Below, one piece after another: positions 1-64,000 of a DNA stretch of 64,000 bases. The first letter of the stretch is position 1. Each line of letters begins with the position of its first letter. The DNA lies in the NCBI RefSeq assembly GCF_001723685.1, contig NZ_MCBX01000004.1, positions 62,001-126,000 on the forward strand, in the 5' to 3' direction. This stretch comes from Candidatus Marithrix sp. Canyon 246 (lineage in GTDB: Bacteria; Pseudomonadota; Gammaproteobacteria; Beggiatoales; Beggiatoaceae). Both the position numbers and the translations under genes were made by a program. The notes under the pieces are model-generated. The model searched no databases, was not told where the DNA came from, and saw nothing but the letters and a program-made list of their open reading frames with translations.

Positions 1-795
1 ATACACTGGATATTATATTATTTATTGCTAGGCTCTGTTGTTGGCTTTATGGCAGGTTTATTAGGTATTGGTGGTGGCGCAATCATGGTGCCAGTATTAA
101 CTACAATGTTTCTAATACAAGGTATCCCTGTTGAAAATGTTGTTCATCTTGCTTTAGGTACCTCAATGGCATCTATTGTCACTACTTCAATTTCAAGTTT
201 ACGCGCTCACCATGCCAAGCAAGGAGTAATCTGGGATGTGGTAAAAAAAATGAGTTTAGGAATTATTCTGGGAACATTTCTAGCCACTTTTCTAGCTTCT
301 TATCTAAGCTCAGTTTATCTTGCTATTTTTTTTGCAATATTCATGGCTTATGTATCAATTCAAATGTTTTTAAACAAAAAACCAAAGCCAAACAGAGAAT
401 TAGCAGGAACACTAGGCTTATCTGTAGCAGGCTCAGGAATAGGAACAATATCAGCCCTTGTTGCAATTGGCGGAGGTTCTTTAACTGTACCTTATCTTAT
501 TTGGCAAAATGTAGAAATAAAAAAAGCAATTGGCACCTCAGCAGCAATTGGATTGCCTATTGCAATAGCAGGAACACTAGGTTATATAATAAATGGATGG
601 TCATTATCTGTTCCTGAAAACTATACACTTGGTTTTGTACACCTACCTGCGGTACTATTTATTTCAATCGCAAGCTTTATAACTGCTCCATATGGTGTGA
701 AATTAGTCCATATATTACCAGTAGCAATGATTAAAAAAATATTTTCCCTGCTAGCAATTATTCTTAGCATAAAAATGCTGAATTCCATTTTATGA
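1..795 (+). CDS. TauE/SafE family sulfite/anion exporter (5' end outside window)
   Basis: Polytopic inner-membrane protein of the TauE/SafE (DUF81) family, whose members move sulfite, sulfoacetate or related anions across the membrane. The reading frame is open to base 1 (IHWILYYLLLGSVVGF...), so the start codon lies just left of the window; the TTG at 25 is not a convincing start. The two halves each carry the family's glycine motif (GLLGIGGGAIMVP near the start, VAIGGGSLTVPYL about 130 residues later), matching the internally duplicated fold. Many hydrophobic segments and no soluble domain. The family is sure, the substrate is not; sulfite would fit a sulfur oxidiser but that is inference. 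The helicase gene follows after 20 bases. Confidence 0.85.
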   Translation: MHWILYYLLLGSVVGFMAGLLGIGGGAIMVPVLTTMFLIQGIPVENVVHLALGTSMASIVTTSISSLRAHHAKQGVIWDVVKKMSLGIILGTFLATFLASYLSSVYLAIFFAIFMAYVSIQMFLNKKPKPNRELAGTLGLSVAGSGIGTISALVAIGGGSLTVPYLIWQNVEIKKAIGTSAAIGLPIAIAGTLGYIINGWSLSVPENYTLGFVHLPAVLFISIASFITAPYGVKLVHILPVAMIKKIFSLLAIILSIKMLNSIL

Positions 796-815
796 GAAGC
801 GTATAGGGATAATTA

Positions 816-2903
816 ATGAAAAAATTATATTCTGAGTATCAAAGTTGTTATTTCGCCTATTGGCTAACGCGCCATGGTTTACCTGAAGAAACTATCTTAC
901 AAACACTAGCTAATGCGAAGTTAGATATAATTCCTCATCAAATAGAGGCTGCATTATTTGCTTTACAATCGCCTTTTTCAAAGGGTGTTTTGTTAGCTGA
1001 TGAAGTGGGTTTAGGTAAAACCATTGAAGCTTGTTTAGTGATTGCTCAGCGTTGGGCAGAAAAAAAACAAAAAGTTTTATTAATTGTGCCAGCTTGTTTA
1101 CGCAAACAATGGGAACAAGAGCTTTGGGATAAATTTCACCTACCCAGCTTAATATTAAAAAAAGGTATTAAAAACCCTTTTGATCAAAAAAAAATTATTA
1201 TTTGTTCCTATGAATTTGCTGCCCAGAATGATAAATTTTTACAGCAAATAACATGGGATATTGTGGTTTTTGATGAAGCTCATAATGCAAAAAAGTTAAA
1301 TAATACACTTTCATCTAATTTTAAATTGTTATTGTCTGCTAGACCATTACAAAACTCTATAGATGAATTATATGATTTAATTTATATTATTGACGCAAAT
1401 TTTTTGGGCGATATTAATAGTCTTAAAACTATTGTCTATCGCACCCTACGAAAAGATGTGCAAGACATTGGGAATATTAAATTCACACAGCGTTATTCAA
1501 TAACACAAGATTATAAAAAAAATCGCAAAGGTGAAGCCTTACTGCTTGCGTTGCCCAAAGCAATTGAAATGAATCAAAAAATGGGAGGAAATGATAAAGT
1601 TGTTATTTTTACTGAATCAGTGCAAACTCAGCAATATATCAAAGAATTATTAGAAAGCGAAGCTTATAAAGATCAGTTAGTGCTATTAAATGATAATACG
1701 CCTGATATGACAGCGGCTATTGTTGATCATTTTAAACATAAAGCAAAAATATTAATTTCTACTGAATCGGGTGGAGAAGGTATTAACTTACAGTTTTGTT
1801 CTATTGTTATTAATTATGATTTACCTTGGAATCCACAGCGTATAGAACAACGTATTCAGCGACTGCATAGTTATGGACAAAAAAATGATGTCATTGTAGT
1901 GAATTTTATTAATCGTGACAATCGCGCTGATTGTAGAATGTTTGAGCTTTTCAAGAAATTCAAATTATTTGATGGTGTTTTTGGTGCAAATGATGAAATA
2001 CTAGGAACTGTTGCTAATAATATTGATATTGAAAAAAGAATTCATGATGAGTATTTTAATAAATTAGAAGAATACTTTAAACAACAATTGGAGATCAGTG
2101 AAAAAAATACAGCTAAAAATATATTAGATAATTTTACTCATAATGTGAATCTAAGTCGTTGGGTAGTGATTAACAATGGTTTGCAGAAATATCAAAGAAT
2201 GTTAAAGCGATTAGCGCAAGCTGAATCAATTAATATTAAAGACTCATTAGCTAATAACAATGTATCTTTATTACAGTTTCATAATAAATATCAAGAATTA
2301 CCAAAAGAGGTTTATTTAGATAAATTTATTGGATTTAAGGGCTATTTGCAATTAAATCTATTAGAAATTAAAAGTAAGAAACGTCGTGTTGAATACTTAT
2401 TAGTCAATGTTTATTCTGATAACAATGACTCATTACCTGAAAATTTTGGAGAAGAATTATTATTAATTCCTGCAAAACTAGGAGAGAAGAATGTTTATTT
2501 TTCTCCTGATGTTATAAAACTAGAGCAGTTAAAAGAAGAAAAGACAAAGAAGTATTTAGCTAAGGTTGAAGCAGATAACGAAAAATGGTTTGATCAGGAA
2601 GATATTAAATTAGAAAACTGGCGTAAGAATCAAATCAGCGATTTTCAAACAAGCTTGGAAGATTTGGATACGGAAATTCGTTTAAAGAAAAAAGACTTAA
2701 GAAACTCAAAGGAAAAAATAGAATTAAGAAAAGAAATCAGAAAACTTGAAAAATACAGGGATAATAAAATGATGGAATTTTATGAAAATAAAAAAGACAT
2801 TGATAATCAAGCAGATAAATTGTTAGATGATGCAGAAGAAAGCTTGGAATTAAGCCATAAAATTACTACAATCTTTACTATTCGTTGGGAATTATTAGCA
2901 TGA
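816..2903 (+). CDS. SNF2/RapA-like DNA helicase, with family blocks missing
   Basis: Superfamily 2 ATPase of the SNF2/RapA-like group often found in defence islands. Visible motifs: Walker A region LADEVGLGKTIEA near residue 60, DEAH box (VVFDEAHNAKK), and helicase C-terminal motifs V/VI (STESGGEGINLQFCS, then PWNPQRIEQRIQRLHSYGQ). The C-terminal third is charged and partly coiled coil. At 695 residues it is shorter than the roughly 900-1100 I recall for this family. Gaps seem to fall after the DEAH box, between the NTP-binding and C-terminal helicase domains, and before motif V. Motif III reads SAR where TAT or SAT is usual. It may therefore be impaired although the frame is open. Its stop overlaps the next gene's start (ATGA), so the two were co-translated. 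Confidence 0.8.
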   Translation: MKKLYSEYQSCYFAYWLTRHGLPEETILQTLANAKLDIIPHQIEAALFALQSPFSKGVLLADEVGLGKTIEACLVIAQRWAEKKQKVLLIVPACLRKQWEQELWDKFHLPSLILKKGIKNPFDQKKIIICSYEFAAQNDKFLQQITWDIVVFDEAHNAKKLNNTLSSNFKLLLSARPLQNSIDELYDLIYIIDANFLGDINSLKTIVYRTLRKDVQDIGNIKFTQRYSITQDYKKNRKGEALLLALPKAIEMNQKMGGNDKVVIFTESVQTQQYIKELLESEAYKDQLVLLNDNTPDMTAAIVDHFKHKAKILISTESGGEGINLQFCSIVINYDLPWNPQRIEQRIQRLHSYGQKNDVIVVNFINRDNRADCRMFELFKKFKLFDGVFGANDEILGTVANNIDIEKRIHDEYFNKLEEYFKQQLEISEKNTAKNILDNFTHNVNLSRWVVINNGLQKYQRMLKRLAQAESINIKDSLANNNVSLLQFHNKYQELPKEVYLDKFIGFKGYLQLNLLEIKSKKRRVEYLLVNVYSDNNDSLPENFGEELLLIPAKLGEKNVYFSPDVIKLEQLKEEKTKKYLAKVEADNEKWFDQEDIKLENWRKNQISDFQTSLEDLDTEIRLKKKDLRNSKEKIELRKEIRKLEKYRDNKMMEFYENKKDIDNQADKLLDDAEESLELSHKITTIFTIRWELLA

Positions 2904-3889
2904 ATATGAGTAAAGAAATTCGTGAATTACTTTATCAAATTCGGCTTGGTGAAGATTCTAGCATAGAATTTAAGCAATTAATTTTTAAAGCTAATAAAAT
3001 ACAAGCACCGAATAAAAAAAGTTTAGCGGATGAAATTGCAGCGTTTGCAAATAGCACAGAAGGTCGTATTATTTTGGGTGTGGATTATATTGAAAAAAGT
3101 CTCTTTGTACATCAAAGTTCTAATGGTTATTTTTATCGTTATGGTAGCGCAAAACGACAAATGCCTCCTGATTTTTTAGCGCGTTTATTCCAACAGCGTA
3201 GCCAAGTCAGAATTATTTATTTTGATGAACAAGCTGTACCTAATACCATATTTTCTGATCTTGAACCTGAATTATATCGCCGTTTTTTGCCTGAAAATGA
3301 GCAAAGCGAACGCACAAAATTAGAAAAAATGCACTTATTAACATCATAAAATATCAGTGTTTCAGGGGTGTTAATGTGTACATCTAATCCACAACAGTGG
3401 TTGCCCAATGCCTATATCCAAGCTGTACACTATGCTAGCACTACACGAGATGCCAATTATCAAATTGACGCGCAAGATTGCAAAGGAACTTTAGATCAGC
3501 AAATATCACAAGCCTTGTATTTTGTTGAAAAAAATATGTTAATTCATGCCCAAAAACAACTTGGACGTATTGATCAACCACAATATAGCTTAAAAGCGGT
3601 ATTTGCGGATCGTCTGCAAATAAATTCTCCCGGCAATCTCAGTAATAGTTTAAATATTGAAAGCATGGAAGCTCGTCAAGTAACCCGTAATCAACTATTA
3701 GCCAGTTTATTAGCGCGTTGTTCAGTCAATCATAAAAATATTTCACGTCATTATCTAATGGATAAAAGAGGTGAAGGTGTACCGATTATTTTTTCTGAAA
3801 GTTTAAAGATATCAGGGCGTAAACCACATTATCGTCTTTTAGATGAAACAGAATTAGAATTAACTATATGGGCTGCTAAAATGAGTTAA
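2900..3889 (+). pseudogene. AlbA_2 (Schlafen-type) ATP-binding protein, interrupted by an in-frame TAA
   Basis: One reading frame split by an ochre codon at 3347-3349. The N-terminal part (IRLGEDSSIEFKQ, DEIAAFANSTEGRIILGV) is an AlbA_2/divergent AAA_4 domain. The part after the stop (GVLMCTSNPQQWLPNAYIQA ... MDKRGEGVPIIFSES) is the expected continuation in the same frame, so the gene is not frameshifted. The natural start is ATG 2900, overlapping the helicase stop by ATGA. Two blocks known from relatives also seem absent: about 50 residues after ILGVDY, and about 25 between SLKAVF and ADRLQI, where the nucleotide-binding helix normally lies. Partner of the upstream helicase by overlap. Probably inactive unless the stop is an error or is read through. 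Confidence 0.75.
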
Positions 3890-3892
3890 TTG

Positions 3893-6800
3893 TCACAATA
3901 CAATCCGAACCACCTCAACATCCTCATCCTCAATCTGCCTTTTAATATAATCACGAAACCGTGTTTCTATTTCTGCCGCTGTAATTGGCAAGCCATCCCG
4001 CTTTATAAATTGATATAGTTCGTCATAATTTATGTTTATTTGCTTTAGTTTGGATAGGCTGTTTAATAAGGCTTTTATAAAATTACGGTTTATTTGTTCT
4101 GGTAAGGTGCGGCTGATTAGGAAGTCTTCTAAATCTTCGTAAGTATGGGATTTTTCTATTTCTAGCAGTAGGATTTTTGTCCATTGTTGATATAGGTTGT
4201 TTAGTTTGTATTTTAGTTCCATTAGGCTATATTCTACTGAAATAGTTTCCTGAGCTTTATACTGGCAATGGGGGCAAATGGTTGTTGCTGTTAAATCCTT
4301 TGTTGTTAAGGCATTACAGCTTTGAAATTCTAATAGTTTTTGTTCAAATTCTATTAGTTCTTGATGTGGTAGGATGGATATTGGGCTGAGTTGTTTTAGC
4401 TTTTTTAGACGCTTGTCATTTAATAAGTCTTGTTTGATTTGTTCTGTTTCTGGATTTAAACGTGCTTGTTGGTGTAGTAGTATATAAGCTTTTATATATT
4501 GATTTTTTAAGGCATTTAGCTGTTGTTGGCTATGATAACTAAAGCCGCTGGCATTACGTTGAGTCACATCACTAATTTTCTGACATAGATAATCTCGTAG
4601 CTGTTGCATTTCTATTATCCATTCATGTTGTTCAGGTAAATTGGTAGCTGCTACATTTAAATAAGTTACTGTTGGGCTTAGTTCATTTAAGATGGTTATT
4701 AATTGCTTGATATTTTTTAATATCTTTAATCCACTCCATTGAGCTGTGATTTTACTTGCGGAATATTTTAAATTCTTAAATTTTACTGGTGTAGTATAAT
4801 TTAATAATGATTCTAAAAAGTTGTTGCTGGTTGATAATGATTGTTGATAATATGATTTTTCGGCTGAACTTAATACTGGTTTTCCCCAAAAATATAAGTC
4901 ACTATTTAAATTATGTTGAACTGTTACTATTTGATTTAACAGTTGATTTATTCTAATTTGTAACAGTTCTACTGCTGTTTGATCATATTCTGTTATTGCT
5001 ATATCTAAGCCACTGGGTAATTCTAATAATTCAAATAATGCCTTCAGCGCGAATAAATTAAAATCTCTATGCTTTTCTAGGTGTTTGAATGTTAAGAGTT
5101 CTTTAATTGGTCTAGCAGCAATATATTCAAATTGACTAGCGTCATAGCTTTGTTTTGTTAATACTAAGCTTATTTCTCCAACATATACCAGTGCCGCTAT
5201 TAAAATAATCACCAATTCTGGTTCCAAACAATAAGGAGTGACAGTAATTACTGAATATAATTCGCCTTGATTTAAAACCTTTCCCGGTGGTTTTTGATAT
5301 ACCAGTTCTAAAATAATTTCTGCGTATTTGCTGTTATAAGGTACAAGTTGCTGTTTATCATCTAATAACTTTAAGGCGGTTAAAATACCAACAGCTAGTT
5401 TACTACGAGTCTTAATATTAAGACAGCGTAAAGTTTCTTGAGTTATTGTGGCAATATTTTCATGGGAAACCAAGGTTGGAAAATAAGGATATTCAGGAGC
5501 CAACAATGAAAAATAACTATCTAAATAACTATCCGCAACAATATCTACCAAATCACGGAAATTATCTAGCGGCATCCAATTGGATAATTTTTTATTTTGT
5601 ACCTCAAAATCAGCCTTATGAGCCTGTAACCATTGCACTAATTCAGCTAAATATTGTTGTGATTTATACTCATAATCTTCAGATGAACTCAACATTAAAT
5701 CATTAGTGGCACTATATAAAGCTAATAATTTTTCAAACTTTTCATCTCTGACAGTTAATTGAAAATAAAGCTCTTTTCTGCCAAAACACAAGACAAAACC
5801 CCATTCAGCTTCAGCAAAACTACCTAAGCGCGTAACTTTATGAGAACGCCATTCTAATTCATAATTATCATCCGATACTATTTCCATCACTTGTCGTAAT
5901 GCAGTATAATAGTCGCGCTGAATTTGTGATTGCTCTAAACTTTCAGCCCGTTTTTCAATAATGGCATCAATATCAATATTCTTTTTAATATCAAGATAAT
6001 ATTGACCATTATGTTGATTATACGAAATAAATTGACGATTAACAGTGTTTATAATTTCCTGCAACACCAATTCAACTAATGACAACAAATCATCAGCTCG
6101 ATTACCGCCTAAATCCTCAATACTGCGATGATACAAACACAAACTATCCCTTAATTCTTGCGCCGTAACACCAACCGGAGTATTAATATCATGAGTTGTC
6201 AACCTATGCACCGACAAAGCATAAATAATTCGCAATGCCATATCTTGATAAATGGGGCGAGTAAAAGCTTTTTTGAGTCTATTTTCTAAAACTTGACTGG
6301 ATTCAATTACTTCACGAATTTCGGGCAAAGAGCGAAAACAAGGATTTTGTAGTAAAATATGCCAATAGCTATCATAAGTAATTAAGCCGGGATGATCAGT
6401 AGGAACTTGTTGTTTAAGTAGAGACTTGACACTATATTCGATGGTTTTGAGGATTTCGCGTTTTTCGATGACAGTGATACGTCCAAAAATATCAATATAA
6501 TCAGGATGAACCGGAAATAGATCAATAAACTCATTGATATTACCATAAAAACTAGCAAAACCACTGAGATAATCTCGAATTTTTTGCTCTTGAACAGCAG
6601 TTTTTTTCAATAACCGCTGAGAAACTACATATTTTATATCCTGACGAGTAATCAACAATTGTTCAAATCTATCCTTCACTCTACGCAAAGCATTAGCAAC
6701 AAACTCAAACCGAGGATTATCAAAAATAGCCTCCTGCACACCAGCGATAAAACGAAATCTCGAATGTTTACAAACCTCACCAACTTCGCGCAAAAAATTA

Positions 6801-7366
6801 AGATCAAAAATCAAAGCCTGATCACTACGAGAACGCAAAAATTCCAACAACTCATCAACCACCACCAACAAGCCTTGCCCCGGAAACTGCCGCTCAAACA
6901 CCAACATCATATCCGCAAAAGCGGCTTTATTATTGGTAATAGAACTAGCGGCAGGAAACTCAAAATTAAGATCAAATTGAGATAAAAACCGCTCCAACTC
7001 TGAAAACAGAATATCCCGCAAAGACATAGTAGTGGCACCAATCTCAATCCGCAAAACTCGAAACTGCCCAGCAATAGCCTTAGCTGCTTTCCTAACTTTA
7101 ATATTGGTTAATTCATTGAGCAAATCAGCATTTTCAGCAATACTAGAAATAACAGCCATTAAATGCGACTTACCAGTGCCATAATTGCCAACTATTAATA
7201 ATGCCTTGTTATCATGCACAAAAACTAACTTGACTAGGCGTAGAGCCATTTGCTTGGAAATTACATAACTTGCTACTAACTGCTTGGCTTGATTGGTATT
7301 GTTGGCGGCTTGGAGTTCTATTACTGATTCTATTGAGTTGAATTGGAATAGGTTGTTGTATTGCAT
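3893..7366 (-). CDS. Large DUF6079-type (PglY/BrxC-like) ATPase
   Basis: 1157-residue P-loop ATPase. Walker A GNYGTGKSH at residues 60-68; hydrophobic Walker B strand with VVVDELLEFL near residue 170. Long helical middle, and a small CPHC metal-binding-like motif about 115 residues from the C-terminus. This layout resembles the DUF6079 family, to which I believe the BREX ATPases PglY/BrxC are related; those act in phage restriction with a methyltransferase and PglZ. None of those partners is in the window. It is convergent with the helicase/AlbA_2 pair, ending 3 bases from it, so the three may be one system, but that is inference. ATG at 7366 has a weak purine-rich leader. The frame is intact. 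A broken copy of its 5' end lies at 10210-10393. Confidence 0.7.
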   Translation of the reverse strand: MQYNNLFQFNSIESVIELQAANNTNQAKQLVASYVISKQMALRLVKLVFVHDNKALLIVGNYGTGKSHLMAVISSIAENADLLNELTNIKVRKAAKAIAGQFRVLRIEIGATTMSLRDILFSELERFLSQFDLNFEFPAASSITNNKAAFADMMLVFERQFPGQGLLVVVDELLEFLRSRSDQALIFDLNFLREVGEVCKHSRFRFIAGVQEAIFDNPRFEFVANALRRVKDRFEQLLITRQDIKYVVSQRLLKKTAVQEQKIRDYLSGFASFYGNINEFIDLFPVHPDYIDIFGRITVIEKREILKTIEYSVKSLLKQQVPTDHPGLITYDSYWHILLQNPCFRSLPEIREVIESSQVLENRLKKAFTRPIYQDMALRIIYALSVHRLTTHDINTPVGVTAQELRDSLCLYHRSIEDLGGNRADDLLSLVELVLQEIINTVNRQFISYNQHNGQYYLDIKKNIDIDAIIEKRAESLEQSQIQRDYYTALRQVMEIVSDDNYELEWRSHKVTRLGSFAEAEWGFVLCFGRKELYFQLTVRDEKFEKLLALYSATNDLMLSSSEDYEYKSQQYLAELVQWLQAHKADFEVQNKKLSNWMPLDNFRDLVDIVADSYLDSYFSLLAPEYPYFPTLVSHENIATITQETLRCLNIKTRSKLAVGILTALKLLDDKQQLVPYNSKYAEIILELVYQKPPGKVLNQGELYSVITVTPYCLEPELVIILIAALVYVGEISLVLTKQSYDASQFEYIAARPIKELLTFKHLEKHRDFNLFALKALFELLELPSGLDIAITEYDQTAVELLQIRINQLLNQIVTVQHNLNSDLYFWGKPVLSSAEKSYYQQSLSTSNNFLESLLNYTTPVKFKNLKYSASKITAQWSGLKILKNIKQLITILNELSPTVTYLNVAATNLPEQHEWIIEMQQLRDYLCQKISDVTQRNASGFSYHSQQQLNALKNQYIKAYILLHQQARLNPETEQIKQDLLNDKRLKKLKQLSPISILPHQELIEFEQKLLEFQSCNALTTKDLTATTICPHCQYKAQETISVEYSLMELKYKLNNLYQQWTKILLLEIEKSHTYEDLEDFLISRTLPEQINRNFIKALLNSLSKLKQININYDELYQFIKRDGLPITAAEIETRFRDYIKRQIEDEDVEVVRIVL

Positions 7367-7401
7367 TTCTTGGTTAATTATTTAACTTGCTATTGTTTAC
7401 A

Positions 7402-7491
7402 AAAAATCCGTTTACTCCGTAAATTCGTTGTACTATTGATTTGACATAATTGTTATTAAGTACAACGGATTTACGGAATAAACGGATTTTT
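7402..7491. repeat. Long hairpin / MITE-like inverted repeat
   Basis: Two 33-base arms (7402-7434 and 7459-7491) are reverse complements with only two mismatches, around a 24-base loop. The outer ends are AAAAATCCG / CGGATTTTT and the inner ends carry CGTTGTACT / AGTACAACG. It lies between the GDYXXLXY gene's 3' end and the DUF6079 start. A related inverted repeat with the same GTACAACG core is at 62147-62247. It could act as a bidirectional terminator because of the flanking A/T runs, or be a non-autonomous mobile element. Confidence 0.85.
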
Positions 7492-7570
7492 ATTTAAATT
7501 AAATCCAAGAATGAATCCATCAATAGCTGATTCTATATACAGGATACATAGATAATATAATAGTTATAGC

Positions 7571-8068
7571 CTAAATATTGTTACATATATCCTGCAATTT
7601 CTTAAACTCAGCATCGCGCAGCCCGACTAAAACACTTTCCCCTGAGCCAACTGCTAAGCGTATTTCTCCATAACGAGCATTCTCGTAGCATTTAGCTTGT
7701 CCTTCTTGAAAGAAAAATGATTCCGCACCTAACCGAATATCATTCCCCCGTTTGCGGAACTGTAGTAGAAATTCATCTGCTACTAAGACTGTGCTTTCTT
7801 CATAAATCCTTTTGAAATTAGCTACTTGTTTATCGTCTATACTTATCACTAAATAGCCATCTCGCTCTGCCGCTTTTAATGCTGGTTGGCTGACTATATC
7901 ATAACGCAATTCCATATAATCCCCTTGCATCAATGAACGAGGATCACGGGGTGCTAATTTCAATAATACAGTTGTGCCTTTAGCAAGCAGTTGTTCCTTC
8001 TCATAAATTTTAAAATTTATCACTGCTAACACGATTATTGCAATAATCAATATTAATGGATGACGCAT
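7571..8068 (-). CDS. GDYXXLXY-domain membrane-anchored protein
   Basis: 165 residues: one N-terminal membrane helix (LILIIAIIVLAVINFKIY) and a periplasmic domain containing the signature GDYMELRY around residues 48-55. The GDYXXLXY family is of unknown biochemical function and is usually encoded next to DUF4401 and DUF2157 membrane proteins, exactly as here. Last gene of a three-gene minus-strand operon; one base separates it from the DUF4401 gene. Family assignment is firm; the role (perhaps envelope-related) is not known. Confidence 0.85.
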   Translation of the reverse strand: MRHPLILIIAIIVLAVINFKIYEKEQLLAKGTTVLLKLAPRDPRSLMQGDYMELRYDIVSQPALKAAERDGYLVISIDDKQVANFKRIYEESTVLVADEFLLQFRKRGNDIRLGAESFFFQEGQAKCYENARYGEIRLAVGSGESVLVGLRDAEFKKLQDICNNI

Positions 8069-8069
8069 A

Positions 8070-9152
8070 TTATTGTCCTCCTTCTGATAGTGGAAAAACC
8101 CATTTCAATATAAAACGTAGCCCTAGCAAAACTAAGCCTGCGCTCATTAAGCTAATAGATTTCATTAGTAATGTTATGTCTAAGTAATAGTAGTAAGATA
8201 TCAAAAATATGTTTAGAAAAAATATTGCTAATCCAATTAAAACGCGATTGCCTCGTTGAAATCCCAATATAAGCACGATAATAGAAGCTATTATGCCGGG
8301 ACTTTGATAGAGCAATAATCCAACTAATAGGGTGCCAGCAAAGATAATATAAGTTTTCATAGAGAATGTGATATTGTTGCTGCGCAGAATATAATATTCT
8401 AAAGCTAGTAGTAATACTGTTAAACTAAAGCTTGAATACCACCAAGTCACTGGTGAAATCAACTGACTATTTGGTAAAATGGATGATGGGACTAATATAA
8501 TCTGCAAGGCTATTATAAAAGCGTAAGCCAAAGGTTGATGCAAGCTCGCCATAACTTTATCTGTTAAGTGGCTCGCCTCTGCTATCCAGTACCAAATTGC
8601 ACCTATTGCTATCAAGAAAATCAAGATATGAATTCCTAGGTAAAGTTTTAAATCATAGATTAGTACTAAGACTGCCGCTGTGGCTATTAAGACAGAGAGA
8701 AAACGAAGAATATGATCTGAATAAATTTTAATCAGTAGCATTTCCATAAATAATATGGCTAAACATACTGTTACCACATTTTTGCTCTCACCAGCAATAC
8801 CAACAATCAACATAACTTGTCCGGTTAAATTTAAAGCTAAAGCTAATTGATCTAAGAATAAAATGTGACCTTTTGAATTATGTAAGATAACGGTGCCAAT
8901 TAGCAATATTAATCCGACGATTATTGCCGATATTGGTTCTTCAACCAAATGGCTGAGAGCAATAAAAGCTAGAAATGGTATAACAGATAGCCAAGCACTG
9001 ACTGCTATCAAGGCACTAACAAACCAAGGTGTTGATGCTTGTTCCAAGGATACATTCAAAGTTTTGGCTATTTCTGCTGGAGCTTCGTTTGGTAATTGCT
9101 TTTGTGCTATTAAATCGTCAATCACGGCGGCTAGTGTTAGTTGTTTACTCAT
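8070..9152 (-). CDS. DUF4401 multi-spanning membrane protein
   Basis: About 360 residues. A short cytoplasmic N-terminus (MSKQLTLAAVIDDLIAQ) with a helical pre-domain is followed by about ten hydrophobic helices, as in the DUF4401 family. I chose the ATG at 9152 because a good Shine-Dalgarno (AAGGAGG) precedes it and it overlaps the previous stop (TAATG); an in-frame ATG further upstream (9197) would bury the start in the DUF2157 gene. Middle gene of the DUF2157-DUF4401-GDYXXLXY operon. Function unknown. Confidence 0.82.
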   Translation of the reverse strand: MSKQLTLAAVIDDLIAQKQLPNEAPAEIAKTLNVSLEQASTPWFVSALIAVSAWLSVIPFLAFIALSHLVEEPISAIIVGLILLIGTVILHNSKGHILFLDQLALALNLTGQVMLIVGIAGESKNVVTVCLAILFMEMLLIKIYSDHILRFLSVLIATAAVLVLIYDLKLYLGIHILIFLIAIGAIWYWIAEASHLTDKVMASLHQPLAYAFIIALQIILVPSSILPNSQLISPVTWWYSSFSLTVLLLALEYYILRSNNITFSMKTYIIFAGTLLVGLLLYQSPGIIASIIVLILGFQRGNRVLIGLAIFFLNIFLISYYYYLDITLLMKSISLMSAGLVLLGLRFILKWVFPLSEGGQ

Positions 9153-10159
9153 TATGATGCCTCCTTCTGCCAAGTTTGAGCAACATGTTGCAGCCAATTG
9201 GTTGCTAAACTAGCTTGTCCAATAATTAGTAGAGCTAAAATTAGCATATTTAATACATTATCAAATGGCAACAATTGATATGCTAAGCTTGTAAGGACTA
9301 TCAATAATCCTAATAGGCAAACTGCTAATAATAATAAATCCTGCCGCTGGTAACGGTAATACCATAAAGCTAAAGCGGTAGTTGCTACATATAAGCCGAC
9401 TACCAACATTAATAATAAATCGTTTTGCCAGTACTTACTTACAATTGCATATAAGGTGGGTATTATCAGGACAATTAAAACAATGCTGAAGATAATTACG
9501 CCTAACCAGTGTCCACGCAACCAAGATATGTTGCGTAATTGAATATTTTCCCAAACTAGCATTGCGGTTCCGTTGACTATAAATAGCAATAAAAACAATT
9601 GACTACATATTCCGTCGCAAGACTGATTAATTACTTGTTTATAGTAGAGAATGAGACTTAGATTGAGTAGCACTAGCAATAATAACCATAGAGGCGCAAA
9701 GCGACCAAGCAATACCCAAGGGATAATCAAAATAGCCCAAGTCATAAATAAGCTAAAAGCATCTGCACCAGTTTGATAGGCTTGACCATAAACAGCTAAT
9801 AATGCGCCCAATAATACGGTTGTTGCTAGTAAAGCAACTTTAGCTTCGAGCAGTTCAATTCCTCGCCAACTAGCAAAAATAGCTAGTATCAATATACTCG
9901 TTTGAAGTAATCCGAATTTGCTAAAATAACTCAAATCTGCCCAATTATAGGCGAAGAAAAAAATTATCCCTACTACTACTAAAATAGTACCTAGCAGTAA
10001 TAAAAGATTGTCAATAATTTTTCGCCATGCTTTAGCATCGGGAATAATTTTAATTTTACGTAAACTATATTCAAGTGCATAGCTGGTTAATTGATTTGCT
10101 CGCGCTAAGCTGTAAAGATGATTCGAGCTAATCGGAATTTCTAGTGGATTTTTTTGCAT
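9152..10159 (-). CDS. DUF2157 membrane protein
   Basis: 335 residues. An N-terminal soluble stretch (about 45 residues) is followed by paired transmembrane helices; the segment LGTILVVVGIIFFFAYNWADLS is typical of DUF2157. First gene of the three-gene operon with DUF4401 and GDYXXLXY proteins; its TAA overlaps the next ATG by one base. These families co-occur widely but have no demonstrated reaction. The operon is bracketed by the intact DUF6079 gene on one side and a dead fragment of that gene on the other. Confidence 0.82.
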   Translation of the reverse strand: MQKNPLEIPISSNHLYSLARANQLTSYALEYSLRKIKIIPDAKAWRKIIDNLLLLLGTILVVVGIIFFFAYNWADLSYFSKFGLLQTSILILAIFASWRGIELLEAKVALLATTVLLGALLAVYGQAYQTGADAFSLFMTWAILIIPWVLLGRFAPLWLLLLVLLNLSLILYYKQVINQSCDGICSQLFLLLFIVNGTAMLVWENIQLRNISWLRGHWLGVIIFSIVLIVLIIPTLYAIVSKYWQNDLLLMLVVGLYVATTALALWYYRYQRQDLLLLAVCLLGLLIVLTSLAYQLLPFDNVLNMLILALLIIGQASLATNWLQHVAQTWQKEAS

Positions 10160-10209
10160 AAGATTGTTTGCTTTTGGATTCTAATTATCAAAGATATCTA
10201 TTATACCTC

Positions 10210-10393
10210 AAAAATTGCCCAGCAATAGTTTTAGTTGCCTTTTTACATCATTCACAAAAACTAACTTTACTAGGCGTATAATTTGCATGAAAATAACATA
10301 ACTTGCTACTAATTGCTTGACTTGATTGGCGGCTTGTAACTGAATGACTGATTCTATGGAATTGAATTGGAATAAGTTCTTGTATTGTATTTT
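10210..10393 (-). pseudogene. Decayed 5' fragment of a DUF6079 ATPase gene
   Basis: The plus-strand text from about 10213 (TTGCCCAGCAATAG) through AACATAACTTGCTACTAA to TTGAATTGGAATAAG closely follows 7063-7366, the start region of the DUF6079 ATPase gene. About 120 bases are missing from the middle, which removes the Walker A segment. The equivalent of the start codon (CAT at 7364-7366) is TAT at 10388-10390. It is therefore a non-functional paralogous remnant, left by duplication or by loss of a second copy. Confidence 0.8.
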
Positions 10394-10582
10394 TCAGTTT
10401 TTGATATATTCAATACAATTTATATTGAGAAACTATAGAAGGTACTTAAAAATGATTATTAAAGTGATGTATTTATTTGATTCAAAAATTTGTAAATCAA
10501 AATAACGGGGCTAAGCGACGTTAAATTGCCTATTATCACCGATCCTACAAGGCTCCCTAATAAGGCAAATCAGTAAGTAAGA
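10394..10582. other. Intergenic stretch with nothing recognised
   Basis: Remainder of a 423-base gene-free gap. AT-rich up to about 10500, then a less AT-rich patch (AACGGGGCTAAGCGACG around 10502-10520) with no open frame, RNA gene or clear hairpin that I can identify. Confidence 0.5.
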
Positions 10583-10873
10583 TTACCCCTTAATCATCAG
10601 ATATATTGAATAGATAGGAATTACAGACAGACTAAATAAAAGGAATAAAAGTGTCCATGTGCCGGGTAGCTCAGAATTATTAAATGCTTCTAAAACTATG
10701 TATAAGAATGCAAAAATATTTACAACAAAAATGAACAAGCCTTTTCCACGACGACTTTTTCTCTTTTTGATTGTTTCTTGCTTAGGAGCTTCAGTTTGAT
10801 TTGTTAAATAGTGTCGTAACCATATGCCAGCCAGAGTGAAAAAACCAGCTATAAGGGCTGCCAAGATTTCCAT
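10583..10873 (-). CDS. Small three-helix membrane protein
   Basis: 96 residues, not assigned to a named family. The N-terminal helix (LAALIAGFFTLAGIWLRHYL) is followed by a very basic loop (IKKRKSRRGKG), then two further hydrophobic helices. A purine-rich AAAGGTG lies just upstream of the ATG at 10873. Flanked by intergenic DNA on both sides, so it looks monocistronic. It is probably real because of the coherent topology and leader, but no function can be inferred. Confidence 0.55.
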   Translation of the reverse strand: MEILAALIAGFFTLAGIWLRHYLTNQTEAPKQETIKKRKSRRGKGLFIFVVNIFAFLYIVLEAFNNSELPGTWTLLFLLFSLSVIPIYSIYLMIKG

Positions 10874-11045
10874 GTTTCACCTTTTTTAGATAAATAAATT
10901 TTATGTGTACTATTCTTAATAGTAACATAGTTGATTTATTTATTCAATAGACTAAAGAAAGTGAACAAAACATCCTCATAACTTTTCTGCAAGATCGTTG
11001 GCTACGCGAAACCAATGTCATCAATCATCGGCTTGCCTGAATATA

Positions 11046-11771
11046 CTAAAACGAAAATATTTTCTCTGCTGTGAGAAAATCATCCTTTGTATCAATTTCT
11101 ATCCATTTAAACCCTGAAATATCTAAAGCATAAAAAGCTAGGTTTTTTTCAATTAATCTTTCATAGGCAGCTTCATAATATTCTTGATGATTTTGTTCAT
11201 CTTGCATCATTATTTGTAATTCTGTAAACAATAACTTTGCTGTTTCACTATCAATTTTTTCAATTCCTATTGATTCACCAATCGCATCTTTAGGGTTCAC
11301 GCTTTTACTGGCTTTAAGTACCCGGTTTTTATCATCAATAATTACCTTAATTTCTTCAGCATCAAGATTAATATCTTTGTCAAAGCATAAACAATTTGCA
11401 TATTCGGATTCAATCAGCTTTTTAAGTATTTGTTTATCAAATACCACATCCGCATCAAACTTTACAAAACCTGAACTACCGATCAAATCCTTGGTTAACA
11501 TTAAAGAAAAACCAGTATTTGTCTCAGCGTATTTATCATTTATAACAAAATGGGCATTTAAATCTGGAAATTTGCTTTTAACATGATCTTTTATCTGCTC
11601 TTCTAAATATCCAAGAACAAAAATAATTTCATTGATTCCACAATCCTGAATATGAGATATCATCATCTCCAGAATAGTCTTGCCTCCAACTTTTAACAGA
11701 CTTTTTGGACAATTATTTGTTAATGGTCTAATTCTGGAACCAACTCCAGCGGCTAATATTATTGCTTTCAT
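11046..11771 (-). CDS. NTP transferase, probable phosphonate/choline-type cytidylyltransferase (PntC/LicC-like)
   Basis: 241-residue sugar-phosphate-type nucleotidyltransferase. The N-terminal loop MKAIILAAGVGSRIRPLT and the PKSLLKVGGKTILE lysine motif bind the nucleotide; FVKFDADVVF gives the metal-binding aspartates. The short length and gene context favour a LicC/PntC-like enzyme that activates a small head group with CTP (2-aminoethylphosphonate or phosphocholine-like) over a nucleotide-sugar synthase. One base separates it from the CDP-alcohol phosphatidyltransferase upstream, and a transaminase starts that operon. The nucleotidyltransferase fold is certain; the substrate is inferred from context. 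Confidence 0.75.
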   Translation of the reverse strand: MKAIILAAGVGSRIRPLTNNCPKSLLKVGGKTILEMMISHIQDCGINEIIFVLGYLEEQIKDHVKSKFPDLNAHFVINDKYAETNTGFSLMLTKDLIGSSGFVKFDADVVFDKQILKKLIESEYANCLCFDKDINLDAEEIKVIIDDKNRVLKASKSVNPKDAIGESIGIEKIDSETAKLLFTELQIMMQDEQNHQEYYEAAYERLIEKNLAFYALDISGFKWIEIDTKDDFLTAEKIFSF

Positions 11772-11772
11772 T

Positions 11773-12570
11773 TTATTTTCTCATTGGATCAAGAAGTTTT
11801 TCTTTTGCCTTGTGAGTCTGATATCCTCGTTCAAATAATCTCCAACAAGCTATTAAAACCTGACTAACAGCTAAAATCCACAACACCAAGATCATTTGAT
11901 TAAATATTGCTCCTATGCTGGTAAAAATCACAAATTCCGCTTCATCAACCCAAAATATACTCCGATTTTTGAGCCAAAATAATTTGATTTTGCCTAAAAA
12001 GCTGGTTGAAAGTTTTTCGTATTCTCTTTGCTTGATTATATATAATTCTTGTTTTCTTTCTTTTGCTTTAACTAAATATTGAGAATCTTGATTAAATTGA
12101 CTAAAAATTGTCTCAAGTTTAATGTAATATCTTAAATTAAAGAAAAAACAAGCGGTAAAACCAAGGAAGATATAGATAACATTATTAGTTGTAATATAAG
12201 CACTATAGGCAAGACAAATTGTAATTATATATATTTTTAAGACATCAACCACTTTATCAAGATAATTACCAATATCAGAAGATAATTTTTTAGTTCGTGC
12301 TAACTGCCCATCAAGGCAATCTCCTATATAGGCTATAGGCAAAAGAATTGCTGTATAAAATAGGTGATATGGAACATCAATAAAGATAAATAAACAACCC
12401 AATACATACAAGAAAAAAGAAAACAAAGTAACCCTATTTGGTGTAATCCACTCAAATCTTGAAACGAATGGCAAAATCATATTTGCTATTTTGGGCATAA
12501 ATAAATCTGCCCAATTACTAAAGTAAGGTGGTTCAATAATTATTTTTGCTGTAGGTTTTGTATCACTCAT
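11773..12570 (-). CDS. CDP-alcohol phosphatidyltransferase family membrane enzyme
   Basis: About 265 residues with several membrane helices. It holds the full CDP-alcohol phosphatidyltransferase motif DG-x2-AR-x8-G-x3-D-x3-D (DGQLARTKK followed by GNYLDKVVD). This class moves a phospho-alcohol from a CDP carrier to another alcohol, giving phospholipids or phosphonolipids. I prefer the ATG at 12570, which has GGAAG upstream; an in-frame ATG at 12597 overlaps the transaminase gene more. Between a cytidylyltransferase and an AEP-type transaminase it most likely attaches a CMP-activated phosphonate head group, but this is context-based. Confidence 0.82.
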   Translation of the reverse strand: MSDTKPTAKIIIEPPYFSNWADLFMPKIANMILPFVSRFEWITPNRVTLFSFFLYVLGCLFIFIDVPYHLFYTAILLPIAYIGDCLDGQLARTKKLSSDIGNYLDKVVDVLKIYIITICLAYSAYITTNNVIYIFLGFTACFFFNLRYYIKLETIFSQFNQDSQYLVKAKERKQELYIIKQREYEKLSTSFLGKIKLFWLKNRSIFWVDEAEFVIFTSIGAIFNQMILVLWILAVSQVLIACWRLFERGYQTHKAKEKLLDPMRK

Positions 12571-12584
12571 TATATGACTTCCAT

Positions 12585-13748
12585 TTAGTTTTGGCAATCC
12601 ATTAACTGGCTATTTAAATTCTCTTTTTTGATTGAAACAATTGTTTTTGTTTCCGTATGATTGAAACTCTGCAAAACTTCTCGCTGGGTATCTAAAAAAA
12701 ACTGGATGTCATCAAAAGATAACTCACCAATATTACCTACCTGAAACACTCGGTTTTTAAAACAACCTTTTCCTTCATAGATAATAATAGATTTATTACG
12801 TAACTTTTGACGGAAAATATTCACATTAATGTGAGAAGGTATATAAACAGTGGTTAAGACTGAACACATTTTTGTCTGATCAATCACAAATTTAAGACCT
12901 AAATTCAACATACCTTGTCTTAAAATATTTGCTTTACGTCTAATGTTAGCATAGCGATTAGAAACCCCTTCATTTAGGATATTGATCAATGCTTGTTCCA
13001 GAGCAAAAAACAGGTGAATCGCAGGTGTATTTGGTGTCTGTGAAAGAGTTTTGATAAACTCATAAAATTTGTATAAATTCAGATAAGTGGTTTTAATTGG
13101 AAGATTTTTTAATTTTTCAAATTCTTCTGTTTTTCCGACCACGAAAGATAATCCTGAATAAGAACCAATAGCTTTTGAACTCGAACTTGAACAAAATGCG
13201 ATGTTACATTTTTCCATATCAATAACTTCTGCGCCAGCACTACTCACACAGTCCACAATAAACATAGCACCATTTGCTTTTGCTAATGCGCCAATTTTTT
13301 CCAAAGGATTCAACATTCCCGAACTGGTCTCATGATGAACCATAGCCACGATGTCAATTTGATGTTTTTGAAGATAAGCTTCTATTTTTTCCAAATCCAA
13401 GCTTTCTGCCCAAGCAAATTCCAGCAGAAAGGTATTTTTATTATGAATCTTAGAAATGTTGAATAGCCGCTCGCCAAACTCACCATTGGATAAAATCAGA
13501 ATATTTTTATTCCCAACCACTGAAGAAAGTATCGATTCATTCGCTGCCGTCCCCGAACCGGTAATGACTACAGCCCGATAATAGGCAATGGTCTTGATTT
13601 CAAATAGTTTCAGTAGTTTATTTTCAATACTTTGTAATAAACAGTCAAAATCTGTCTCTCTATGACAAATATCCTCTTTACAAATGGCCATTTGCACGTT
13701 TTTTGCTACATTTACTGGTCCCGGTGTAAATAGTAAATATTTTTCCAT
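12585..13748 (-). CDS. PLP transaminase, 2-aminoethylphosphonate:pyruvate type
   Basis: 387-residue class V aminotransferase. The N-terminus EKYLLFTPGPVNVAKNVQMA, the HRETDF motif, TGSGTAANE and VDCVSSAGAE, and the PLP-lysine region CSSSSSKAIGSYSG match 2-aminoethylphosphonate-pyruvate aminotransferases (PhnW and biosynthetic AEPT). In a biosynthetic setting it aminates phosphonoacetaldehyde to 2-aminoethylphosphonate. The ATG at 13748 is preceded by AGGAG. First gene of the operon with a cytidylyltransferase and a CDP-alcohol phosphatidyltransferase. PEP mutase and phosphonopyruvate decarboxylase, needed to form the C-P bond, are not in the window. Confidence 0.78.
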   Translation of the reverse strand: MEKYLLFTPGPVNVAKNVQMAICKEDICHRETDFDCLLQSIENKLLKLFEIKTIAYYRAVVITGSGTAANESILSSVVGNKNILILSNGEFGERLFNISKIHNKNTFLLEFAWAESLDLEKIEAYLQKHQIDIVAMVHHETSSGMLNPLEKIGALAKANGAMFIVDCVSSAGAEVIDMEKCNIAFCSSSSSKAIGSYSGLSFVVGKTEEFEKLKNLPIKTTYLNLYKFYEFIKTLSQTPNTPAIHLFFALEQALINILNEGVSNRYANIRRKANILRQGMLNLGLKFVIDQTKMCSVLTTVYIPSHINVNIFRQKLRNKSIIIYEGKGCFKNRVFQVGNIGELSFDDIQFFLDTQREVLQSFNHTETKTIVSIKKENLNSQLMDCQN

Positions 13749-13882
13749 ATATAAACTCCTACTAAAAAAAATTAACCTTCCTATGAGTTGGGGTGATATT
13801 TTCAATATAACAAGGTGTAAAAATATAGTTGAATTGCTAAGCTGTAGCGTTTTATGCTATATTTGATTGTTTTGAGAATTTA

Positions 13883-17041
<3,159 letters not shown>

Positions 17042-17046
<5 letters not shown>

Positions 17047-17070
17047 CAGGTTGTAAAAACCTGTCAGGTT
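17042..17070. terminator. CTGACAGG-type palindromic repeat, convergent terminator
   Basis: Arms CTGACAGGTT and AACCTGTCAG flank a short A-rich loop, between the small gene after pyrG and the 3' end of sanA. It is the same element as at 24780-24812 and 40631-40661. Its position between converging genes suggests a bidirectional terminator. Confidence 0.75.
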
Positions 17071-17075
17071 TATGA

Positions 17076-17738
17076 TTAATGATCAGGTATTTCAACCTTT
17101 TCACCTAAAAATTTAGGTTTGGTTTTTAAAATATATAAATCTAAAACCGCTTTAAAACGAGCGAAATATTCACGCAATACTACTTTTTTACCAGCACTAA
17201 ATGAAAGGTCTCTAGCATTAAAACCAATCGCTTTAATTCCATAATAATCACTTATAAATATTGCTCTTTTATTATGAAAAGCTTGAGATACAATAATTAT
17301 ATTATCTTGTGAGAAAATTTCCTTACAACGCACAACGGAATCCAAGGTACGAAAACCGGCATAATCTAAGCTTATTGCCTCTTTAGGAATCCCTTGTGCC
17401 ATCAAAGATTTTTGCATATCTACAGGTTCGTTGTGGTAAATAGTACGATTATCACCACTAGCTATGATATGTTTAATTTTGCCAGCTTTATACAGTTTCA
17501 CTACTGCATCAATACGATACTTAAAATAACGATTAATACGACGATAGCGTAAACGTTTACTTGTACCTAAAACTAAAGCCACACGTTTAGCAGGAATAGC
17601 ATTAACATCAGAATAAAGGCGATCTTTAGTTTGATATTCTATCCATAAGTTACTAGCAAGAATAATCATTGTTAATAGTATTAATAATAATAATAGCCAT
17701 TTGATTACTGAAAATATTTTTTTAATCAGGAGGTTCAT
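17076..17738 (-). CDS. sanA: SanA/YdcF-family DUF218 envelope protein
   Basis: 220 residues. One N-terminal membrane anchor (WLLLLLILLTMIILASNLW) is followed by a DUF218 domain: VALVLGTSKRLRYRRINRYF, IDAVVKLYKAGKIKHIIASG, and a SQAFHNKRAIFIS motif. Length and N-terminal layout match SanA (vancomycin high-temperature exclusion protein) rather than the longer ElyC. SanA influences envelope barrier function; its reaction is unknown. Ends next to the palindromic terminator at 17042-17070. Confidence 0.82.
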   Translation of the reverse strand: MNLLIKKIFSVIKWLLLLLILLTMIILASNLWIEYQTKDRLYSDVNAIPAKRVALVLGTSKRLRYRRINRYFKYRIDAVVKLYKAGKIKHIIASGDNRTIYHNEPVDMQKSLMAQGIPKEAISLDYAGFRTLDSVVRCKEIFSQDNIIIVSQAFHNKRAIFISDYYGIKAIGFNARDLSFSAGKKVVLREYFARFKAVLDLYILKTKPKFLGEKVEIPDH

Positions 17739-17762
17739 AACTAGAATTATAACGAAAAAAAA

Positions 17763-19898
17763 TTATTTTTCTAGCATTTCTTGTGCTAAAAAACGTAAAC
17801 CATTAATATCAAAGCCTTTTGCTAAATCGGTAATTTTCTTAGCCATTGGAGTCAGTTCTGAATCTAGTTGTTTAGCAAAATTTATAATCCCTTTTATATT
17901 ACCAGATTTAGCTAAAGCGGTTAAAGTTGTGGCTTGTTCAGTTGACAACATTACTAGTGGCTGTTCTTCTGTAACTTCTATATTATTCTCTTGCAAGGTT
18001 TCATAAATCCATTCTACATTTAAAAATCGCTTTAGAACATCTAATAATTCCGATTCACGAATTGGCTTATCTAAAAATTCATTACAACCAACATCTAAAC
18101 TTAATTGATGATGTTCTTCAAATACACTAGCAGAAGCTGCAATAATGGGAATGTCTTTCAATGCAGTTATCTTTCTAATTTCACGAGTTGCATCAAAACC
18201 ATCCATTTCTGGCATTACTAAATCCATTAAGATTAAATCAGGTTGATGTTCAGCAGCTAATTTAACTCCCTCAATACCATCAACGGCAGTAATAATCTTG
18301 AAACTTAATGGTTCTAACAAATTTTGAAGTATCGCACGATTTTCCCAATTATCATCAACTACTAAAATTTGTAATGGAGTTTCAGAATTTTTATATCCAA
18401 TTACCTGTGGTATATTAATTGACTTTGGTTCTTCAACCATAGTTGATATAATTGGTAACTCCAATTCTACCCAAAAAGTAGAACCTTGCCCTAATATACT
18501 ATCAACATGTAATTTTCCACCCATCCTATCTATCAATTTTTTAGTAATAGATAAACCTAAACCAGTACCTTGCTCTTTAGAGTTTTTATCACCAGCCTGT
18601 TGAAATGGTAAAAAAATATTTTTTAATTCTTCTTTAGCGATTCCAATCCCTGAATCTATAATTTTAAATATAAATTTATTGTCATAAAATTCAACGCTAA
18701 AACTAACTTGCCCTTGTTTAGTAAATTTAATTGCATTACCTAAAAGGTTAATAACAATTTGTCGTAAACGTTTTTCATCCCCACTAACACCAATAGGAAG
18801 ATTGTCAGAGAATTTGTAAATAAATTCAATATCCTTTTGCTGTGCCCGCATTTTGAATAATTCAGCTAAACTATTTAAAAAAGGTTTTAAATGAAATTCT
18901 GCGGGGAAAATTTCCAATTTACCTGCCTCAATTTTAGATAAATCTAAAATATCACTAATCAGTGTTAATAAATAATCCCCGCTGCGTTGAATAATGGATA
19001 TACCGGTTTTTTGCTGTTCATTTAATGTTCTATCTTTAATTAAAATTTGTGCATAACCTAAAATACCATTTAAAGGGGTACGAAGTTCATGACTCATATT
19101 AGCCAAAAAAGCACTCTTTGCCTGATTAGCAGCCATAGCTTGATCACGCGCTTTTGCTAACTCTGTTTCATGATTTTTAATTTGAGCTAACATATCATTA
19201 AAGCTATCTACTAATTTACCTAACTCATCATTATTAATTTTTTTCGCAGATAAAGAATAATCTTTAAATTTTGATACTGCTTTCATAGTTGCTAACAAAC
19301 TATCAATTGGAGCAGTAAGCACTGTTTGAAATTTAAAAGCTAAGATTAGAGCTAATAATAATGATAAAATTATAATGATAGTAATAATACTTCCAGCCCA
19401 AAATAGATGTTGATAAAAAGCTTCTAAATCTGATCTAATATATACAGTACCTACAAATTTTTGTTTGTTTGTATAAATTTTTCTAAAAATATCAACATAG
19501 TCTTGACTAAAATTAAAAATATAGTTATTTTTTATTGTCTGACGTTCTGTCAGAATTGGAACATTAGGTAATGACGTTTTATCGACATCTTGTTTAAAGT
19601 AAGTGACGAATAACTGATGTTTTTTATTGAATATTTTTGCAAACACAATATGCTTATTTGCTTTTAATGCTTGCATATTTTCTTCTACCGCAAAATTATC
19701 CTTAAACAGTAATCCCGCAGTGCTATTGATCCCTACTAATTCAGCAAGTACAAATACATCAGTCACCATATTACGACGAAAAGTCAATGTATCATTAGTA
19801 ACAAAAGCTACTGAGGCTAAGAATAACACTATTCCACTAGTTAATAGAATTATTACTCTAAGTTTATTTTTAAGTGAACTATTATCAAAAATCCGCAT
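17763..19898 (-). CDS. Membrane hybrid histidine kinase with receiver domain
   Basis: 711 residues. TM1 about 13-33, a periplasmic CHASE8-like sensor segment (FRRNMVTDVFVLAELVGINS), TM2 about 166-188, HAMP, then HisKA with NMSHELRTPLNGILGY, HATPase (TGLGLSITKKLIDRMGG) and a receiver domain (VVDDNWENRAILQ, phospho-acceptor in LILMDLVMPEMDG). The roughly 80-residue tail is helical and may be a degenerate phosphotransfer module. Encoded back to back with yfiR and two TonB receptors. This grouping recurs in proteobacteria and suggests the kinase senses the state of the receptor system, though the ligand is unknown. Confidence 0.88.
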   Translation of the reverse strand: MRIFDNSSLKNKLRVIILLTSGIVLFLASVAFVTNDTLTFRRNMVTDVFVLAELVGINSTAGLLFKDNFAVEENMQALKANKHIVFAKIFNKKHQLFVTYFKQDVDKTSLPNVPILTERQTIKNNYIFNFSQDYVDIFRKIYTNKQKFVGTVYIRSDLEAFYQHLFWAGSIITIIIILSLLLALILAFKFQTVLTAPIDSLLATMKAVSKFKDYSLSAKKINNDELGKLVDSFNDMLAQIKNHETELAKARDQAMAANQAKSAFLANMSHELRTPLNGILGYAQILIKDRTLNEQQKTGISIIQRSGDYLLTLISDILDLSKIEAGKLEIFPAEFHLKPFLNSLAELFKMRAQQKDIEFIYKFSDNLPIGVSGDEKRLRQIVINLLGNAIKFTKQGQVSFSVEFYDNKFIFKIIDSGIGIAKEELKNIFLPFQQAGDKNSKEQGTGLGLSITKKLIDRMGGKLHVDSILGQGSTFWVELELPIISTMVEEPKSINIPQVIGYKNSETPLQILVVDDNWENRAILQNLLEPLSFKIITAVDGIEGVKLAAEHQPDLILMDLVMPEMDGFDATREIRKITALKDIPIIAASASVFEEHHQLSLDVGCNEFLDKPIRESELLDVLKRFLNVEWIYETLQENNIEVTEEQPLVMLSTEQATTLTALAKSGNIKGIINFAKQLDSELTPMAKKITDLAKGFDINGLRFLAQEMLEK

Positions 19899-20043
19899 TT
19901 GTATTTATTTATTATTAATCCCAATGAAATATTAATTCTTCAGTTATCGTACCAATTATAATTTTAAAATGGTATTCAATGTGCTAGTTAGATAATATGG
20001 CAAATGAAACATAACCTCACATTAACGAACTAAATATATAGAC

Positions 20044-20619
20044 ATGATCTACCATTTCATTTCATTTAAAGCTTTTCTACGATTAGCTATAACTGTCATT
20101 TTATTAACATTTCTAGTAAATACTAGTTACGCAAGACCAAATATTGCTTATGAATATCAACTTAAAGCAGTGTTTTTATATAACTTTGTGTATTTTGTTA
20201 GATGGCCACCTATTGCTTTTAGCAAAAAATATGCTAACTTTAATATTTGCGTTTTAGGCAAAGATCCTTTTGAGAAGGAACTGGATATGGCTGTAGAAAA
20301 TGAAACAGTTGACAGACGTATTGTAAAAATTATACGTTTAAAAAATATTACCCATGCTAGTAGCTGTCAAATTTTATTTGTTAGCAAATCAGAACGAAAC
20401 AATTTAAGGAAAATCTATGCTTATTTACAAAGATATCCAATTTTAACTGTAAGTGATATAAAAAATTTTGCTATAAAGGGCGGAATGGTTGAATTTTACA
20501 ATGTAGGTAGGCGAGTGCGTTTTTATATTGCACCTAATAATGCCAAAGCGGTTGGATTAAAAATTAGTGCTAATTTATTATATATTGCGAAACTTGTAGG
20601 TTATGAAAAAAATTACTAG
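20044..20619 (+). CDS. yfiR: YfiR-family periplasmic protein (DUF4154)
   Basis: 191 residues. The signal peptide ends around NTSYARP; the mature start EYQLKAVFLYNFVYFVRWP is the YfiR/DUF4154 hallmark, followed by FNICVLGKDPF, SCQILFVSKSE and the C-terminal block GGMVEFYNVGRRVRFYI. In Pseudomonas YfiR restrains a diguanylate cyclase from the periplasm. The YfiR proteins encoded with TonB receptors and hybrid kinases, as here, are a separate and less understood group. Its end overlaps the first receptor by 17 bases, so the two are co-translated. Confidence 0.85.
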   Translation: MIYHFISFKAFLRLAITVILLTFLVNTSYARPNIAYEYQLKAVFLYNFVYFVRWPPIAFSKKYANFNICVLGKDPFEKELDMAVENETVDRRIVKIIRLKNITHASSCQILFVSKSERNNLRKIYAYLQRYPILTVSDIKNFAIKGGMVEFYNVGRRVRFYIAPNNAKAVGLKISANLLYIAKLVGYEKNY

Positions 20620-22534
20620 TTTATTATTATTGCTTGTCATGTCTTGTTATGCAAGTGATGAAAATCGTATGACTATTCATGATTTAAAGAAATTGTCTTT
20701 AACTGAATTAATGGAAGTGGAAATTTTTAATCCTAGCGGCAGTTTGGCAGCGCGAAAGGTACAAAAGTTAAGCGAAACACCAGCAGCTTTATTTGTTTTG
20801 ACTCAAGAAGATATTCGTCGTGCTGGCATTACTAGTATTCCAGAAGCATTAAGAATGGTGCCGGGCTTACAAGTGGCAAGAATGGATTCTAGTCAATGGG
20901 CTATTAGTGCCAGAGGTTTAAATGAGCAATTTGCTAGTAAATTACTGGTTATGATAGATGGACGTACAGTTTATAGCCCTTTGCGTTCTCAAGTTAATTG
21001 GGATGTTCAAGGAACTTTAATGGAAGATATTGATCGTATTGAAGTTATTAGAGGTCCGGGGGCTTCTTTATGGGGCGCAAATGCTGTTAATGGAGTTATC
21101 AATATTATCACTAAATCAGCTAAAGATACACAAGGCACTTTAATTACTAGTACTTTTGCTAAAGGTGAAGAGAAAAATATTCTAGGAATACGACATGGCG
21201 GTAAATTAGGTGAAGATGGTCATTATCGTGTCTATGGTAAATTTTATGAGCATGATAGTGTTGTTAATGATAATTGGCAAATGAAACGTGCTGGTTTTGA
21301 CATCGATTGGGATTCATTTAGTTTGCAGGGTGGGATTTATGATGGATTTATGAAATTAAATTCTGCTAGTTTTACAAATCCAAATGAACCAATAAATGCT
21401 ACAACTACAGTCAGTGGTTTACATTTATTAAGTCGTTGGCAACACGGCAACATGATTTTACAATCCTATTTTAATAGGATGAAACGTAATGGAACTTATT
21501 GGGATTCAACTCATAATATCTATGATATAGATTTTCAACATAGTTCACAACTGAGTGATAAGCATGAATTTATCTGGGGTTTGGGCTTTCGTTATACTGA
21601 TAGTTTAATTGATGGTTCACAGCTTATAACTTATATTCCTAATCATAGAAAAGATAACTTATTTAGTGCTTTTGTTCAAAGTGAATTTAGTCTGACAGAA
21701 GATTTACGCTTGATATTAGGTTCAAAATTTGAACATAATGATTATACTGGTTTTGAAGTTCAACCAACAATACGTATGTTGTGGAATATCAATGAGAAAC
21801 ATAGTATGTGGGCTGCTGTATCACGGGCTGTGCGAACTCCAGCTCGTGTTGATGAGGATTTACAAATTAACGTAATTATACCTAATAGCCCACAGATATT
21901 AATTAGAGGTAATCCTGAAGTTAATTCTGAAGAATTAATAGCTTATGAACTAGGTTATCGTTTTAATCCCACACCTAATTTGTTAGTTGATGCTAGTATC
22001 TTTTATAATGATTATGATCAACTTCGCTCGACAGAAACTAGCTTTCAGCCGTTTCCAGTACCAATGATTTTGAATAAACTTGACAATCAAATGTTTGGTT
22101 CTACTTACGGCTTAGAATTAGCTAGTCATTGGCAAGTAACAGAAACTTGGAAATTAATTGGTAGTTATAGCTATTTATATACTGATTTAGATGTCAGAGC
22201 TAATAGTAACTATACTGGTTTTAAATTATTAGAACATAATTCACCAACAAATCAAGCTGGTTTACGTTCATTATGGAATATGACAGATAATTTAGAATTA
22301 GATGCTGCTTTATATTATGTTGATGAGGTTGAATCTCAAAAGTTACCACAATACACTCGTTTTGATTTACGTTTAGGATGGCAGGCTAGCAAAAATCTAG
22401 CTATAAGTTTAGGCGGGCGTAATTTATTGGATAGTCAGCATAGTGAATTCGGTGGTTTTGCAAATAGTAGCAATTTACTTTATACCAATGAAATACCACG
22501 ATCATTTTATTTACAATTGCAATATAGGCATTAA
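20603..22534 (+). CDS. TonB-dependent outer-membrane receptor (intact copy)
   Basis: 643 residues. The signal peptide ends near SCYASDE; the plug domain runs from about residue 45 (ETPAALFVLTQEDIRRAGI ... RIEVIRGPGASLWGANAVNG), followed by a 22-strand-type barrel with aromatic ends and a C-terminal YLQLQYRH. Imports an unknown ligand using TonB energy. It is a tandem paralogue of the next gene and has short in-frame gaps relative to it. Overlaps yfiR and lies opposite the hybrid kinase. Confidence 0.87.
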   Translation: MKKITSLLLLLVMSCYASDENRMTIHDLKKLSLTELMEVEIFNPSGSLAARKVQKLSETPAALFVLTQEDIRRAGITSIPEALRMVPGLQVARMDSSQWAISARGLNEQFASKLLVMIDGRTVYSPLRSQVNWDVQGTLMEDIDRIEVIRGPGASLWGANAVNGVINIITKSAKDTQGTLITSTFAKGEEKNILGIRHGGKLGEDGHYRVYGKFYEHDSVVNDNWQMKRAGFDIDWDSFSLQGGIYDGFMKLNSASFTNPNEPINATTTVSGLHLLSRWQHGNMILQSYFNRMKRNGTYWDSTHNIYDIDFQHSSQLSDKHEFIWGLGFRYTDSLIDGSQLITYIPNHRKDNLFSAFVQSEFSLTEDLRLILGSKFEHNDYTGFEVQPTIRMLWNINEKHSMWAAVSRAVRTPARVDEDLQINVIIPNSPQILIRGNPEVNSEELIAYELGYRFNPTPNLLVDASIFYNDYDQLRSTETSFQPFPVPMILNKLDNQMFGSTYGLELASHWQVTETWKLIGSYSYLYTDLDVRANSNYTGFKLLEHNSPTNQAGLRSLWNMTDNLELDAALYYVDEVESQKLPQYTRFDLRLGWQASKNLAISLGGRNLLDSQHSEFGGFANSSNLLYTNEIPRSFYLQLQYRH

Positions 22535-22546
22535 ATACAGAGCATT

Positions 22547-24541
22547 ATGTGGAAAACAATTAGATATAATTTACTTACTGGATTACTCATATTACCCGTA
22601 ATGTCTTGTTATGCAAGTGAAGAAGATCTGATTATTATTAATAAGTTAAAGAAAATGTCTTTAACTGAATTAATGAATGTTGAAGTTTTTAACCCTAGTG
22701 CGAGTTTGGCAGCGCGAAAGGAACAAAAGTTCAGTGAAACACCAGCGGCTTTATTTGTTCTTACTCAAGAAGATATTCGTCGCGCTGGAATTACTAGTAT
22801 TCCAGAAGCATTAAGAATGGTGCCGGGGGTACAAGTAGCAAGAGTGGATGCTAATCAATGGATTATTAGTGCTAGAGATTTTAATGATCAATCTTCTGGT
22901 AAATTAGTAGTGATGATAGATGGACGTGCAGTGCATAGCCCATTGCGTTCTCAAACCAATTGGGATTTTCAAAGTACATTAATAGAAGATATTGAACGTA
23001 TTGAAGTTATTAAGGGTCCCGGGGCTGCTTTGTGGGGCGCAAATGCTGTTAATGGAGTTATCAATATTATCACTAAATCTGCTAAAGATACGCAAGGCGT
23101 TTTAATTACTAATTCTTTCGGTAAGGGTGAAGAACAGAATGTTTTAGGAGTAAGATATGGCGGTAAAGTAGGTGAGAATGCTCATTATAGAATATATAGC
23201 CAATTTTATGAGCATGATAGTTTTGTTGATGCTCTAGGTGCTGATCAAAATGATAATTGGCAAATGAAACGTGCTGGTTTTAATATGGATTGGGCAGCAT
23301 CAGAAAATGATAATTTTACTTTAGAAGCTGGGATTTATGATGGATTTATGAAATCCAATAGTTTTAATATGATATCCACTGAACGCTTAAATTCTACAGA
23401 TAAAGTCAGTGGTTTACACTTATTAAGTCGTTGGCAACATAAAATGGATAGCGGCGAAATGATTTTACAATCTTATTTTAATAGGGTTAAACGTAATCAG
23501 ATTTATTTGCAGTCAACTCATAATATCTATGATATAGATTTTCAACATCGCTCACAACTGAGTGATAAACATGAATTTATGTGGGGTTTAGGTTTTCGTT
23601 ATACTGATAGCTCAATTGATAATTCAGAGTTTACCAGTTATATTCCTAATAATAAAAAATATAATTTATTTAGTGCTTTTGTTCAAAATGAATTTATTGT
23701 TACAGATGATTTACGTTTAATAATAGGTTCAAAATTTGAACAGAACCATTCTACTGGTTTTGAAATTCAACCAAATATACGTATGTTGTGGAATATAAAT
23801 GAGAAACATAGTATGTGGGCTGCGGTATCACGCGCTGTTAGAACTCCATCTCGTATAGATCAAGATTTACAATTGAACATAATAATACCTCATAGTCCTA
23901 AGTTGCTAATTAGTGGTAATCCTGAATTAAATTCAGAATAATTAATAGCTTATGAATTGGGTTATCGTTTTAATCCCACAAATAATTTGTTAGTAGATGC
24001 TAGTTTATTTTATAATGATTATGATGAATTGCGTTCTATAGAAACTAGCTTTCAGCCATTTCCAATACCAACTATTTTTAATCAATTTGATAATCAAATG
24101 TTTGGATATAGTTATGGATTAGAATTAGCTAGTCATTGGCAAGTAACAGATGCTTGGAAATTAATTGGTACTTATAGCTATTTACATACTAATTTAGAAG
24201 TAACAACTAATAGTAACTATACTGGTTCTGAGTTATTAGAACATAATTCACCAACAAATCAAGTTAGTTTACGTTCATTATGGAATATTAAAGATAATTT
24301 AGAATTAGACGCTAGCTTATATTATGTTGATGAACTTGAATCTCAAAAGCTAGCAGGATACACTCGTTTTGATTTACGTTTAGGATGGCAAGCCAACAAA
24401 AATTTGGCTATCAGTTTAGGTGGACGTAATTTGCTTGATAGTCAGCATAGTGAATTTGGTGGTTTTGGAAGTCCCGGTAGTGCAATTTATACTAATGAAA
24501 TACCTAGATCGTATTATTTACAATTCCAATATCAGTATTAA
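22547..24541 (+). pseudogene. TonB-dependent receptor paralogue with an in-frame TAA
   Basis: Second receptor, closely similar to its neighbour over the whole length. At 23939-23941 the codon is TAA where the intact paralogue has GAA: NPELNSE-stop-LIAYELGYRF against NPEVNSEELIAYELGYRF. Downstream the frame continues unbroken to 24541 (YYLQFQYQY), so a single base substitution explains the damage. Without readthrough the product would lack the last part of the barrel and could not fold. Starts 13 bases after the first receptor. Confidence 0.88.
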
Positions 24542-24556
24542 AATTCCAGACTAAAA

Positions 24557-24760
24557 ATGTTACCAAGAGAATTAACCAAGGAAATTTTAGCAGGTTTTAA
24601 TTCCGCAGATGTAGTCTTTTTACTTGGCACACGGCAAGTTGGTAAAACTACTTTGACTCATTTAGTAGCAAATTTTGCCTCTTGAAGGAATGGATGAATA
24701 TGGTTGAACCTTTGAATTTTGATGAATTCTTATTGTGCAATGATAGAATTTGAAAAAAAA
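24557..24760 (+). pseudogene. Remnant of an AAA_14/DUF4143-type ATPase
   Basis: An open frame 24557-24685 encodes MLPRELTKEILAGFNSADVV, followed by the Walker A FLLGTRQVGKTTL, and then stops. Beyond it, pieces in other frames still resemble the family (VEPLNFDEFLLCN). The rest of the roughly 400-residue gene is absent, so this is a degraded 5' end. Confidence 0.7.
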
Positions 24761-24779
24761 TATACTTCTTACTGATTTT

Positions 24780-24812
24780 AAACCTGACAGGTTTTAAAAA
24801 CCTGTCAGGTTT
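24780..24812. terminator. CTGACAGG-type palindromic repeat
   Basis: A 33-base near-perfect palindrome: AAACCTGACAGG and CCTGTCAGGTTT around TTTTAAAAA. It lies after the ATPase remnant and just before the 3' end of the convergent lipoprotein gene. Same family as 17042-17070 and 40631-40661. Confidence 0.8.
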
Positions 24813-24821
24813 AGATATTAT

Positions 24822-25454
24822 CTATTTTCTGCCTCTTCTTTTACTTTTTCTACTACTTGGTGAAGTTTTAGCTTTATCGTAAATGCTGCTGCTACCAGAA
24901 TTACTTCTTGAGCTTGGTGTTGTGCTGGTACTACGTGTAAAACTCTTGCGACTAGTAGCTTGACGTTGTTGATAAGCTGATGTCTGTTGTTGTTGTACTT
25001 GTTGATGTTGTTGGTAATTAGAATTACCAGCTAATTTACTAGCAATCAAACCACCTATTAAGCCAGCAGCAGCACCTGCTAAAATAGTTTCTCCTAAGCT
25101 TAAACCCGGGCTACTTGCTTGTGGTGTTTGTGTCAGATTAGAAGTACCATTTTCAACTTTTGCCGCTTCAGCTTCAGCTAGTTTTTTCAGTTCTTCTTCT
25201 GTGAGCATACGCTCATTGCCTTCCATATCCTTTAAAATAGCACGAGTTCCAGTAGAACTAGGATGCTTTTCTTCAATAATATAGGAATCAGGATCTTTAG
25301 CTGTTTGTTTAATAACTAAAAATTGACCTTGTTCAGACTTTGTAGCGTCACTTATGGTGCCATTAGGATTAGCTGGCGCCTTTTCTTCAGCATCATTACA
25401 AGCTTGTAATCCAAATCCAATAAATATAAATAGAGGTATGTATTTTTTCATCAT
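24822..25454 (-). CDS. Lipoprotein with glycine-zipper segment and low-complexity tail
   Basis: 210 residues. A signal peptide with lipobox GLQAC (Cys19) predicts a lipid anchor. After an acidic/lysine region there is a glycine-zipper hydrophobic segment (AGAAAGLIGGLIASKL), then a Gln-rich stretch and a Ser/Arg/Lys-rich end (SRKSKRRGRK). No catalytic domain seen. Glycine-zipper lipoproteins often sit in or at the outer membrane; function unknown. Divergent from the SQR-like gene over a short, very AT-rich 75-base gap. Confidence 0.7.
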   Translation of the reverse strand: MMKKYIPLFIFIGFGLQACNDAEEKAPANPNGTISDATKSEQGQFLVIKQTAKDPDSYIIEEKHPSSTGTRAILKDMEGNERMLTEEELKKLAEAEAAKVENGTSNLTQTPQASSPGLSLGETILAGAAAGLIGGLIASKLAGNSNYQQHQQVQQQQTSAYQQRQATSRKSFTRSTSTTPSSRSNSGSSSIYDKAKTSPSSRKSKRRGRK

Positions 25455-25529
25455 ATTATTAAGTTGAGTTTTTTGTAAACGTTAATTATATAATATCTAA
25501 TTCTATTATATTCAACATTATTTTTAACT

Positions 25530-26651
25530 ATGTCAAATATTGTTATTATTGGGGCTGGATTTGGAGGTTTAACTGCGGTTAAAACTCTGCGTAAGCAAGG
25601 ATATAAAGATAGCATAACTTTAATTTCTCCACGCCCAGAATTATTTTATTATCCCAGTTTGATTTGGGTGCCTGCTGGTTTACGTACTCAAGATGATTTA
25701 ACTATTAATTTAGAAAAGTTTTTTAAGCGTCATAAAGTAGAACATATTGCGGCTAGTGTTACTGGTTTAGATCCTGAAGCGCGACAAATACAGACTGATA
25801 CTGATACAACAACTATAGCTTTTGATAGTTTGATCATAGCGTCAGGTGGGCGTTTTCTGAAAAAATTGCCCGGCATTGAACATGTTTATACGCCTTGCGA
25901 AGGTTATATTCCTACCAAAGCTTATAGTGATCGGCTTGCTGAAATGGATGGTGGAACTTTAGCCTTTGGTTTTGCAACTAATCCTAAAGAACCGGGGGCA
26001 ATGCGCGGTGGTCCAATTTTTGAGTTTTTATTTGGAATTGATACCTTATTAAGAAAGCAAAAACGCCGTGATAAGTTTGAATTGGTATTTTTTAGTCCAG
26101 CACCTGAACCGGGTAAACGCTTAGGCGCAAAAGCTGTTACCGCTTTATTGGGTGAAATGAAAAAGTATAATATACGTACTGATTTAGGCCACAAAATGAA
26201 AGGCTTTAGTGCGGATGCTGTACATAATGAAGGCGGTGATATTAAAAGTGATTTGACCATGTTTATGCCCGGAATGACTGGTAATGAATGGGTTCAAAAT
26301 AGCGGCTTACCACTTTCAGAAGGTGGATTTATTAAAGGTGACGCTCAATGTCGTGTACCCGGCTTTAAAGACATTTATGTAGTAGGTGATATTGGAAGTT
26401 TCCCCGGTCCAGATTGGATGCCAAAACAAGCTCATATGGCTGACTTACAAGCAGAAGCAGCGGCAAAAAACATATTATCAGAACAAAAAACTCATGAGTT
26501 TAAAACTGAGTTGGTATGTATTGTTGATACTCTGGATAAAGGAATGTTAGTTTATCGTAGCCCGAAAAAAACTCGACTTATGCCAAAATTAAGATTATTT
26601 AATTGGGCAAAACGCTTCTTTGAATGGCATTATTTAAGAGATTATCGTTAA
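25530..26651 (+). CDS. SQR-like FAD/NAD(P)-dependent oxidoreductase
   Basis: 373-residue flavoprotein of the sulfide:quinone oxidoreductase / FccB superfamily. N-terminal FAD-binding [13 protein letters not shown]; second dinucleotide region [13 protein letters not shown]-terminal FAD motif [20 protein letters not shown], then [14 protein letters not shown]. Cysteines occur near residues 123 (TPCEGY) and 331 (ELVCIVD), roughly where SQRs hold redox cysteines, with another near 277. This supports a sulfide/polysulfide role, but the third canonical cysteine position cannot be confirmed by eye. The stop lies 17 bases before hslV. Confidence 0.75.
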
Positions 26652-26668
26652 TTTACGAAGGATTTTAT

Positions 26669-27211
26669 ATGGAACAATTTAGAGGTACCACGATTTTATC
26701 TGTGCGCCGTGATGGGCAAGTAGCCATCGGCGGCGATGGGCAAGTTTCAATGGGTAATACTGTTATGAAACATAATGCCCGTAAAGTTAGACGTTTATAT
26801 CATAATAAAGTTTTGGCTGGATTTGCTGGTGGAACCGCTGATGCTTTTACTTTATTTGAACGTTTTGAGGGAAAACTGGAAAAACATCATGGTAATTTAA
26901 CTCGCGCTGCTGTTGAATTAGCTAAGGATTGGCGTACTGATCGTATGTTGCGCCGCTTAGAAGCCTTGCTAGCTGTAGCAGATCATACGGCTTCTTTTGT
27001 TATTTCTGGTAATGGTGATGTTATAGAACCCCAAGATAGTTTAATGGCAATTGGTTCAGGTGGACCATTTGCGCAATCAGCAGCACGAGCTTTATTGGAT
27101 AATACTGATTTAACCGCAACAGAAATTATTGAAAAATCATTGAATATTGCGGCTGATATATGTATTTATACCAATAATAATTTAACCATTGAAACTTTAG
27201 ATATAAAATGA
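26669..27211 (+). CDS. hslV: ATP-dependent protease peptidase subunit HslV
   Basis: 180 residues. The ATG at 26669 is chosen because AAGGA precedes it and it yields [16 protein letters not shown], where removal of the short leader exposes the catalytic N-terminal threonine. [14 protein letters not shown] and [16 protein letters not shown] are diagnostic. Forms the proteolytic core of the HslUV (ClpYQ) protease. Overlaps hslU by ATGA. Confidence 0.96.
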
Positions 27212-28518
27212 CACCAAAGCATATTGTTAGTGAATTAGATAAGCATATTATTGGTCAAGACGCTGCAAAACGAGCTGTTGCTATTGCTCTACGTAATCGG
27301 TGGCGACGTATGCAGTTAGAAGAAGATTTACGCAACGAAGTTACTCCAAAAAATATTTTAATGATTGGACCAACAGGCGTAGGTAAAACCGAAATTGCTC
27401 GCCGTTTAGCTAAATTAGCCAATGCTCCTTTTATTAAAGTCGAAGCCACAAAATTTACTGAGGTAGGTTATGTTGGACGTGAAGTGGATTCTATTATTCG
27501 CGATTTAACTGATATGGCAGTAAAAATGAATCGTGAAGAAGCTATGGTTCATGTACAAGATAAGGCATTAGATGCCGCTGAGGAACGAGTTTTAGATGCT
27601 TTATTGCCATCAGCGCGTGATAGCGACAGCAATGAAAACTCATCTGCAACGCGACAAAAATTTAGAAAAATGTTGCGTGAAGGTAAACTTGATGAGAAAA
27701 AAATTGAAATTGATGTAAATGATTCGCGTGTAGGTGTAGAAATCATGGCACCTCCGGGCATGGAAGAAATGACAAATCAATTACAAGGCATGTTTCAAAA
27801 TATGGCAGGTGAACGCACTAAAAGTCGTAAAATGCTAATTAAGGATGCGATGAAAGTGCTTCAAGAAGATGAAGCTGCTAATTTAGTAAATGAAGAAGAA
27901 TTAAAAACGCAAGCAATTGAACGTGTTGAACAAAATGGAATAGTATTTTTAGATGAAATTGATAAAGTAACAACGCGCTCCGATGCTAGAGGTGCTGATA
28001 TATCGCGTGAAGGAGTGCAACGAGATTTATTGCCACTAGTTGAAGGTTCAACTGTAAGTACAAAATATGGTATGGTTAAAACTGACCATATTTTATTTAT
28101 TGCTTCTGGAGCTTTTCATTTATCGAAACCATCAGATTTAATTCCAGAATTACAAGGTAGATTACCAATTCGTGTAGAATTAAATGCACTTGATGCGGAA
28201 GACTTTGTTCGTATTTTAACAGAACCAGACGCCTCATTAACTGAACAATACATTGCTTTAATGAACACAGAAGATTTAAAGCTAGAATTTACAGAAGATG
28301 GAATTAAACGCATTGCAGAAATGGCATGGCAAGTAAATGAACAAACCGAAAATATAGGTGCCAGACGTTTACATACAGTGATGGAACGTCTATTAGAAGA
28401 AATATCATTTGAAGCCTCAGAAAAACAAGACGAAGCGGTTATTATAGATGTTGACTATGTCAATAAACATTTAACTAAGCTGGTTAATGATGAAGACTTG
28501 AGTCAGTATATTTTATAA
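27208..28518 (+). CDS. hslU: HslU ATPase, unfoldase subunit of HslUV
   Basis: 436 residues. The N-terminus ends in the [20 protein letters not shown] motif; Walker [16 protein letters not shown]; Walker B with IVFLDEIDK; the I-domain lies between. The C-terminal DEDLSQYIL tail inserts into HslV. Unfolds substrates and feeds them to HslV. ATGA overlap with hslV. A mobile repeat and a dead gene fragment follow its stop. Confidence 0.97.
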
Positions 28519-28522
28519 ATTT

Positions 28523-28548
28523 GTAGGGGCAATCCTTTATGGTTGCCC
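28523..28548. repeat. GTAGGGGCAA-type dispersed inverted repeat
   Basis: GTAGGGGCAATCC and GGTTGCCC form an imperfect inverted repeat immediately after hslU. Similar sequences are dispersed in many cyanobacterial and large sulfur-bacterial genomes, as I recall. It may act as a hairpin terminator. Confidence 0.6.
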
Positions 28549-28598
28549 AATTGCTAGCAGGATTATTAAATGATAACAGAAATAAAAAATATATAGAT

Positions 28599-28697
28599 GA
28601 TTTATTATCCTATTCAGAATTTAAATCAAATCTATAAAATCGCATACCCTAATAAACCTTATGATTTTAAAAACAAAAATTAATAAATTTATTGGAA
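28599..28697 (+). pseudogene. Decayed 3' fragment of the TOPRIM gene
   Basis: Text such as TTATCCTATTCAGAATTTAA, TCAAATCTATAAAATCGCAT and CCTAATAAACCTTATGATTT repeats the 3' end of the intact TOPRIM gene (about 30530-30670), with two internal gaps and no open frame. It places a dead copy of the module's tail just upstream of the module itself. Confidence 0.8.
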
Positions 28698-28730
28698 TAA
28701 AATTTCACAATTTCTTATGTATATAGTAAT

Positions 28731-30038
28731 ATGTTAGTAGAATTTTCGGTTTCCAATTACCGTTCAATTGGAGATGAACAAATATTAAGTTTAGTACCTT
28801 CAGAACAACAACAGTTAAATAACATTCTTGAAAATGGTAAATATAAGGTATTAAATGCTATTGGAATTTATGGAAATAATGCAAGTGGTAAAAGCAATCT
28901 ACTTAGTGCAATTGAATTATTAAATAAACTACTCTATTTATCCGCGCGTTCAAATTCAACAACTAAACTGCCATATCAACCTTTTTTACTAAGAGAAGGA
29001 TATGAATTAAAACCAACCAAGTTAGAAATTACCTTTATTATTGATGAAAACCGTTATCGGTTTGGGCTTGAGTATAATAAAGAAGAAGTTCTTAGAGAAT
29101 GGCTTTATTGCTTCGATGCAACACATCAGGAAGTTATGTTATTTGAACGAGAAGGTGACATAATTGATGCTTCTGAAGACTATAAAGGTTCTCCTGAATT
29201 AATTAATGCTGCTATTGAAGCTACAAGAGATAATTCCTTATTTATTTCAACCTGTGATATGTTAAATGTTTCTGGTGCTAAACTAATTTTTAAATGGTTT
29301 GATAAACTGCTTTCTATTAATGGCATAGAAACTCAACGTGAAGAAATTAGAACTGTTCACTTGTGGGAAAATAAGGAATATAGAAAAAAAATTAAAGAAT
29401 ATTTAATGTTACTTAATTTAGGTATTCATAATTTAGACATTGTAATTGAAGATTTTGATGTAGCAAAGATGTCAGATAACTTAGATAAAAACATTAGAAA
29501 TCTATTAGATAAAATTCCCGGTGGTCAAATAATTAAAACAATTACAACTCATAAATTATACAATAGAGAAGGTGCTACAACTACTGAATCTGTGAATTGG
29601 AATTTAGATGAACATGAATCAGAAGGTACAAAAAAAGTATTTCATTTAAGTGGTCCCATCATTAGAACTTTGAGTGAAGGAGGTGTTTTAGTTATTGATG
29701 AAATTGAAGCTAAAATGCATCCTATTATTACTATTAATTCAATAAATATTTTTTTAAATAAAGTCACAAATCCGTATGGGGCACAAATTATTTTTGCTAC
29801 TCATGATACAAATATACTGACATATTGCCCACTTAGGAGAGACCAAATCAATTTTGTTGAAAAGAATAATTGGGAAGCTACTGAGATTTATGCTCTTTCA
29901 GATTTTAAATATTTTGATGAAACAAATGACTCAGGTGTTCCTGATGTAGATAAAGAAAAAAGATATTTTGAAGGTAGATATGGAGCTATACCTGCTCTAG
30001 GTCCTTTTATTGAAAAATTGGAAAAATGGTATGGCTAA
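28731..30038 (+). CDS. AAA_15/AAA_21 ABC-type ATPase (COG1106-like), first gene of a two-gene module
   Basis: 435 residues. MLVEFSVSNYRSIGDEQILS is the typical SMC/RecF-like start; Walker A GNNASGKSNL at 48-55; signature-like RTLSEGGVLVIDEIEAKMHP merges the ABC signature and Walker B; IIFATHDTNIL is the switch histidine region. Such ATPases act as sensors in anti-phage systems (OLD-like, PARIS AriA, Septu-like). The stop overlaps the start of a TOPRIM-like gene by 8 bases, giving the split ATPase + TOPRIM arrangement of PARIS. The family is sure; the defence role is inferred. Confidence 0.85.
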   Translation: MLVEFSVSNYRSIGDEQILSLVPSEQQQLNNILENGKYKVLNAIGIYGNNASGKSNLLSAIELLNKLLYLSARSNSTTKLPYQPFLLREGYELKPTKLEITFIIDENRYRFGLEYNKEEVLREWLYCFDATHQEVMLFEREGDIIDASEDYKGSPELINAAIEATRDNSLFISTCDMLNVSGAKLIFKWFDKLLSINGIETQREEIRTVHLWENKEYRKKIKEYLMLLNLGIHNLDIVIEDFDVAKMSDNLDKNIRNLLDKIPGGQIIKTITTHKLYNREGATTTESVNWNLDEHESEGTKKVFHLSGPIIRTLSEGGVLVIDEIEAKMHPIITINSINIFLNKVTNPYGAQIIFATHDTNILTYCPLRRDQINFVEKNNWEATEIYALSDFKYFDETNDSGVPDVDKEKRYFEGRYGAIPALGPFIEKLEKWYG

Positions 30039-30687
30039 AAAGGGAACAGGAAACCAACTTCATAAAAAAGGCGAAACCAAAAGACCTTCACGACTCAAAA
30101 AATATCCTAATTCTTTAATAAAACCAGTTGTTATATTACATGAAGGAAAAAATGATAAAGAATTATTAGAACTGTTAATACAAAAATTAGAATTAGATAT
30201 TGATAGAATAGGATTCTTAGTTATGCGTGGAAAAAGTGATTTTTTTAAATCAGAACATCTAAATTATCAAAAGATAAAAGATAGTATTGAAAATGAACAA
30301 ATTAATAAACTTTTATTTGTTGTCGATGCCGATTACGAAGATAAAGATCAAAAATATGGTGGCTATAAAAATACCAAAAATGAGTTAAAAAATATCATTG
30401 ATGAATTAGGAATTACTGAATATTCAGATATTTATATTGTTTGTGATCCTACAACTAAAGAAGGATATTTAGAATCATTAATACTTTCTACCATCCCTGA
30501 ACAACATAAAAAGTGTATAGAAAATTTCTTATCCTGTTCAGAATTTAAATCAAAAGATAATCATAAAAGTATTTTAAATCAAATCTATAAAATCGCATAC
30601 CCTAATAAACCTTATGATTTTTCACACAAAAAATTTGATACATTAAAACAAAAATTAATAAATTTATTGGATACTTCACATGAATGA
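30031..30687 (+). CDS. TOPRIM-like (DUF3226/DUF4435-type) partner protein
   Basis: About 218 residues, start ATG 30031 inside the end of the ATPase gene. A basic N-terminus (MAKKGTGNQLHKKGETKRPS) precedes a TOPRIM-like core: VILHEGKNDKELLE (glutamate/aspartate), LLFVVDADYEDKDQ (acidic pair), then CDPTTKEGYLESLILS, resembling the DUF3226 signature. Expected to be a metal-dependent nuclease or RNA/DNA-binding effector. Coupled to the ATPase upstream; its stop overlaps thiO by 8 bases. DUF3226 versus DUF4435 versus RloB cannot be decided by eye. Confidence 0.65.
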   Translation: MAKKGTGNQLHKKGETKRPSRLKKYPNSLIKPVVILHEGKNDKELLELLIQKLELDIDRIGFLVMRGKSDFFKSEHLNYQKIKDSIENEQINKLLFVVDADYEDKDQKYGGYKNTKNELKNIIDELGITEYSDIYIVCDPTTKEGYLESLILSTIPEQHKKCIENFLSCSEFKSKDNHKSILNQIYKIAYPNKPYDFSHKKFDTLKQKLINLLDTSHE

Positions 30688-31768
30688 CTGTTTAATTATT
30701 GGCGGTGGCATCAGCGGCTTATTGACAGCTTTACAATTACAAGACGCTGGTTTAAAAGTAACTTTAATTGAGCGGCAAAATACTGGGCAAGAATCATCTT
30801 GGGCTGGTGGTGGAATTGTTTCTCCTCTTTATCCTTGGCGTTATTCTGATCCTGTTAATGCTTTAGCTAGTTGGAGCCAGCAACATTATCCTAGTTTTGT
30901 TGATGATATAATAGCTAAAACTGGAATTGATCCAGAATTACATCATACCGGTTTATTGGTTCTTGATACTGATGATTATTCTCAGGCTCGTGCTTGGGCT
31001 GATCAATATAAGGTTAATTTAGAATCTCTTGATAATGTACAAGCATGTGAACCTCAATTAAATCCTAATTATCAACAAGGTTTATGGTTGCCTGATATAA
31101 GTAATATTCGCAATCCGCGTTTGCTTCAAGCTTTAAAACAAGCTTTGATATTGTCAGGAGTTAAATTATTAGAACATCAACAAGTCAAAACTTTACGACA
31201 AGACAATAATAAAATTGTAGGGGTAGAAACTGAACAAGAATTTATTGCTGCTAACCGAGTAGTTGTAGCAACTGGTGCTTGGAGTGCTAAGTTTATTGAA
31301 AATATTGATGTTAAACCAGTCTGTGGGCAAATGATATTATTTAAAACTCCACCAGCTTTAATTTCACGGATAGTATTAGCTAAAGATCATTATGTCATTC
31401 CACGTCGCGATGGTTACGTTTTGGTAGGTAGCACCTTAGAACATGTTGGTTTTAATAAAAATACTACTACTGCCGCCAAAGAAGAATTAAAATCAATTGC
31501 ATTTGATTTAATACCCAAATTAGCAAATTACCAAGTGGAAAAACATTGGGCTGGTTTACGCCCTAGTTCACCAAATGGTGTGCCTTATATTGGCAAACAT
31601 CCTGATATTGAAGGATTATATATTAATGTTGGGCATTTTCGTAATGGAATTGTATTAGGTTTAGCCTCAGCGCGACTAATAGCTGATATAATTTTAGAGC
31701 GATCAGCTATTTTGGATGTTCGCCCTTATGAAATTTTAGACAAACCTGACAGGTTTACTTGTTCTTAA
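30680..31768 (+). CDS. thiO: FAD-dependent glycine/D-amino-acid oxidase ThiO
   Basis: 362 residues. N-terminal FAD motif CLIIGGGISGLLTALQL; SSWAGGGIVSPLYPWRY is typical of ThiO; C-terminal HWAGLRPSSPNGVPYIG and NVGHFRNGIVLGLASA close the DAO fold. Oxidises glycine to iminoglycine for the thiazole of thiamine. The last residues (DKPDRFTCS) are encoded by half of a CTGACAGG repeat. It overlaps the TOPRIM gene by 8 bases, although functionally it belongs to housekeeping. Confidence 0.87.
   Translation: MNDCLIIGGGISGLLTALQLQDAGLKVTLIERQNTGQESSWAGGGIVSPLYPWRYSDPVNALASWSQQHYPSFVDDIIAKTGIDPELHHTGLLVLDTDDYSQARAWADQYKVNLESLDNVQACEPQLNPNYQQGLWLPDISNIRNPRLLQALKQALILSGVKLLEHQQVKTLRQDNNKIVGVETEQEFIAANRVVVATGAWSAKFIENIDVKPVCGQMILFKTPPALISRIVLAKDHYVIPRRDGYVLVGSTLEHVGFNKNTTTAAKEELKSIAFDLIPKLANYQVEKHWAGLRPSSPNGVPYIGKHPDIEGLYINVGHFRNGIVLGLASARLIADIILERSAILDVRPYEILDKPDRFTCS
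31742..31756. repeat. Half copy of the CTGACAGG palindrome inside the thiO 3' end
   Basis: AAACCTGACAGGTTT matches one arm of the elements at 24780 and 40631. It lies within the last codons of thiO, so it is translated. The matching right arm is absent. Confidence 0.7.
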
Positions 31769-31975
31769 TTAATTAACAGGAAAACCAATATCATCTAATA
31801 AATCAGCAATTTGCTTCCAATCAGTTGCTGATTCATCCCATTCAATTGTGACCATTTTAGTATCAGCTTCTGCTTTTACTTTAATAACACCCTTTAATTC
31901 ACTGAGTTCGCGTTCAATTGTATTAGTGCAATGTTGACAACTAATATTAGGAATATTTACTGTTTTACTGCTCAT
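31769..31975 (-). CDS. Heavy-metal-associated (CopZ-like) domain protein
   Basis: 68 residues, one HMA domain: NIPNISCQHCTNTIERELS carries the CxxC metal site (Cys13, Cys16), and VTIEWDESATDWKQIADLLD completes the ferredoxin-like fold. Likely a copper chaperone. I chose ATG 31975 because AAAGG lies upstream; an in-frame ATG at 31999 overlaps the DJ-1 gene further. Follows the DJ-1 gene with an 11-base overlap and ends one base from the convergent thiO. Confidence 0.85.
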   Translation of the reverse strand: MSSKTVNIPNISCQHCTNTIERELSELKGVIKVKAEADTKMVTIEWDESATDWKQIADLLDDIGFPVN

Positions 31976-32498
31976 ATAATAAGCCTTTTGCAACTTCAAG
32001 TCGTTTGTCTTTTCCTGCTAAAATTTCAATTAGTTCCAGAGCAAATTCCATTGCTGTCGCAGGGCCTTTTGAAGTTATTATTAGTCCATCTTTAACCACC
32101 GACGCATCAGATACATTTTCTAATATGCCGGGATAACTGGTAGCAGATTTATTTTCTAATAAACCTGCATTTGCCAAAACTTTTGGTGCAGCACAAATAG
32201 CGGCAGTATATTTACCTTGTTGCTGCATGTCTTGCAGTATCTTATGAATACGAGGATCACGATCTAAATTATCACTGCCGGCTAAACCACCCGGTAAAAT
32301 AATCATATCAAAAGATTGTTTTAGAACATCATCTAATGTGGTATCAGCTACTAATACCACACCACGACTAGCTATCACTGGTTTATCATCTAATCCCGCA
32401 GTAACTACTGTAATTTCAGCACGACGCAGGATATCAATGATAGTAACAGCTTCTAGTTCTTCGCAACCTTGTGCTAAAGGAACAAGTACAGTCGCCAT
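31965..32498 (-). CDS. DJ-1/PfpI family protein (YajL-like)
   Basis: 177 residues. MATVLVPLAQGCEELEAV is the DJ-1/YajL/ThiJ start with the conserved glutamate; the nucleophile elbow YTAAICAAPKVLA gives Cys102. These proteins have chaperone, glyoxalase or deglycase activities reported for relatives. Length fits YajL. In a minus-strand run between the ctpA-type protease and the HMA gene. Confidence 0.88.
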   Translation of the reverse strand: MATVLVPLAQGCEELEAVTIIDILRRAEITVVTAGLDDKPVIASRGVVLVADTTLDDVLKQSFDMIILPGGLAGSDNLDRDPRIHKILQDMQQQGKYTAAICAAPKVLANAGLLENKSATSYPGILENVSDASVVKDGLIITSKGPATAMEFALELIEILAGKDKRLEVAKGLLYEQ

Positions 32499-32500
32499 AT

Positions 32501-33832
32501 TTAATTATTTCTAATTGCTTTCATACCTTTTAGGTAAGTAAGAGCTTCATAAAGCAGATAATCTTCTTTAGCCAAAGCAGAACCTAACTTCTTAGGATCT
32601 CTTCTTGGCAACACGATTTGCTTTTTCTTCTTATAACTACCATTACTAGTATTACTTTCTAAATGACCAGCCAAATCAGACTCTTTAATTCTAAAACCTG
32701 ATGATTTCTCTTTTGATTTTTTATCTGCTAATACAACATCAGGCTCTATGCCTTTAGCTTGTATAGAACGACCAGCTGGTGTGAAATAACGAGCTGTAGT
32801 TAATTTTAATGCCGCGTTATTATTCATAGGTAATATGGTTTGCACTGAGCCTTTTCCAAAACTTTTAACGCCCATAATTACAGCACGGTTATGATCTTGC
32901 AGTGCGCCTGCAACAATTTCTGACGCTGAAGCTGAACCACCATTAAGTAATACAATAATTGGAGCACCATTTAACAAATCATCTGGGCGAGCTCTAAATC
33001 TAAAAGAAGCATCACGAATACGCCCTTCAGTATAAACTATCAAACCACTTTTCAGAAAAGCATCAGAAACTGCTACTGCCGCATTTAATACACCACCGGG
33101 ATTATTACGTAAATCCAAGATTAAGCCTTTTAACTGATTGTTATTACCTTCTTTTAGCAGTTTAATAGCCTTGCGTAAATCTTTACCTGTCTGGCTTTGA
33201 AATTGACTAATACGAACATAACCATATCCTGATTCCAAGCTACGACTTTTAATACTTTTAACTTTAATAATTGCACGAATAACTTTAATGTTTAAAGGTT
33301 TAGTTTCACCTTCACGAACTATGGTTAAAATTATTGGACTACCGGTTTTACCACGCATGATTTTAACCGCATCAGCTAGAGTCATGCCTTTTACTGATTT
33401 GTCATTTAAACGAATGATTAAATCACCAGATTTTATTCCAGCACGTTGTGCAGGTGTATCATCAATAGGTGCAATAACTTTAACAAAACCATTCTCCATA
33501 CCAACTTCAATACCAAGCCCACCAAATTGACCACTGGTACCAATTTGTATTTCTTTAAAAGCTTGAGGATTTAAATAAGTTGAATGCGGATCAAGACCAT
33601 TAAGCATACCTTGAATGGCATATTCAAGCAGAACTTTATCTTCTACATTTTCAACATAATCAGTTTTAATTCTTTCAAAGACTTCACTAAATGCCCGCAA
33701 GTCTTCAAGTGGCAAATTTAACATAGGGTTATTATAAGAACGGTCAGCAAAAACTGTTGTTCCAACTACAATTAACCCACCAAGTATTGCGCCTAGAAAG
33801 ACGCTAGGTAAATAACGAAAGATTATTTTCAT
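32501..33832 (-). CDS. ctpA: S41 family C-terminal processing protease
   Basis: About 443 residues. The start at 33832 (MKIIFRYLPSVF) has AGGA at good spacing; upstream in-frame ATGs are less well placed. Signal anchor, PDZ domain (GQFGGLGIEVGMENGFVKV ... GIKSGDLIIRLND), then the protease core: GGSASASEIVAGAL with catalytic Ser and KSFGKGSVQ with the general-base Lys. A periplasmic protease acting on murein hydrolases or lipoproteins. The gpmA-envC-ctpA order is common in gammaproteobacteria and links it to EnvC-directed wall hydrolysis. Confidence 0.92.
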   Translation of the reverse strand: MKIIFRYLPSVFLGAILGGLIVVGTTVFADRSYNNPMLNLPLEDLRAFSEVFERIKTDYVENVEDKVLLEYAIQGMLNGLDPHSTYLNPQAFKEIQIGTSGQFGGLGIEVGMENGFVKVIAPIDDTPAQRAGIKSGDLIIRLNDKSVKGMTLADAVKIMRGKTGSPIILTIVREGETKPLNIKVIRAIIKVKSIKSRSLESGYGYVRISQFQSQTGKDLRKAIKLLKEGNNNQLKGLILDLRNNPGGVLNAAVAVSDAFLKSGLIVYTEGRIRDASFRFRARPDDLLNGAPIIVLLNGGSASASEIVAGALQDHNRAVIMGVKSFGKGSVQTILPMNNNAALKLTTARYFTPAGRSIQAKGIEPDVVLADKKSKEKSSGFRIKESDLAGHLESNTSNGSYKKKKQIVLPRRDPKKLGSALAKEDYLLYEALTYLKGMKAIRNN

Positions 33833-33855
33833 TTTCATATTCCTAATTATATTAA

Positions 33856-34995
33856 TTAATGTAACCAATTACGTGGTGCTTGAGGTTTAGCTTGATAACG
33901 AATTTCAAAATATAAGCCAGATATTTTATTACCACCACTATTACCTACAGTTGCAATAATATCATTAGCTTGTACCCAATCACCCATTTTAACATATAGA
34001 CTTTGATTATGAGCATATAAACTCATATAAGATTGACCATGATCAATTATAATTAATAAACCAAAATTGCGAAACCATTGAGCAAATATTACTTGCCCGG
34101 GTGCAATAACTCGAATCTTATTTCCTAATGGTGCTGCAATCAACATACCTTGCCATTTTAAACCAGCAACTAATTTATCGCCAAATCGTTTTAAGATTCG
34201 CCCTTTTACTGGTGGTGCGAATTTACCTTTTAAACCGGGTAAATTATCAGTTTTAGGTACTGTATCTAAGGTAGATAATAAGGTCTCTAAATGGCGTTTA
34301 TTTTCTTGTAAACGCTTTAGCTCTGTGCTTTGATTTTCAAGCGTATTAGCTAGTTGCGCTAAAATTTTTTTACGTTGTTGATAATTGAATATTAATGCTT
34401 GTTTTTTCTTAATCTGTGTATTAATAACATTATTAATATCAGCTTTTTTTAACTTAATTGTATCTTTAAGTGTGATTAAATTTTCTAAAGAAATTTTAAT
34501 TGTCTGAATTTGATTACTTTTAGTACGATTTAAATATTCATAATAAGTCAACATTCTACCAACAGTAAAAACATCTTCTTGATTTAACCATAATTTCAAA
34601 TAATCTTGCCTTCCCATTACATAAGCGGCAGTTATTTGTTTTGCTAAAACTTTGCGTTTTGCTTGTAATTTTCTTTGTATTTGATTTTCTTGTTTTTTTA
34701 ACTTATATAAGGTTCTTTGTTTGTTTGTCAGCGCGTTTTGTAATGTGTGAATACGATTTGCAATATCACCTATTTGTTCTTCTTTCTGCTTTAACTTCTG
34801 TTGCAATCTCCCATATTGACTACGAGCATTATACATTTGCGCTTTAAGTTGTTTGATGCGTAATTCTAATTCACGGATTTGTTCATTAGACATGGTAGAT
34901 GTTGAAACTACCATTAATATCAATACAAATATTAGTTGATTACTTAGCTTTGCCTTGATTTGCAACTGCTTGCATAGCTTTTTCAATATCCTCAT
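33856..34995 (-). CDS. envC: Murein hydrolase activator EnvC
   Basis: About 379 residues. A signal sequence ([15 protein letters not shown]) is followed by a long coiled coil (about 45-235, KQ-rich) and a C-terminal LytM domain ([20 protein letters not shown] ... [20 protein letters not shown]). It activates amidases at the septum rather than cutting itself. The start overlaps the gpmA end by some 55 bases; GTG at 35001 is an alternative, but ATG 34995 has AGG upstream. Second gene of gpmA-envC-ctpA. Confidence 0.88.
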
Positions 34996-35683
34996 TATCA
35001 CCTAAATATTGACTTTTAATAGGAATTAAGTCTTTATCTAATTCATAAACTAAAGGAACTCCTGTAGGAATATTTAAATTTATCATATCTTCCTTCGATA
35101 TATTATCTAAATATTGTACTAAAGCTCGCAAACTATTTCCATGCGCTGCAATAATAATTCTTTTGCCATCTTTAATGTTTGGTGCTATACTTTCATGCCA
35201 CAACTCTAAAACACGATCAGCAGTCATTTTTAAATTTTCAACTACTGGTAATTGTTGCTTGCTAAGATTGTGATATCGTGGATCATGCCCGGGATAACGT
35301 TCATCAGATCTATCAAGTGCAGGCGGTAATTCATCATAACTGCGTCTCCAAATTTTAACCTGATCACTACCATATTTGTTAGCGGTTTCAAGTTTATTTA
35401 AGCCTTGAAGATTACCATAGTGTCTTTCATTTAAACGCCAATCACGATCAACTGGAATCCACATAGCATCCATTTCATCTAAGGCAATCCAAAGAGTTCT
35501 AATAGCTCTTTTCAAAACTGAAGTATAAGCTATATCAAATGTATAGTCTTTTTTTAATAACTTGCCTGCATTTAAAGCTTCTATTTTTCCTTTTTCTGTT
35601 AAATCTACATCTGTCCAACCAGTGAAACGGTTTTCTTGATTCCACACACTTTCACCGTGTCTTAATAAAACAAGTTTATACAT
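34940..35683 (-). CDS. gpmA: 2,3-bisphosphoglycerate-dependent phosphoglycerate mutase
   Basis: 247 residues. The start at 35683 gives [20 protein letters not shown] with the phospho-acceptor histidine in [33 protein letters not shown] and [14 protein letters not shown] are diagnostic. Interconverts 3- and 2-phosphoglycerate. Leads the envC-ctpA operon. An upstream in-frame ATG (35707) would add only eight non-conserved residues. Confidence 0.95.
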
Positions 35684-35818
35684 GAATAATTTTTTCTCTG
35701 CTAACATTAAATTTTTTCAAGTATAACAAATTAATTTTTTTTATGAAAGTAGTTTGATATATTCTCAAATGCTGTTAAAATAAATTATAATATAATGTAA
35801 TAAACCGGATTTATAATT

Positions 35819-36184
35819 ATGATAACTGCAAATTTTAGTGAGTTTGACATGAAATCAATGTCAAGCGCGTATTCAAATCTAACCCTAATGGCTCATGATG
35901 ATGATATTGAACGAGCTGCACGTTCAATGAAGGCTATGTCTCATCCATTACGTTTAAAGATTTTATGTGTTTTGGGTGAGAATGAATACAGTGTTCAAGA
36001 TATTGTTGATAAGGTAGGCACTTCACAAAGTAATATTTCTCAGCATTTGGCAATTTTGCGTGATAAAGGTATTTTAGGATCACGTAAAGATGCTAATCGC
36101 GTCTATTATCATGTCAGTGATGTACGTACTTTACGTTTAATTAGTATGATGCGCGAAGTATTTTGTTCTACTTTCTGTGGATGA
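35819..36184 (+). CDS. ArsR/SmtB family regulator (YgaV/BigR-like)
   Basis: Up to 121 residues; ATG 35849 is an alternative start that would give the more usual length near 110. Winged helix: MSHPLRLKILCVLGENEYSV, recognition helix TSQSNISQHLAILRDKGIL, wing NRVYYHVSD. Cysteines lie in the early helix (ILCVL) and at the end (VFCSTFCG). Relatives next to rhodanese/YgaP genes sense sulfide or persulfide by disulfide formation, so thiol sensing is plausible here but not proven. Followed by a split ygaP (membrane piece, then rhodanese), as in Escherichia coli ygaVP. Confidence 0.85.
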   Translation: MITANFSEFDMKSMSSAYSNLTLMAHDDDIERAARSMKAMSHPLRLKILCVLGENEYSVQDIVDKVGTSQSNISQHLAILRDKGILGSRKDANRVYYHVSDVRTLRLISMMREVFCSTFCG

Positions 36185-36244
36185 TGCTTGAATCAAAGCT
36201 TGATAATACCCAAAACTGTTAGCTTATATTAACTGAGGTTTTTT

Positions 36245-36430
36245 ATGACAATTGAACGCATTGTAGTTATTGTTGCTGGTTTTTTTATTTTATTATCATT
36301 AACTTTAAGCCATTATCACAATCCTAATTGGTTATGGTTTACTGCATTTGTTGGTTTTAATTTATTTCAAAGTGGTTTTACAGGTTTTTGCCCATTGGCT
36401 ATGATCCTGAAAAAATTAGGTTATAAATAA
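36245..36430 (+). CDS. YgaP-like two-helix membrane protein (DUF2892)
   Basis: 61 residues. Two membrane helices with the inner motif [25 protein letters not shown], the DUF2892/YgaP transmembrane-domain signature. In Escherichia coli YgaP this domain is fused behind a rhodanese; here it is a stand-alone gene 11 bases before the rhodanese gene. AGG precedes the ATG. Role in membrane sulfur/thiocyanate handling is inferred. Confidence 0.87.
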
Positions 36431-36441
36431 TAGTAGTATTT

Positions 36442-36873
36442 ATGGAACAATTTGTGGAATTTGCCGGTAATCATCCCGGTTTAGTGGTGGCATTTAGTGT
36501 TATTCTAGGTTTATTAGTATGGTCTTTTTTAGGTGAGTCAATTAGTGGTATCAAGTCTTTATTACCACAAGAAGCTACCTTATTAATTAACCATGACAAT
36601 GCTATTATCCTTGATGTTCGTCAAGATAATGAATATGTAAATGGACATATTATTAATTCCATACATATTCCTTTAAACGATTTGGCTACTAAACTTCGTA
36701 GTTTAGAAAAATATCGTAATCGCCCCATCATCGCTAATTGTATGAGTGGTAATCGTTCTAGTAGTGCTTGTCGTACATTAAAAAAACATGGCTTTGAAAA
36801 AGTTTTTAATTTAAAAGGCGGTGTTACGGCATGGCAAAATGCGAATTTACCCCTGAAAAAAGGTAAGAAATAA
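36442..36873 (+). CDS. Membrane-anchored rhodanese
   Basis: 143 residues. One N-terminal helix (LVVAFSVILGLLVWSFLG) and a rhodanese domain: ILDVRQDNEYVNGHI, catalytic-loop Cys in IIANCMSGNRSSSACRTL, then GGVTAWQNANLPL. Sulfur transfer to thiophilic acceptors, anchored to the inner membrane. Between the YgaP membrane piece and secB; with the ArsR gene it reconstructs a ygaVP-like unit. Confidence 0.9.
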   Translation: MEQFVEFAGNHPGLVVAFSVILGLLVWSFLGESISGIKSLLPQEATLLINHDNAIILDVRQDNEYVNGHIINSIHIPLNDLATKLRSLEKYRNRPIIANCMSGNRSSSACRTLKKHGFEKVFNLKGGVTAWQNANLPLKKGKK

Positions 36874-36874
36874 T

Positions 36875-37318
36875 ATGCAACAAGAAGAGTTTGGCATACA
36901 AAATATTTATGTTAAGGATATTTCTTTTGAAGCTCCTAATTCTCCAGAAATTTTTATGGAAGATTGGAAACCAAAAATGGAGTATGAAATATCAAATGAT
37001 ATTAAACAGTTAGAAGAAAAGGTATTTGATATAGTATTAAATATTACTGTAACTGTTAAAAGTGAAGAAAAAACAGCTTTTCTTGTAGAAGTTCATCAGG
37101 CAGGAATTTTTGTTGTTAGTGGATTTGCTGAAGATCAATTGAAACATATGTTGAATACATATTGTCCAACCATTTTATATCCTTATGCTAGAGAGATGAT
37201 TTCTAGCATAGTTACAAAGGGTGGATTTCAGCCGCTATTATTGGCACCAATTAATTTTGAAGCTTTATATGCTGAACAACAGCAGAAACAATCTGATCAG
37301 CCTACAACTCTCCATTAG
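36875..37318 (+). CDS. secB: SecB protein-export chaperone
   Basis: 147 residues. IQNIYVKDISFEAPNSPEIF is the SecB start; the middle VEVHQAGIFVVSGF and the YPYAREMISSIVTKGGFQPL block are diagnostic. A tetrameric chaperone that holds preproteins for SecA. Two bases separate it from gpsA, the usual secB-gpsA linkage in gammaproteobacteria. Confidence 0.95.
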   Translation: MQQEEFGIQNIYVKDISFEAPNSPEIFMEDWKPKMEYEISNDIKQLEEKVFDIVLNITVTVKSEEKTAFLVEVHQAGIFVVSGFAEDQLKHMLNTYCPTILYPYAREMISSIVTKGGFQPLLLAPINFEALYAEQQQKQSDQPTTLH

Positions 37319-37320
37319 TA

Positions 37321-38250
37321 ATGGAGAAACAAAATATTTTAGTAATGGGTGCAGGCTCATGGGGCACTGCACTCAGTTTAGTTTTACAACGTAATGGTCA
37401 TAATGTTTGGCTTTGGAGTCTTGAAACACCAAATCTGATTGAAGATTGTATCTCTGAAGTCAAAGATATTTTGATCGTCGTACCTAGTCATGCCTTTCGT
37501 GAAACACTGAAACGTCTTAAACCCTATCTCACAGCTAAGCACCGTATTTGTTGGGCAACTAAAGGATTAGAAAATAACAGCGGCTTATTATTACACCAAG
37601 TTGCTGAACAAGAATTAGGTGCTAAACAAGCCTTAGCAGTTTTATCTGGTCCATCATTTGCTGATGAAGTCGTAGCTGGTTTACCAACTGCTGTCACAAT
37701 TGCTTCATCTAATCTTGATTATGCTCAAGAGTTAGTTAAATTATTCCATAATCAGAGTTTTCGCCCTTATACTAGTAGTGATATTATTGGTGTACAAATC
37801 GGTGGTGCGCTGAAAAATATTATCGCAATTGCCGCTGGTATTGCTGATGGTTTAGGTTTTGGTGCTAATACTCGTACAGCTTTAATTACACGCGGTTTAA
37901 GAGAAATTATGCGTTGTGGTTTAGCTTTAGGTGGAAAAACCGATACTTTTATGGGTTTAGCTGGTTTGGGTGATTTAGTCTTAACTTGTACTGATGATCA
38001 ATCGCGTAATCGTCGTTTTGGTTATGCTTTAGCACAAGGTAAGGATATAAATCAGGCTCAAACTGATATAGGACAAATCGTTGAAGGTGTATGGGCAACT
38101 CGTGAAGTTAGAGCTTTAGCAAAACAGTTAGAAATTGAAATGCCGATTGTAGAACAAGTAGATAATGTTTTACAAGGATTTTCTTCTCCCCATGAAGCTG
38201 TACAAGCTTTACTTTCACGTCAATTAAAACCAGAATTTGATGAATCTTAA
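37321..38250 (+). CDS. gpsA: Glycerol-3-phosphate dehydrogenase [NAD(P)+], missing an N-terminal block
   Basis: 309 residues. NAD-binding [27 protein letters not shown], catalytic [15 protein letters not shown] and [14 protein letters not shown] identify GpsA, which makes sn-glycerol-3-phosphate for phospholipids. Family members are about 330-340 residues. The segment between [14 protein letters not shown] and [15 protein letters not shown] lacks roughly 25 residues, including the conserved NRRYLP-type turn after the second beta strand of the Rossmann fold. The frame is intact. Whether the enzyme still works is uncertain. Confidence 0.9.
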
Positions 38251-39199
38251 TTTTCTTGAATTTGAACAACCAATTGCAGAATTAGACGCTAAGATTGATG
38301 AACTACATCATGTAGGTAAAGATAGCAATCTTAATATTAATGAAGAAATAATTAAATTACAAGAAAAGTGTAAAGAACTGACACGTTCAATTTTTTCTTC
38401 TTTAACTGATTGGCAAATTTCTCAACTATCACGCCATCCTCAACGACCTTATACTCTCAATTATATTGATATGATGTTTACTGATTTTGAGCAATTACAC
38501 GGTGATCGTGTTTTTGGCGATGATCAGGCAATGATTGGTGGTTTGGCGCGGTTTAATGATCGTCCGGTAATGATTATTGGTCAACAAAAAGGTCGCGATA
38601 CTAAGGAAAAAATAGAGCGTAACTTTGGTATGCCTAGACCAGAAGGTTATCGTAAAGCGTTACGACTTATGAAGATGGCTGAACGTTTTAAATTGCCTAT
38701 TTTGACTTTTATTGATACTCCGGGAGCTTATCCCGGTGTTGATGCAGAAGAACGCGGGCAAAGTGAGGCTATTGCGCGTAATTTATATACAATGGCTGAT
38801 TTGAAAACTCCTATTATTTGCACAGTGATAGGAGAAGGTGGATCTGGTGGTGCTTTAGGAATTGGCGTAGGTGATAGAATCTGTATGTTAGAGTATAGTA
38901 CTTATTCTGTCATTTCTCCTGAAGGCTGCGCTTCTATTTTATGGAAAAGTGCTGATAAGGCTTCTGAAGCCGCTGAAGCTATGAAGATTACTTCAAACAG
39001 CTTAAAGGAATTAGATTTAATAGATATTATTATTCCTGAGCCTTTGGGTGGTGCCCATCGTGACGTTAAAATGATGGGTAAAAATTTAAGTAATGTTTTA
39101 GAACAAACTTTAGCGGAATTAGAAAAAATACCTGTTGATGAGTTGGTAGAACAACGTTATCAGCGTTTAATGCAATTTGGTGATTTTGAAACATGTTAA
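38240..39199 (+). CDS. accA: Acetyl-CoA carboxylase carboxyltransferase subunit alpha
   Basis: 319 residues. [20 protein letters not shown] is the typical start; [32 protein letters not shown] and [17 protein letters not shown] are the carboxyltransferase motifs. Transfers CO2 from biotin to acetyl-CoA, committing carbon to fatty acids. Start overlaps gpsA by 11 bases and its end overlaps gcvPB by 7, implying one transcript for lipid-precursor genes. Confidence 0.96.
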
Positions 39200-40629
39200 T
39201 TTTTGAATATACAGGGCGTTCAGCCAGTTCACAATATCCTGCTAAGCGTAGAGAAATAAAAGATATTCCAGCTAAGTTTTTACGTAAAAAACGCGCAACT
39301 TTGCCTGAAGCTTCAGAAATGCAAGTTGTGCGTCATTATACCCGCTTATCACAGAAAAATTTTTCTATTGATACTCATTACTATCCATTAGGTTCTTGCA
39401 CGATGAAATATAATCCTCGTGCCTGTAATACCTTGGCGATGTTACCCGGTTTTTTGTCAATGCATCCAAGTTCAGTAAGTCAAGGATTATTGGCTTGCTT
39501 GTATGATTTGCAAGAAATTCTGAAAGAAGTAACTGGTATGAAGGCTATTTCTTTAGCACCAGCGGCTGGTTCTCAAGGAGAATTTGCTGGTGTATCTATG
39601 ATACGTGCTTATCATGAGAAACGTGGAGATACTGAGCGTACAGAAATGCTAGTACCAAATGCGGCACATGGAACTAATCCAGCTTCTGCGGTGATGTGTG
39701 GCTATAAAATACGTGAAATTCCAACTGATGCTGATGGTAATGTTGATCTTGAAGCCTTAAAAAAGGCAGTTGGTCCAAAAACAGCAGGAATTATGTTGAC
39801 AAACCCATCAACATTAGGCGTGTTTGAACAACAAATCAGTGAGATAGCAAAATGTGTGCATGAGGCTGGTGGCTTATTATATTATGATGGCGCGAATTTG
39901 AACGCTATTTTAAGTAAAGTCCGCCCCGGAGATATGGGTTTTGATGTAATTCATATTAATTTGCATAAGACATTTTCTACGCCACATGGTGGAGGTGGGC
40001 CGGGTGCTGGACCAATTGGAGTTAATGAGCGTTTATTACCTTACTTGCCAGTACCCCTAGTTGCTTATGATGGAGAACATTATAAGTGGCTTACAGAAAC
40101 AGATATTCCTGACACGATAGGACGTTTATTAGCATATGCAGGCAATATTGGAGTGTTATTGCGTGCTTATATTTATGCGCGTTTATTGGGGCGTGAAGGC
40201 ATGAAAAGAGTAGCAGAATTTGCTACTTTAAATGCTAATTATTTACAAAACCAATTAGCAAAAGCTGGATTTGACATGGCATTTCCAAAGCGTCGTGCAA
40301 CTCATGAATTTATTTTGACACTAAAACGTCAAGCTAAAGAACAAGGAGTTACAGCAATGGACTTTGCCAAACGCTTGTTAGATAAAGGCTTTCATGCACC
40401 AACGACATATTTTCCATTATTGATACCAGAATGCTTATTGATTGAACCGACAGAAACTGAAGATAAACAAACTTTAGATGACTTTATCAATGCTTTAGCT
40501 GAAATTCAACAAGAAGCTAATGAAAATATCGAGACTTTGAAGCAGGCACCTTATACCTTGCCAGTTCGACGCTTGGATGATGTTAAGGCGGCTAAAGATT
40601 TGGATATTGCTTGGTCATCATTGGCCTAA
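39193..40629 (+). CDS. gcvPB: Glycine dehydrogenase (decarboxylating) subunit 2
   Basis: 478 residues. The PLP-lysine motif [20 protein letters not shown] and [15 protein letters not shown] identify the split P-protein beta subunit of the glycine cleavage system. Needs GcvPA, which is not in the window. ATG overlaps the accA stop. Two bases after the TAA the palindromic terminator at 40631 begins. Confidence 0.95.
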
Positions 40630-40630
40630 A

Positions 40631-40661
40631 GACCTGACAGGTTTTAAAAACCTGTCAGGTC
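40631..40661. terminator. CTGACAGG-type palindrome between gcvPB and typA
   Basis: A perfect 31-base palindrome (apart from its central base): GACCTGACAGG and CCTGTCAGGTC around TTTTAAAAA. It is placed between two converging genes, so it can end transcription from both sides. Confidence 0.82.
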
Positions 40662-40692
40662 TGTCGCCAGAAGATAATGATTTAAGCAGTTG

Positions 40693-42507
40693 CTATGCAG
40701 ACCGTGATGCTCGTTTGCGTTCGTGTTCTTTTAGAAACTGTTTACGCAACCTAATGCTTTTTGGTGTTATTTCTACTAGTTCGCCATCATCAATAAATTC
40801 AATAGCTTGTTCTAAGCTCATTCTGATAGGTGGTGTTAGTAAAATATTTTCATCGGTGCCAGCAGCACGAATATTGGTTAATTGTTTAGCCTTCAGTGGA
40901 TTAACAATTAAATCATTGTCACGTGAATGAAGTCCAATTATCATACCTTCATATACTTCTGTACCCGGATCTATAAATAAACGTCCTCTATTTTGTAAAT
41001 TAAATAGAGCATAACCTAAAGTTTTACCTTGTCCATTAGCTATTAAAACTCCGTTATTACGTTGTCCAATAGTACCTTCTTTGACTGGCGCGTAACGATC
41101 AAAAACATGGTATAGTAAGCCAGTTCCAGATGTAGCGGTTAAAAACTCGGTACGAAAGCCAATTAAACCACGAGCCGGTATAGTAAAATCAAGTCTTACT
41201 CGCCCTTTGTCATCTGGTTGCATATTAGTTAATTCGGCTTTACGTTCTCCTAATTTTTCCATTACTGTACCTTGATGACTTTGTTCTACATCTACAGTCA
41301 GGTTTTCATAAGGTTCGCATTGTTCGCCATCAATCTCTTTTATAATAACTTGAGGACGGGAGACGGCTAGTTCATAGCCTTCACGGCGCATATTTTCAAT
41401 TAAAATTCCTAGATGTAATTCACCACGCCCTGAAATTAAAAATTTATCAGGATCATCCATATATTCAACGCGCAAAGCAACGTTGTGTAATAATTCACGT
41501 TCTAAACGTTCACGAATTTGGCGTGAAGTAACATATTTACCTTCTTTGCCAGCAAACGGTGAAGTATTAACTTGGAAAGTCATACTAACTGTAGGTTCAT
41601 CAACTGTTAAAGCTGGTAAAGCCTCTACATGTTCTGGATCGCAGAGAGTATCTGAGATATTTAATTTATCTATACCGGTAAAAGCAATAATATCACCAGC
41701 ATTAGCTTGTTCCATTTCTACTCGTTCTAAACCATGAAATCCTAAAATCTGTAATATTCTAGCTTGACGTTGTTTACCTTCAGTATCAAGAATAGTAATT
41801 GGAGAATTAGTTTTAATTCTGCCACGACTAATCCGTCCAATCCCAATAAGACCAACATAACTAGAATAATCTAAGGCAGATACTTGTAATTGAAACGGTT
41901 CATCAGGATCAACATCAGGAATTGGTACATGTTTAATAATGGCTTCAAATAGGGTTTCCATATTGCCGTCACGCACACCGCTATCTTCGCTGGCATAGCC
42001 ATTGATTGCTGAAGCATAAATTACTGGAAAATCTAATTGTGCATCATCAGCACCTAAATTATCAAATAATTCAAAGGTTTGGTCTAATACCCAATCTGGA
42101 CGTGCGCCATCACGGTCGATTTTATTAATTACCACCACTGGGCATAAACCACGATTTAAGGCTTTTTCGGTAACAAAGCGAGTTTGTGGCATCGGTCCTT
42201 CTACTGCGTCAACTAGCAATAATACGGAATCTACCATTGAAAGTACGCGCTCAACTTCTCCTCCAAAGTCAGCATGTCCGGGGGTATCAACAATATTAAT
42301 TCGATAGTCTTTCCAACGAACAGCGGTATTTTTAGAAAGTATGGTAATTCCACGTTCTTTTTCTAATTCATTAGAATCCATGACCCTTTCTAATTTATTA
42401 TTGCGATTTTCTAATGTTCCTGATTGTTGTAAAAGTTGATCAACAAGGGTAGTTTTGCCGTGATCAACATGAGCAATGATGGCGATATTACGTAGTTTAG
42501 TTATCAC
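40693..42507 (-). CDS. typA: Ribosome-associated GTPase TypA/BipA
   Basis: 604 residues. [20 protein letters not shown] (G1), ERGITI (G2), [15 protein letters not shown] (G3), NKIDRDGA (G4), then the EF-G-like domains and the BipA-specific C-terminus ([20 protein letters not shown]). Translation factor for stress and growth at low temperature. Convergent with gcvPB across the palindrome; divergent from the porin-like gene. Confidence 0.97.
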
Positions 42508-42590
42508 TAGTTACTTTTAGGTTAATTAATAAAAATATTATTATATCATTATCTATTCGTTTTGGCATATATCTAGCTTTATAAAAAAAG

Positions 42591-42655
42591 GATAGATACT
42601 TCAATAATTTATGTTTATAACCCATAAAATATAAATTAGATTTGAAGCATCTATC
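42591..42655. promoter_or_regulatory. Inverted repeat in the typA/porin divergent region
   Basis: GATAGATACTTCAA (42591-42604) and TTGAAGCATCTATC (42642-42655) are reverse complements with one mismatch, 37 bases apart. A TATAAT (42662-42667) follows the right arm and AAGGA sits before the porin ATG at 42698. The right arm would thus cover the -35 region of a porin promoter, as an operator would. Confidence 0.5.
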
Positions 42656-42697
42656 TTAGTATATAATTAATGATTATTTATAAGGAACAGGTAGTAG

Positions 42698-43630
42698 ATG
42701 ATTTTAAGAAAAACGTTATTTGTAGTAATTTGTTTAAATGCTTTGATTATTTCATATCCCACTTATGCCAAAACCACAAATTTTGACTTAAAAGGTGCGT
42801 TGAGCAAACATTGGAAAGGTAAACTTAAACTAGATCCTGACAAGGTTAGAACTGAGAAACAATTCAAAGAAGTTTATCTAAAATATAAAACTCGAAATGC
42901 TATGAATGTTACTATTGGTAAAATTGATGAACCTTTGAGCTTAGAATTATTGAGCAAGTTTCACAAAAATAGCCCTAATGTTGAGCCTTCTATTATTAAA
43001 GATATTTTAAAACCTTCTAAAAGATATGGTTTAATGTTTTCTCGTAATAATGGTAAAGTAAACCTTATGAGTGGCATTTATACAGGTAAGGCTAATCCTA
43101 GTAATTATTCTGTAACTAGTCGTGTTACTTATACGCCATTTAAACAGAAAGGTCGCTTATTGCATTTAGGTATGGCTTATTCGGTTCGTGATAATGGTAA
43201 TCAAAATTTTTTAAATTTGGAAGCAGCGGTAGCTTTTGGATCGTTATTATTTCAATCAGAATATATGAATAGTTCTGTAAATTCACAAATTAATAATGGA
43301 ATGATTAATTCCATTAATAATGGTTATTATTTGCGGGCGAGTTATTTTTTAACTGGTGAGTCTCCTTCATATAGATCTGGTAAATTTTTAGAAAAATTTA
43401 AGCCTTTTTCTAAAAAAGGTGCGCTGGAAGTAGTTGCTCGTTTGAATCAAATAGATAATATTAATAATAATAAGCTGCAACAAAATAAAAATACTACTTT
43501 GGGTTTAAATTATTATTTAGATTCTAAATTTAGTTTATCGGCTCATTATTTAATAAATAATAATGATGCTACTGATGATAAGCTTAATCAAGGTGATGTA
43601 GTTTCATTGAATTTTAAATATAAATATTAA
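42698..43630 (+). CDS. Porin-like outer-membrane protein (OprO/OprP-type C-terminus)
   Basis: 310 residues. The signal peptide ends at YPTYAKT; a basic, helix-poor N-terminal part is followed by alternating beta-strand sequence ending GDVVSLNFKYKY with a terminal aromatic residue, as in barrels. The last 100 residues (LEVVARLNQIDNIN ... TTLGLNYYLDSKFSLSAHY) resemble phosphate-selective Porin_O_P proteins, but it is much shorter than those (about 400-450). Substrate unknown. Promoter and a possible operator lie upstream. The next gene starts 2 bases after its stop. Confidence 0.6.
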   Translation: MILRKTLFVVICLNALIISYPTYAKTTNFDLKGALSKHWKGKLKLDPDKVRTEKQFKEVYLKYKTRNAMNVTIGKIDEPLSLELLSKFHKNSPNVEPSIIKDILKPSKRYGLMFSRNNGKVNLMSGIYTGKANPSNYSVTSRVTYTPFKQKGRLLHLGMAYSVRDNGNQNFLNLEAAVAFGSLLFQSEYMNSSVNSQINNGMINSINNGYYLRASYFLTGESPSYRSGKFLEKFKPFSKKGALEVVARLNQIDNINNNKLQQNKNTTLGLNYYLDSKFSLSAHYLINNNDATDDKLNQGDVVSLNFKYKY

Positions 43631-43632
43631 TA

Positions 43633-44550
43633 ATGTCTAAGTTTAGCTTCACTATTGTTGATGATACAGATGGTGCAACATTAGATAACGTCAAACCAAT
43701 TTATGATTTGTTAGCTTCTCTAAATATGAGAATAACAAAAACAGTGTGGTCATTACGTTGTGAAGAAGCTAATAATCCATATGTCATGTCTGCAACTTTA
43801 CAGGATAAAGATTATGCAGCATGGGTAAAGTCCTTACAGGATGACGGATTTGAAATCGCTTTTCATGGTGCTTCAGCCGGTTCTAATATTCGTGCTAGAA
43901 CTATACAAGGCTTGGAGCAGTTTGATAAGGTTTTAGCTAAATTGCCTAGTACTCATATTAATCATTCCAGAAATAGGGATAATCTTTATTGGGCAACAGC
44001 GCGTTTTAATTCGCCTTTGTTACGTGCTATAGTTGGTTTAAATCAAAAACTGAAACAATGGCATTATGAAGGAGAAAATCCAGATAGTCCTTATTTTTGG
44101 GGAGATATTTGTCAACAAACGATCCGTTATTCCCGCAATTTTACTTTTGTTCAACAAATTGATTTAACTGAAGTTAATCCAAGTTTGCCTTATAGGGATC
44201 CCTATAGACCTTATGTACCACGTTGGTTTTCTTCTTGTGATGGTGGTACGCCAGAACGGTTTATAGCTTTGTTATCACCAAAAAATATAAGTAAATTAGT
44301 GGCACAAGCTGGAGTTTGTATTGTTTATGCTCATTTTGGCATGGGGTTTGTCCAAAATGGTAAAGTATTACCAGCTGTAGAAAAAATATTACGAGAAATT
44401 GCCGCTTTACCCGATGGGCAATTTCTACCTGTAAATGAATTACTTGATTCCCGTAGCCCCGTTGCGGCACCTATTTTATCTAATAAAGAACGTCGTCGTA
44501 TGGAACGAATCTGGTTATGGGAAAAATTACGTAGTAGGGGAACTAGTTAA
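43633..44550 (+). CDS. Polysaccharide-deacetylase-superfamily protein
   Basis: 305 residues. KFSFTIVDDTDGATLDNVKP supplies the Asp pair and FEIAFHGASAGSN a metal-ligand histidine typical of NodB-like deacetylases; IVYAHFGMGF near the end could supply the second histidine. No signal peptide, so it acts in the cytoplasm or on lipid-linked sugar at the membrane. First of a chain of surface-polysaccharide genes with 2-base or negative spacing. Substrate not known. Confidence 0.65.
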   Translation: MSKFSFTIVDDTDGATLDNVKPIYDLLASLNMRITKTVWSLRCEEANNPYVMSATLQDKDYAAWVKSLQDDGFEIAFHGASAGSNIRARTIQGLEQFDKVLAKLPSTHINHSRNRDNLYWATARFNSPLLRAIVGLNQKLKQWHYEGENPDSPYFWGDICQQTIRYSRNFTFVQQIDLTEVNPSLPYRDPYRPYVPRWFSSCDGGTPERFIALLSPKNISKLVAQAGVCIVYAHFGMGFVQNGKVLPAVEKILREIAALPDGQFLPVNELLDSRSPVAAPILSNKERRRMERIWLWEKLRSRGTS

Positions 44551-44552
44551 TT

Positions 44553-45482
44553 ATGCTACCAAAATGGCGGCGCAGAGCTTTAGCTTATAAACTATTTAGT
44601 TTATTTCCATTTGGTAATCGTTTGTTTGATACTGTACGGGCAACTGTTGGTTTAAATCGAAATTTTGATTTGGCACGTCGTCATTATAGTATTGTAGAAA
44701 TGAGTTATATGCTTGCTCAAGCTGGTAAGTCAGTTAAGGGTAAGGATTTGGTTGAAATTGGTGCTGGTTGGCATCCTTTATTACCTGCATTATTTTATGG
44801 TATGGGGGCTAAAAGCATTGTAATGACTGATATTGTTAAACATATAAAACAGTCATATGTTGAGCAGACACTTGATTATTTGATTGCTCATGCGAATGAG
44901 ATTGCTGATCTTGCTGAGATACCTGCCAATCAACTTTTAACTCGTTGGGCTGGCTTACATCCACATGGTAAGCCGTGGCAAAAACATTGGAAGGAATATG
45001 GTATTGAGTACCATGCTCCTTTTGATTTTAGGAAAACTAAGTGGCAAGCTGATTCGGTGGATATGATTTATAGTAATTCTTGTATAAGTTATATTCCTAA
45101 ACCTATTTTAGAGAAAATTTTTCAAGAAAGTGCCAGAATTTTAAAGCCCGGTGGTTGGATTGCACATAATCTTATGCCTTATGATGATTATGCTTCTAGT
45201 GATCCTTCAATTACTCCATTAAATTTTTTGCGTTACGATGATGAGATCTGGGAGCGTATTGGTAATTGTGGTTTACATTATCAAAATCGTTTGCGCCCAA
45301 TTGCTTATTTATCCTTGGCAGAGCGTTATGGTTTATCTATACGATTTTTAGAACGACGACAACATCATTTAAAGAAAAAGATGTTGATTCGTAGTGATTT
45401 AGATGAAGAATTTCGTTATCTACCTGAAGAGGAATTGTTATGTGCGCATTTTTTAATGGTAGTAGATAAATGCGATTTTTAA
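44553..45482 (+). CDS. Class I SAM-dependent methyltransferase
   Basis: 309 residues. Rossmann motif I LVEIGAGWHPLLPALFYG, then VMTDIVKHI, and SNSCISYIP / SARILKPGGWIAHNL for motifs III-IV. Probably methylates a sugar or a lipid-linked glycan, since it lies between a deacetylase-like gene and a glycosyltransferase; the 3' end overlaps the latter by 13 bases. Confidence 0.82.
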   Translation: MLPKWRRRALAYKLFSLFPFGNRLFDTVRATVGLNRNFDLARRHYSIVEMSYMLAQAGKSVKGKDLVEIGAGWHPLLPALFYGMGAKSIVMTDIVKHIKQSYVEQTLDYLIAHANEIADLAEIPANQLLTRWAGLHPHGKPWQKHWKEYGIEYHAPFDFRKTKWQADSVDMIYSNSCISYIPKPILEKIFQESARILKPGGWIAHNLMPYDDYASSDPSITPLNFLRYDDEIWERIGNCGLHYQNRLRPIAYLSLAERYGLSIRFLERRQHHLKKKMLIRSDLDEEFRYLPEEELLCAHFLMVVDKCDF

Positions 45483-46690
45483 TATTAACTCAATATTTCC
45501 CACCTGAAACTGGCGCACCTCAAGTAAGAATGGCTGCTATGATCCGTGAATTGTTACGTTTAGGGCATACAGTCGAAGTAGTAACCGCTTTACCAAATTA
45601 TCCTCACGGTAAAATATTTCCAGAATATAAGGGATGTTTTTATAAGGCAGATGTCTGGGAAGGCGTATTAGTGCATCGTGTCTGGATGTATGCCGCTAGT
45701 GGTGCAGGTATTAAGCGTTTGTTGAATTATTTTTCTTTTATGCTTAGCGCGTTTATTGGATTACGTAAAGCTAAAAAGCCTGATTATTTGTTTGTTGAGT
45801 CTCCACCATTATTTTTAGGTATTACGGCTTATTTGGCTGCTAAAGCTTGGCGAGTACCTTTTATATTTAATGTAGCAGATTTATGGCCTGATTCGGTGCG
45901 AGATTTGGGTTTAATGCGTGATGGTTTTATGTTGCGGCAAGCTTATAAATTAGAAGCTTTTTTGTATCGTAAAGCTAGTTATATTACCATTGTAACTGAA
46001 GGTTTACGTCAAATTCTGATTAAGGAAAAACAAGTAGCCGCAGAAAAAGTTTTATTGTTACCAAACGGAATTGATATTCAGTGGTTTAAACCACAAGCAC
46101 CTGATGCTGCTTTTCGCGCAGAATTAGGTTTAGATGCTGATAAGCAGTTGATTTTATATACAGGTACGCATGGATATGCACATGGTATGGAGGTGATTTT
46201 AGATGCCGCTAAATTATTGTCTGATACTAATGTGTTATTCTTATGTGTTGGTGGTGGTTCTGAAAAAAGCCGTTTACAAGAAATGTCTAAACAAATGGGA
46301 TTAAAAAATGTCTTGTTTTGGGAACCTAAAACGCCTGAATTTATTGTGCGTTTGTATGGTTTAAGTTTAGCTGGGATTTCGACAATTATAGATTCTCCAT
46401 TACTAAAATGCGCTCGCCCAGCAAAAGCATTAGCAGTTATGGCTTGTGGTAAACCAGTATTATATAGTGGCAGCGGCGAAGGTAAAGAATTAGTCACTAA
46501 AGCAAAAGCAGGTATTGTGGTTAAACCGGGAAATCATCAAGCTTTAGCTGAAGCGGTACGAGATTTAATTAATAGCCCTGATTATGCAATACAATTAGGT
46601 AAAAATGGCAGAACTTATATAGAAAAGCATTTACAATGGTCTGATGTGGTTACTAATTGGTTGCAACAAATGGAGTTAAAAGGTGAATGA
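45470..46690 (+). CDS. Family 4 glycosyltransferase (WbuB-like)
   Basis: 406 residues. LTQYFPPETGAPQVRMAAMI is the GT4/WbuB start; AYLAAKAWRVPFIFNVADLWPDSV and the donor-site block ARPAKALAVMACGKPVLYSG with GEGKELVTKAKAGIVV fit GT-B retaining enzymes that add N-acetylated amino sugars to lipid-linked glycans. Overlaps its neighbours on both sides. Confidence 0.9.
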   Translation: MRFLILTQYFPPETGAPQVRMAAMIRELLRLGHTVEVVTALPNYPHGKIFPEYKGCFYKADVWEGVLVHRVWMYAASGAGIKRLLNYFSFMLSAFIGLRKAKKPDYLFVESPPLFLGITAYLAAKAWRVPFIFNVADLWPDSVRDLGLMRDGFMLRQAYKLEAFLYRKASYITIVTEGLRQILIKEKQVAAEKVLLLPNGIDIQWFKPQAPDAAFRAELGLDADKQLILYTGTHGYAHGMEVILDAAKLLSDTNVLFLCVGGGSEKSRLQEMSKQMGLKNVLFWEPKTPEFIVRLYGLSLAGISTIIDSPLLKCARPAKALAVMACGKPVLYSGSGEGKELVTKAKAGIVVKPGNHQALAEAVRDLINSPDYAIQLGKNGRTYIEKHLQWSDVVTNWLQQMELKGE

Positions 46691-47819
46691 TAATTTTCTT
46701 CCATTCGCATTGCCGTGTATCGGTGAAGAAGAAATTAATGAAGTAGTAGATACTTTAAAATCTGGTTGGTTGACAACTGGTCCAAAAACTAAGCGGTTTC
46801 AGAATGATTTTGCTCAATTTGTCGGGGTTGATCATGCTTTAGCTGTTAATTCCTGTACTGCTGGTTTGCATTTAGCTCTTGAGGCTATTGGGATTCAAGC
46901 TGGTGATAAGGTTATTACTAGTCCTTATACTTTTACCGCAACAGCGGAAGTTATACGTTATTTAGGTGCAGATCCAGTTTTTGTTGATATTGATCCTCAA
47001 ACTTTTAATATTGATCCTTATCAATTAGCGGCTACTCTTGATATTGTTGATGGTGTCAAAGCTATTATTCCTGTGCATTTTGCAGGGCAGGCTTGTGATA
47101 TGGATCCAATTTTAGAGTCAGCGGCTGAGTTTTCAGTTAAAGTTGTTGAAGATGCCGCTCATGCTTTACCTACGCTTTATAAGGGGCGTATGGTAGGTAG
47201 CTTGGGTGATATTACTGTTTATAGCTTTTATGTCACCAAGACTTTGGCTACTGGTGAGGGTGGTATGATAGCAACAGCAAATCCAGAATATGCTGAACGT
47301 ATGAGTATTTTACGTTTACATGGTATGAGTCGAGATGTATTTGATCGTAATTCTTCGTGGCATTATGATGTTGTGGCTCCGGGATTTAAGTATAATATGA
47401 CTGATATGGCGGCGGCTTTAGGAATTCATCAGTTACAAAAAGCTGAGTCTTTTCAACAACGACGCGCTGAAATTGCTAATTTATACACAAATAATTTAAA
47501 CGATCTGCCATTGACTATCCCTTATCAAGCTGATTATAGTAGTCATGCTTGGCATTTATATGTTATACAGTTAGATTTAGCAACAATAGATCGTAATACT
47601 TTTATTGAACGTATGGCGGCTGCGGGTATTGGCACTAGTGTCCATTTTATTCCATTGCATTTACAAACTTATTGGCGTGATCGTTATGATTTAAAAGCAG
47701 AAGATTTTCCTGTAGCTTTAGATGTTTATAATCGTGCTGTCAGTCTGCCGATTTATCCCTGTATGAGCGATGATGATGTTGATAGAGTTATTACGCAAGT
47801 TAGAACTATTTTAAAATGA
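46683..47819 (+). CDS. DegT/DnrJ/EryC1 sugar aminotransferase
   Basis: 378 residues. FALPCIGEEEINEVVDTLKS start; VNSCTAGLHLALEA; PLP lysine in YSFYVTKTLATGEGGMI; KYNMTDMAAALGIHQL. Aminates a 4-keto nucleotide sugar (PglE/WbpE-like). With the dehydratase 48411-50243 and the phosphoglycosyl transferase 47816-48406 it forms a PglF-PglE-PglC-like set for a 4-amino-6-deoxy sugar. Confidence 0.92.
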   Translation: MNDNFLPFALPCIGEEEINEVVDTLKSGWLTTGPKTKRFQNDFAQFVGVDHALAVNSCTAGLHLALEAIGIQAGDKVITSPYTFTATAEVIRYLGADPVFVDIDPQTFNIDPYQLAATLDIVDGVKAIIPVHFAGQACDMDPILESAAEFSVKVVEDAAHALPTLYKGRMVGSLGDITVYSFYVTKTLATGEGGMIATANPEYAERMSILRLHGMSRDVFDRNSSWHYDVVAPGFKYNMTDMAAALGIHQLQKAESFQQRRAEIANLYTNNLNDLPLTIPYQADYSSHAWHLYVIQLDLATIDRNTFIERMAAAGIGTSVHFIPLHLQTYWRDRYDLKAEDFPVALDVYNRAVSLPIYPCMSDDDVDRVITQVRTILK

Positions 47820-48406
47820 ACAGTAAACGTATTTTTGATGTTTGCTGTGTAATACCCGGTTTGATATTGTTAAGCCCTTTGTTTTTAATCATTGCAATCT
47901 GGATAAAATTAGGTAGTAGAGGATCGGTATTTTTTTTGCAAGAACGTGTGGGTCAGTTTGGTAAATCTTTTAAGATCATCAAGTTTAGAACTATGCACCC
48001 TGCCTTATCTGAACTAAAATTAACTGTGGGGCAGGATGTACGTATTACACGCTGTGGGAAATTCTTACGCCGTTCTAAATTAGATGAATTACCACAGTTA
48101 ATTAATGTGCTAAAAGGGGAAATGAGCTTAGTTGGTCCACGTCCAGAAGTAGCTGAATATGTCGCTCATTATCCAGATATTATTAAAGATTATGTATTAT
48201 CAGTGCCGGTTGGCATTACAGATTATGCTTCTATTGAATTCCATAATGAAAATGAAATTTTAGGTAATTCACAGCAACCTGAATTTGATTATATAGAAAA
48301 AATTTTACCTATTAAACTGGCTTATCATCAACAATATGTCAAACAACAGAGTTTGTTATTAGATATAACTTTGATTTTCAAAACCTTTAAAAAATTATTA
48401 TTATAA
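47816..48406 (+). CDS. Polyprenyl-phosphate phosphoglycosyl transferase (PglC-like)
   Basis: 196 residues: one reentrant/membrane helix (FDVCCVIPGLILLSPLFLII) and the monotopic phosphoglycosyl transferase domain: QERVGQFGKSFKIIKFRTM, RRSKLDELPQLINVLKGEMS, LVGPRPEVAEYV. Starts glycan assembly by loading the first sugar-phosphate on undecaprenyl phosphate. ATGA overlap with the aminotransferase. Confidence 0.93.
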   Translation: MNSKRIFDVCCVIPGLILLSPLFLIIAIWIKLGSRGSVFFLQERVGQFGKSFKIIKFRTMHPALSELKLTVGQDVRITRCGKFLRRSKLDELPQLINVLKGEMSLVGPRPEVAEYVAHYPDIIKDYVLSVPVGITDYASIEFHNENEILGNSQQPEFDYIEKILPIKLAYHQQYVKQQSLLLDITLIFKTFKKLLL

Positions 48407-48410
48407 GAAT

Positions 48411-50243
48411 ATGTCTTTGATTTATAATCGCTTGCCTATTATATTACATGATATTCTTATGGTCGGTATTGCATGGACATTAGCTATTTTAATTCGTTAT
48501 GAATGGCCATTATTTCCAGATGTAGAAGCTACGCTGTGGCAAGCTTTACCTATTGTAATTATAGTACAAAGTTTGGTTTTATGGCAAGGTGGTTTGTATA
48601 GAGGAATTTGGCGATTTGCCAGTCTGCCAGATTTACTTTCTATTTTACGTGCTGCTTTTATTGGTAGTCTTAGCATTGCTTTAGTCTTAGTATTATTTAA
48701 TCGTTTGGCATTAATTCCACGTTCTTCTTTACTGTTTTATCCTTTTCTATTAATTATTTTTCTCGGATTGCCTCGGTTAATATTTCGTGTCTTGAATGAA
48801 CATTCTTTTAATTTTTTATTAACTGATCAAGCTCATCCTAAACGAGTATTAATTTTAGGAGCTGGTACTTCGGGAGATATGCTAGTGCGTGATATGCTGC
48901 GTATTCGTGGTAATGAGTATATGCCGCTAGCTTTTTTAGATGATAATTCCCGTTTGCATGGTGGTAATGTTCAGGGTGTTCCTGTGTTGGGTAATTTCGA
49001 TCAATTAGTTGAAACTATTGAAACTATGCAAATTGATTTGATCATCATTGCTATGCCATCAGCCAGTGATGAGCAAATGCGTCGTGTAGTTGATTTGTGT
49101 AAAGGTTGTGAACTTCCTGTAATGACTTTGCCTAAGCTGGATCAATTGGTGAATAGACAGGTCAATTTCGGTGCTTTACATGATATTGCAATTGATGACT
49201 TATTGGGGCGTGCTAAAATTAAGTTAGATTGGAATATTATTAGTTTGGGTTTACATAAAAAAGTAGTTATGATAAGCGGCGGTGGTGGTTCAATTGGTAG
49301 CGAATTATGCCAACAAGTCGCAGGATTAAATCCTACAGCTTTAATTATTTTTGAACGCTGTGAATATAATCTCTATAAAATCGAACTGCAATTACGTGAA
49401 GAATTTCCTGATTTAGTTTTATATGCTCATTTAGGCGATATTGTAGATTCAGTGGCAATAAGGCATATTTTAGCGAAGTATAAACCTGAAGTGATTTTTC
49501 ATGCAGCGGCTTATAAGCATGTTCCGATGTTACAATCGCAAGCTAGAGAGGCGGTTCGTAATAATATTTTAGGTACACAAGCTTTAGTTGAAGCGGCAGT
49601 TGAATATGCTTGTAAAACTTTTGTAATGGTTTCAACTGATAAGGCGGTAAATCCAACAAATATAATGGGTGCTACTAAACGCGCTGCTGAAATTTTGTGT
49701 CAAACTATGAATGAAAATAGTAATACTAGTTTTATTACGGTGCGTTTTGGCAATGTTTTAGGATCAGCAGGTAGTGTTGTGCCTTTATTTAAGCAACAAA
49801 TCGCAAAAGGTGGTCCAGTTACGGTTACTCATCCTGAAATTAATCGTTATTTTATGACTATACCGGAAGCTTGTCAATTAATCTTGCAAGCCAGCGCGAT
49901 GGGTCAAGGTGGCGAAATTTTTGTATTAGATATGGGAAAGCCTATAAAAATTAGTTATTTGGCAGAACAAATGGTGCGTCTTTCAGGAAAGATACCTGAG
50001 CAAGATATTAAGATTATTTATACTGGTTTACGCCCCGGTGAAAAATTACATGAAGAATTGTTTTATACTGATGAAAAACTAGCTGCTACTAATCATCCTA
50101 AAATTTTATTAGCGGCTCATCGTCATAATGATATCGAAATTGTAATGACTAATTTAAGACAATTAACTGAAGATTGTAATGATTATAATCAACAAAATAT
50201 TATAAAAGGCGTGAAACAGATTGTACCAGAATTACAAATATAG
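48411..50243 (+). CDS. Membrane nucleotide-sugar 4,6-dehydratase (PglF/WbpM/CapD-type)
   Basis: 610 residues. Four N-terminal membrane helices, a CoA-binding-like domain (RVLILGAGTSGDMLVRDM), then the SDR catalytic domain: VVMISGGGGSIGSELCQQ, HAAAYKHVPMLQ, and the altered Ser/Lys site VSTDKAVNPTNIMGATKRA. Converts UDP-GlcNAc to a 4-keto-6-deoxy sugar. Last gene of the first polysaccharide block; the tRNA follows. Confidence 0.93.
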   Translation: MSLIYNRLPIILHDILMVGIAWTLAILIRYEWPLFPDVEATLWQALPIVIIVQSLVLWQGGLYRGIWRFASLPDLLSILRAAFIGSLSIALVLVLFNRLALIPRSSLLFYPFLLIIFLGLPRLIFRVLNEHSFNFLLTDQAHPKRVLILGAGTSGDMLVRDMLRIRGNEYMPLAFLDDNSRLHGGNVQGVPVLGNFDQLVETIETMQIDLIIIAMPSASDEQMRRVVDLCKGCELPVMTLPKLDQLVNRQVNFGALHDIAIDDLLGRAKIKLDWNIISLGLHKKVVMISGGGGSIGSELCQQVAGLNPTALIIFERCEYNLYKIELQLREEFPDLVLYAHLGDIVDSVAIRHILAKYKPEVIFHAAAYKHVPMLQSQAREAVRNNILGTQALVEAAVEYACKTFVMVSTDKAVNPTNIMGATKRAAEILCQTMNENSNTSFITVRFGNVLGSAGSVVPLFKQQIAKGGPVTVTHPEINRYFMTIPEACQLILQASAMGQGGEIFVLDMGKPIKISYLAEQMVRLSGKIPEQDIKIIYTGLRPGEKLHEELFYTDEKLAATNHPKILLAAHRHNDIEIVMTNLRQLTEDCNDYNQQNIIKGVKQIVPELQI

Positions 50244-50259
50244 TAAAATAGACAAAAAT

Positions 50260-50335
50260 GCCGGTGTAGCTCAGTTGGTAGAGCAACTGTTTCGTAAATA
50301 GTAGGTCGGGAGTTCAAATCTCTTCACCGGCACCA
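50260..50335 (+). tRNA. tRNA-Thr (anticodon CGU)
   Basis: A 76-base cloverleaf: acceptor GCCGGTG/CACCGGC, D arm GCTC...GAGC, anticodon arm ACTGT-TTCGTAA-ATAGT with anticodon CGT, T arm GGGAG-TTCAAAT-CTCTT, discriminator A and encoded CCA. Reads ACG. A partial decayed copy of its 5' side lies at 51894-51926. Confidence 0.97.
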
Positions 50336-50396
50336 TCCTTCACTATTCTTAATCCTTTCTTTATATCCTCTTATAGTTAAATAAGGAAGTACAATT

Positions 50397-50750
50397 TTGA
50401 GAATCATTACCCAAAAAAGAATCAAAAATACCATGCTTCTCTATCCACAATGGAAAACAGGATTAAAACTATGGATGGAAACTTTTAAACAAAAAAATAT
50501 AAATTTTGAATCTTTTGAGCAAATAAAAACACTATGGAAAGAAAGTAGTGGATGGAATGTTGATCGTGTTCCAGCACGAAATGTTACAGATAAAACTTTT
50601 GGGAGTGATATTGATTTATATATTTTTGATGTGCATGGTACTAACTGTAGAATAGTAACTAGAATACATCCAACCAATCATAGAATTTTTATACGATTTG
50701 TTGGTTCACATCAAAAATACGATAAATGGTGTAAATTAAATATTAAATAA
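50397..50750 (+). CDS. higB: HigB-type mRNA-interferase toxin
   Basis: 117 residues, with a TTG start at 50397 preceded by AAGGAAG; the resulting MRIITQKRIKNTML matches the family start, so the alternative start is preferred. ESSGWNVDRVP, LYIFDVHGTNCRIVTRIH and FIRFVGSHQKYDKW form the HigB_toxin (PF09907) core. Ribosome-dependent RNA cleavage is the family activity. Ten bases before its antitoxin. Confidence 0.9.
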   Translation: MRIITQKRIKNTMLLYPQWKTGLKLWMETFKQKNINFESFEQIKTLWKESSGWNVDRVPARNVTDKTFGSDIDLYIFDVHGTNCRIVTRIHPTNHRIFIRFVGSHQKYDKWCKLNIK

Positions 50751-50760
50751 GGAAAATATA

Positions 50761-51222
50761 ATGAATCTTAATAAACAAACAAGGACAAAAAATATACTAG
50801 TATGTTTTGATTTATTTAAATCATTTGATGAAACAATTAAAAACTATGTTTCAGATTTTAATTACTTAATGAAGCTTACACAAACACCAATACAGTCTGA
50901 GGAAGAAATATTAGAACGTGCTGAACAAATGGATGAAATACTAGATTTATCAACTAGTGATAATGATATGTATTTTATCTTTGGTAATATGATTGCAGAT
51001 CGTATTGAAGAATACGAAGAAAAATATTTAGAACTACCCAAAGTAGAAAGTCATGAAATGCTTTCTATGCTCATGAAAAATCACAACATAAAACCAAGTG
51101 AATTAGTTAATATTAGCGGTGATATACACGAAATTATTAAGGGAACACGTAACATAAGTAAAGATCAGGCAAAAAAATTTGCAAATTTTTTTAACGTACC
51201 AATTAAAGTTTTTATTAACTGA
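50761..51222 (+). CDS. higA: HigA-like antitoxin with C-terminal HTH
   Basis: 153 residues. An acidic helical N-terminal part is followed by a C-terminal Xre-type helix-turn-helix: LSMLMKNHNIKPSELVNISG, then GTRNISKDQAKKFANFFNV. Neutralises HigB and should repress the pair. RBS AAGGA just upstream. Typical toxin-first higBA order. Confidence 0.88.
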   Translation: MNLNKQTRTKNILVCFDLFKSFDETIKNYVSDFNYLMKLTQTPIQSEEEILERAEQMDEILDLSTSDNDMYFIFGNMIADRIEEYEEKYLELPKVESHEMLSMLMKNHNIKPSELVNISGDIHEIIKGTRNISKDQAKKFANFFNVPIKVFIN

Positions 51223-51262
51223 TGTTGCACATTCATAACTATTTTCAATCTTTTCATTAATT

Positions 51263-51785
51263 ATGTCCTATGGAACATTCAAAACTTATGAAGAAGTCGC
51301 GCTGAAATTTGCAACTTCGTCGTAATTATGTAAGTGAAAGCGCGATTTGTGAAACCATGATTTCGCCTATTTTAAATTTGGTTGCCAATGCCAATGATTT
51401 GCCTGTATGGTCGCATATGCGTTTTGATGTGGATGAAAAAGTCGGATTGATCGGTATTCCTGACTTTCTGATTGCGCCCGCTTCTCCTATTGGTACAACT
51501 TTTAACAAGCCAGTTATTTGTGTAGCCGAGGCAAAGAAAGAGAACTTTAATGAAGGTTGGGCGCAAGCTTTGTCTGAAATGATTGCAGCACAAAATTTTA
51601 ATCAAAATGAGTCAATGACAATTTTTGGTATAGTTACCACAGGTAATATTTGGCAATTTGCTAGCTTAAAAAACCAGATTTTGACAATGGATGTTATTAG
51701 CTATTCTGCATTAGAGAATTTGCAGAAATTATTTAATTGTTTAAATTGGTTGTTTGCTGAAGCTAAAACTCAACTGAAAAACTAG
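51263..51785 (+). pseudogene. PD-(D/E)XK-nuclease-like hypothetical gene, frameshifted
   Basis: MSYGTFKTYEEVALKF starts at 51263 but hits a stop after 20 codons. The continuation QLRRNYVSESAICETMISPI lies in another frame from 51309 to 51785. The second part has IGIPDFLIAPAS and VICVAEAKKENF (a D...ExK pattern) and FGIVTTGNIWQF, resembling uncharacterised restriction-nuclease-like proteins common in filamentous bacteria. A one- or two-base indel near 51308 explains it. Follows higBA inside the insertion that separates the two polysaccharide blocks. Confidence 0.72.
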
Positions 51786-52101
51786 TATTATGAACAATAA
51801 AATTGAATTAAAACTCTTAAAATTTTGATTCTACCAAAATAGATGATTTAAAATCAATATACAAAAATTTATTGTAAGTCTGGTAAATTAATTAAATAAA
51901 CAAAAATGCCGATGTATACTTGGCACCTTCATAATTTTCGCTATAAAATATAGTTTATGAAGCTGTTATGAACTAATCCTAACTTCTTTATTGCAAAATC
52001 ACACACATATATATTTTATATAATATACTTATTTTATAATAAACGGAATGTTTATTGCTTAAAACTTTAATGATCATTCTAAAACATTATAAAAATAATT
52101 T
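51786..52101. other. Intergenic region with tRNA remnant and upstream region of the export operon
   Basis: 316 gene-free bases. 51894-51916 repeats 50246-50268 (tRNA-Thr 5' flank and first bases, two mismatches), followed by GGCACC like the tRNA 3' end. An 8-base inverted repeat CTTCATAA (51927) / TTATGAAG (51955) lies next to it. The rest is very AT-rich and must hold the promoter for the SLBB gene; no sharp sites were assigned. Confidence 0.6.
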
Positions 52102-55100
52102 ATGAAACATTACACTTTGTCATTAGTATTGCTTTTATTTTTAATAAGCAGTTGTTCCACATTAACCGAGTCAGTGGATAATAATACTTTGCCAGAAACT
52201 TATGAGCCTATTGAATCAAATTCAAACAGATTTGAACGGGATCGAGCAGCTACGCAAATAAGACAACCACAATTTCATCAACCACAAATTGTTACTGCTA
52301 CTACTAAACAGAAACAAGCACAAGCTTCTAAAGATAAAAAGGAATCGATACTCGAACGTCAGCCTTTCATAGAAGAAATATTTCCAATTATTTTTACTAA
52401 ACAGGAGCAAGTTCCAAGTCAAATAAGACAACCGCAATTTTCTACACCTCTTCCTAAAAAACTGATAGTTAAAAAGCGGGTAAAGCATCATAAAAAACTG
52501 ATTAAGTTTAAGCGTAAGAAAATTAAGCGTCAGAAAAAGTTACTTAAGTTTAAACCTCAGAAACAGAAGCCGGTTAAATCTTATAAAAGACTAGTCAAAC
52601 GTCATAAAAGATCAGTGAAACCTTATAAAAGGCTAGTCAAACGTCATAAAAAGCCAGTTAAACGCATAACTAGAGATCAATATCAACAACGACACTCATT
52701 AGTTATGGATCCAGCACCACTGCTAAATTTAACTGATATATTATCAAACTACCGTCTAGGAAAGAGTGATCTTATAGATATTAAGGTTTTTAGTGAAAAA
52801 GATCTTAGTATGAAAGTTCGTTTGAGTGAAGAAGGTATAATTTCTTATCCATTTTTAGGTGAACTAGATCTTGCTGATTTAACTGTCAACGAAGTAGAAA
52901 AACTTGTATCATCAGGTTTAGATGGTGACTATTTAATTGATCCCAAAGTAACTGTTGCAATTTTAGAATATAGGCAATTATTTGTCAATGGTGAAACCAA
53001 AAAGCCCGGTGGTTATGATTTTGTGCCGGGCATGACCGTTAATAAAGCTATATCTTTAGCTGGTGGTTTTACTGAAAGAGCTTCACGAGATGAAATATTC
53101 ATAATCCGTGATGGGGATGAAGCTGCAACAGCATTACCTGCGAAGCTTGATACTTACATCGGACCGGGAGACATAATCAATATTAAGCAATATCAAAAGT
53201 TCTTTGTGGATGGCGAAGTTAAAAAAGCTGGTAGTTATAATTTTTTACATGGTCTAACCGTTAGCAAGGCTATATCTATGGCGGGTGGATTTACAGAAAA
53301 AGCTTCTCGTAATGAAATTGTCATTATCCCTAAGAATAAAAGTGAAATAGCTGCCAACCTTAATATGCCTGTCAAACCGGGAGATATTATAATGGTTAAG
53401 CAATATAAAAAATTCTTTGTTGATGGCGAAGTGAAAAATCCCAGTGGTTATGAGTATTTGAATGGTATTACAGTTAAAAAGGCTATATCAATGGCTGGTG
53501 GTTTCACAGAGAAGGCTGATCGTGAAACAATTCTTCTTGTCTATCAAGGGGCACCAAATACACAGTATCTTGTTGATATAAATATGAATCTTGAACCCGG
53601 AGATATTATCACCATCAAAGAATATCAAAAATTTTTTGTGGGTGGCGAAGTCAAAACTTCTGGTGCATATAATTATATGCCCGGTTTAACAATTGATACC
53701 GCTATATCAATGGCTGGTGGTTTTAGCGAAAAGGCTGATCGTGAAGCAATTCTTCTTTCTTATCAAGGAAAAGAACAGACACAATATCTTGTTGATCTTA
53801 ATATGAATATTGAACCCGGAGATATTATCAACATCAAAGCATATCAAAAGTTTTTTGTAGGTGGCGAGGTAAAAAATCCCGGTGGTTATGATTATTTGCC
53901 TGGTCAGACTGTTGATGCTGCTATTTCTATGGCTGGTGGTTTCACAGAAAAGGCTGATCGCGGGGCAATTTTTATTGGTCATCAAGGTAATGAACAAACA
54001 CTATCACTGGTTAATCTTTATACGCAGGTTAAACCCGGAGATATTATAACGATCCAAGAATATCAAAAGTTTTTCGTTGATGGTGAAGTAAAAAATCCCG
54101 GTGGTTATAATTATATGCGAGATATGACAGTGAAAACTGCTATATCAATGGCAGGTGGCTTTACACCAAATGCAAATCGTGAGGCAATTATACTTGATTA
54201 TCAAGGCAATGATCAGATAGATCCTATTGTTGATCTTCACGAAGCTGTCAAACCCGGTGATATTATCACAATTAAGCCATATCAAAAAATATTTGTGGAT
54301 GGTGAAGTTAAGAATCCAGCAGCTTATGATTATTTACGGGATTTAACAGTTAAAACTGCCATCTCAATGGCTGGTGGTTTGACAGCAAAGGCTGATCACA
54401 ACGCCATTTTTATTGCTCATCAAGGAAATGAAGATACACAATATATTACCGATCTTTATGCACCAGTAAAGCCGGGAGATGTTATAACTATTAAAGAATA
54501 TCAAAAAATCTTTGTGGATGGTGAAGTTAAAAATCCCGGTAGTTATGCTTATTTACGAAATCTTACAGTTAAAACTGCCATCTCAATGGCTGGTGGTTTC
54601 ACAGAAAAATCATCACGTGAAGAAATTTATATTATCCATCAAGGAGAAGAACAAACCAAGATAGCTGTCAATCTTTATACACAAGTAAAAGCTGGGGATA
54701 TTATTACAATCCAAGAATATCAAAAATTCTTTGTTGATGGCGAAGTAGAAAAACCCGGTGATTATGTTTATTTGCCGGGGCTAACAATTAAAACTGCTAT
54801 TTCTATGGCTGGTGGATTCACCGAAAAAGCTGCACGTGGACAACTTTTTATTGCTCATCATGGAAATGAACATACTCAGACACTTAGCAGTATTTTTTCG
54901 GCTGTAAAACCCGGAGATATTATTACAGTTAAGAAGTATCAAAAAGTATTTATAAATGGTGAAGTTAAAAATTCTGGAGGATATGACTTTATCCCCGGTC
55001 TTACTGTTGAAAAGGCTATTTCAATGGCTGGTGGATTTACTGAATATGGCTCAGCACGGTGGAGTAAAATTTATATTTTACCTGAAAAAGATCAAGCAGG

Positions 55101-55176
55101 AAAAGCTAAACGTGTTAAGCTAAGTACACCAGTTTATCCCGGTGATGTTATCACAATTAAAGAAAGTTTATTTTAA
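52102..55176 (+). CDS. Giant Wza-like polysaccharide export lipoprotein with ten SLBB repeats
   Basis: 1024 residues. The signal peptide has lipobox LISSC (Cys18). Residues 119-191 are extremely basic (about half Lys/Arg) with an internal tandem repeat (YKRLVKRHK twice). The polysaccharide export (PES) domain spans about 212-290 (GKSDLIDIKVFSEKDLSMKV). From 292 to the end, ten SLBB units of about 73 residues follow head to tail, each shaped FFVDGEVKNPGGY...TVKTAISMAGGFTEKA...VKPGDIITIKEYQ. Wza and most relatives have two or three. Probably an outer-membrane export channel with a very long periplasmic ring stack. First gene of the kinase/phosphatase operon. Confidence 0.9.
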   Translation: MKHYTLSLVLLLFLISSCSTLTESVDNNTLPETYEPIESNSNRFERDRAATQIRQPQFHQPQIVTATTKQKQAQASKDKKESILERQPFIEEIFPIIFTKQEQVPSQIRQPQFSTPLPKKLIVKKRVKHHKKLIKFKRKKIKRQKKLLKFKPQKQKPVKSYKRLVKRHKRSVKPYKRLVKRHKKPVKRITRDQYQQRHSLVMDPAPLLNLTDILSNYRLGKSDLIDIKVFSEKDLSMKVRLSEEGIISYPFLGELDLADLTVNEVEKLVSSGLDGDYLIDPKVTVAILEYRQLFVNGETKKPGGYDFVPGMTVNKAISLAGGFTERASRDEIFIIRDGDEAATALPAKLDTYIGPGDIINIKQYQKFFVDGEVKKAGSYNFLHGLTVSKAISMAGGFTEKASRNEIVIIPKNKSEIAANLNMPVKPGDIIMVKQYKKFFVDGEVKNPSGYEYLNGITVKKAISMAGGFTEKADRETILLVYQGAPNTQYLVDINMNLEPGDIITIKEYQKFFVGGEVKTSGAYNYMPGLTIDTAISMAGGFSEKADREAILLSYQGKEQTQYLVDLNMNIEPGDIINIKAYQKFFVGGEVKNPGGYDYLPGQTVDAAISMAGGFTEKADRGAIFIGHQGNEQTLSLVNLYTQVKPGDIITIQEYQKFFVDGEVKNPGGYNYMRDMTVKTAISMAGGFTPNANREAIILDYQGNDQIDPIVDLHEAVKPGDIITIKPYQKIFVDGEVKNPAAYDYLRDLTVKTAISMAGGLTAKADHNAIFIAHQGNEDTQYITDLYAPVKPGDVITIKEYQKIFVDGEVKNPGSYAYLRNLTVKTAISMAGGFTEKSSREEIYIIHQGEEQTKIAVNLYTQVKAGDIITIQEYQKFFVDGEVEKPGDYVYLPGLTIKTAISMAGGFTEKAARGQLFIAHHGNEHTQTLSSIFSAVKPGDIITVKKYQKVFINGEVKNSGGYDFIPGLTVEKAISMAGGFTEYGSARWSKIYILPEKDQAGKAKRVKLSTPVYPGDVITIKESLF
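52975..55173 (+). repeat. Ten tandem SLBB-coding repeats (about 219 bases each)
   Basis: Ten successive coding units with near-constant phrases such as GTGGATGGCGAAGT and ATGGCTGGTGG. Units 3-9 are most alike; the first and last have diverged. The pattern suggests growth by unequal recombination within the gene. Confidence 0.88.
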
Positions 55177-55193
55177 TAAAAAAGAGGTAATTT

Positions 55194-56357
55194 ATGAGAT
55201 TAGTATTAGTATTAGTATTAATATTGCTATTTTCAGAGACAGTCTTGGCAGCTAAAGGCATACCATTTGGTGGTACTATTAGGATGTTTCCTGAAATTGG
55301 AGTACAATTTAAACATGATGACAATATAGCGTGGGCTTCTGAAAATGAGGTTAGTTCGTTTGTTACTGTATTCACTCCTCAATTAAAATTTGAGCGCAAG
55401 CAACGTTCCAGCGGTTATGCACTGACTGTGGGAACTGAAGTTGGACGCTATACTGCAAATTCTAATGACAACTATGAAGATATTAGCTTTTTGGGCGAAG
55501 CAGAGTGGCAATTAACACGCCGTGCTAAATTTTTTGTAAATGCTGATTACCTAATGGGACATGATCCTCGTGGTACTACTGACCGTGGTGATAGTACTCT
55601 TCCAAATACATGGGGCTTAACTCGTTTGATGAGTCAGTTCAGTTACGAATTAGGTTCAAAATATACTGTTGAAGCAGAATTAGGGCATATTAGCAAACGT
55701 TACCAAGATTTTAGTTTCGCTGAAAAAATAGATGATTTTAATGACACTGCTTTAAAGGCTAGGGTTCTTTACCAGATATTACCTAAGATAAATGTGTTCG
55801 TTGAGACTGCTTATTCTATAATAGATTATCAATTTGTTGGTTCTACACAAAGTAGTGATATATCTACATTATCGGTGGGTGCAAAATGGCAGGCTACAGC
55901 TAAAACAAGTGGTAGTGCTCAAATAGGATATTTGAGTAAAGCTTTTGATTCTGATCTACGTAATGATTTTTCTGGTGCTAATTGGAAAATTGCAATGCAA
56001 TGGAAAGCATCAAATCGTTCAACAGTGGACATTTCGACTGGTAAATTTACTAATGATACAACTGGTATAGGTGATGTTTTAATCACCCAAGATTTTTCTA
56101 TCAGTGAAAAACATGTGTGGATGCCACGTATTTCTTCCACTGTGGGCTTTTATATGGCAAAAATTAATTTTGACGGTGATGTTAGGGAAATAGATCGTGC
56201 AGATGATCTCACAGCTTATAATCTTGCTATGAATTATAACTGGTCAAGAAATATCATGTTCAGTGCTGGTTTAGATATTAATAAGCGAGATTCAAACTAT
56301 AACACTGATGACTTTGATCAAAACATATTTTTCATAAGAGTCCAAGCATCTTTATAA
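55194..56357 (+). CDS. EpsL/BBP2-type outer-membrane beta-barrel
   Basis: 387 residues. The signal peptide ends at VLAAKG; the mature part starts IRMFPEIGVQFKHDDNIAWA, as in outer-membrane barrels of exopolysaccharide loci (BBP2_2/EpsL-like), and continues as alternating strands to a final FFIRVQASL. Probably assists secretion of the polymer across the outer membrane. Seventeen bases after the SLBB gene, before the Wzc kinase. Confidence 0.8.
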   Translation: MRLVLVLVLILLFSETVLAAKGIPFGGTIRMFPEIGVQFKHDDNIAWASENEVSSFVTVFTPQLKFERKQRSSGYALTVGTEVGRYTANSNDNYEDISFLGEAEWQLTRRAKFFVNADYLMGHDPRGTTDRGDSTLPNTWGLTRLMSQFSYELGSKYTVEAELGHISKRYQDFSFAEKIDDFNDTALKARVLYQILPKINVFVETAYSIIDYQFVGSTQSSDISTLSVGAKWQATAKTSGSAQIGYLSKAFDSDLRNDFSGANWKIAMQWKASNRSTVDISTGKFTNDTTGIGDVLITQDFSISEKHVWMPRISSTVGFYMAKINFDGDVREIDRADDLTAYNLAMNYNWSRNIMFSAGLDINKRDSNYNTDDFDQNIFFIRVQASL

Positions 56358-56376
56358 TAACAATAAGGAAGAATGT

Positions 56377-58593
56377 ATGAAAACACAGGGTGATTCGCAA
56401 GCACTGGTAGCAAATGATGACAAATATCTAACTGCTCAACTCGAAGAACATGAAACAACTGATGATTTCAAAAATTATTGGCATACTTTCAATAAATACA
56501 AATGGAAGATATTTGGGCTAACTTTGTTGATAGGTTTATTGGCTGCATTAATCACATTTTCATTAAAGCCTATTTATCGTTCTACGGCGCAGATGCTTAT
56601 AGAATCTGAGCAGAAAAGCATAGCTTCTATTGAGGATATTTATGGAGTTAATCCGTTCTTAAAAGAATATTATCAAAGTCAATTAGAAATTTTAAAATCT
56701 CGGACTTTAACTGAGAAAGTAGTAAATCATCTCAATTTAGTAAATCATCCTGTGTTTAATCAAAAGTCACAAGGATTTAATTGGCGCAAAATGCTTCCCA
56801 GTTCGTGGTTGCCGGAGCCTAAGAAAGAAATTGCCACGGTTGAAGATAAACATAAAAATATAGTTCAAGCTGTAATGGGGCAGTTAAGCGTTATGCCTGT
56901 GCGTAATAGCCAATTAATTAATATTAGCTTTGAATCATCTGATGCAGTATTAGCAGCCAAAGTTCCTAATGCTTTGATTAAATTGTATATTGAAAGTGAT
57001 CTTGATGCTAAATTAGCAATAACTAATAAAGCTGCATCGTGGTTAAATAAACGTATAGAAGGTTTGCGTAAAAATCTGAGACTGTCTGAACAAAAAATGC
57101 AAAACTATATGGAACGTAACCAGCTAATTAATGTTACAGGTATTAAAGGTATTGCAACTAGACAAATTGAAGAAACTGCCACTAATCTAGTTAGAGCTAA
57201 TCTGCGATTAACAGAAGCTGAAAGTAGATACAAACAAGTACGAAAGCTTCGTGGGCGTTCTACAGACGCTTTTGAATCTATTCCAACGATTCTTGAGAAT
57301 CAATTGGTACAAACTCTAAAAACCACCGAACTGGATGCAGAAAAAAACCTTTCAAGACTCAGTCAGCGTTATGGACGTAAACATCCTAAAGTTATCGCGG
57401 CTAAGACTGAACTGAAAACAGCAAAAGCTAATACTGCTATGCAAATTAAGCGGGTAATAGGAGGAATTATCAAAGAATATGAAATCGCCATTGCCAATGT
57501 TAAGGCTCTTACAACTTCTTTGAAACAAAATGAATTAAAAATTCAACAATTGAACCGTAAAGAATATCAACTGGGGATACTGGAAAGGGAAGTTAAAGCC
57601 AACCTTCAATTGTATGATGTATTTTTATCCCGCTTTAAGGAAACCGATGTCTCGCAAGACATACAAGCTCTGAAAACAGTGGGGCGTATAATAGATTTAG
57701 CATTAGTTAGTGCTATAGCTTATAAGCCAAACAAGAAACGTCTTGTGATTATCAGCTTAGTATTAGGTTTTATGTTTTCAACAATGTTGGCGTTTTTCTT
57801 GGAGTATCTTGATAACACGATCAAAAATCGTGAAGATGTTGAACGAAAATTGGGAATGCCTTTATTAACTGCTATACCTAAACTAAAGCTCAGTAAAAGA
57901 AACCAGTTAAAGAAAATTCAATGGATGTTTTTAAGTGATTCTAAATCTGAATTTGCTGAATCAATTCGCACGGCACGTACTGGTATTATGTTATCAGCAC
58001 TTGATAGCCCGCAGAAGATATTAATGGTAACTTCTTCTGTGGCAGCAGAAGGTAAGACAACTTTTGCAATTAATCAAGCATTTGCGCTAGGGCAGATGGA
58101 AAAAACTTTGTTGATTGATGCTGATATGCGTAAACCAAGGATAGCTAAAGCATTTGGATTAAATAATAAAAGTCCAGGCTTATCTGAATTAGTAGCAACA
58201 AGAAAAGAATTTGAAGAATGTTTATATCATGTAGAGGAAGAAGGAATAAGACTTGATATTATTCCTAGTGGTGTTATACCGCCTAATCCCTTAGAATTGC
58301 TTTCATCTCTGCGGTTTAAAGAATTGTTGACAGAATTAGCTGAAGAATATACATATATTGTTATTGATAGTCCACCTTGCTTACAAGTTAGTGATGCCTT
58401 AGTATTAGCTAAGCTAGCCACTGAAGTATTGTATGTTGTTAAGGCAGATGAAACGCCTTATCAACTAGTTATTGATGGCGTGAAACGTTTTTATCAAATG
58501 GAGATACCTGTACATAGTATTGTATTAAATAATGTGGATTTCAAAAAGCTAGCAAAATATGCTCCATATTATAAATATGGTTATAGTTATTAA
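56377..58593 (+). CDS. Wzc-type polysaccharide tyrosine autokinase / chain-length regulator
   Basis: 738 residues. TM1 around 45-65 (IFGLTLLIGLLAALITF), a Wzz domain, long coiled coil, GNVR motif near 400, TM2 around 450-470, then a BY-kinase domain: SSVAAEGKTTFAINQA (Walker A), LLIDADMRKPR (Walker A'), TYIVIDSPP (Walker B), and a C-terminal tyrosine cluster (YAPYYKYGYSY) for autophosphorylation. Controls polymer length and export together with the SLBB protein; reversed by the phosphatase 6 bases downstream. Confidence 0.94.
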   Translation: MKTQGDSQALVANDDKYLTAQLEEHETTDDFKNYWHTFNKYKWKIFGLTLLIGLLAALITFSLKPIYRSTAQMLIESEQKSIASIEDIYGVNPFLKEYYQSQLEILKSRTLTEKVVNHLNLVNHPVFNQKSQGFNWRKMLPSSWLPEPKKEIATVEDKHKNIVQAVMGQLSVMPVRNSQLINISFESSDAVLAAKVPNALIKLYIESDLDAKLAITNKAASWLNKRIEGLRKNLRLSEQKMQNYMERNQLINVTGIKGIATRQIEETATNLVRANLRLTEAESRYKQVRKLRGRSTDAFESIPTILENQLVQTLKTTELDAEKNLSRLSQRYGRKHPKVIAAKTELKTAKANTAMQIKRVIGGIIKEYEIAIANVKALTTSLKQNELKIQQLNRKEYQLGILEREVKANLQLYDVFLSRFKETDVSQDIQALKTVGRIIDLALVSAIAYKPNKKRLVIISLVLGFMFSTMLAFFLEYLDNTIKNREDVERKLGMPLLTAIPKLKLSKRNQLKKIQWMFLSDSKSEFAESIRTARTGIMLSALDSPQKILMVTSSVAAEGKTTFAINQAFALGQMEKTLLIDADMRKPRIAKAFGLNNKSPGLSELVATRKEFEECLYHVEEEGIRLDIIPSGVIPPNPLELLSSLRFKELLTELAEEYTYIVIDSPPCLQVSDALVLAKLATEVLYVVKADETPYQLVIDGVKRFYQMEIPVHSIVLNNVDFKKLAKYAPYYKYGYSY

Positions 58594-58598
58594 ATAAA

Positions 58599-59312
58599 AT
58601 GATTGATTTACATTGCCACTTGTTACCCAGTATAGATGATGGTGCTAGCAATATGAAAGAATCTCTGGCACTGGCACGTATAGCTAGTGCCAATGGCATC
58701 AAAACATCTATTGTTACACCACATATTCAGCCGGGGCGTTTTGATAATGATATTAATAGCATTCGCGTTGCTTTCATCGAATTTCAACAAGCATTAAAAG
58801 ACAATAATATTTCGCTTCAAATTGGAATGGCAGCGGAAGTGAGAATTTGTCCAGAAATAATGCTAATGATCACAAATAATCAGATACCTTTTTTAGGTAG
58901 TTTGGATGGCTATAATATTTTATTATTAGAAATGCCTTATAATCATATACCATTGGGCAGTGATAAAATGGTGCGTTGGTTAATGAATCGAAAAATTCGC
59001 CCAATAATTGCCCATCCAGAAAGAAATGCTGAGATTGTAGCTAATATAGAAAAAATTTACCCGTTCATTGAACTTGGCTGCTTATTACAAATAACTGCTG
59101 GTTCTTTATTAGGGAATTTTGGGCATAGGCAACAATTATGCGCTCAACAAATGTTAGAAAATGAATTGGTAGATGTTATAGCTACTGATGCTCATAATAT
59201 AAAATATCGTCCACCCAATTTAGAACAGGCGCGGAAGGCAGCGGCAGAAATTATTGGAGAAACCGCAGCATGGAAATTAGTACATGACACACCAGAACAG
59301 ATCACTAGATAA
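58599..59312 (+). CDS. CpsB/CapC/YwqE PHP-type tyrosine phosphatase
   Basis: 237 residues. MIDLHCHLLPSIDDGA (metal-binding HxH), TSIVTPHIQPG, RPIIAHPERNAEI and VIATDAHNIKYRPP give the PHP metal site. Dephosphorylates the autokinase encoded directly upstream. The end overlaps the next gene by about 29 bases. Confidence 0.92.
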   Translation: MIDLHCHLLPSIDDGASNMKESLALARIASANGIKTSIVTPHIQPGRFDNDINSIRVAFIEFQQALKDNNISLQIGMAAEVRICPEIMLMITNNQIPFLGSLDGYNILLLEMPYNHIPLGSDKMVRWLMNRKIRPIIAHPERNAEIVANIEKIYPFIELGCLLQITAGSLLGNFGHRQQLCAQQMLENELVDVIATDAHNIKYRPPNLEQARKAAAEIIGETAAWKLVHDTPEQITR

Positions 59313-59976
59313 ATTAAGTCAAATAATGGCTATTGGGTTAATTGGTATAATTTTATGCTTGATTTATTTTGCAGTTTCATGGGGTTTCGCTGATTTATTT
59401 GTGAAACAAGCTAATTATGACTTGCAACAATGGGAGAAGCAAGGTAGAATAAGCCAAGATTCTTGGAAATCAATTCATACCATGCTTGCTAAAGCACGGT
59501 ATTTGGAGCCATATAATCCTGAAATATTAGAATCTCAGGGTACTGCGTACTATCAATTATATCGCTATGGTGCTGTGAAAAAAATAGTTCTTCAACAAAC
59601 ATTGAACTATTATTTAAAGGCAGTTCAACAAAAACCAGTTTCAGCTTATATATGGGCAAATATTGCCATTATAAAATTTCGATTGCGACAATATGATGCA
59701 CAATTTTTAGCCGCATTAGAAAATGCCTATATTTTAGGAGCATGGGTACCTTTTGTACAACATGCAATAGCTGAGGTAGGCTTAGCTGCTTGGTATAGAT
59801 TACCTAAAAAGTTCCGAAAAAAAGGACGAACTGTTATATTTGCAACAGTTGAACGAGGGATGCGCAAACAAGCTCGTTTAATGATGACGCTTATTAAAAG
59901 ACACAAACGTAAATATGTTATGTGTATCTATGGTAGGCAAAAAAAGGTGTTTGCCAAATTTTGCCGTGTTAATTGA
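59284..59976 (+). CDS. VpsP-like TPR membrane protein of exopolysaccharide loci
   Basis: 230 residues. One N-terminal membrane helix (IGLIGIILCLIYFAVSWGFA), then TPR-like helices (ARYLEPYNPEILESQGTAYY ... YLKAVQQKPVSAYIWANIAI) and a basic tail. This matches VpsP-family proteins next to polysaccharide kinases. It may organise the export complex in the periplasm. No catalytic motif. Confidence 0.7.
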   Translation: MTHQNRSLDKLSQIMAIGLIGIILCLIYFAVSWGFADLFVKQANYDLQQWEKQGRISQDSWKSIHTMLAKARYLEPYNPEILESQGTAYYQLYRYGAVKKIVLQQTLNYYLKAVQQKPVSAYIWANIAIIKFRLRQYDAQFLAALENAYILGAWVPFVQHAIAEVGLAAWYRLPKKFRKKGRTVIFATVERGMRKQARLMMTLIKRHKRKYVMCIYGRQKKVFAKFCRVN

Positions 59977-59987
59977 GGTAACAAATT

Positions 59988-60911
59988 ATGAATAAGCAAA
60001 TGATAAGATGGTTAGGCATGGGAATGCTGTGTACTGCGTTTTCGGTAGTACAAGCTGATGTAGCTAGTGACATTGCCGCTGGTGTACCACCAGAACAAGC
60101 CGTTGAAGATGCAATTGAAAATGGAGAATCAGCAGCAGATGTAGCTAATGCTTTAGTTGAAGCCGGAGTAGATGTAGAAACAGCAGTGGCAATTGTTGTA
60201 GCTGCTGAGCCTACAGCGGCTGCTAGTGTTGTCCAAAAAGTTATTGCTAAAAACCCTGAGAAAGCAGCAGGTATAGCTAATGCTTTAGTTGAAGTAGGAG
60301 TAAAGGTAGAAACAGCAGTGGCAATTGTTGTAGCTGCTGAACCTACAGCGGCTGCTAGTGTTGTTCAAAAAGTTATTGCTAAAAACCCAGAAAAAGCAGC
60401 AGGTATCGCTAATGTTTTAGTTGAAGTAGGAGTAAAGGTAGAAACAGCAGTGGCAATTGTTGTGGCTGCTGAACCTACAGCGGCTAATAAAGTTGTCGAA
60501 AAGATCGCTGCTAAAATTCCTGATAAAGCAGCTGCCATAAGTGCTGCGGCAGATACAGCTAAGAATACTGCTCCAACTACTCCAAAAACCACTCCAAAAA
60601 CCACTCCAGCACCAGAACCTAGTGCTGCACCAAGTGTAGTAGTAACACCTAATGTTCCAGCAATAGCAAATCAAATACAAGCTGGAGATGTAGGTAATAG
60701 TGATCTACCCGGCTTTATTCCAGAAAGCCCAACCAGCAACATTTTAGTAGAAGTAGAAGTTACTACTGGTGAAACAACTGGAAGACGTGTTGTTGAAGAT
60801 CCAGAAAGTTCAACTACCTTAATAGAAGTAGATACTAGTGATAAACCTACAGGAACAATAATTAAGGTTGATATTGTTACTAAACAACCAAATCCGGTTA
60901 GTCCAAATTAA
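59988..60911 (+). CDS. Secreted alanine/valine-rich protein with three 44-residue repeats
   Basis: 307 residues. A signal peptide ends at SVVQADV. Three tandem units of 44 residues (132 bases; starts at 60144, 60276 and 60408) carry LVEVGVKVETAVAIVVAAE and ASVVQKVIAKNPEKAAGIA; each looks like two short amphipathic helices. A Thr/Pro linker (PTTPKTTPKTTPAPEP) and a beta-rich acidic C-terminus follow. Last gene of the export operon, with a GAGG leader, so it is probably exported with the polymer or sits in the envelope. No family recognised. Confidence 0.7.
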   Translation: MNKQMIRWLGMGMLCTAFSVVQADVASDIAAGVPPEQAVEDAIENGESAADVANALVEAGVDVETAVAIVVAAEPTAAASVVQKVIAKNPEKAAGIANALVEVGVKVETAVAIVVAAEPTAAASVVQKVIAKNPEKAAGIANVLVEVGVKVETAVAIVVAAEPTAANKVVEKIAAKIPDKAAAISAAADTAKNTAPTTPKTTPKTTPAPEPSAAPSVVVTPNVPAIANQIQAGDVGNSDLPGFIPESPTSNILVEVEVTTGETTGRRVVEDPESSTTLIEVDTSDKPTGTIIKVDIVTKQPNPVSPN

Positions 60912-60958
60912 ATGTCATAATAATTTGCACCAACTATTTCATATTAAATAGATTCAAC

Positions 60959-61465
60959 ATGACAACAAAAACGGAATTAAGAGCTTTGGCAAAAGCACGT
61001 ATCAAGGAGGCACACATTTTATTTGATGCCAAACGATATGACGCAGCCACCTATTTATGCGGATACGCGGTTGAATTATCCTTGAAAGCCAGAATTTGCC
61101 AAACGCTAGGATATACTAATTTTCCTGAAACCAATAAGGAATTTTTAATGATGACTTGTAAAATCATCGAAAAATCTATTAAAAGTAAGTGTGTTTAAAA
61201 CTTGTATAATATTAATCCCAACGATTTTTGTGCCTTGTATAATAAGTATTTCCAAAATCCCAGATTTTTGAAAGTGCATGATTTGGTGACTTTACTGAAA
61301 TTTTCTGGCGTTACCGAAAAGATAAGAAATCATTTTTCAACAGAATGGTCAATTGTGGAAAAATGGAATCCAGAAATCCGTTATAAACCGATTGGTTCAC
61401 ACGCACGCCAAACAGCACAAGACATGCTTACTTCAACTGAGACATTAGTAAACGCTTTCAAATAA
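60959..61465 (+). pseudogene. HEPN-domain protein interrupted by an in-frame TAA
   Basis: The N-terminal half (DAKRYDAATYLCGYAVELSL, KARICQTLGYTNFPETNKEF) is a HEPN helix bundle. After a stop at 61196-61198 the same frame continues with FLKVHDLVTLLKFSG and a normal C-terminus to 61465. Around the stop, some 37 residues (MMTCKIIEKSIKSKCV on one side) have no counterpart in the HEPN proteins I know, so an insertion probably brought the stop. HEPN proteins often form toxin or RNase modules. Confidence 0.72.
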
Positions 61466-61478
61466 AAGGAATCAATTA

Positions 61479-62085
61479 ATGAACGAGTTTATTAAGAAGT
61501 TTTTTGCTATAGAGCAGGCACTGGCAGAAGAAAAAGGCCAGTTTAAATTATTTTCTTTACTTGAACGAGCAAGTGCTTTTGATGACTGGGATGTTATCAT
61601 TGCTTCAAAAGGCTTGCCAGATAATGACATGTCCGTTTTAAGAGATGTTATTGAGAAAATCCAAGCAAGACTCACTCATGAAGAAAAAATGAAAATTAAT
61701 GCGGTGATTTTGCTGGATGTCAATGATCTTTTTGTTAGTTAAAAAAGTACACTATTTTTTAGAGAAACATAATAATCCCACTGAGTTTTCCAATACTGAA
61801 ATCAATGGATTAGAAATTTCCAGAGGCTATATTATTGCTTCACCGATAGCGCAAACAGAAAATGTTTCACCATCTTCCTCAGAACTATTAATTAAGACTA
61901 CTTCAAAATGGATTCGTAAAGCAGCAACATTGGGAGATAGTGACGCGCAAAATACACTAGGACTCATGTATCTAAAAGGCGAAGGGGTCAAAAAAAATAT
62001 CAATCTGGCTAAGAAGTGGTTTAAAAAAGCGTCTACACTTGGACATGCACAAGCACAACAGAACTTAGATGCTTTGCAGCATTGA
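61479..62085 (+). pseudogene. Frameshifted HEPN-partner gene running into Sel1 repeats
   Basis: The ATG at 61479 follows AAGGA and encodes MNEFIKKFFAIEQALAEEKG ... INAVILLDVNDLFVS, then TAA at 61742. The expected continuation (FLEKHNNPTEFSNTEINGLE, ISRGYIIASPIA) is in the +1 frame, so an indel lies near 61735. Downstream, the same +1 frame encodes two Sel1-like repeats (AATLGDSDAQNTLGLMYLKG; ASTLGHAQAQQNLDAL). The two domains are not usually joined. The TGA falls inside a copied phosphoribosyltransferase fragment, so the original 3' end may be lost. Confidence 0.62.
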
Positions 62086-62131
62086 AAACTGGTGGCAACA
62101 ACAGTTCGCTTTTGGGCTTGACTGCCTTACA
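62082..62131 (+). pseudogene. 3' fragment copy of the phosphoribosyltransferase gene
   Basis: Fifty bases identical except one to 62968-63017 inside the intact phosphoribosyltransferase gene (TTGAAAACTGGTGGCAACAA ... CTGCCTTACA). No open frame of its own. Confidence 0.88.
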
Positions 62132-62146
62132 AATTAATTATTTAAT

Positions 62147-62247
62147 TAGTACAACGAATTTAGAAATAAACTAATTAGTACATAGTTTTAGCAGTCATGC
62201 AATTACTTCGTTACTTCGTTTCGTTTATTTCTAAATTCGTTGTACTA
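62147..62247. mobile_element. MITE-like element with perfect 25-base terminal inverted repeats
   Basis: TAGTACAACGAATTTAGAAA (start of the left arm, 62147-62171) and its exact reverse complement (62223-62247) flank about 50 bases with no gene. The GTACAACG ends match the hairpin at 7402-7491. It sits between the two copied gene fragments, at the point where the duplicated sequence stops matching the second copy. Confidence 0.78.
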
Positions 62248-62261
62248 TAATATTATATTCT

Positions 62262-62375
62262 ATGTGTGCTATAGCAGCTATATATAATTACCATTACGCC
62301 GCCCCAGAAGTTAATCGCAAAGAATTGTGTGCAATTCGCGATCATATGTCTGCGAGAGGCCCTGATGGTAAATAA
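62262..62375 (+). pseudogene. Truncated copy of the asnB 5' end
   Basis: Encodes MCAIAAIYNYHYAAPEVNRK and 17 more residues, then TAA. It matches the first 37 codons of the asnB at 63184 with three differences, all at third codon positions and all synonymous. The remainder of the gene is absent; the phosphoribosyltransferase begins 15 bases after the stop. Confidence 0.9.
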
Positions 62376-62390
62376 ATATCTAAAAACAAA

Positions 62391-63098
62391 ATGATAATCC
62401 GTTATACATGGAATACAGTTCCACTCGTGTGGATTCACAACAATGAGTCAGCAGTAAAGCAACACTATGCTTACCGCGCCGCCAAATCGGGAGATCCAAG
62501 CTCGGCTTACATCTTAGTTAATTCCTTGCTGAATCCAATGATTGTTGAACAATTGGCGAAATCATACAATCAACAAAAGCCCATTCTAGTATCTGCTCAC
62601 GCTGTAGAAAGAATGGGTGTTAATGCAATTCCCGAAGCATTGGCGGATGTTCTTGCTCAACTATTGGGTTGGACTACTGACAACAGCATTATACAAACCA
62701 ACATCGTTGGACACACTGGAGCTGATGGCTTTTCCCGTCTGGCGAGGCAAGCAAGGTTCGATGGGAAGGTATTAGCTGGGTATGATTATTTGTTGGTTGA
62801 TGATTTTGTCGGGCAAGGCGGAACCTTGGCAAATTTGCGGGCACATATCATACAAGGTAATGGCACAGTGTTGGGAGCAACCGTATTAACTGGAAAACCA
62901 CACTCAGCAAATTTAGCTTTAACATCACAAACACTTGAATACTTGAGGTTGAAACATGGAGAACAACTTGAAAACTGGTGGCAACAACAGTTCGGTTTTG
63001 GGCTTGACTGCCTTACAGAGTCTGAAGCACGTTACTTGCTCAACACCCCGAATGTTGAACGCATCCGAAATAAAATTACTGAGGCAAGCCAAAGGTGA
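62391..63098 (+). CDS. Phosphoribosyltransferase-family protein
   Basis: 235 residues. The PRPP-binding loop YLLVDDFVGQGGTLANLRAH (two acidic residues then GQGGT) is the type I PRTase signature; SAHAVERMGVNAIPEALAD and NIVGHTGADGFSRLARQA are further conserved-looking blocks. Which base or other acceptor it uses cannot be told. No clear Shine-Dalgarno. The gene interrupts a duplicated asnB 5' end, and its own 3' end is copied at 62082-62131. Confidence 0.8.
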   Translation: MIIRYTWNTVPLVWIHNNESAVKQHYAYRAAKSGDPSSAYILVNSLLNPMIVEQLAKSYNQQKPILVSAHAVERMGVNAIPEALADVLAQLLGWTTDNSIIQTNIVGHTGADGFSRLARQARFDGKVLAGYDYLLVDDFVGQGGTLANLRAHIIQGNGTVLGATVLTGKPHSANLALTSQTLEYLRLKHGEQLENWWQQQFGFGLDCLTESEARYLLNTPNVERIRNKITEASQR

Positions 63099-63162
63099 GA
63101 TTGCACAACGAATTAATGAACTAGTAGCACAACAGAATATAACTCCAGTTAATCTAACTTAA
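63052..63162 (+). CDS. Short ORF overlapping the phosphoribosyltransferase 3' end
   Basis: 36 residues beginning MLNASEIKLLRQAKGEIAQR, an amphipathic helix, with a Gln/Asn-rich end (LVAQQNITPVNLT). It overlaps the PRTase by 47 bases in another frame. It may be a small partner protein or chance; asnB starts 21 bases later. Confidence 0.4.
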   Translation: MLNASEIKLLRQAKGEIAQRINELVAQQNITPVNLT

Positions 63163-63183
63163 TATTGTATATTATTTAATAAT

Positions 63184-64000
63184 ATGTGTGCTATAGCAGC
63201 TATATATAATTACCATTACGCCGCCCCAGAAGTTAATCGCAAAGAATTATGTGCTATTCGTGATCATATGTCTGCGAGAGGCCCTGATGGTAAAGGAGCA
63301 TGGTTTTCTAAAAATGGCAAAATTGGTTTAGCCCACCAACGCTTGTCTATTATAGATATTAATGAGCGTGCTGCTCAACCTATGAGTAGCACTGATGGAC
63401 AGTGTGTTATCAGTTTTAATGGTGAAATTTATAATTATAAAGCATTACGCCAACAGCTTGAATCTCAAGGTATTCAATTTAGAACTCAATCTGATACCGA
63501 AGTTTTGCTGCATCTTTATAAACAAAAAGGTGTGGCTATGTTGTCAGAACTGAGGGGGATGTTTGCATTTGCACTATGGGATGCTAAGAAAAATAAACTC
63601 TTGCTGGCTCGTGATCCTTATGGTATAAAGCCACTGTATTACGCTGATGATGGTTGGACAGTACGAGTTGCTTCACAAGTCAAAGCTCTTTTAGCTGGTG
63701 GTAAAATATCCAGTTCCATTGAGCCTGCTGGCATTACTGGCTTTTTATTATTTGGCAGTGTTCCAGAACCTTATACGATTTACCAACAAATACGAGCGGT
63801 TCCAGCCGGCAGTTTTATCTGGGTGGATGAGATTGGTACACATACACCAGAGCATTACTTTTCTTTGGCGAAGGTTTTTTGTCAAGCGATTGAAAATCCT
63901 CAAGCATTCAATCAAGAGGCGGCTAGCGAGGCTTTATTAGATTCAGTGAGTCACCATTTAGTTGCAGATGTTCCTGTTGGTGCTTTTTTATCATCAGGAG
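63184..64000 (+). CDS. asnB: Glutamine-hydrolysing asparagine synthase-type amidotransferase (3' end outside window)
   Basis: The first 272 codons are visible. MCAIAAIYNY exposes Cys2, the class II glutaminase nucleophile; RGPDGKG, GLAHQRLSIIDI, ISFNGEIYNYKAL, SDTEVLLHLY and RGMFAFALWD are the glutaminase-domain motifs, and the synthetase domain begins near DVPVGAFLSSG at the edge. In exopolysaccharide loci such enzymes may amidate sugars instead of making asparagine; the context favours that but does not prove it. Confidence 0.93.
   Translation, partial: MCAIAAIYNYHYAAPEVNRKELCAIRDHMSARGPDGKGAWFSKNGKIGLAHQRLSIIDINERAAQPMSSTDGQCVISFNGEIYNYKALRQQLESQGIQFRTQSDTEVLLHLYKQKGVAMLSELRGMFAFALWDAKKNKLLLARDPYGIKPLYYADDGWTVRVASQVKALLAGGKISSSIEPAGITGFLLFGSVPEPYTIYQQIRAVPAGSFIWVDEIGTHTPEHYFSLAKVFCQAIENPQAFNQEAASEALLDSVSHHLVADVPVGAFLSSG

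Follow-up and report, generated by a model that had tools for sequence, protein, structure and literature searches.

Three adjacent genes in the 64,000-nt window (the whole stretch of DNA analyzed here) appear to form a self-contained, horizontally spreading module that makes an amine head group for a lipid by Kennedy-like chemistry, a reading to which we assign a probability of roughly 0.5. They encode an aminotransferase (AT), a CDP-alcohol phosphotransferase (CDP-AP) and a cytidylyltransferase (NTP), and we favor a non-phosphonate amino-alcohol phosphate over 2-aminoethylphosphonate (AEP) as the head group. In the open-access literature, including phosphonolipid and AEP work with CDP-alcohol phosphatidyltransferases, we found no description of such a cassette.

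All three reading frames are present on the minus strand in a tightly packed operon (Table 1), and all three Pfam matches (Aminotran_5; CDP-OH_P_transf, cut-off 22 bits; NTP_transferase) are over cut-off, in agreement with an earlier note on this DNA that had read the three activities from a single operon. The ATG starts given for AT and CDP-AP are the most likely ones, with AGGAG at 13760-13756 for AT, and NTP starts one base further than the CDP-AP stop. The same note had placed a PIF1 helicase on the promoter side, where a divergent gene of this kind indeed lies; none of the 43 related loci described below has a tblastn match to it (E 1e-5), and it is probably outside the module.

Table 1. 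Features of the cassette and its flank, in window coordinates.
Feature	Position	Strand	Description
AT	12585..13748	-	class-V PLP aminotransferase, 387 aa from ATG 13748; PF00266, 82.9 bits
CDP-AP	11773..12570	-	CDP-alcohol phosphotransferase, 265 aa from ATG 12570; PF01066, 54.7 bits
NTP	11046..11771	-	LicC/PntC-like cytidylyltransferase, 241 aa; PF00483, 52.2 bits
Intergenic stretch AT / PIF1	13749..13882	-	presumed cassette promoter, from its position
PIF1-like helicase, divergent neighbor	13883..15289	+	PF05970, 100.4 bits
CAG codon, clade-defining Gln of AT (FQVGNIGE)	12741..12743	-	position of Arg in FRIGNIGE/FRI..MG

The cassette contig runs on into pyrG and then to 31735, and over most of this stretch a genome from the same genus matches at 86-93% (gap, 28519-30669). 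Thus the cassette is on the host organism's own contig, and contamination or a binning artifact was rejected. The G+C content (cassette 31.4%, window 33.9%; rank 39 of 205 windows) is uninformative. Also rejected were a riboswitch or other RNA at the cassette (Rfam gave no match at gathering score in positions 9000-16000) and phosphate-starvation control: with AT starts set by motif, PhoB-box-like scores against a general consensus 5' of AT in 43 sequences did not exceed those of shuffled sequence.

Six peptide patterns taken from the window AT were used in a single scan, which gave 43 related loci in 42 genomes, two of the loci (L040 and L060) being cassettes of one strain. Such a scan necessarily returns loci that have AT and are closely related, so their similarity to one another is partly a product of selection. 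All three genes are found in 38 loci, and contig ends cut four of the remaining five. The order AT, CDP-AP, NTP on one strand recurs in 36/43 loci, with AT, NTP, CDP-AP in two further ones, and no other gene cluster is common to more than 6, indicating that the grouping is more than chance. Some copies are damaged, by frameshifts in AT (L059) or NTP (L019, L034) or by a cut NTP (L044). The carriers belong to several phyla according to their record titles. In a class sample of 369 genomes there was no second cassette AT; five other genomes match AT at E 1e-60, with enzymes 32-35% identical. A plasmid search with AT returned a Sulfitobacter SK012 record at 64.4% with all three genes, the other 39 rows among the best 40 of 71 reaching at most 34.3%. 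As judged from sequence, the cassette is a discrete module that has spread horizontally between distant bacteria. A phage or virus origin was rejected: a viral-contig scan with AT gave no relative, and the 17 phage records with a relative of NTP are all below 60% identity.

The earlier note had named AT an AEP transaminase, a label that from its sequence would hold at the family level only: AT is not a standard AEP transaminase. Its best solved chain is PntC-AepT 6pd1 (E 1e-48), which together with AEP transaminases makes up its nearest solved relatives, but its score against the AEP transaminase model TIGR03301 is 297.9 bits, under the curated cut-off of 360.8. In the AT tree (rows L051 and L059 left out), the 43 cassette sequences form their own clade beside the AEP transaminases, with a support of 0.83 and a stem of 0.86 substitutions per site; the AEP-transaminase-type enzymes form one clade with a support of just 0.506. 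The PLP lysine, K192 (K211 in the 406-aa reading frame from TTG 13805), is conserved in the cassette and in the comparison enzymes. Q336 (Q355 of the longer frame) sits where AEP transaminases carry Arg. Gln occupies this position in 43/43 of the aligned cassette sequences that cover it, and in 44/44 with the SK012 plasmid copy, while Arg occupies it in 13/13 AEP-transaminase-type enzymes and in 38/38 when one more and the class-V outgroups are added (14 of AEP-transaminase type, including L086 and L102 with no identified phosphonate gene beside them and L106, classed without a neighbor view, plus 24 other class-V enzymes). We take this Arg of the FRI/FRV motif to be Arg340 in PhnW, and the conserved Arg of the enzyme class is presumably the holder of the substrate carboxylate. 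No passage on an active-site Arg was found in the available portions of PMC10590968 and PMC8154272. Anion binding could have passed to K327 within YEGKG (K346 of the longer frame), a position that holds Lys in the two phnX-linked enzymes, beside their Arg, and Gln in the pepM-linked ones. Since K327 could replace the Arg in this way, AEP chemistry may still lie within the reach of AT.

The best solved relatives of NTP are LicC (1jyk; 85.8 bits, 3.4e-23) and then PntC (6pd1; 72.2 bits, 5.1e-19), in keeping with its earlier description as PntC-like, and solved sugar enzymes follow behind both at 46.4 bits and below. R13, K23, D106, D108, K156 and E200 are all present; across 39 rows, R13 is kept in 37/37, K23 in 38/38 and K156 in 38/38 rows with a residue, and D106, D108 and E200 in every row with a residue there. 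The LicC/PntC motif GXG(T/S)R...PK and the Lys153-equivalent, as given in the excerpted part of PMC6697681, are both found, as GVGSR...PK and K156, and E200 is the equivalent of PntC Glu196, placed near the AEP amine in the same excerpt. D106 and E200 mix the LicC and PntC patterns, and this pair recurs in NTPs from Cupriavidus and from the AEP cluster of Mycetohabitans. In the NTP tree, from which the short or broken rows L019, L024, L034 and L044 were left out, cassette monophyly has a support of 0.348.

CDP-alcohol phosphatidyltransferases share the signature D-x2-DG-x2-AR-x8-G-x3-D-x3-D, and mostly act on lipid alcohols. The window CDP-AP has the PF01066 signature, reading DCLDGQLAR-x8-G-x3-D-x3-D, and its nearest solved chain is AF2299 (4o6m, E 1.2e-12). 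AT and NTP stay conserved across the cassettes, whereas the CDP-AP slot is filled by at least four divergent types. Type A comprises the window and four loci (76.6-83.6%), and type B 33 other loci (25.3-34.5%); the slot is also filled by a PssA-like type C (77.1 bits, below cut-off) and by a fourth type. Types A and B have sub-cut-off scores against archaetidylinositol-phosphate synthase and inositol-phosphate cytidylyltransferase/phosphotransferase.

The earlier note had concluded that genes forming the C-P bond have to lie elsewhere, or else that the head group differs, and had proposed searching the genome for pepM and ppd. That search found neither in the host genome: no match to PF13714 or TIGR02320 for pepM (PF13714 matches in 11/14 control genomes), and none to TIGR03297 for ppd (13/14 control genomes match, none over cut-off). 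A recognizable pepM was likewise missing from 39/42 carrier assemblies, many of them MAGs of completeness not given, in which some pepM may be missed; several of the assemblies are of 1.1-1.7 Mb. The other three carriers have pepM or a pepM fragment; apart from these, the 22/42 with some match to TIGR02320 at E 0.001 are below cut-off. TIGR03297 finds some match in 32/43 genomes, below cut-off; several of these matches are paired and half-length (52-134 bits), and we take them for two-subunit sulfopyruvate decarboxylase-like enzymes. These results speak against C-P genes elsewhere and for a different head group. From the phosphonolipid route then proposed, the logic of passing a CMP conjugate to a lipid survives, and the phosphonate part probably does not, with pepM and ppd missing and AT lacking the AEP-transaminase Arg. 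The note had set two findings against that route, a genome lacking pepM and an NTP grouping with phosphocholine or sugar enzymes; the first is what we found, and as to the second, NTP scores higher against the solved LicC and PntC chains than against sugar enzymes, and its placement in the tree is without support.

Because most known carriers show no phosphonate-making gene, the head group is probably not AEP, and the same absences point to a widely available metabolite as the precursor. In the mechanism that we propose, AT would add an amino group at the carbonyl of a small phosphorylated compound present in most bacteria, and we infer both this substrate and the direction of the reaction. 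Candidate conversions are glycolaldehyde phosphate to phosphoethanolamine, dihydroxyacetone phosphate (DHAP) to serinol phosphate, and glyceraldehyde 3-phosphate to aminoglycerol phosphate. NTP would then couple the amine phosphate to CMP, from CTP, a step strongly indicated at the family level, and CDP-AP, again from its family, would transfer the phospho-amine to a lipid alcohol such as diacylglycerol to give a zwitterionic aminolipid. AT and NTP, the fixed core, would make the activated head group, and CDP-AP, which is freely swapped, would pick the acceptor. The more specific form, in which AT without the usual anion-binding Arg aminates glycolaldehyde phosphate, a triose phosphate or some other core aldehyde, and the resulting amine phosphate (of serinol, aminoglycerol or a similar compound) is CMP-activated and put on diacylglycerol as an undescribed head group, is tentative, somewhat short of even odds. 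Psd (PF02666; 195.2 bits in the host) is present in 36/43 genomes including the host (7/43 have no match), so these genomes have another route to ordinary phosphatidylethanolamine; we do not favor the module as a replacement for phosphatidylethanolamine synthesis or for a missing phosphatidylserine decarboxylase.

If the head group were AEP after all, the module would carry out the later steps of phosphonolipid synthesis, with phosphonate that is imported or scavenged, or with phosphonoacetaldehyde that arises otherwise than through PEP mutase and phosphonopyruvate decarboxylase. The solved relatives of AT, the resemblance of NTP to PntC and its E200 are consistent with this, and several carriers, judged from their names, are presumably of marine groups, where AEP is available. 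Imported AEP, however, needs no transaminase, and yet AT accompanies both other genes in most loci; its Arg is lost in every cassette sequence; and PF12974 has one match slightly over cut-off (30.1 bits, cut-off 27) and one below it (23.2) in the host, with 12/14 control genomes matching too. We consider this reading unlikely, at perhaps one chance in a few.

A complete cluster of the kind envisaged in the earlier note does exist, in Mycetohabitans endofungorum (as annotated): PepM, Ppd, AEP transaminase, PntC and CDP-AP, with the same three enzyme kinds and chemical logic as here. The window cassette differs in standing alone as three genes with no pepM or ppd, and in an AT that is 30% identical, with Gln for Arg. 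Treponema denticola PntC-AepT (6pd1/6pd2; PMC6697681, in part) likewise joins a LicC-like cytidylyltransferase to a class-V transaminase, and its PntC residues R15, K25, K153 and E196 correspond to R13, K23, K156 and E200 of the window NTP; it is fused, with Glu104 and the Arg in FRI, whereas the window genes are separate, with Asp106 and Gln. LicC, a CTP:phosphocholine cytidylyltransferase, shares Asp at position 106 with NTP but has Asp in place of Glu at position 200, and no choline gene was recognized beside NTP.

AT might alternatively be a decarboxylase or lyase, turning, for example, an amino-acid phosphate into an amino-alcohol phosphate and so giving the same kind of product. Loss of the Arg that presumably holds the carboxylate fits another orientation of the amino acid, and analogous modules in Rahnella, Bradyrhizobium and Prevotella combine, as the cassette does, a PLP enzyme with a LicC-like NTP and CDP-AP or LicD; their PLP enzyme is a class I/II aminotransferase, against class V here, and Bradyrhizobium has pepM. 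Campylobacter jejuni offers a precedent for such a decarboxylation and also for the transamination of our main reading: in the passages of PMC11800397 used here, Cj1436 decarboxylates phosphoserine to ethanolamine phosphate, and Cj1437 transaminates DHAP to serinol phosphate. These enzymes, compared with AT by function, also make amino-alcohol phosphates from core metabolites for surface decoration, but the products are amide-linked to capsule sugar, and those passages mention no CMP activation of serinol phosphate. The five best families and five best chains of AT are all named transaminases, and the alanine-dehydrogenase-like genes adjoining the cassette in two loci (L031, L042) fit an alanine-dependent transaminase; we regard a decarboxylase or lyase as improbable.

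For the third step we infer a lipid acceptor. That the acceptor is instead a glycan, or a soluble alcohol of the kind used to make di-myo-inositol phosphate, has a similarly low probability: the scores of CDP-AP types A and B against inositol-phosphate enzymes and a Prevotella relative of NTP that adjoins LicD point toward it, and the general preference of the family for lipid alcohols and the phospholipid-enzyme relationship of type C point away. This question is independent of the other readings, and either answer is compatible with each of them. It is highly improbable that the host has the classic phosphonolipid pathway of the PepM type, with pepM and ppd hidden in the 2% of its genome that was not sequenced (98.06% complete, 44 contigs): pepM is over cut-off in 4/42 genomes of the host's family, host counted, but ppd is missing too, nearly all other carriers are likewise without recognizable pepM, and in one of the exceptions (L033) a separate AEP transaminase and PntC-like NTP adjoin one of its pepM genes (L095).

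If the head-group module that we propose is real, reading TIGR03301-like similarity as AEP transaminase mispredicts phosphonate metabolism in carriers, and the phosphocholine cytidylyltransferase label, the family name on the SK012 plasmid, mispredicts choline metabolism; a small mobile cassette would also be able to alter the head groups of membranes in different phyla. The three enzymes, and the named and apparently cultured carriers Sulfitobacter sp. SK012, Shewanella benthica and Aliivibrio sp. 1S175, allow direct identification of the head group.

The labels of two accessory proteins, P-loop-like (L029) and ATP-grasp-like (L038), come from sub-threshold Pfam matches and motifs read by eye, and the structure models of these two proteins (mean pLDDT 50.7 and 33.1, respectively) were kept out of fold searches. 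ATP-grasp or ATP-grasp-like proteins lie beside the cassette in four loci (L025, L026, L038, L041), and in some lineages they may then acylate the head group.

The cassette consists of a class-V PLP aminotransferase (AT), a CDP-alcohol phosphotransferase (CDP-AP) and a LicC/PntC-like cytidylyltransferase (NTP), arranged head to tail on one strand, with a gap of one base between the CDP-AP stop and the NTP start. The three-gene operon described in the earlier note, with its coordinates, is confirmed by open reading frames and Pfam families.

Features of the cassette region (window positions)
Feature	Position	Strand	Basis
AT	12585-13748	-	Pfam Aminotran_5, over cut-off
CDP-AP	11773-12570	-	Pfam CDP-OH_P_transf, over cut-off
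NTP	11046-11771	-	Pfam NTP_transferase, over cut-off
PIF1-like helicase gene, divergent from cassette	13883-15289		Pfam

The same note took these genes for the second half of a phosphonolipid route with an aminoethylphosphonate (AEP) head group, and placed the genes forming the C-P bond elsewhere unless the head group is another one. They were not found in the host genome, an assembly of 3.24 Mb with 98.06% completeness and 3.8% contamination: at E 0.001 there was no match to PEP mutase (pepM; PF13714, which matches 11 of 14 control genomes, and TIGR02320) or to phosphonopyruvate decarboxylase (ppd; TIGR03297). PEP mutase is over cut-off in 4 of 42 genomes of the host's family (host included), indicating that the model detects the enzyme where it is present. 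PF12974 matches the host once barely over cut-off (30.1 versus 27 bits) and once below, and also matches 12 of the 14 controls, which is no real evidence for or against phosphonate uptake.

Scanning the genome_contigs collection once with AT gave 43 loci in 42 carrier genomes. TIGR02320 is over cut-off in two of these (the genomes of loci L033 and L047), as is TIGR03297 (43 genomes searched); the genome of L022, with a pepM fragment at a contig edge (230.9 bits) and pieces of ppd, is probably a third. Among the other 39, assemblies of unstated completeness, 19 have TIGR02320 matches of at most 132.4 bits (cut-off 319.55) and 20 have none; matches below cut-off also occur in 6 of the 14 controls, and the carriers include assemblies of 1.1-1.7 Mb, likewise of unstated completeness. 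In L033's genome, one pepM cluster (L095) already includes an AEP transaminase and a PntC-like NTP, which makes the cassette an extra in that genome. Our main claim differs from the first reading: the opening half of the phosphonate route was found neither in the host nor in most carriers. Because the module occurs in many backgrounds without pepM, its substrate, we infer, should be a metabolite present in all of them.

The carriers belong by title to Gamma- and Alphaproteobacteria, Magnetococcales, Nitrospinaceae, Chlamydiae (L020, L023, L051) and Aerophobetes (L019). A large share of them are MAGs, in which binning may be wrong; however, the contig that ends with L051 is 96 kb long, and no MAG label stands in the titles of Shewanella benthica (KT99, DSM 8812), Aliivibrio sp. 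1S175 and Paenihalocynthiibacter styelae. All three genes also occur on a complete plasmid of Sulfitobacter sp. SK012. A plasmid search with AT revealed a gap in identity, with one record at 64.4% and then, among the matches listed (of 71 records), 39 at no more than 34.3%. Over aligned pieces, identity to the window is 59-84% for AT and 52-92% for NTP. The order AT, CDP-AP, NTP on one strand holds at 36 of 43 loci (28 contiguous, 8 with one gene inserted); L033 and L059 have AT, NTP, CDP-AP, four loci (L024, L049, L051, L054) are truncated by contig ends, and no NTP was found at L047. Simple ORF calling and clustering found no gene cluster besides the triad common to more than 6 loci. Shewanella benthica KT99 has two cassettes (L040, L060), one with two different CDP-AP genes.

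The cassette is rare and patchy, and we infer that it is mobile: the same-genus genome G026 lacks such an AT (best match 27% identity) and gives no CDP-AP match, and in a class sample of 369 genomes no second genome has the cassette AT. Window 15274-31735 mostly aligns with G026 contig C8 at 86-93%, while window 1-15273 has no match within C8:1-39999. The counterpart of window 3893-7380 lies ∼180 kb away on C8, and for window 7.5-11 kb the matches listed from the rest of G026 include nothing beyond a 45-base piece (DNA search of window 1-11000, 40 of 193 first-look candidates scored).

AT scores 297.9 bits against the AEP transaminase model TIGR03301, short of its cut-off of 360.8, and still less against the remaining AEP-transaminase models. 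We aligned the cassette enzymes with 13 AEP-transaminase-type enzymes, 11 of which lie beside pepM, ppd or phnX: 33 columns, including the PLP lysine, are conserved at ≥95% in both groups, and 10 are near-fixed but different. The sharpest difference is Gln355 of the 406-aa ORF (Gln336 from the ATG), present in each of the 43 cassette sequences that cover this position (44 of 44 with SK012). In its place, all 14 AEP-transaminase-type enzymes and all 24 others of class V have Arg, which we take to hold the substrate's carboxylate or phosphonate in this enzyme class. The nearby K346 of the ORF (YEGKG) is Lys also in the two phnX-linked enzymes and Gln in the pepM-linked ones, so it may partially compensate for the lost Arg. 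A FastTree tree of 81 sequences places the 43 cassette ATs in a single long-stemmed clade (support 0.83), adjoined by the AEP-transaminase-type enzymes (own support 0.506).

Among solved chains, NTP comes closest to LicC, at 85.8 bits, and then to PntC-AepT, at 72.2 bits, followed by sugar enzymes (≤46.4). The PntC study (PMC6697681) reports that R15, K25 and K153 are required for activity, and that Glu196 and Glu104 lie near the AEP amine, with Asp192 and Asp105 at the corresponding positions of LicC. In the window NTP, R13, K23 and K156 are present and Asp106 is paired with Glu200, unlike Treponema PntC (two Glu) or LicC (two Asp); all five residues are kept in every cassette row with a residue at the position (39 rows). 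The pair would fit a small primary amine without specifying which, since the NTPs of a Mycetohabitans AEP cluster and of Cupriavidus share it. The NTP tree does not resolve the branching (cassette monophyly support 0.348).

CDP-AP behaves differently. The window's type A is common to 4 loci (76.6-83.6% identity), and 33 further members of its cluster are just 25.3-34.5% identical to it; a PssA-like type replaces it in L025, L026 and L059, both kinds occur by clustering in L040 and L048, and L033 has a fourth type. Judged from sequence, AT and NTP are the fixed core and CDP-AP is the part that is swapped; this is what one would expect of a core producing a single activated head group and a transferase setting its destination. 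Accessory genes would suit a module handling a primary amine, although their small number proves nothing: a protein of 186 aa, with a motif resembling Walker A (by eye), between CDP-AP and NTP (L029, L032, L035), an ATP-grasp protein (L025, L026) or sub-threshold ATP-grasp-like protein (L038, L041), and an adjoining alanine-dehydrogenase-like protein (L031, L042).

The cassette is real and more than an annotation detail. In the scheme we propose, AT would produce a small amine phosphate (or phosphonate), NTP would convert it to its CMP conjugate, and CDP-AP would move the head group onto a lipid. We give a probability of about 0.5 to a non-AEP amine phosphate derived from a core metabolite. 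Precedent for such precursors exists: PMC11800397 describes two C. jejuni enzymes, one forming serinol phosphate from DHAP by transamination and the other forming ethanolamine phosphate from phosphoserine by decarboxylation, and PMC9283133 reports slow DHAP transamination by human transaminases. An AEP head group, obtained by uptake or from an unknown source, is less likely. Other PLP chemistry by AT takes most of the remaining probability.

Related arrangements were seen elsewhere. Alongside PEP mutase, a Bradyrhizobium sp. 187 plasmid (L136, 2753-6737) encodes a cytidylyltransferase, a CDP-AP and an aminotransferase of class I/II; the stretch shown has no annotated decarboxylase, and the set perhaps serves a phosphonoalanine-type lipid. 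In Prevotella oral taxon 299 (L131, 4952-7550) a class-I/II aminotransferase, an NTP (36% to the window's) and LicD are consecutive, and inspection by eye of the 8 ORFs listed around them showed no PEP mutase; this is an analogous module, perhaps with a glycan as target. At L091 (genome G028, contig C142) a CDP-AP of ∼25% identity clusters with a Ppd-like protein and a weak PepM-like match.

Window 3893-7366 encodes a 1157-aa protein with a P-loop (by eye), whose counterpart in G026 is located ∼180 kb from pyrG and has partial second matches beside it. The palindrome at 7402-7491 (33-nt arms, 94% complementary, 24-nt loop), on which most of the 94 G026 matches of window 1-11000 fall, is a dispersed MITE- or REP-like repeat. 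A short repeat occurs at 17038-17073 and 24779-24820 and matches two places on C8. Window 22545-24541 aligns with C8:21649-23627, the stretch on which the 15274-22534 alignment also ends, an apparent 2-kb duplication within the window.
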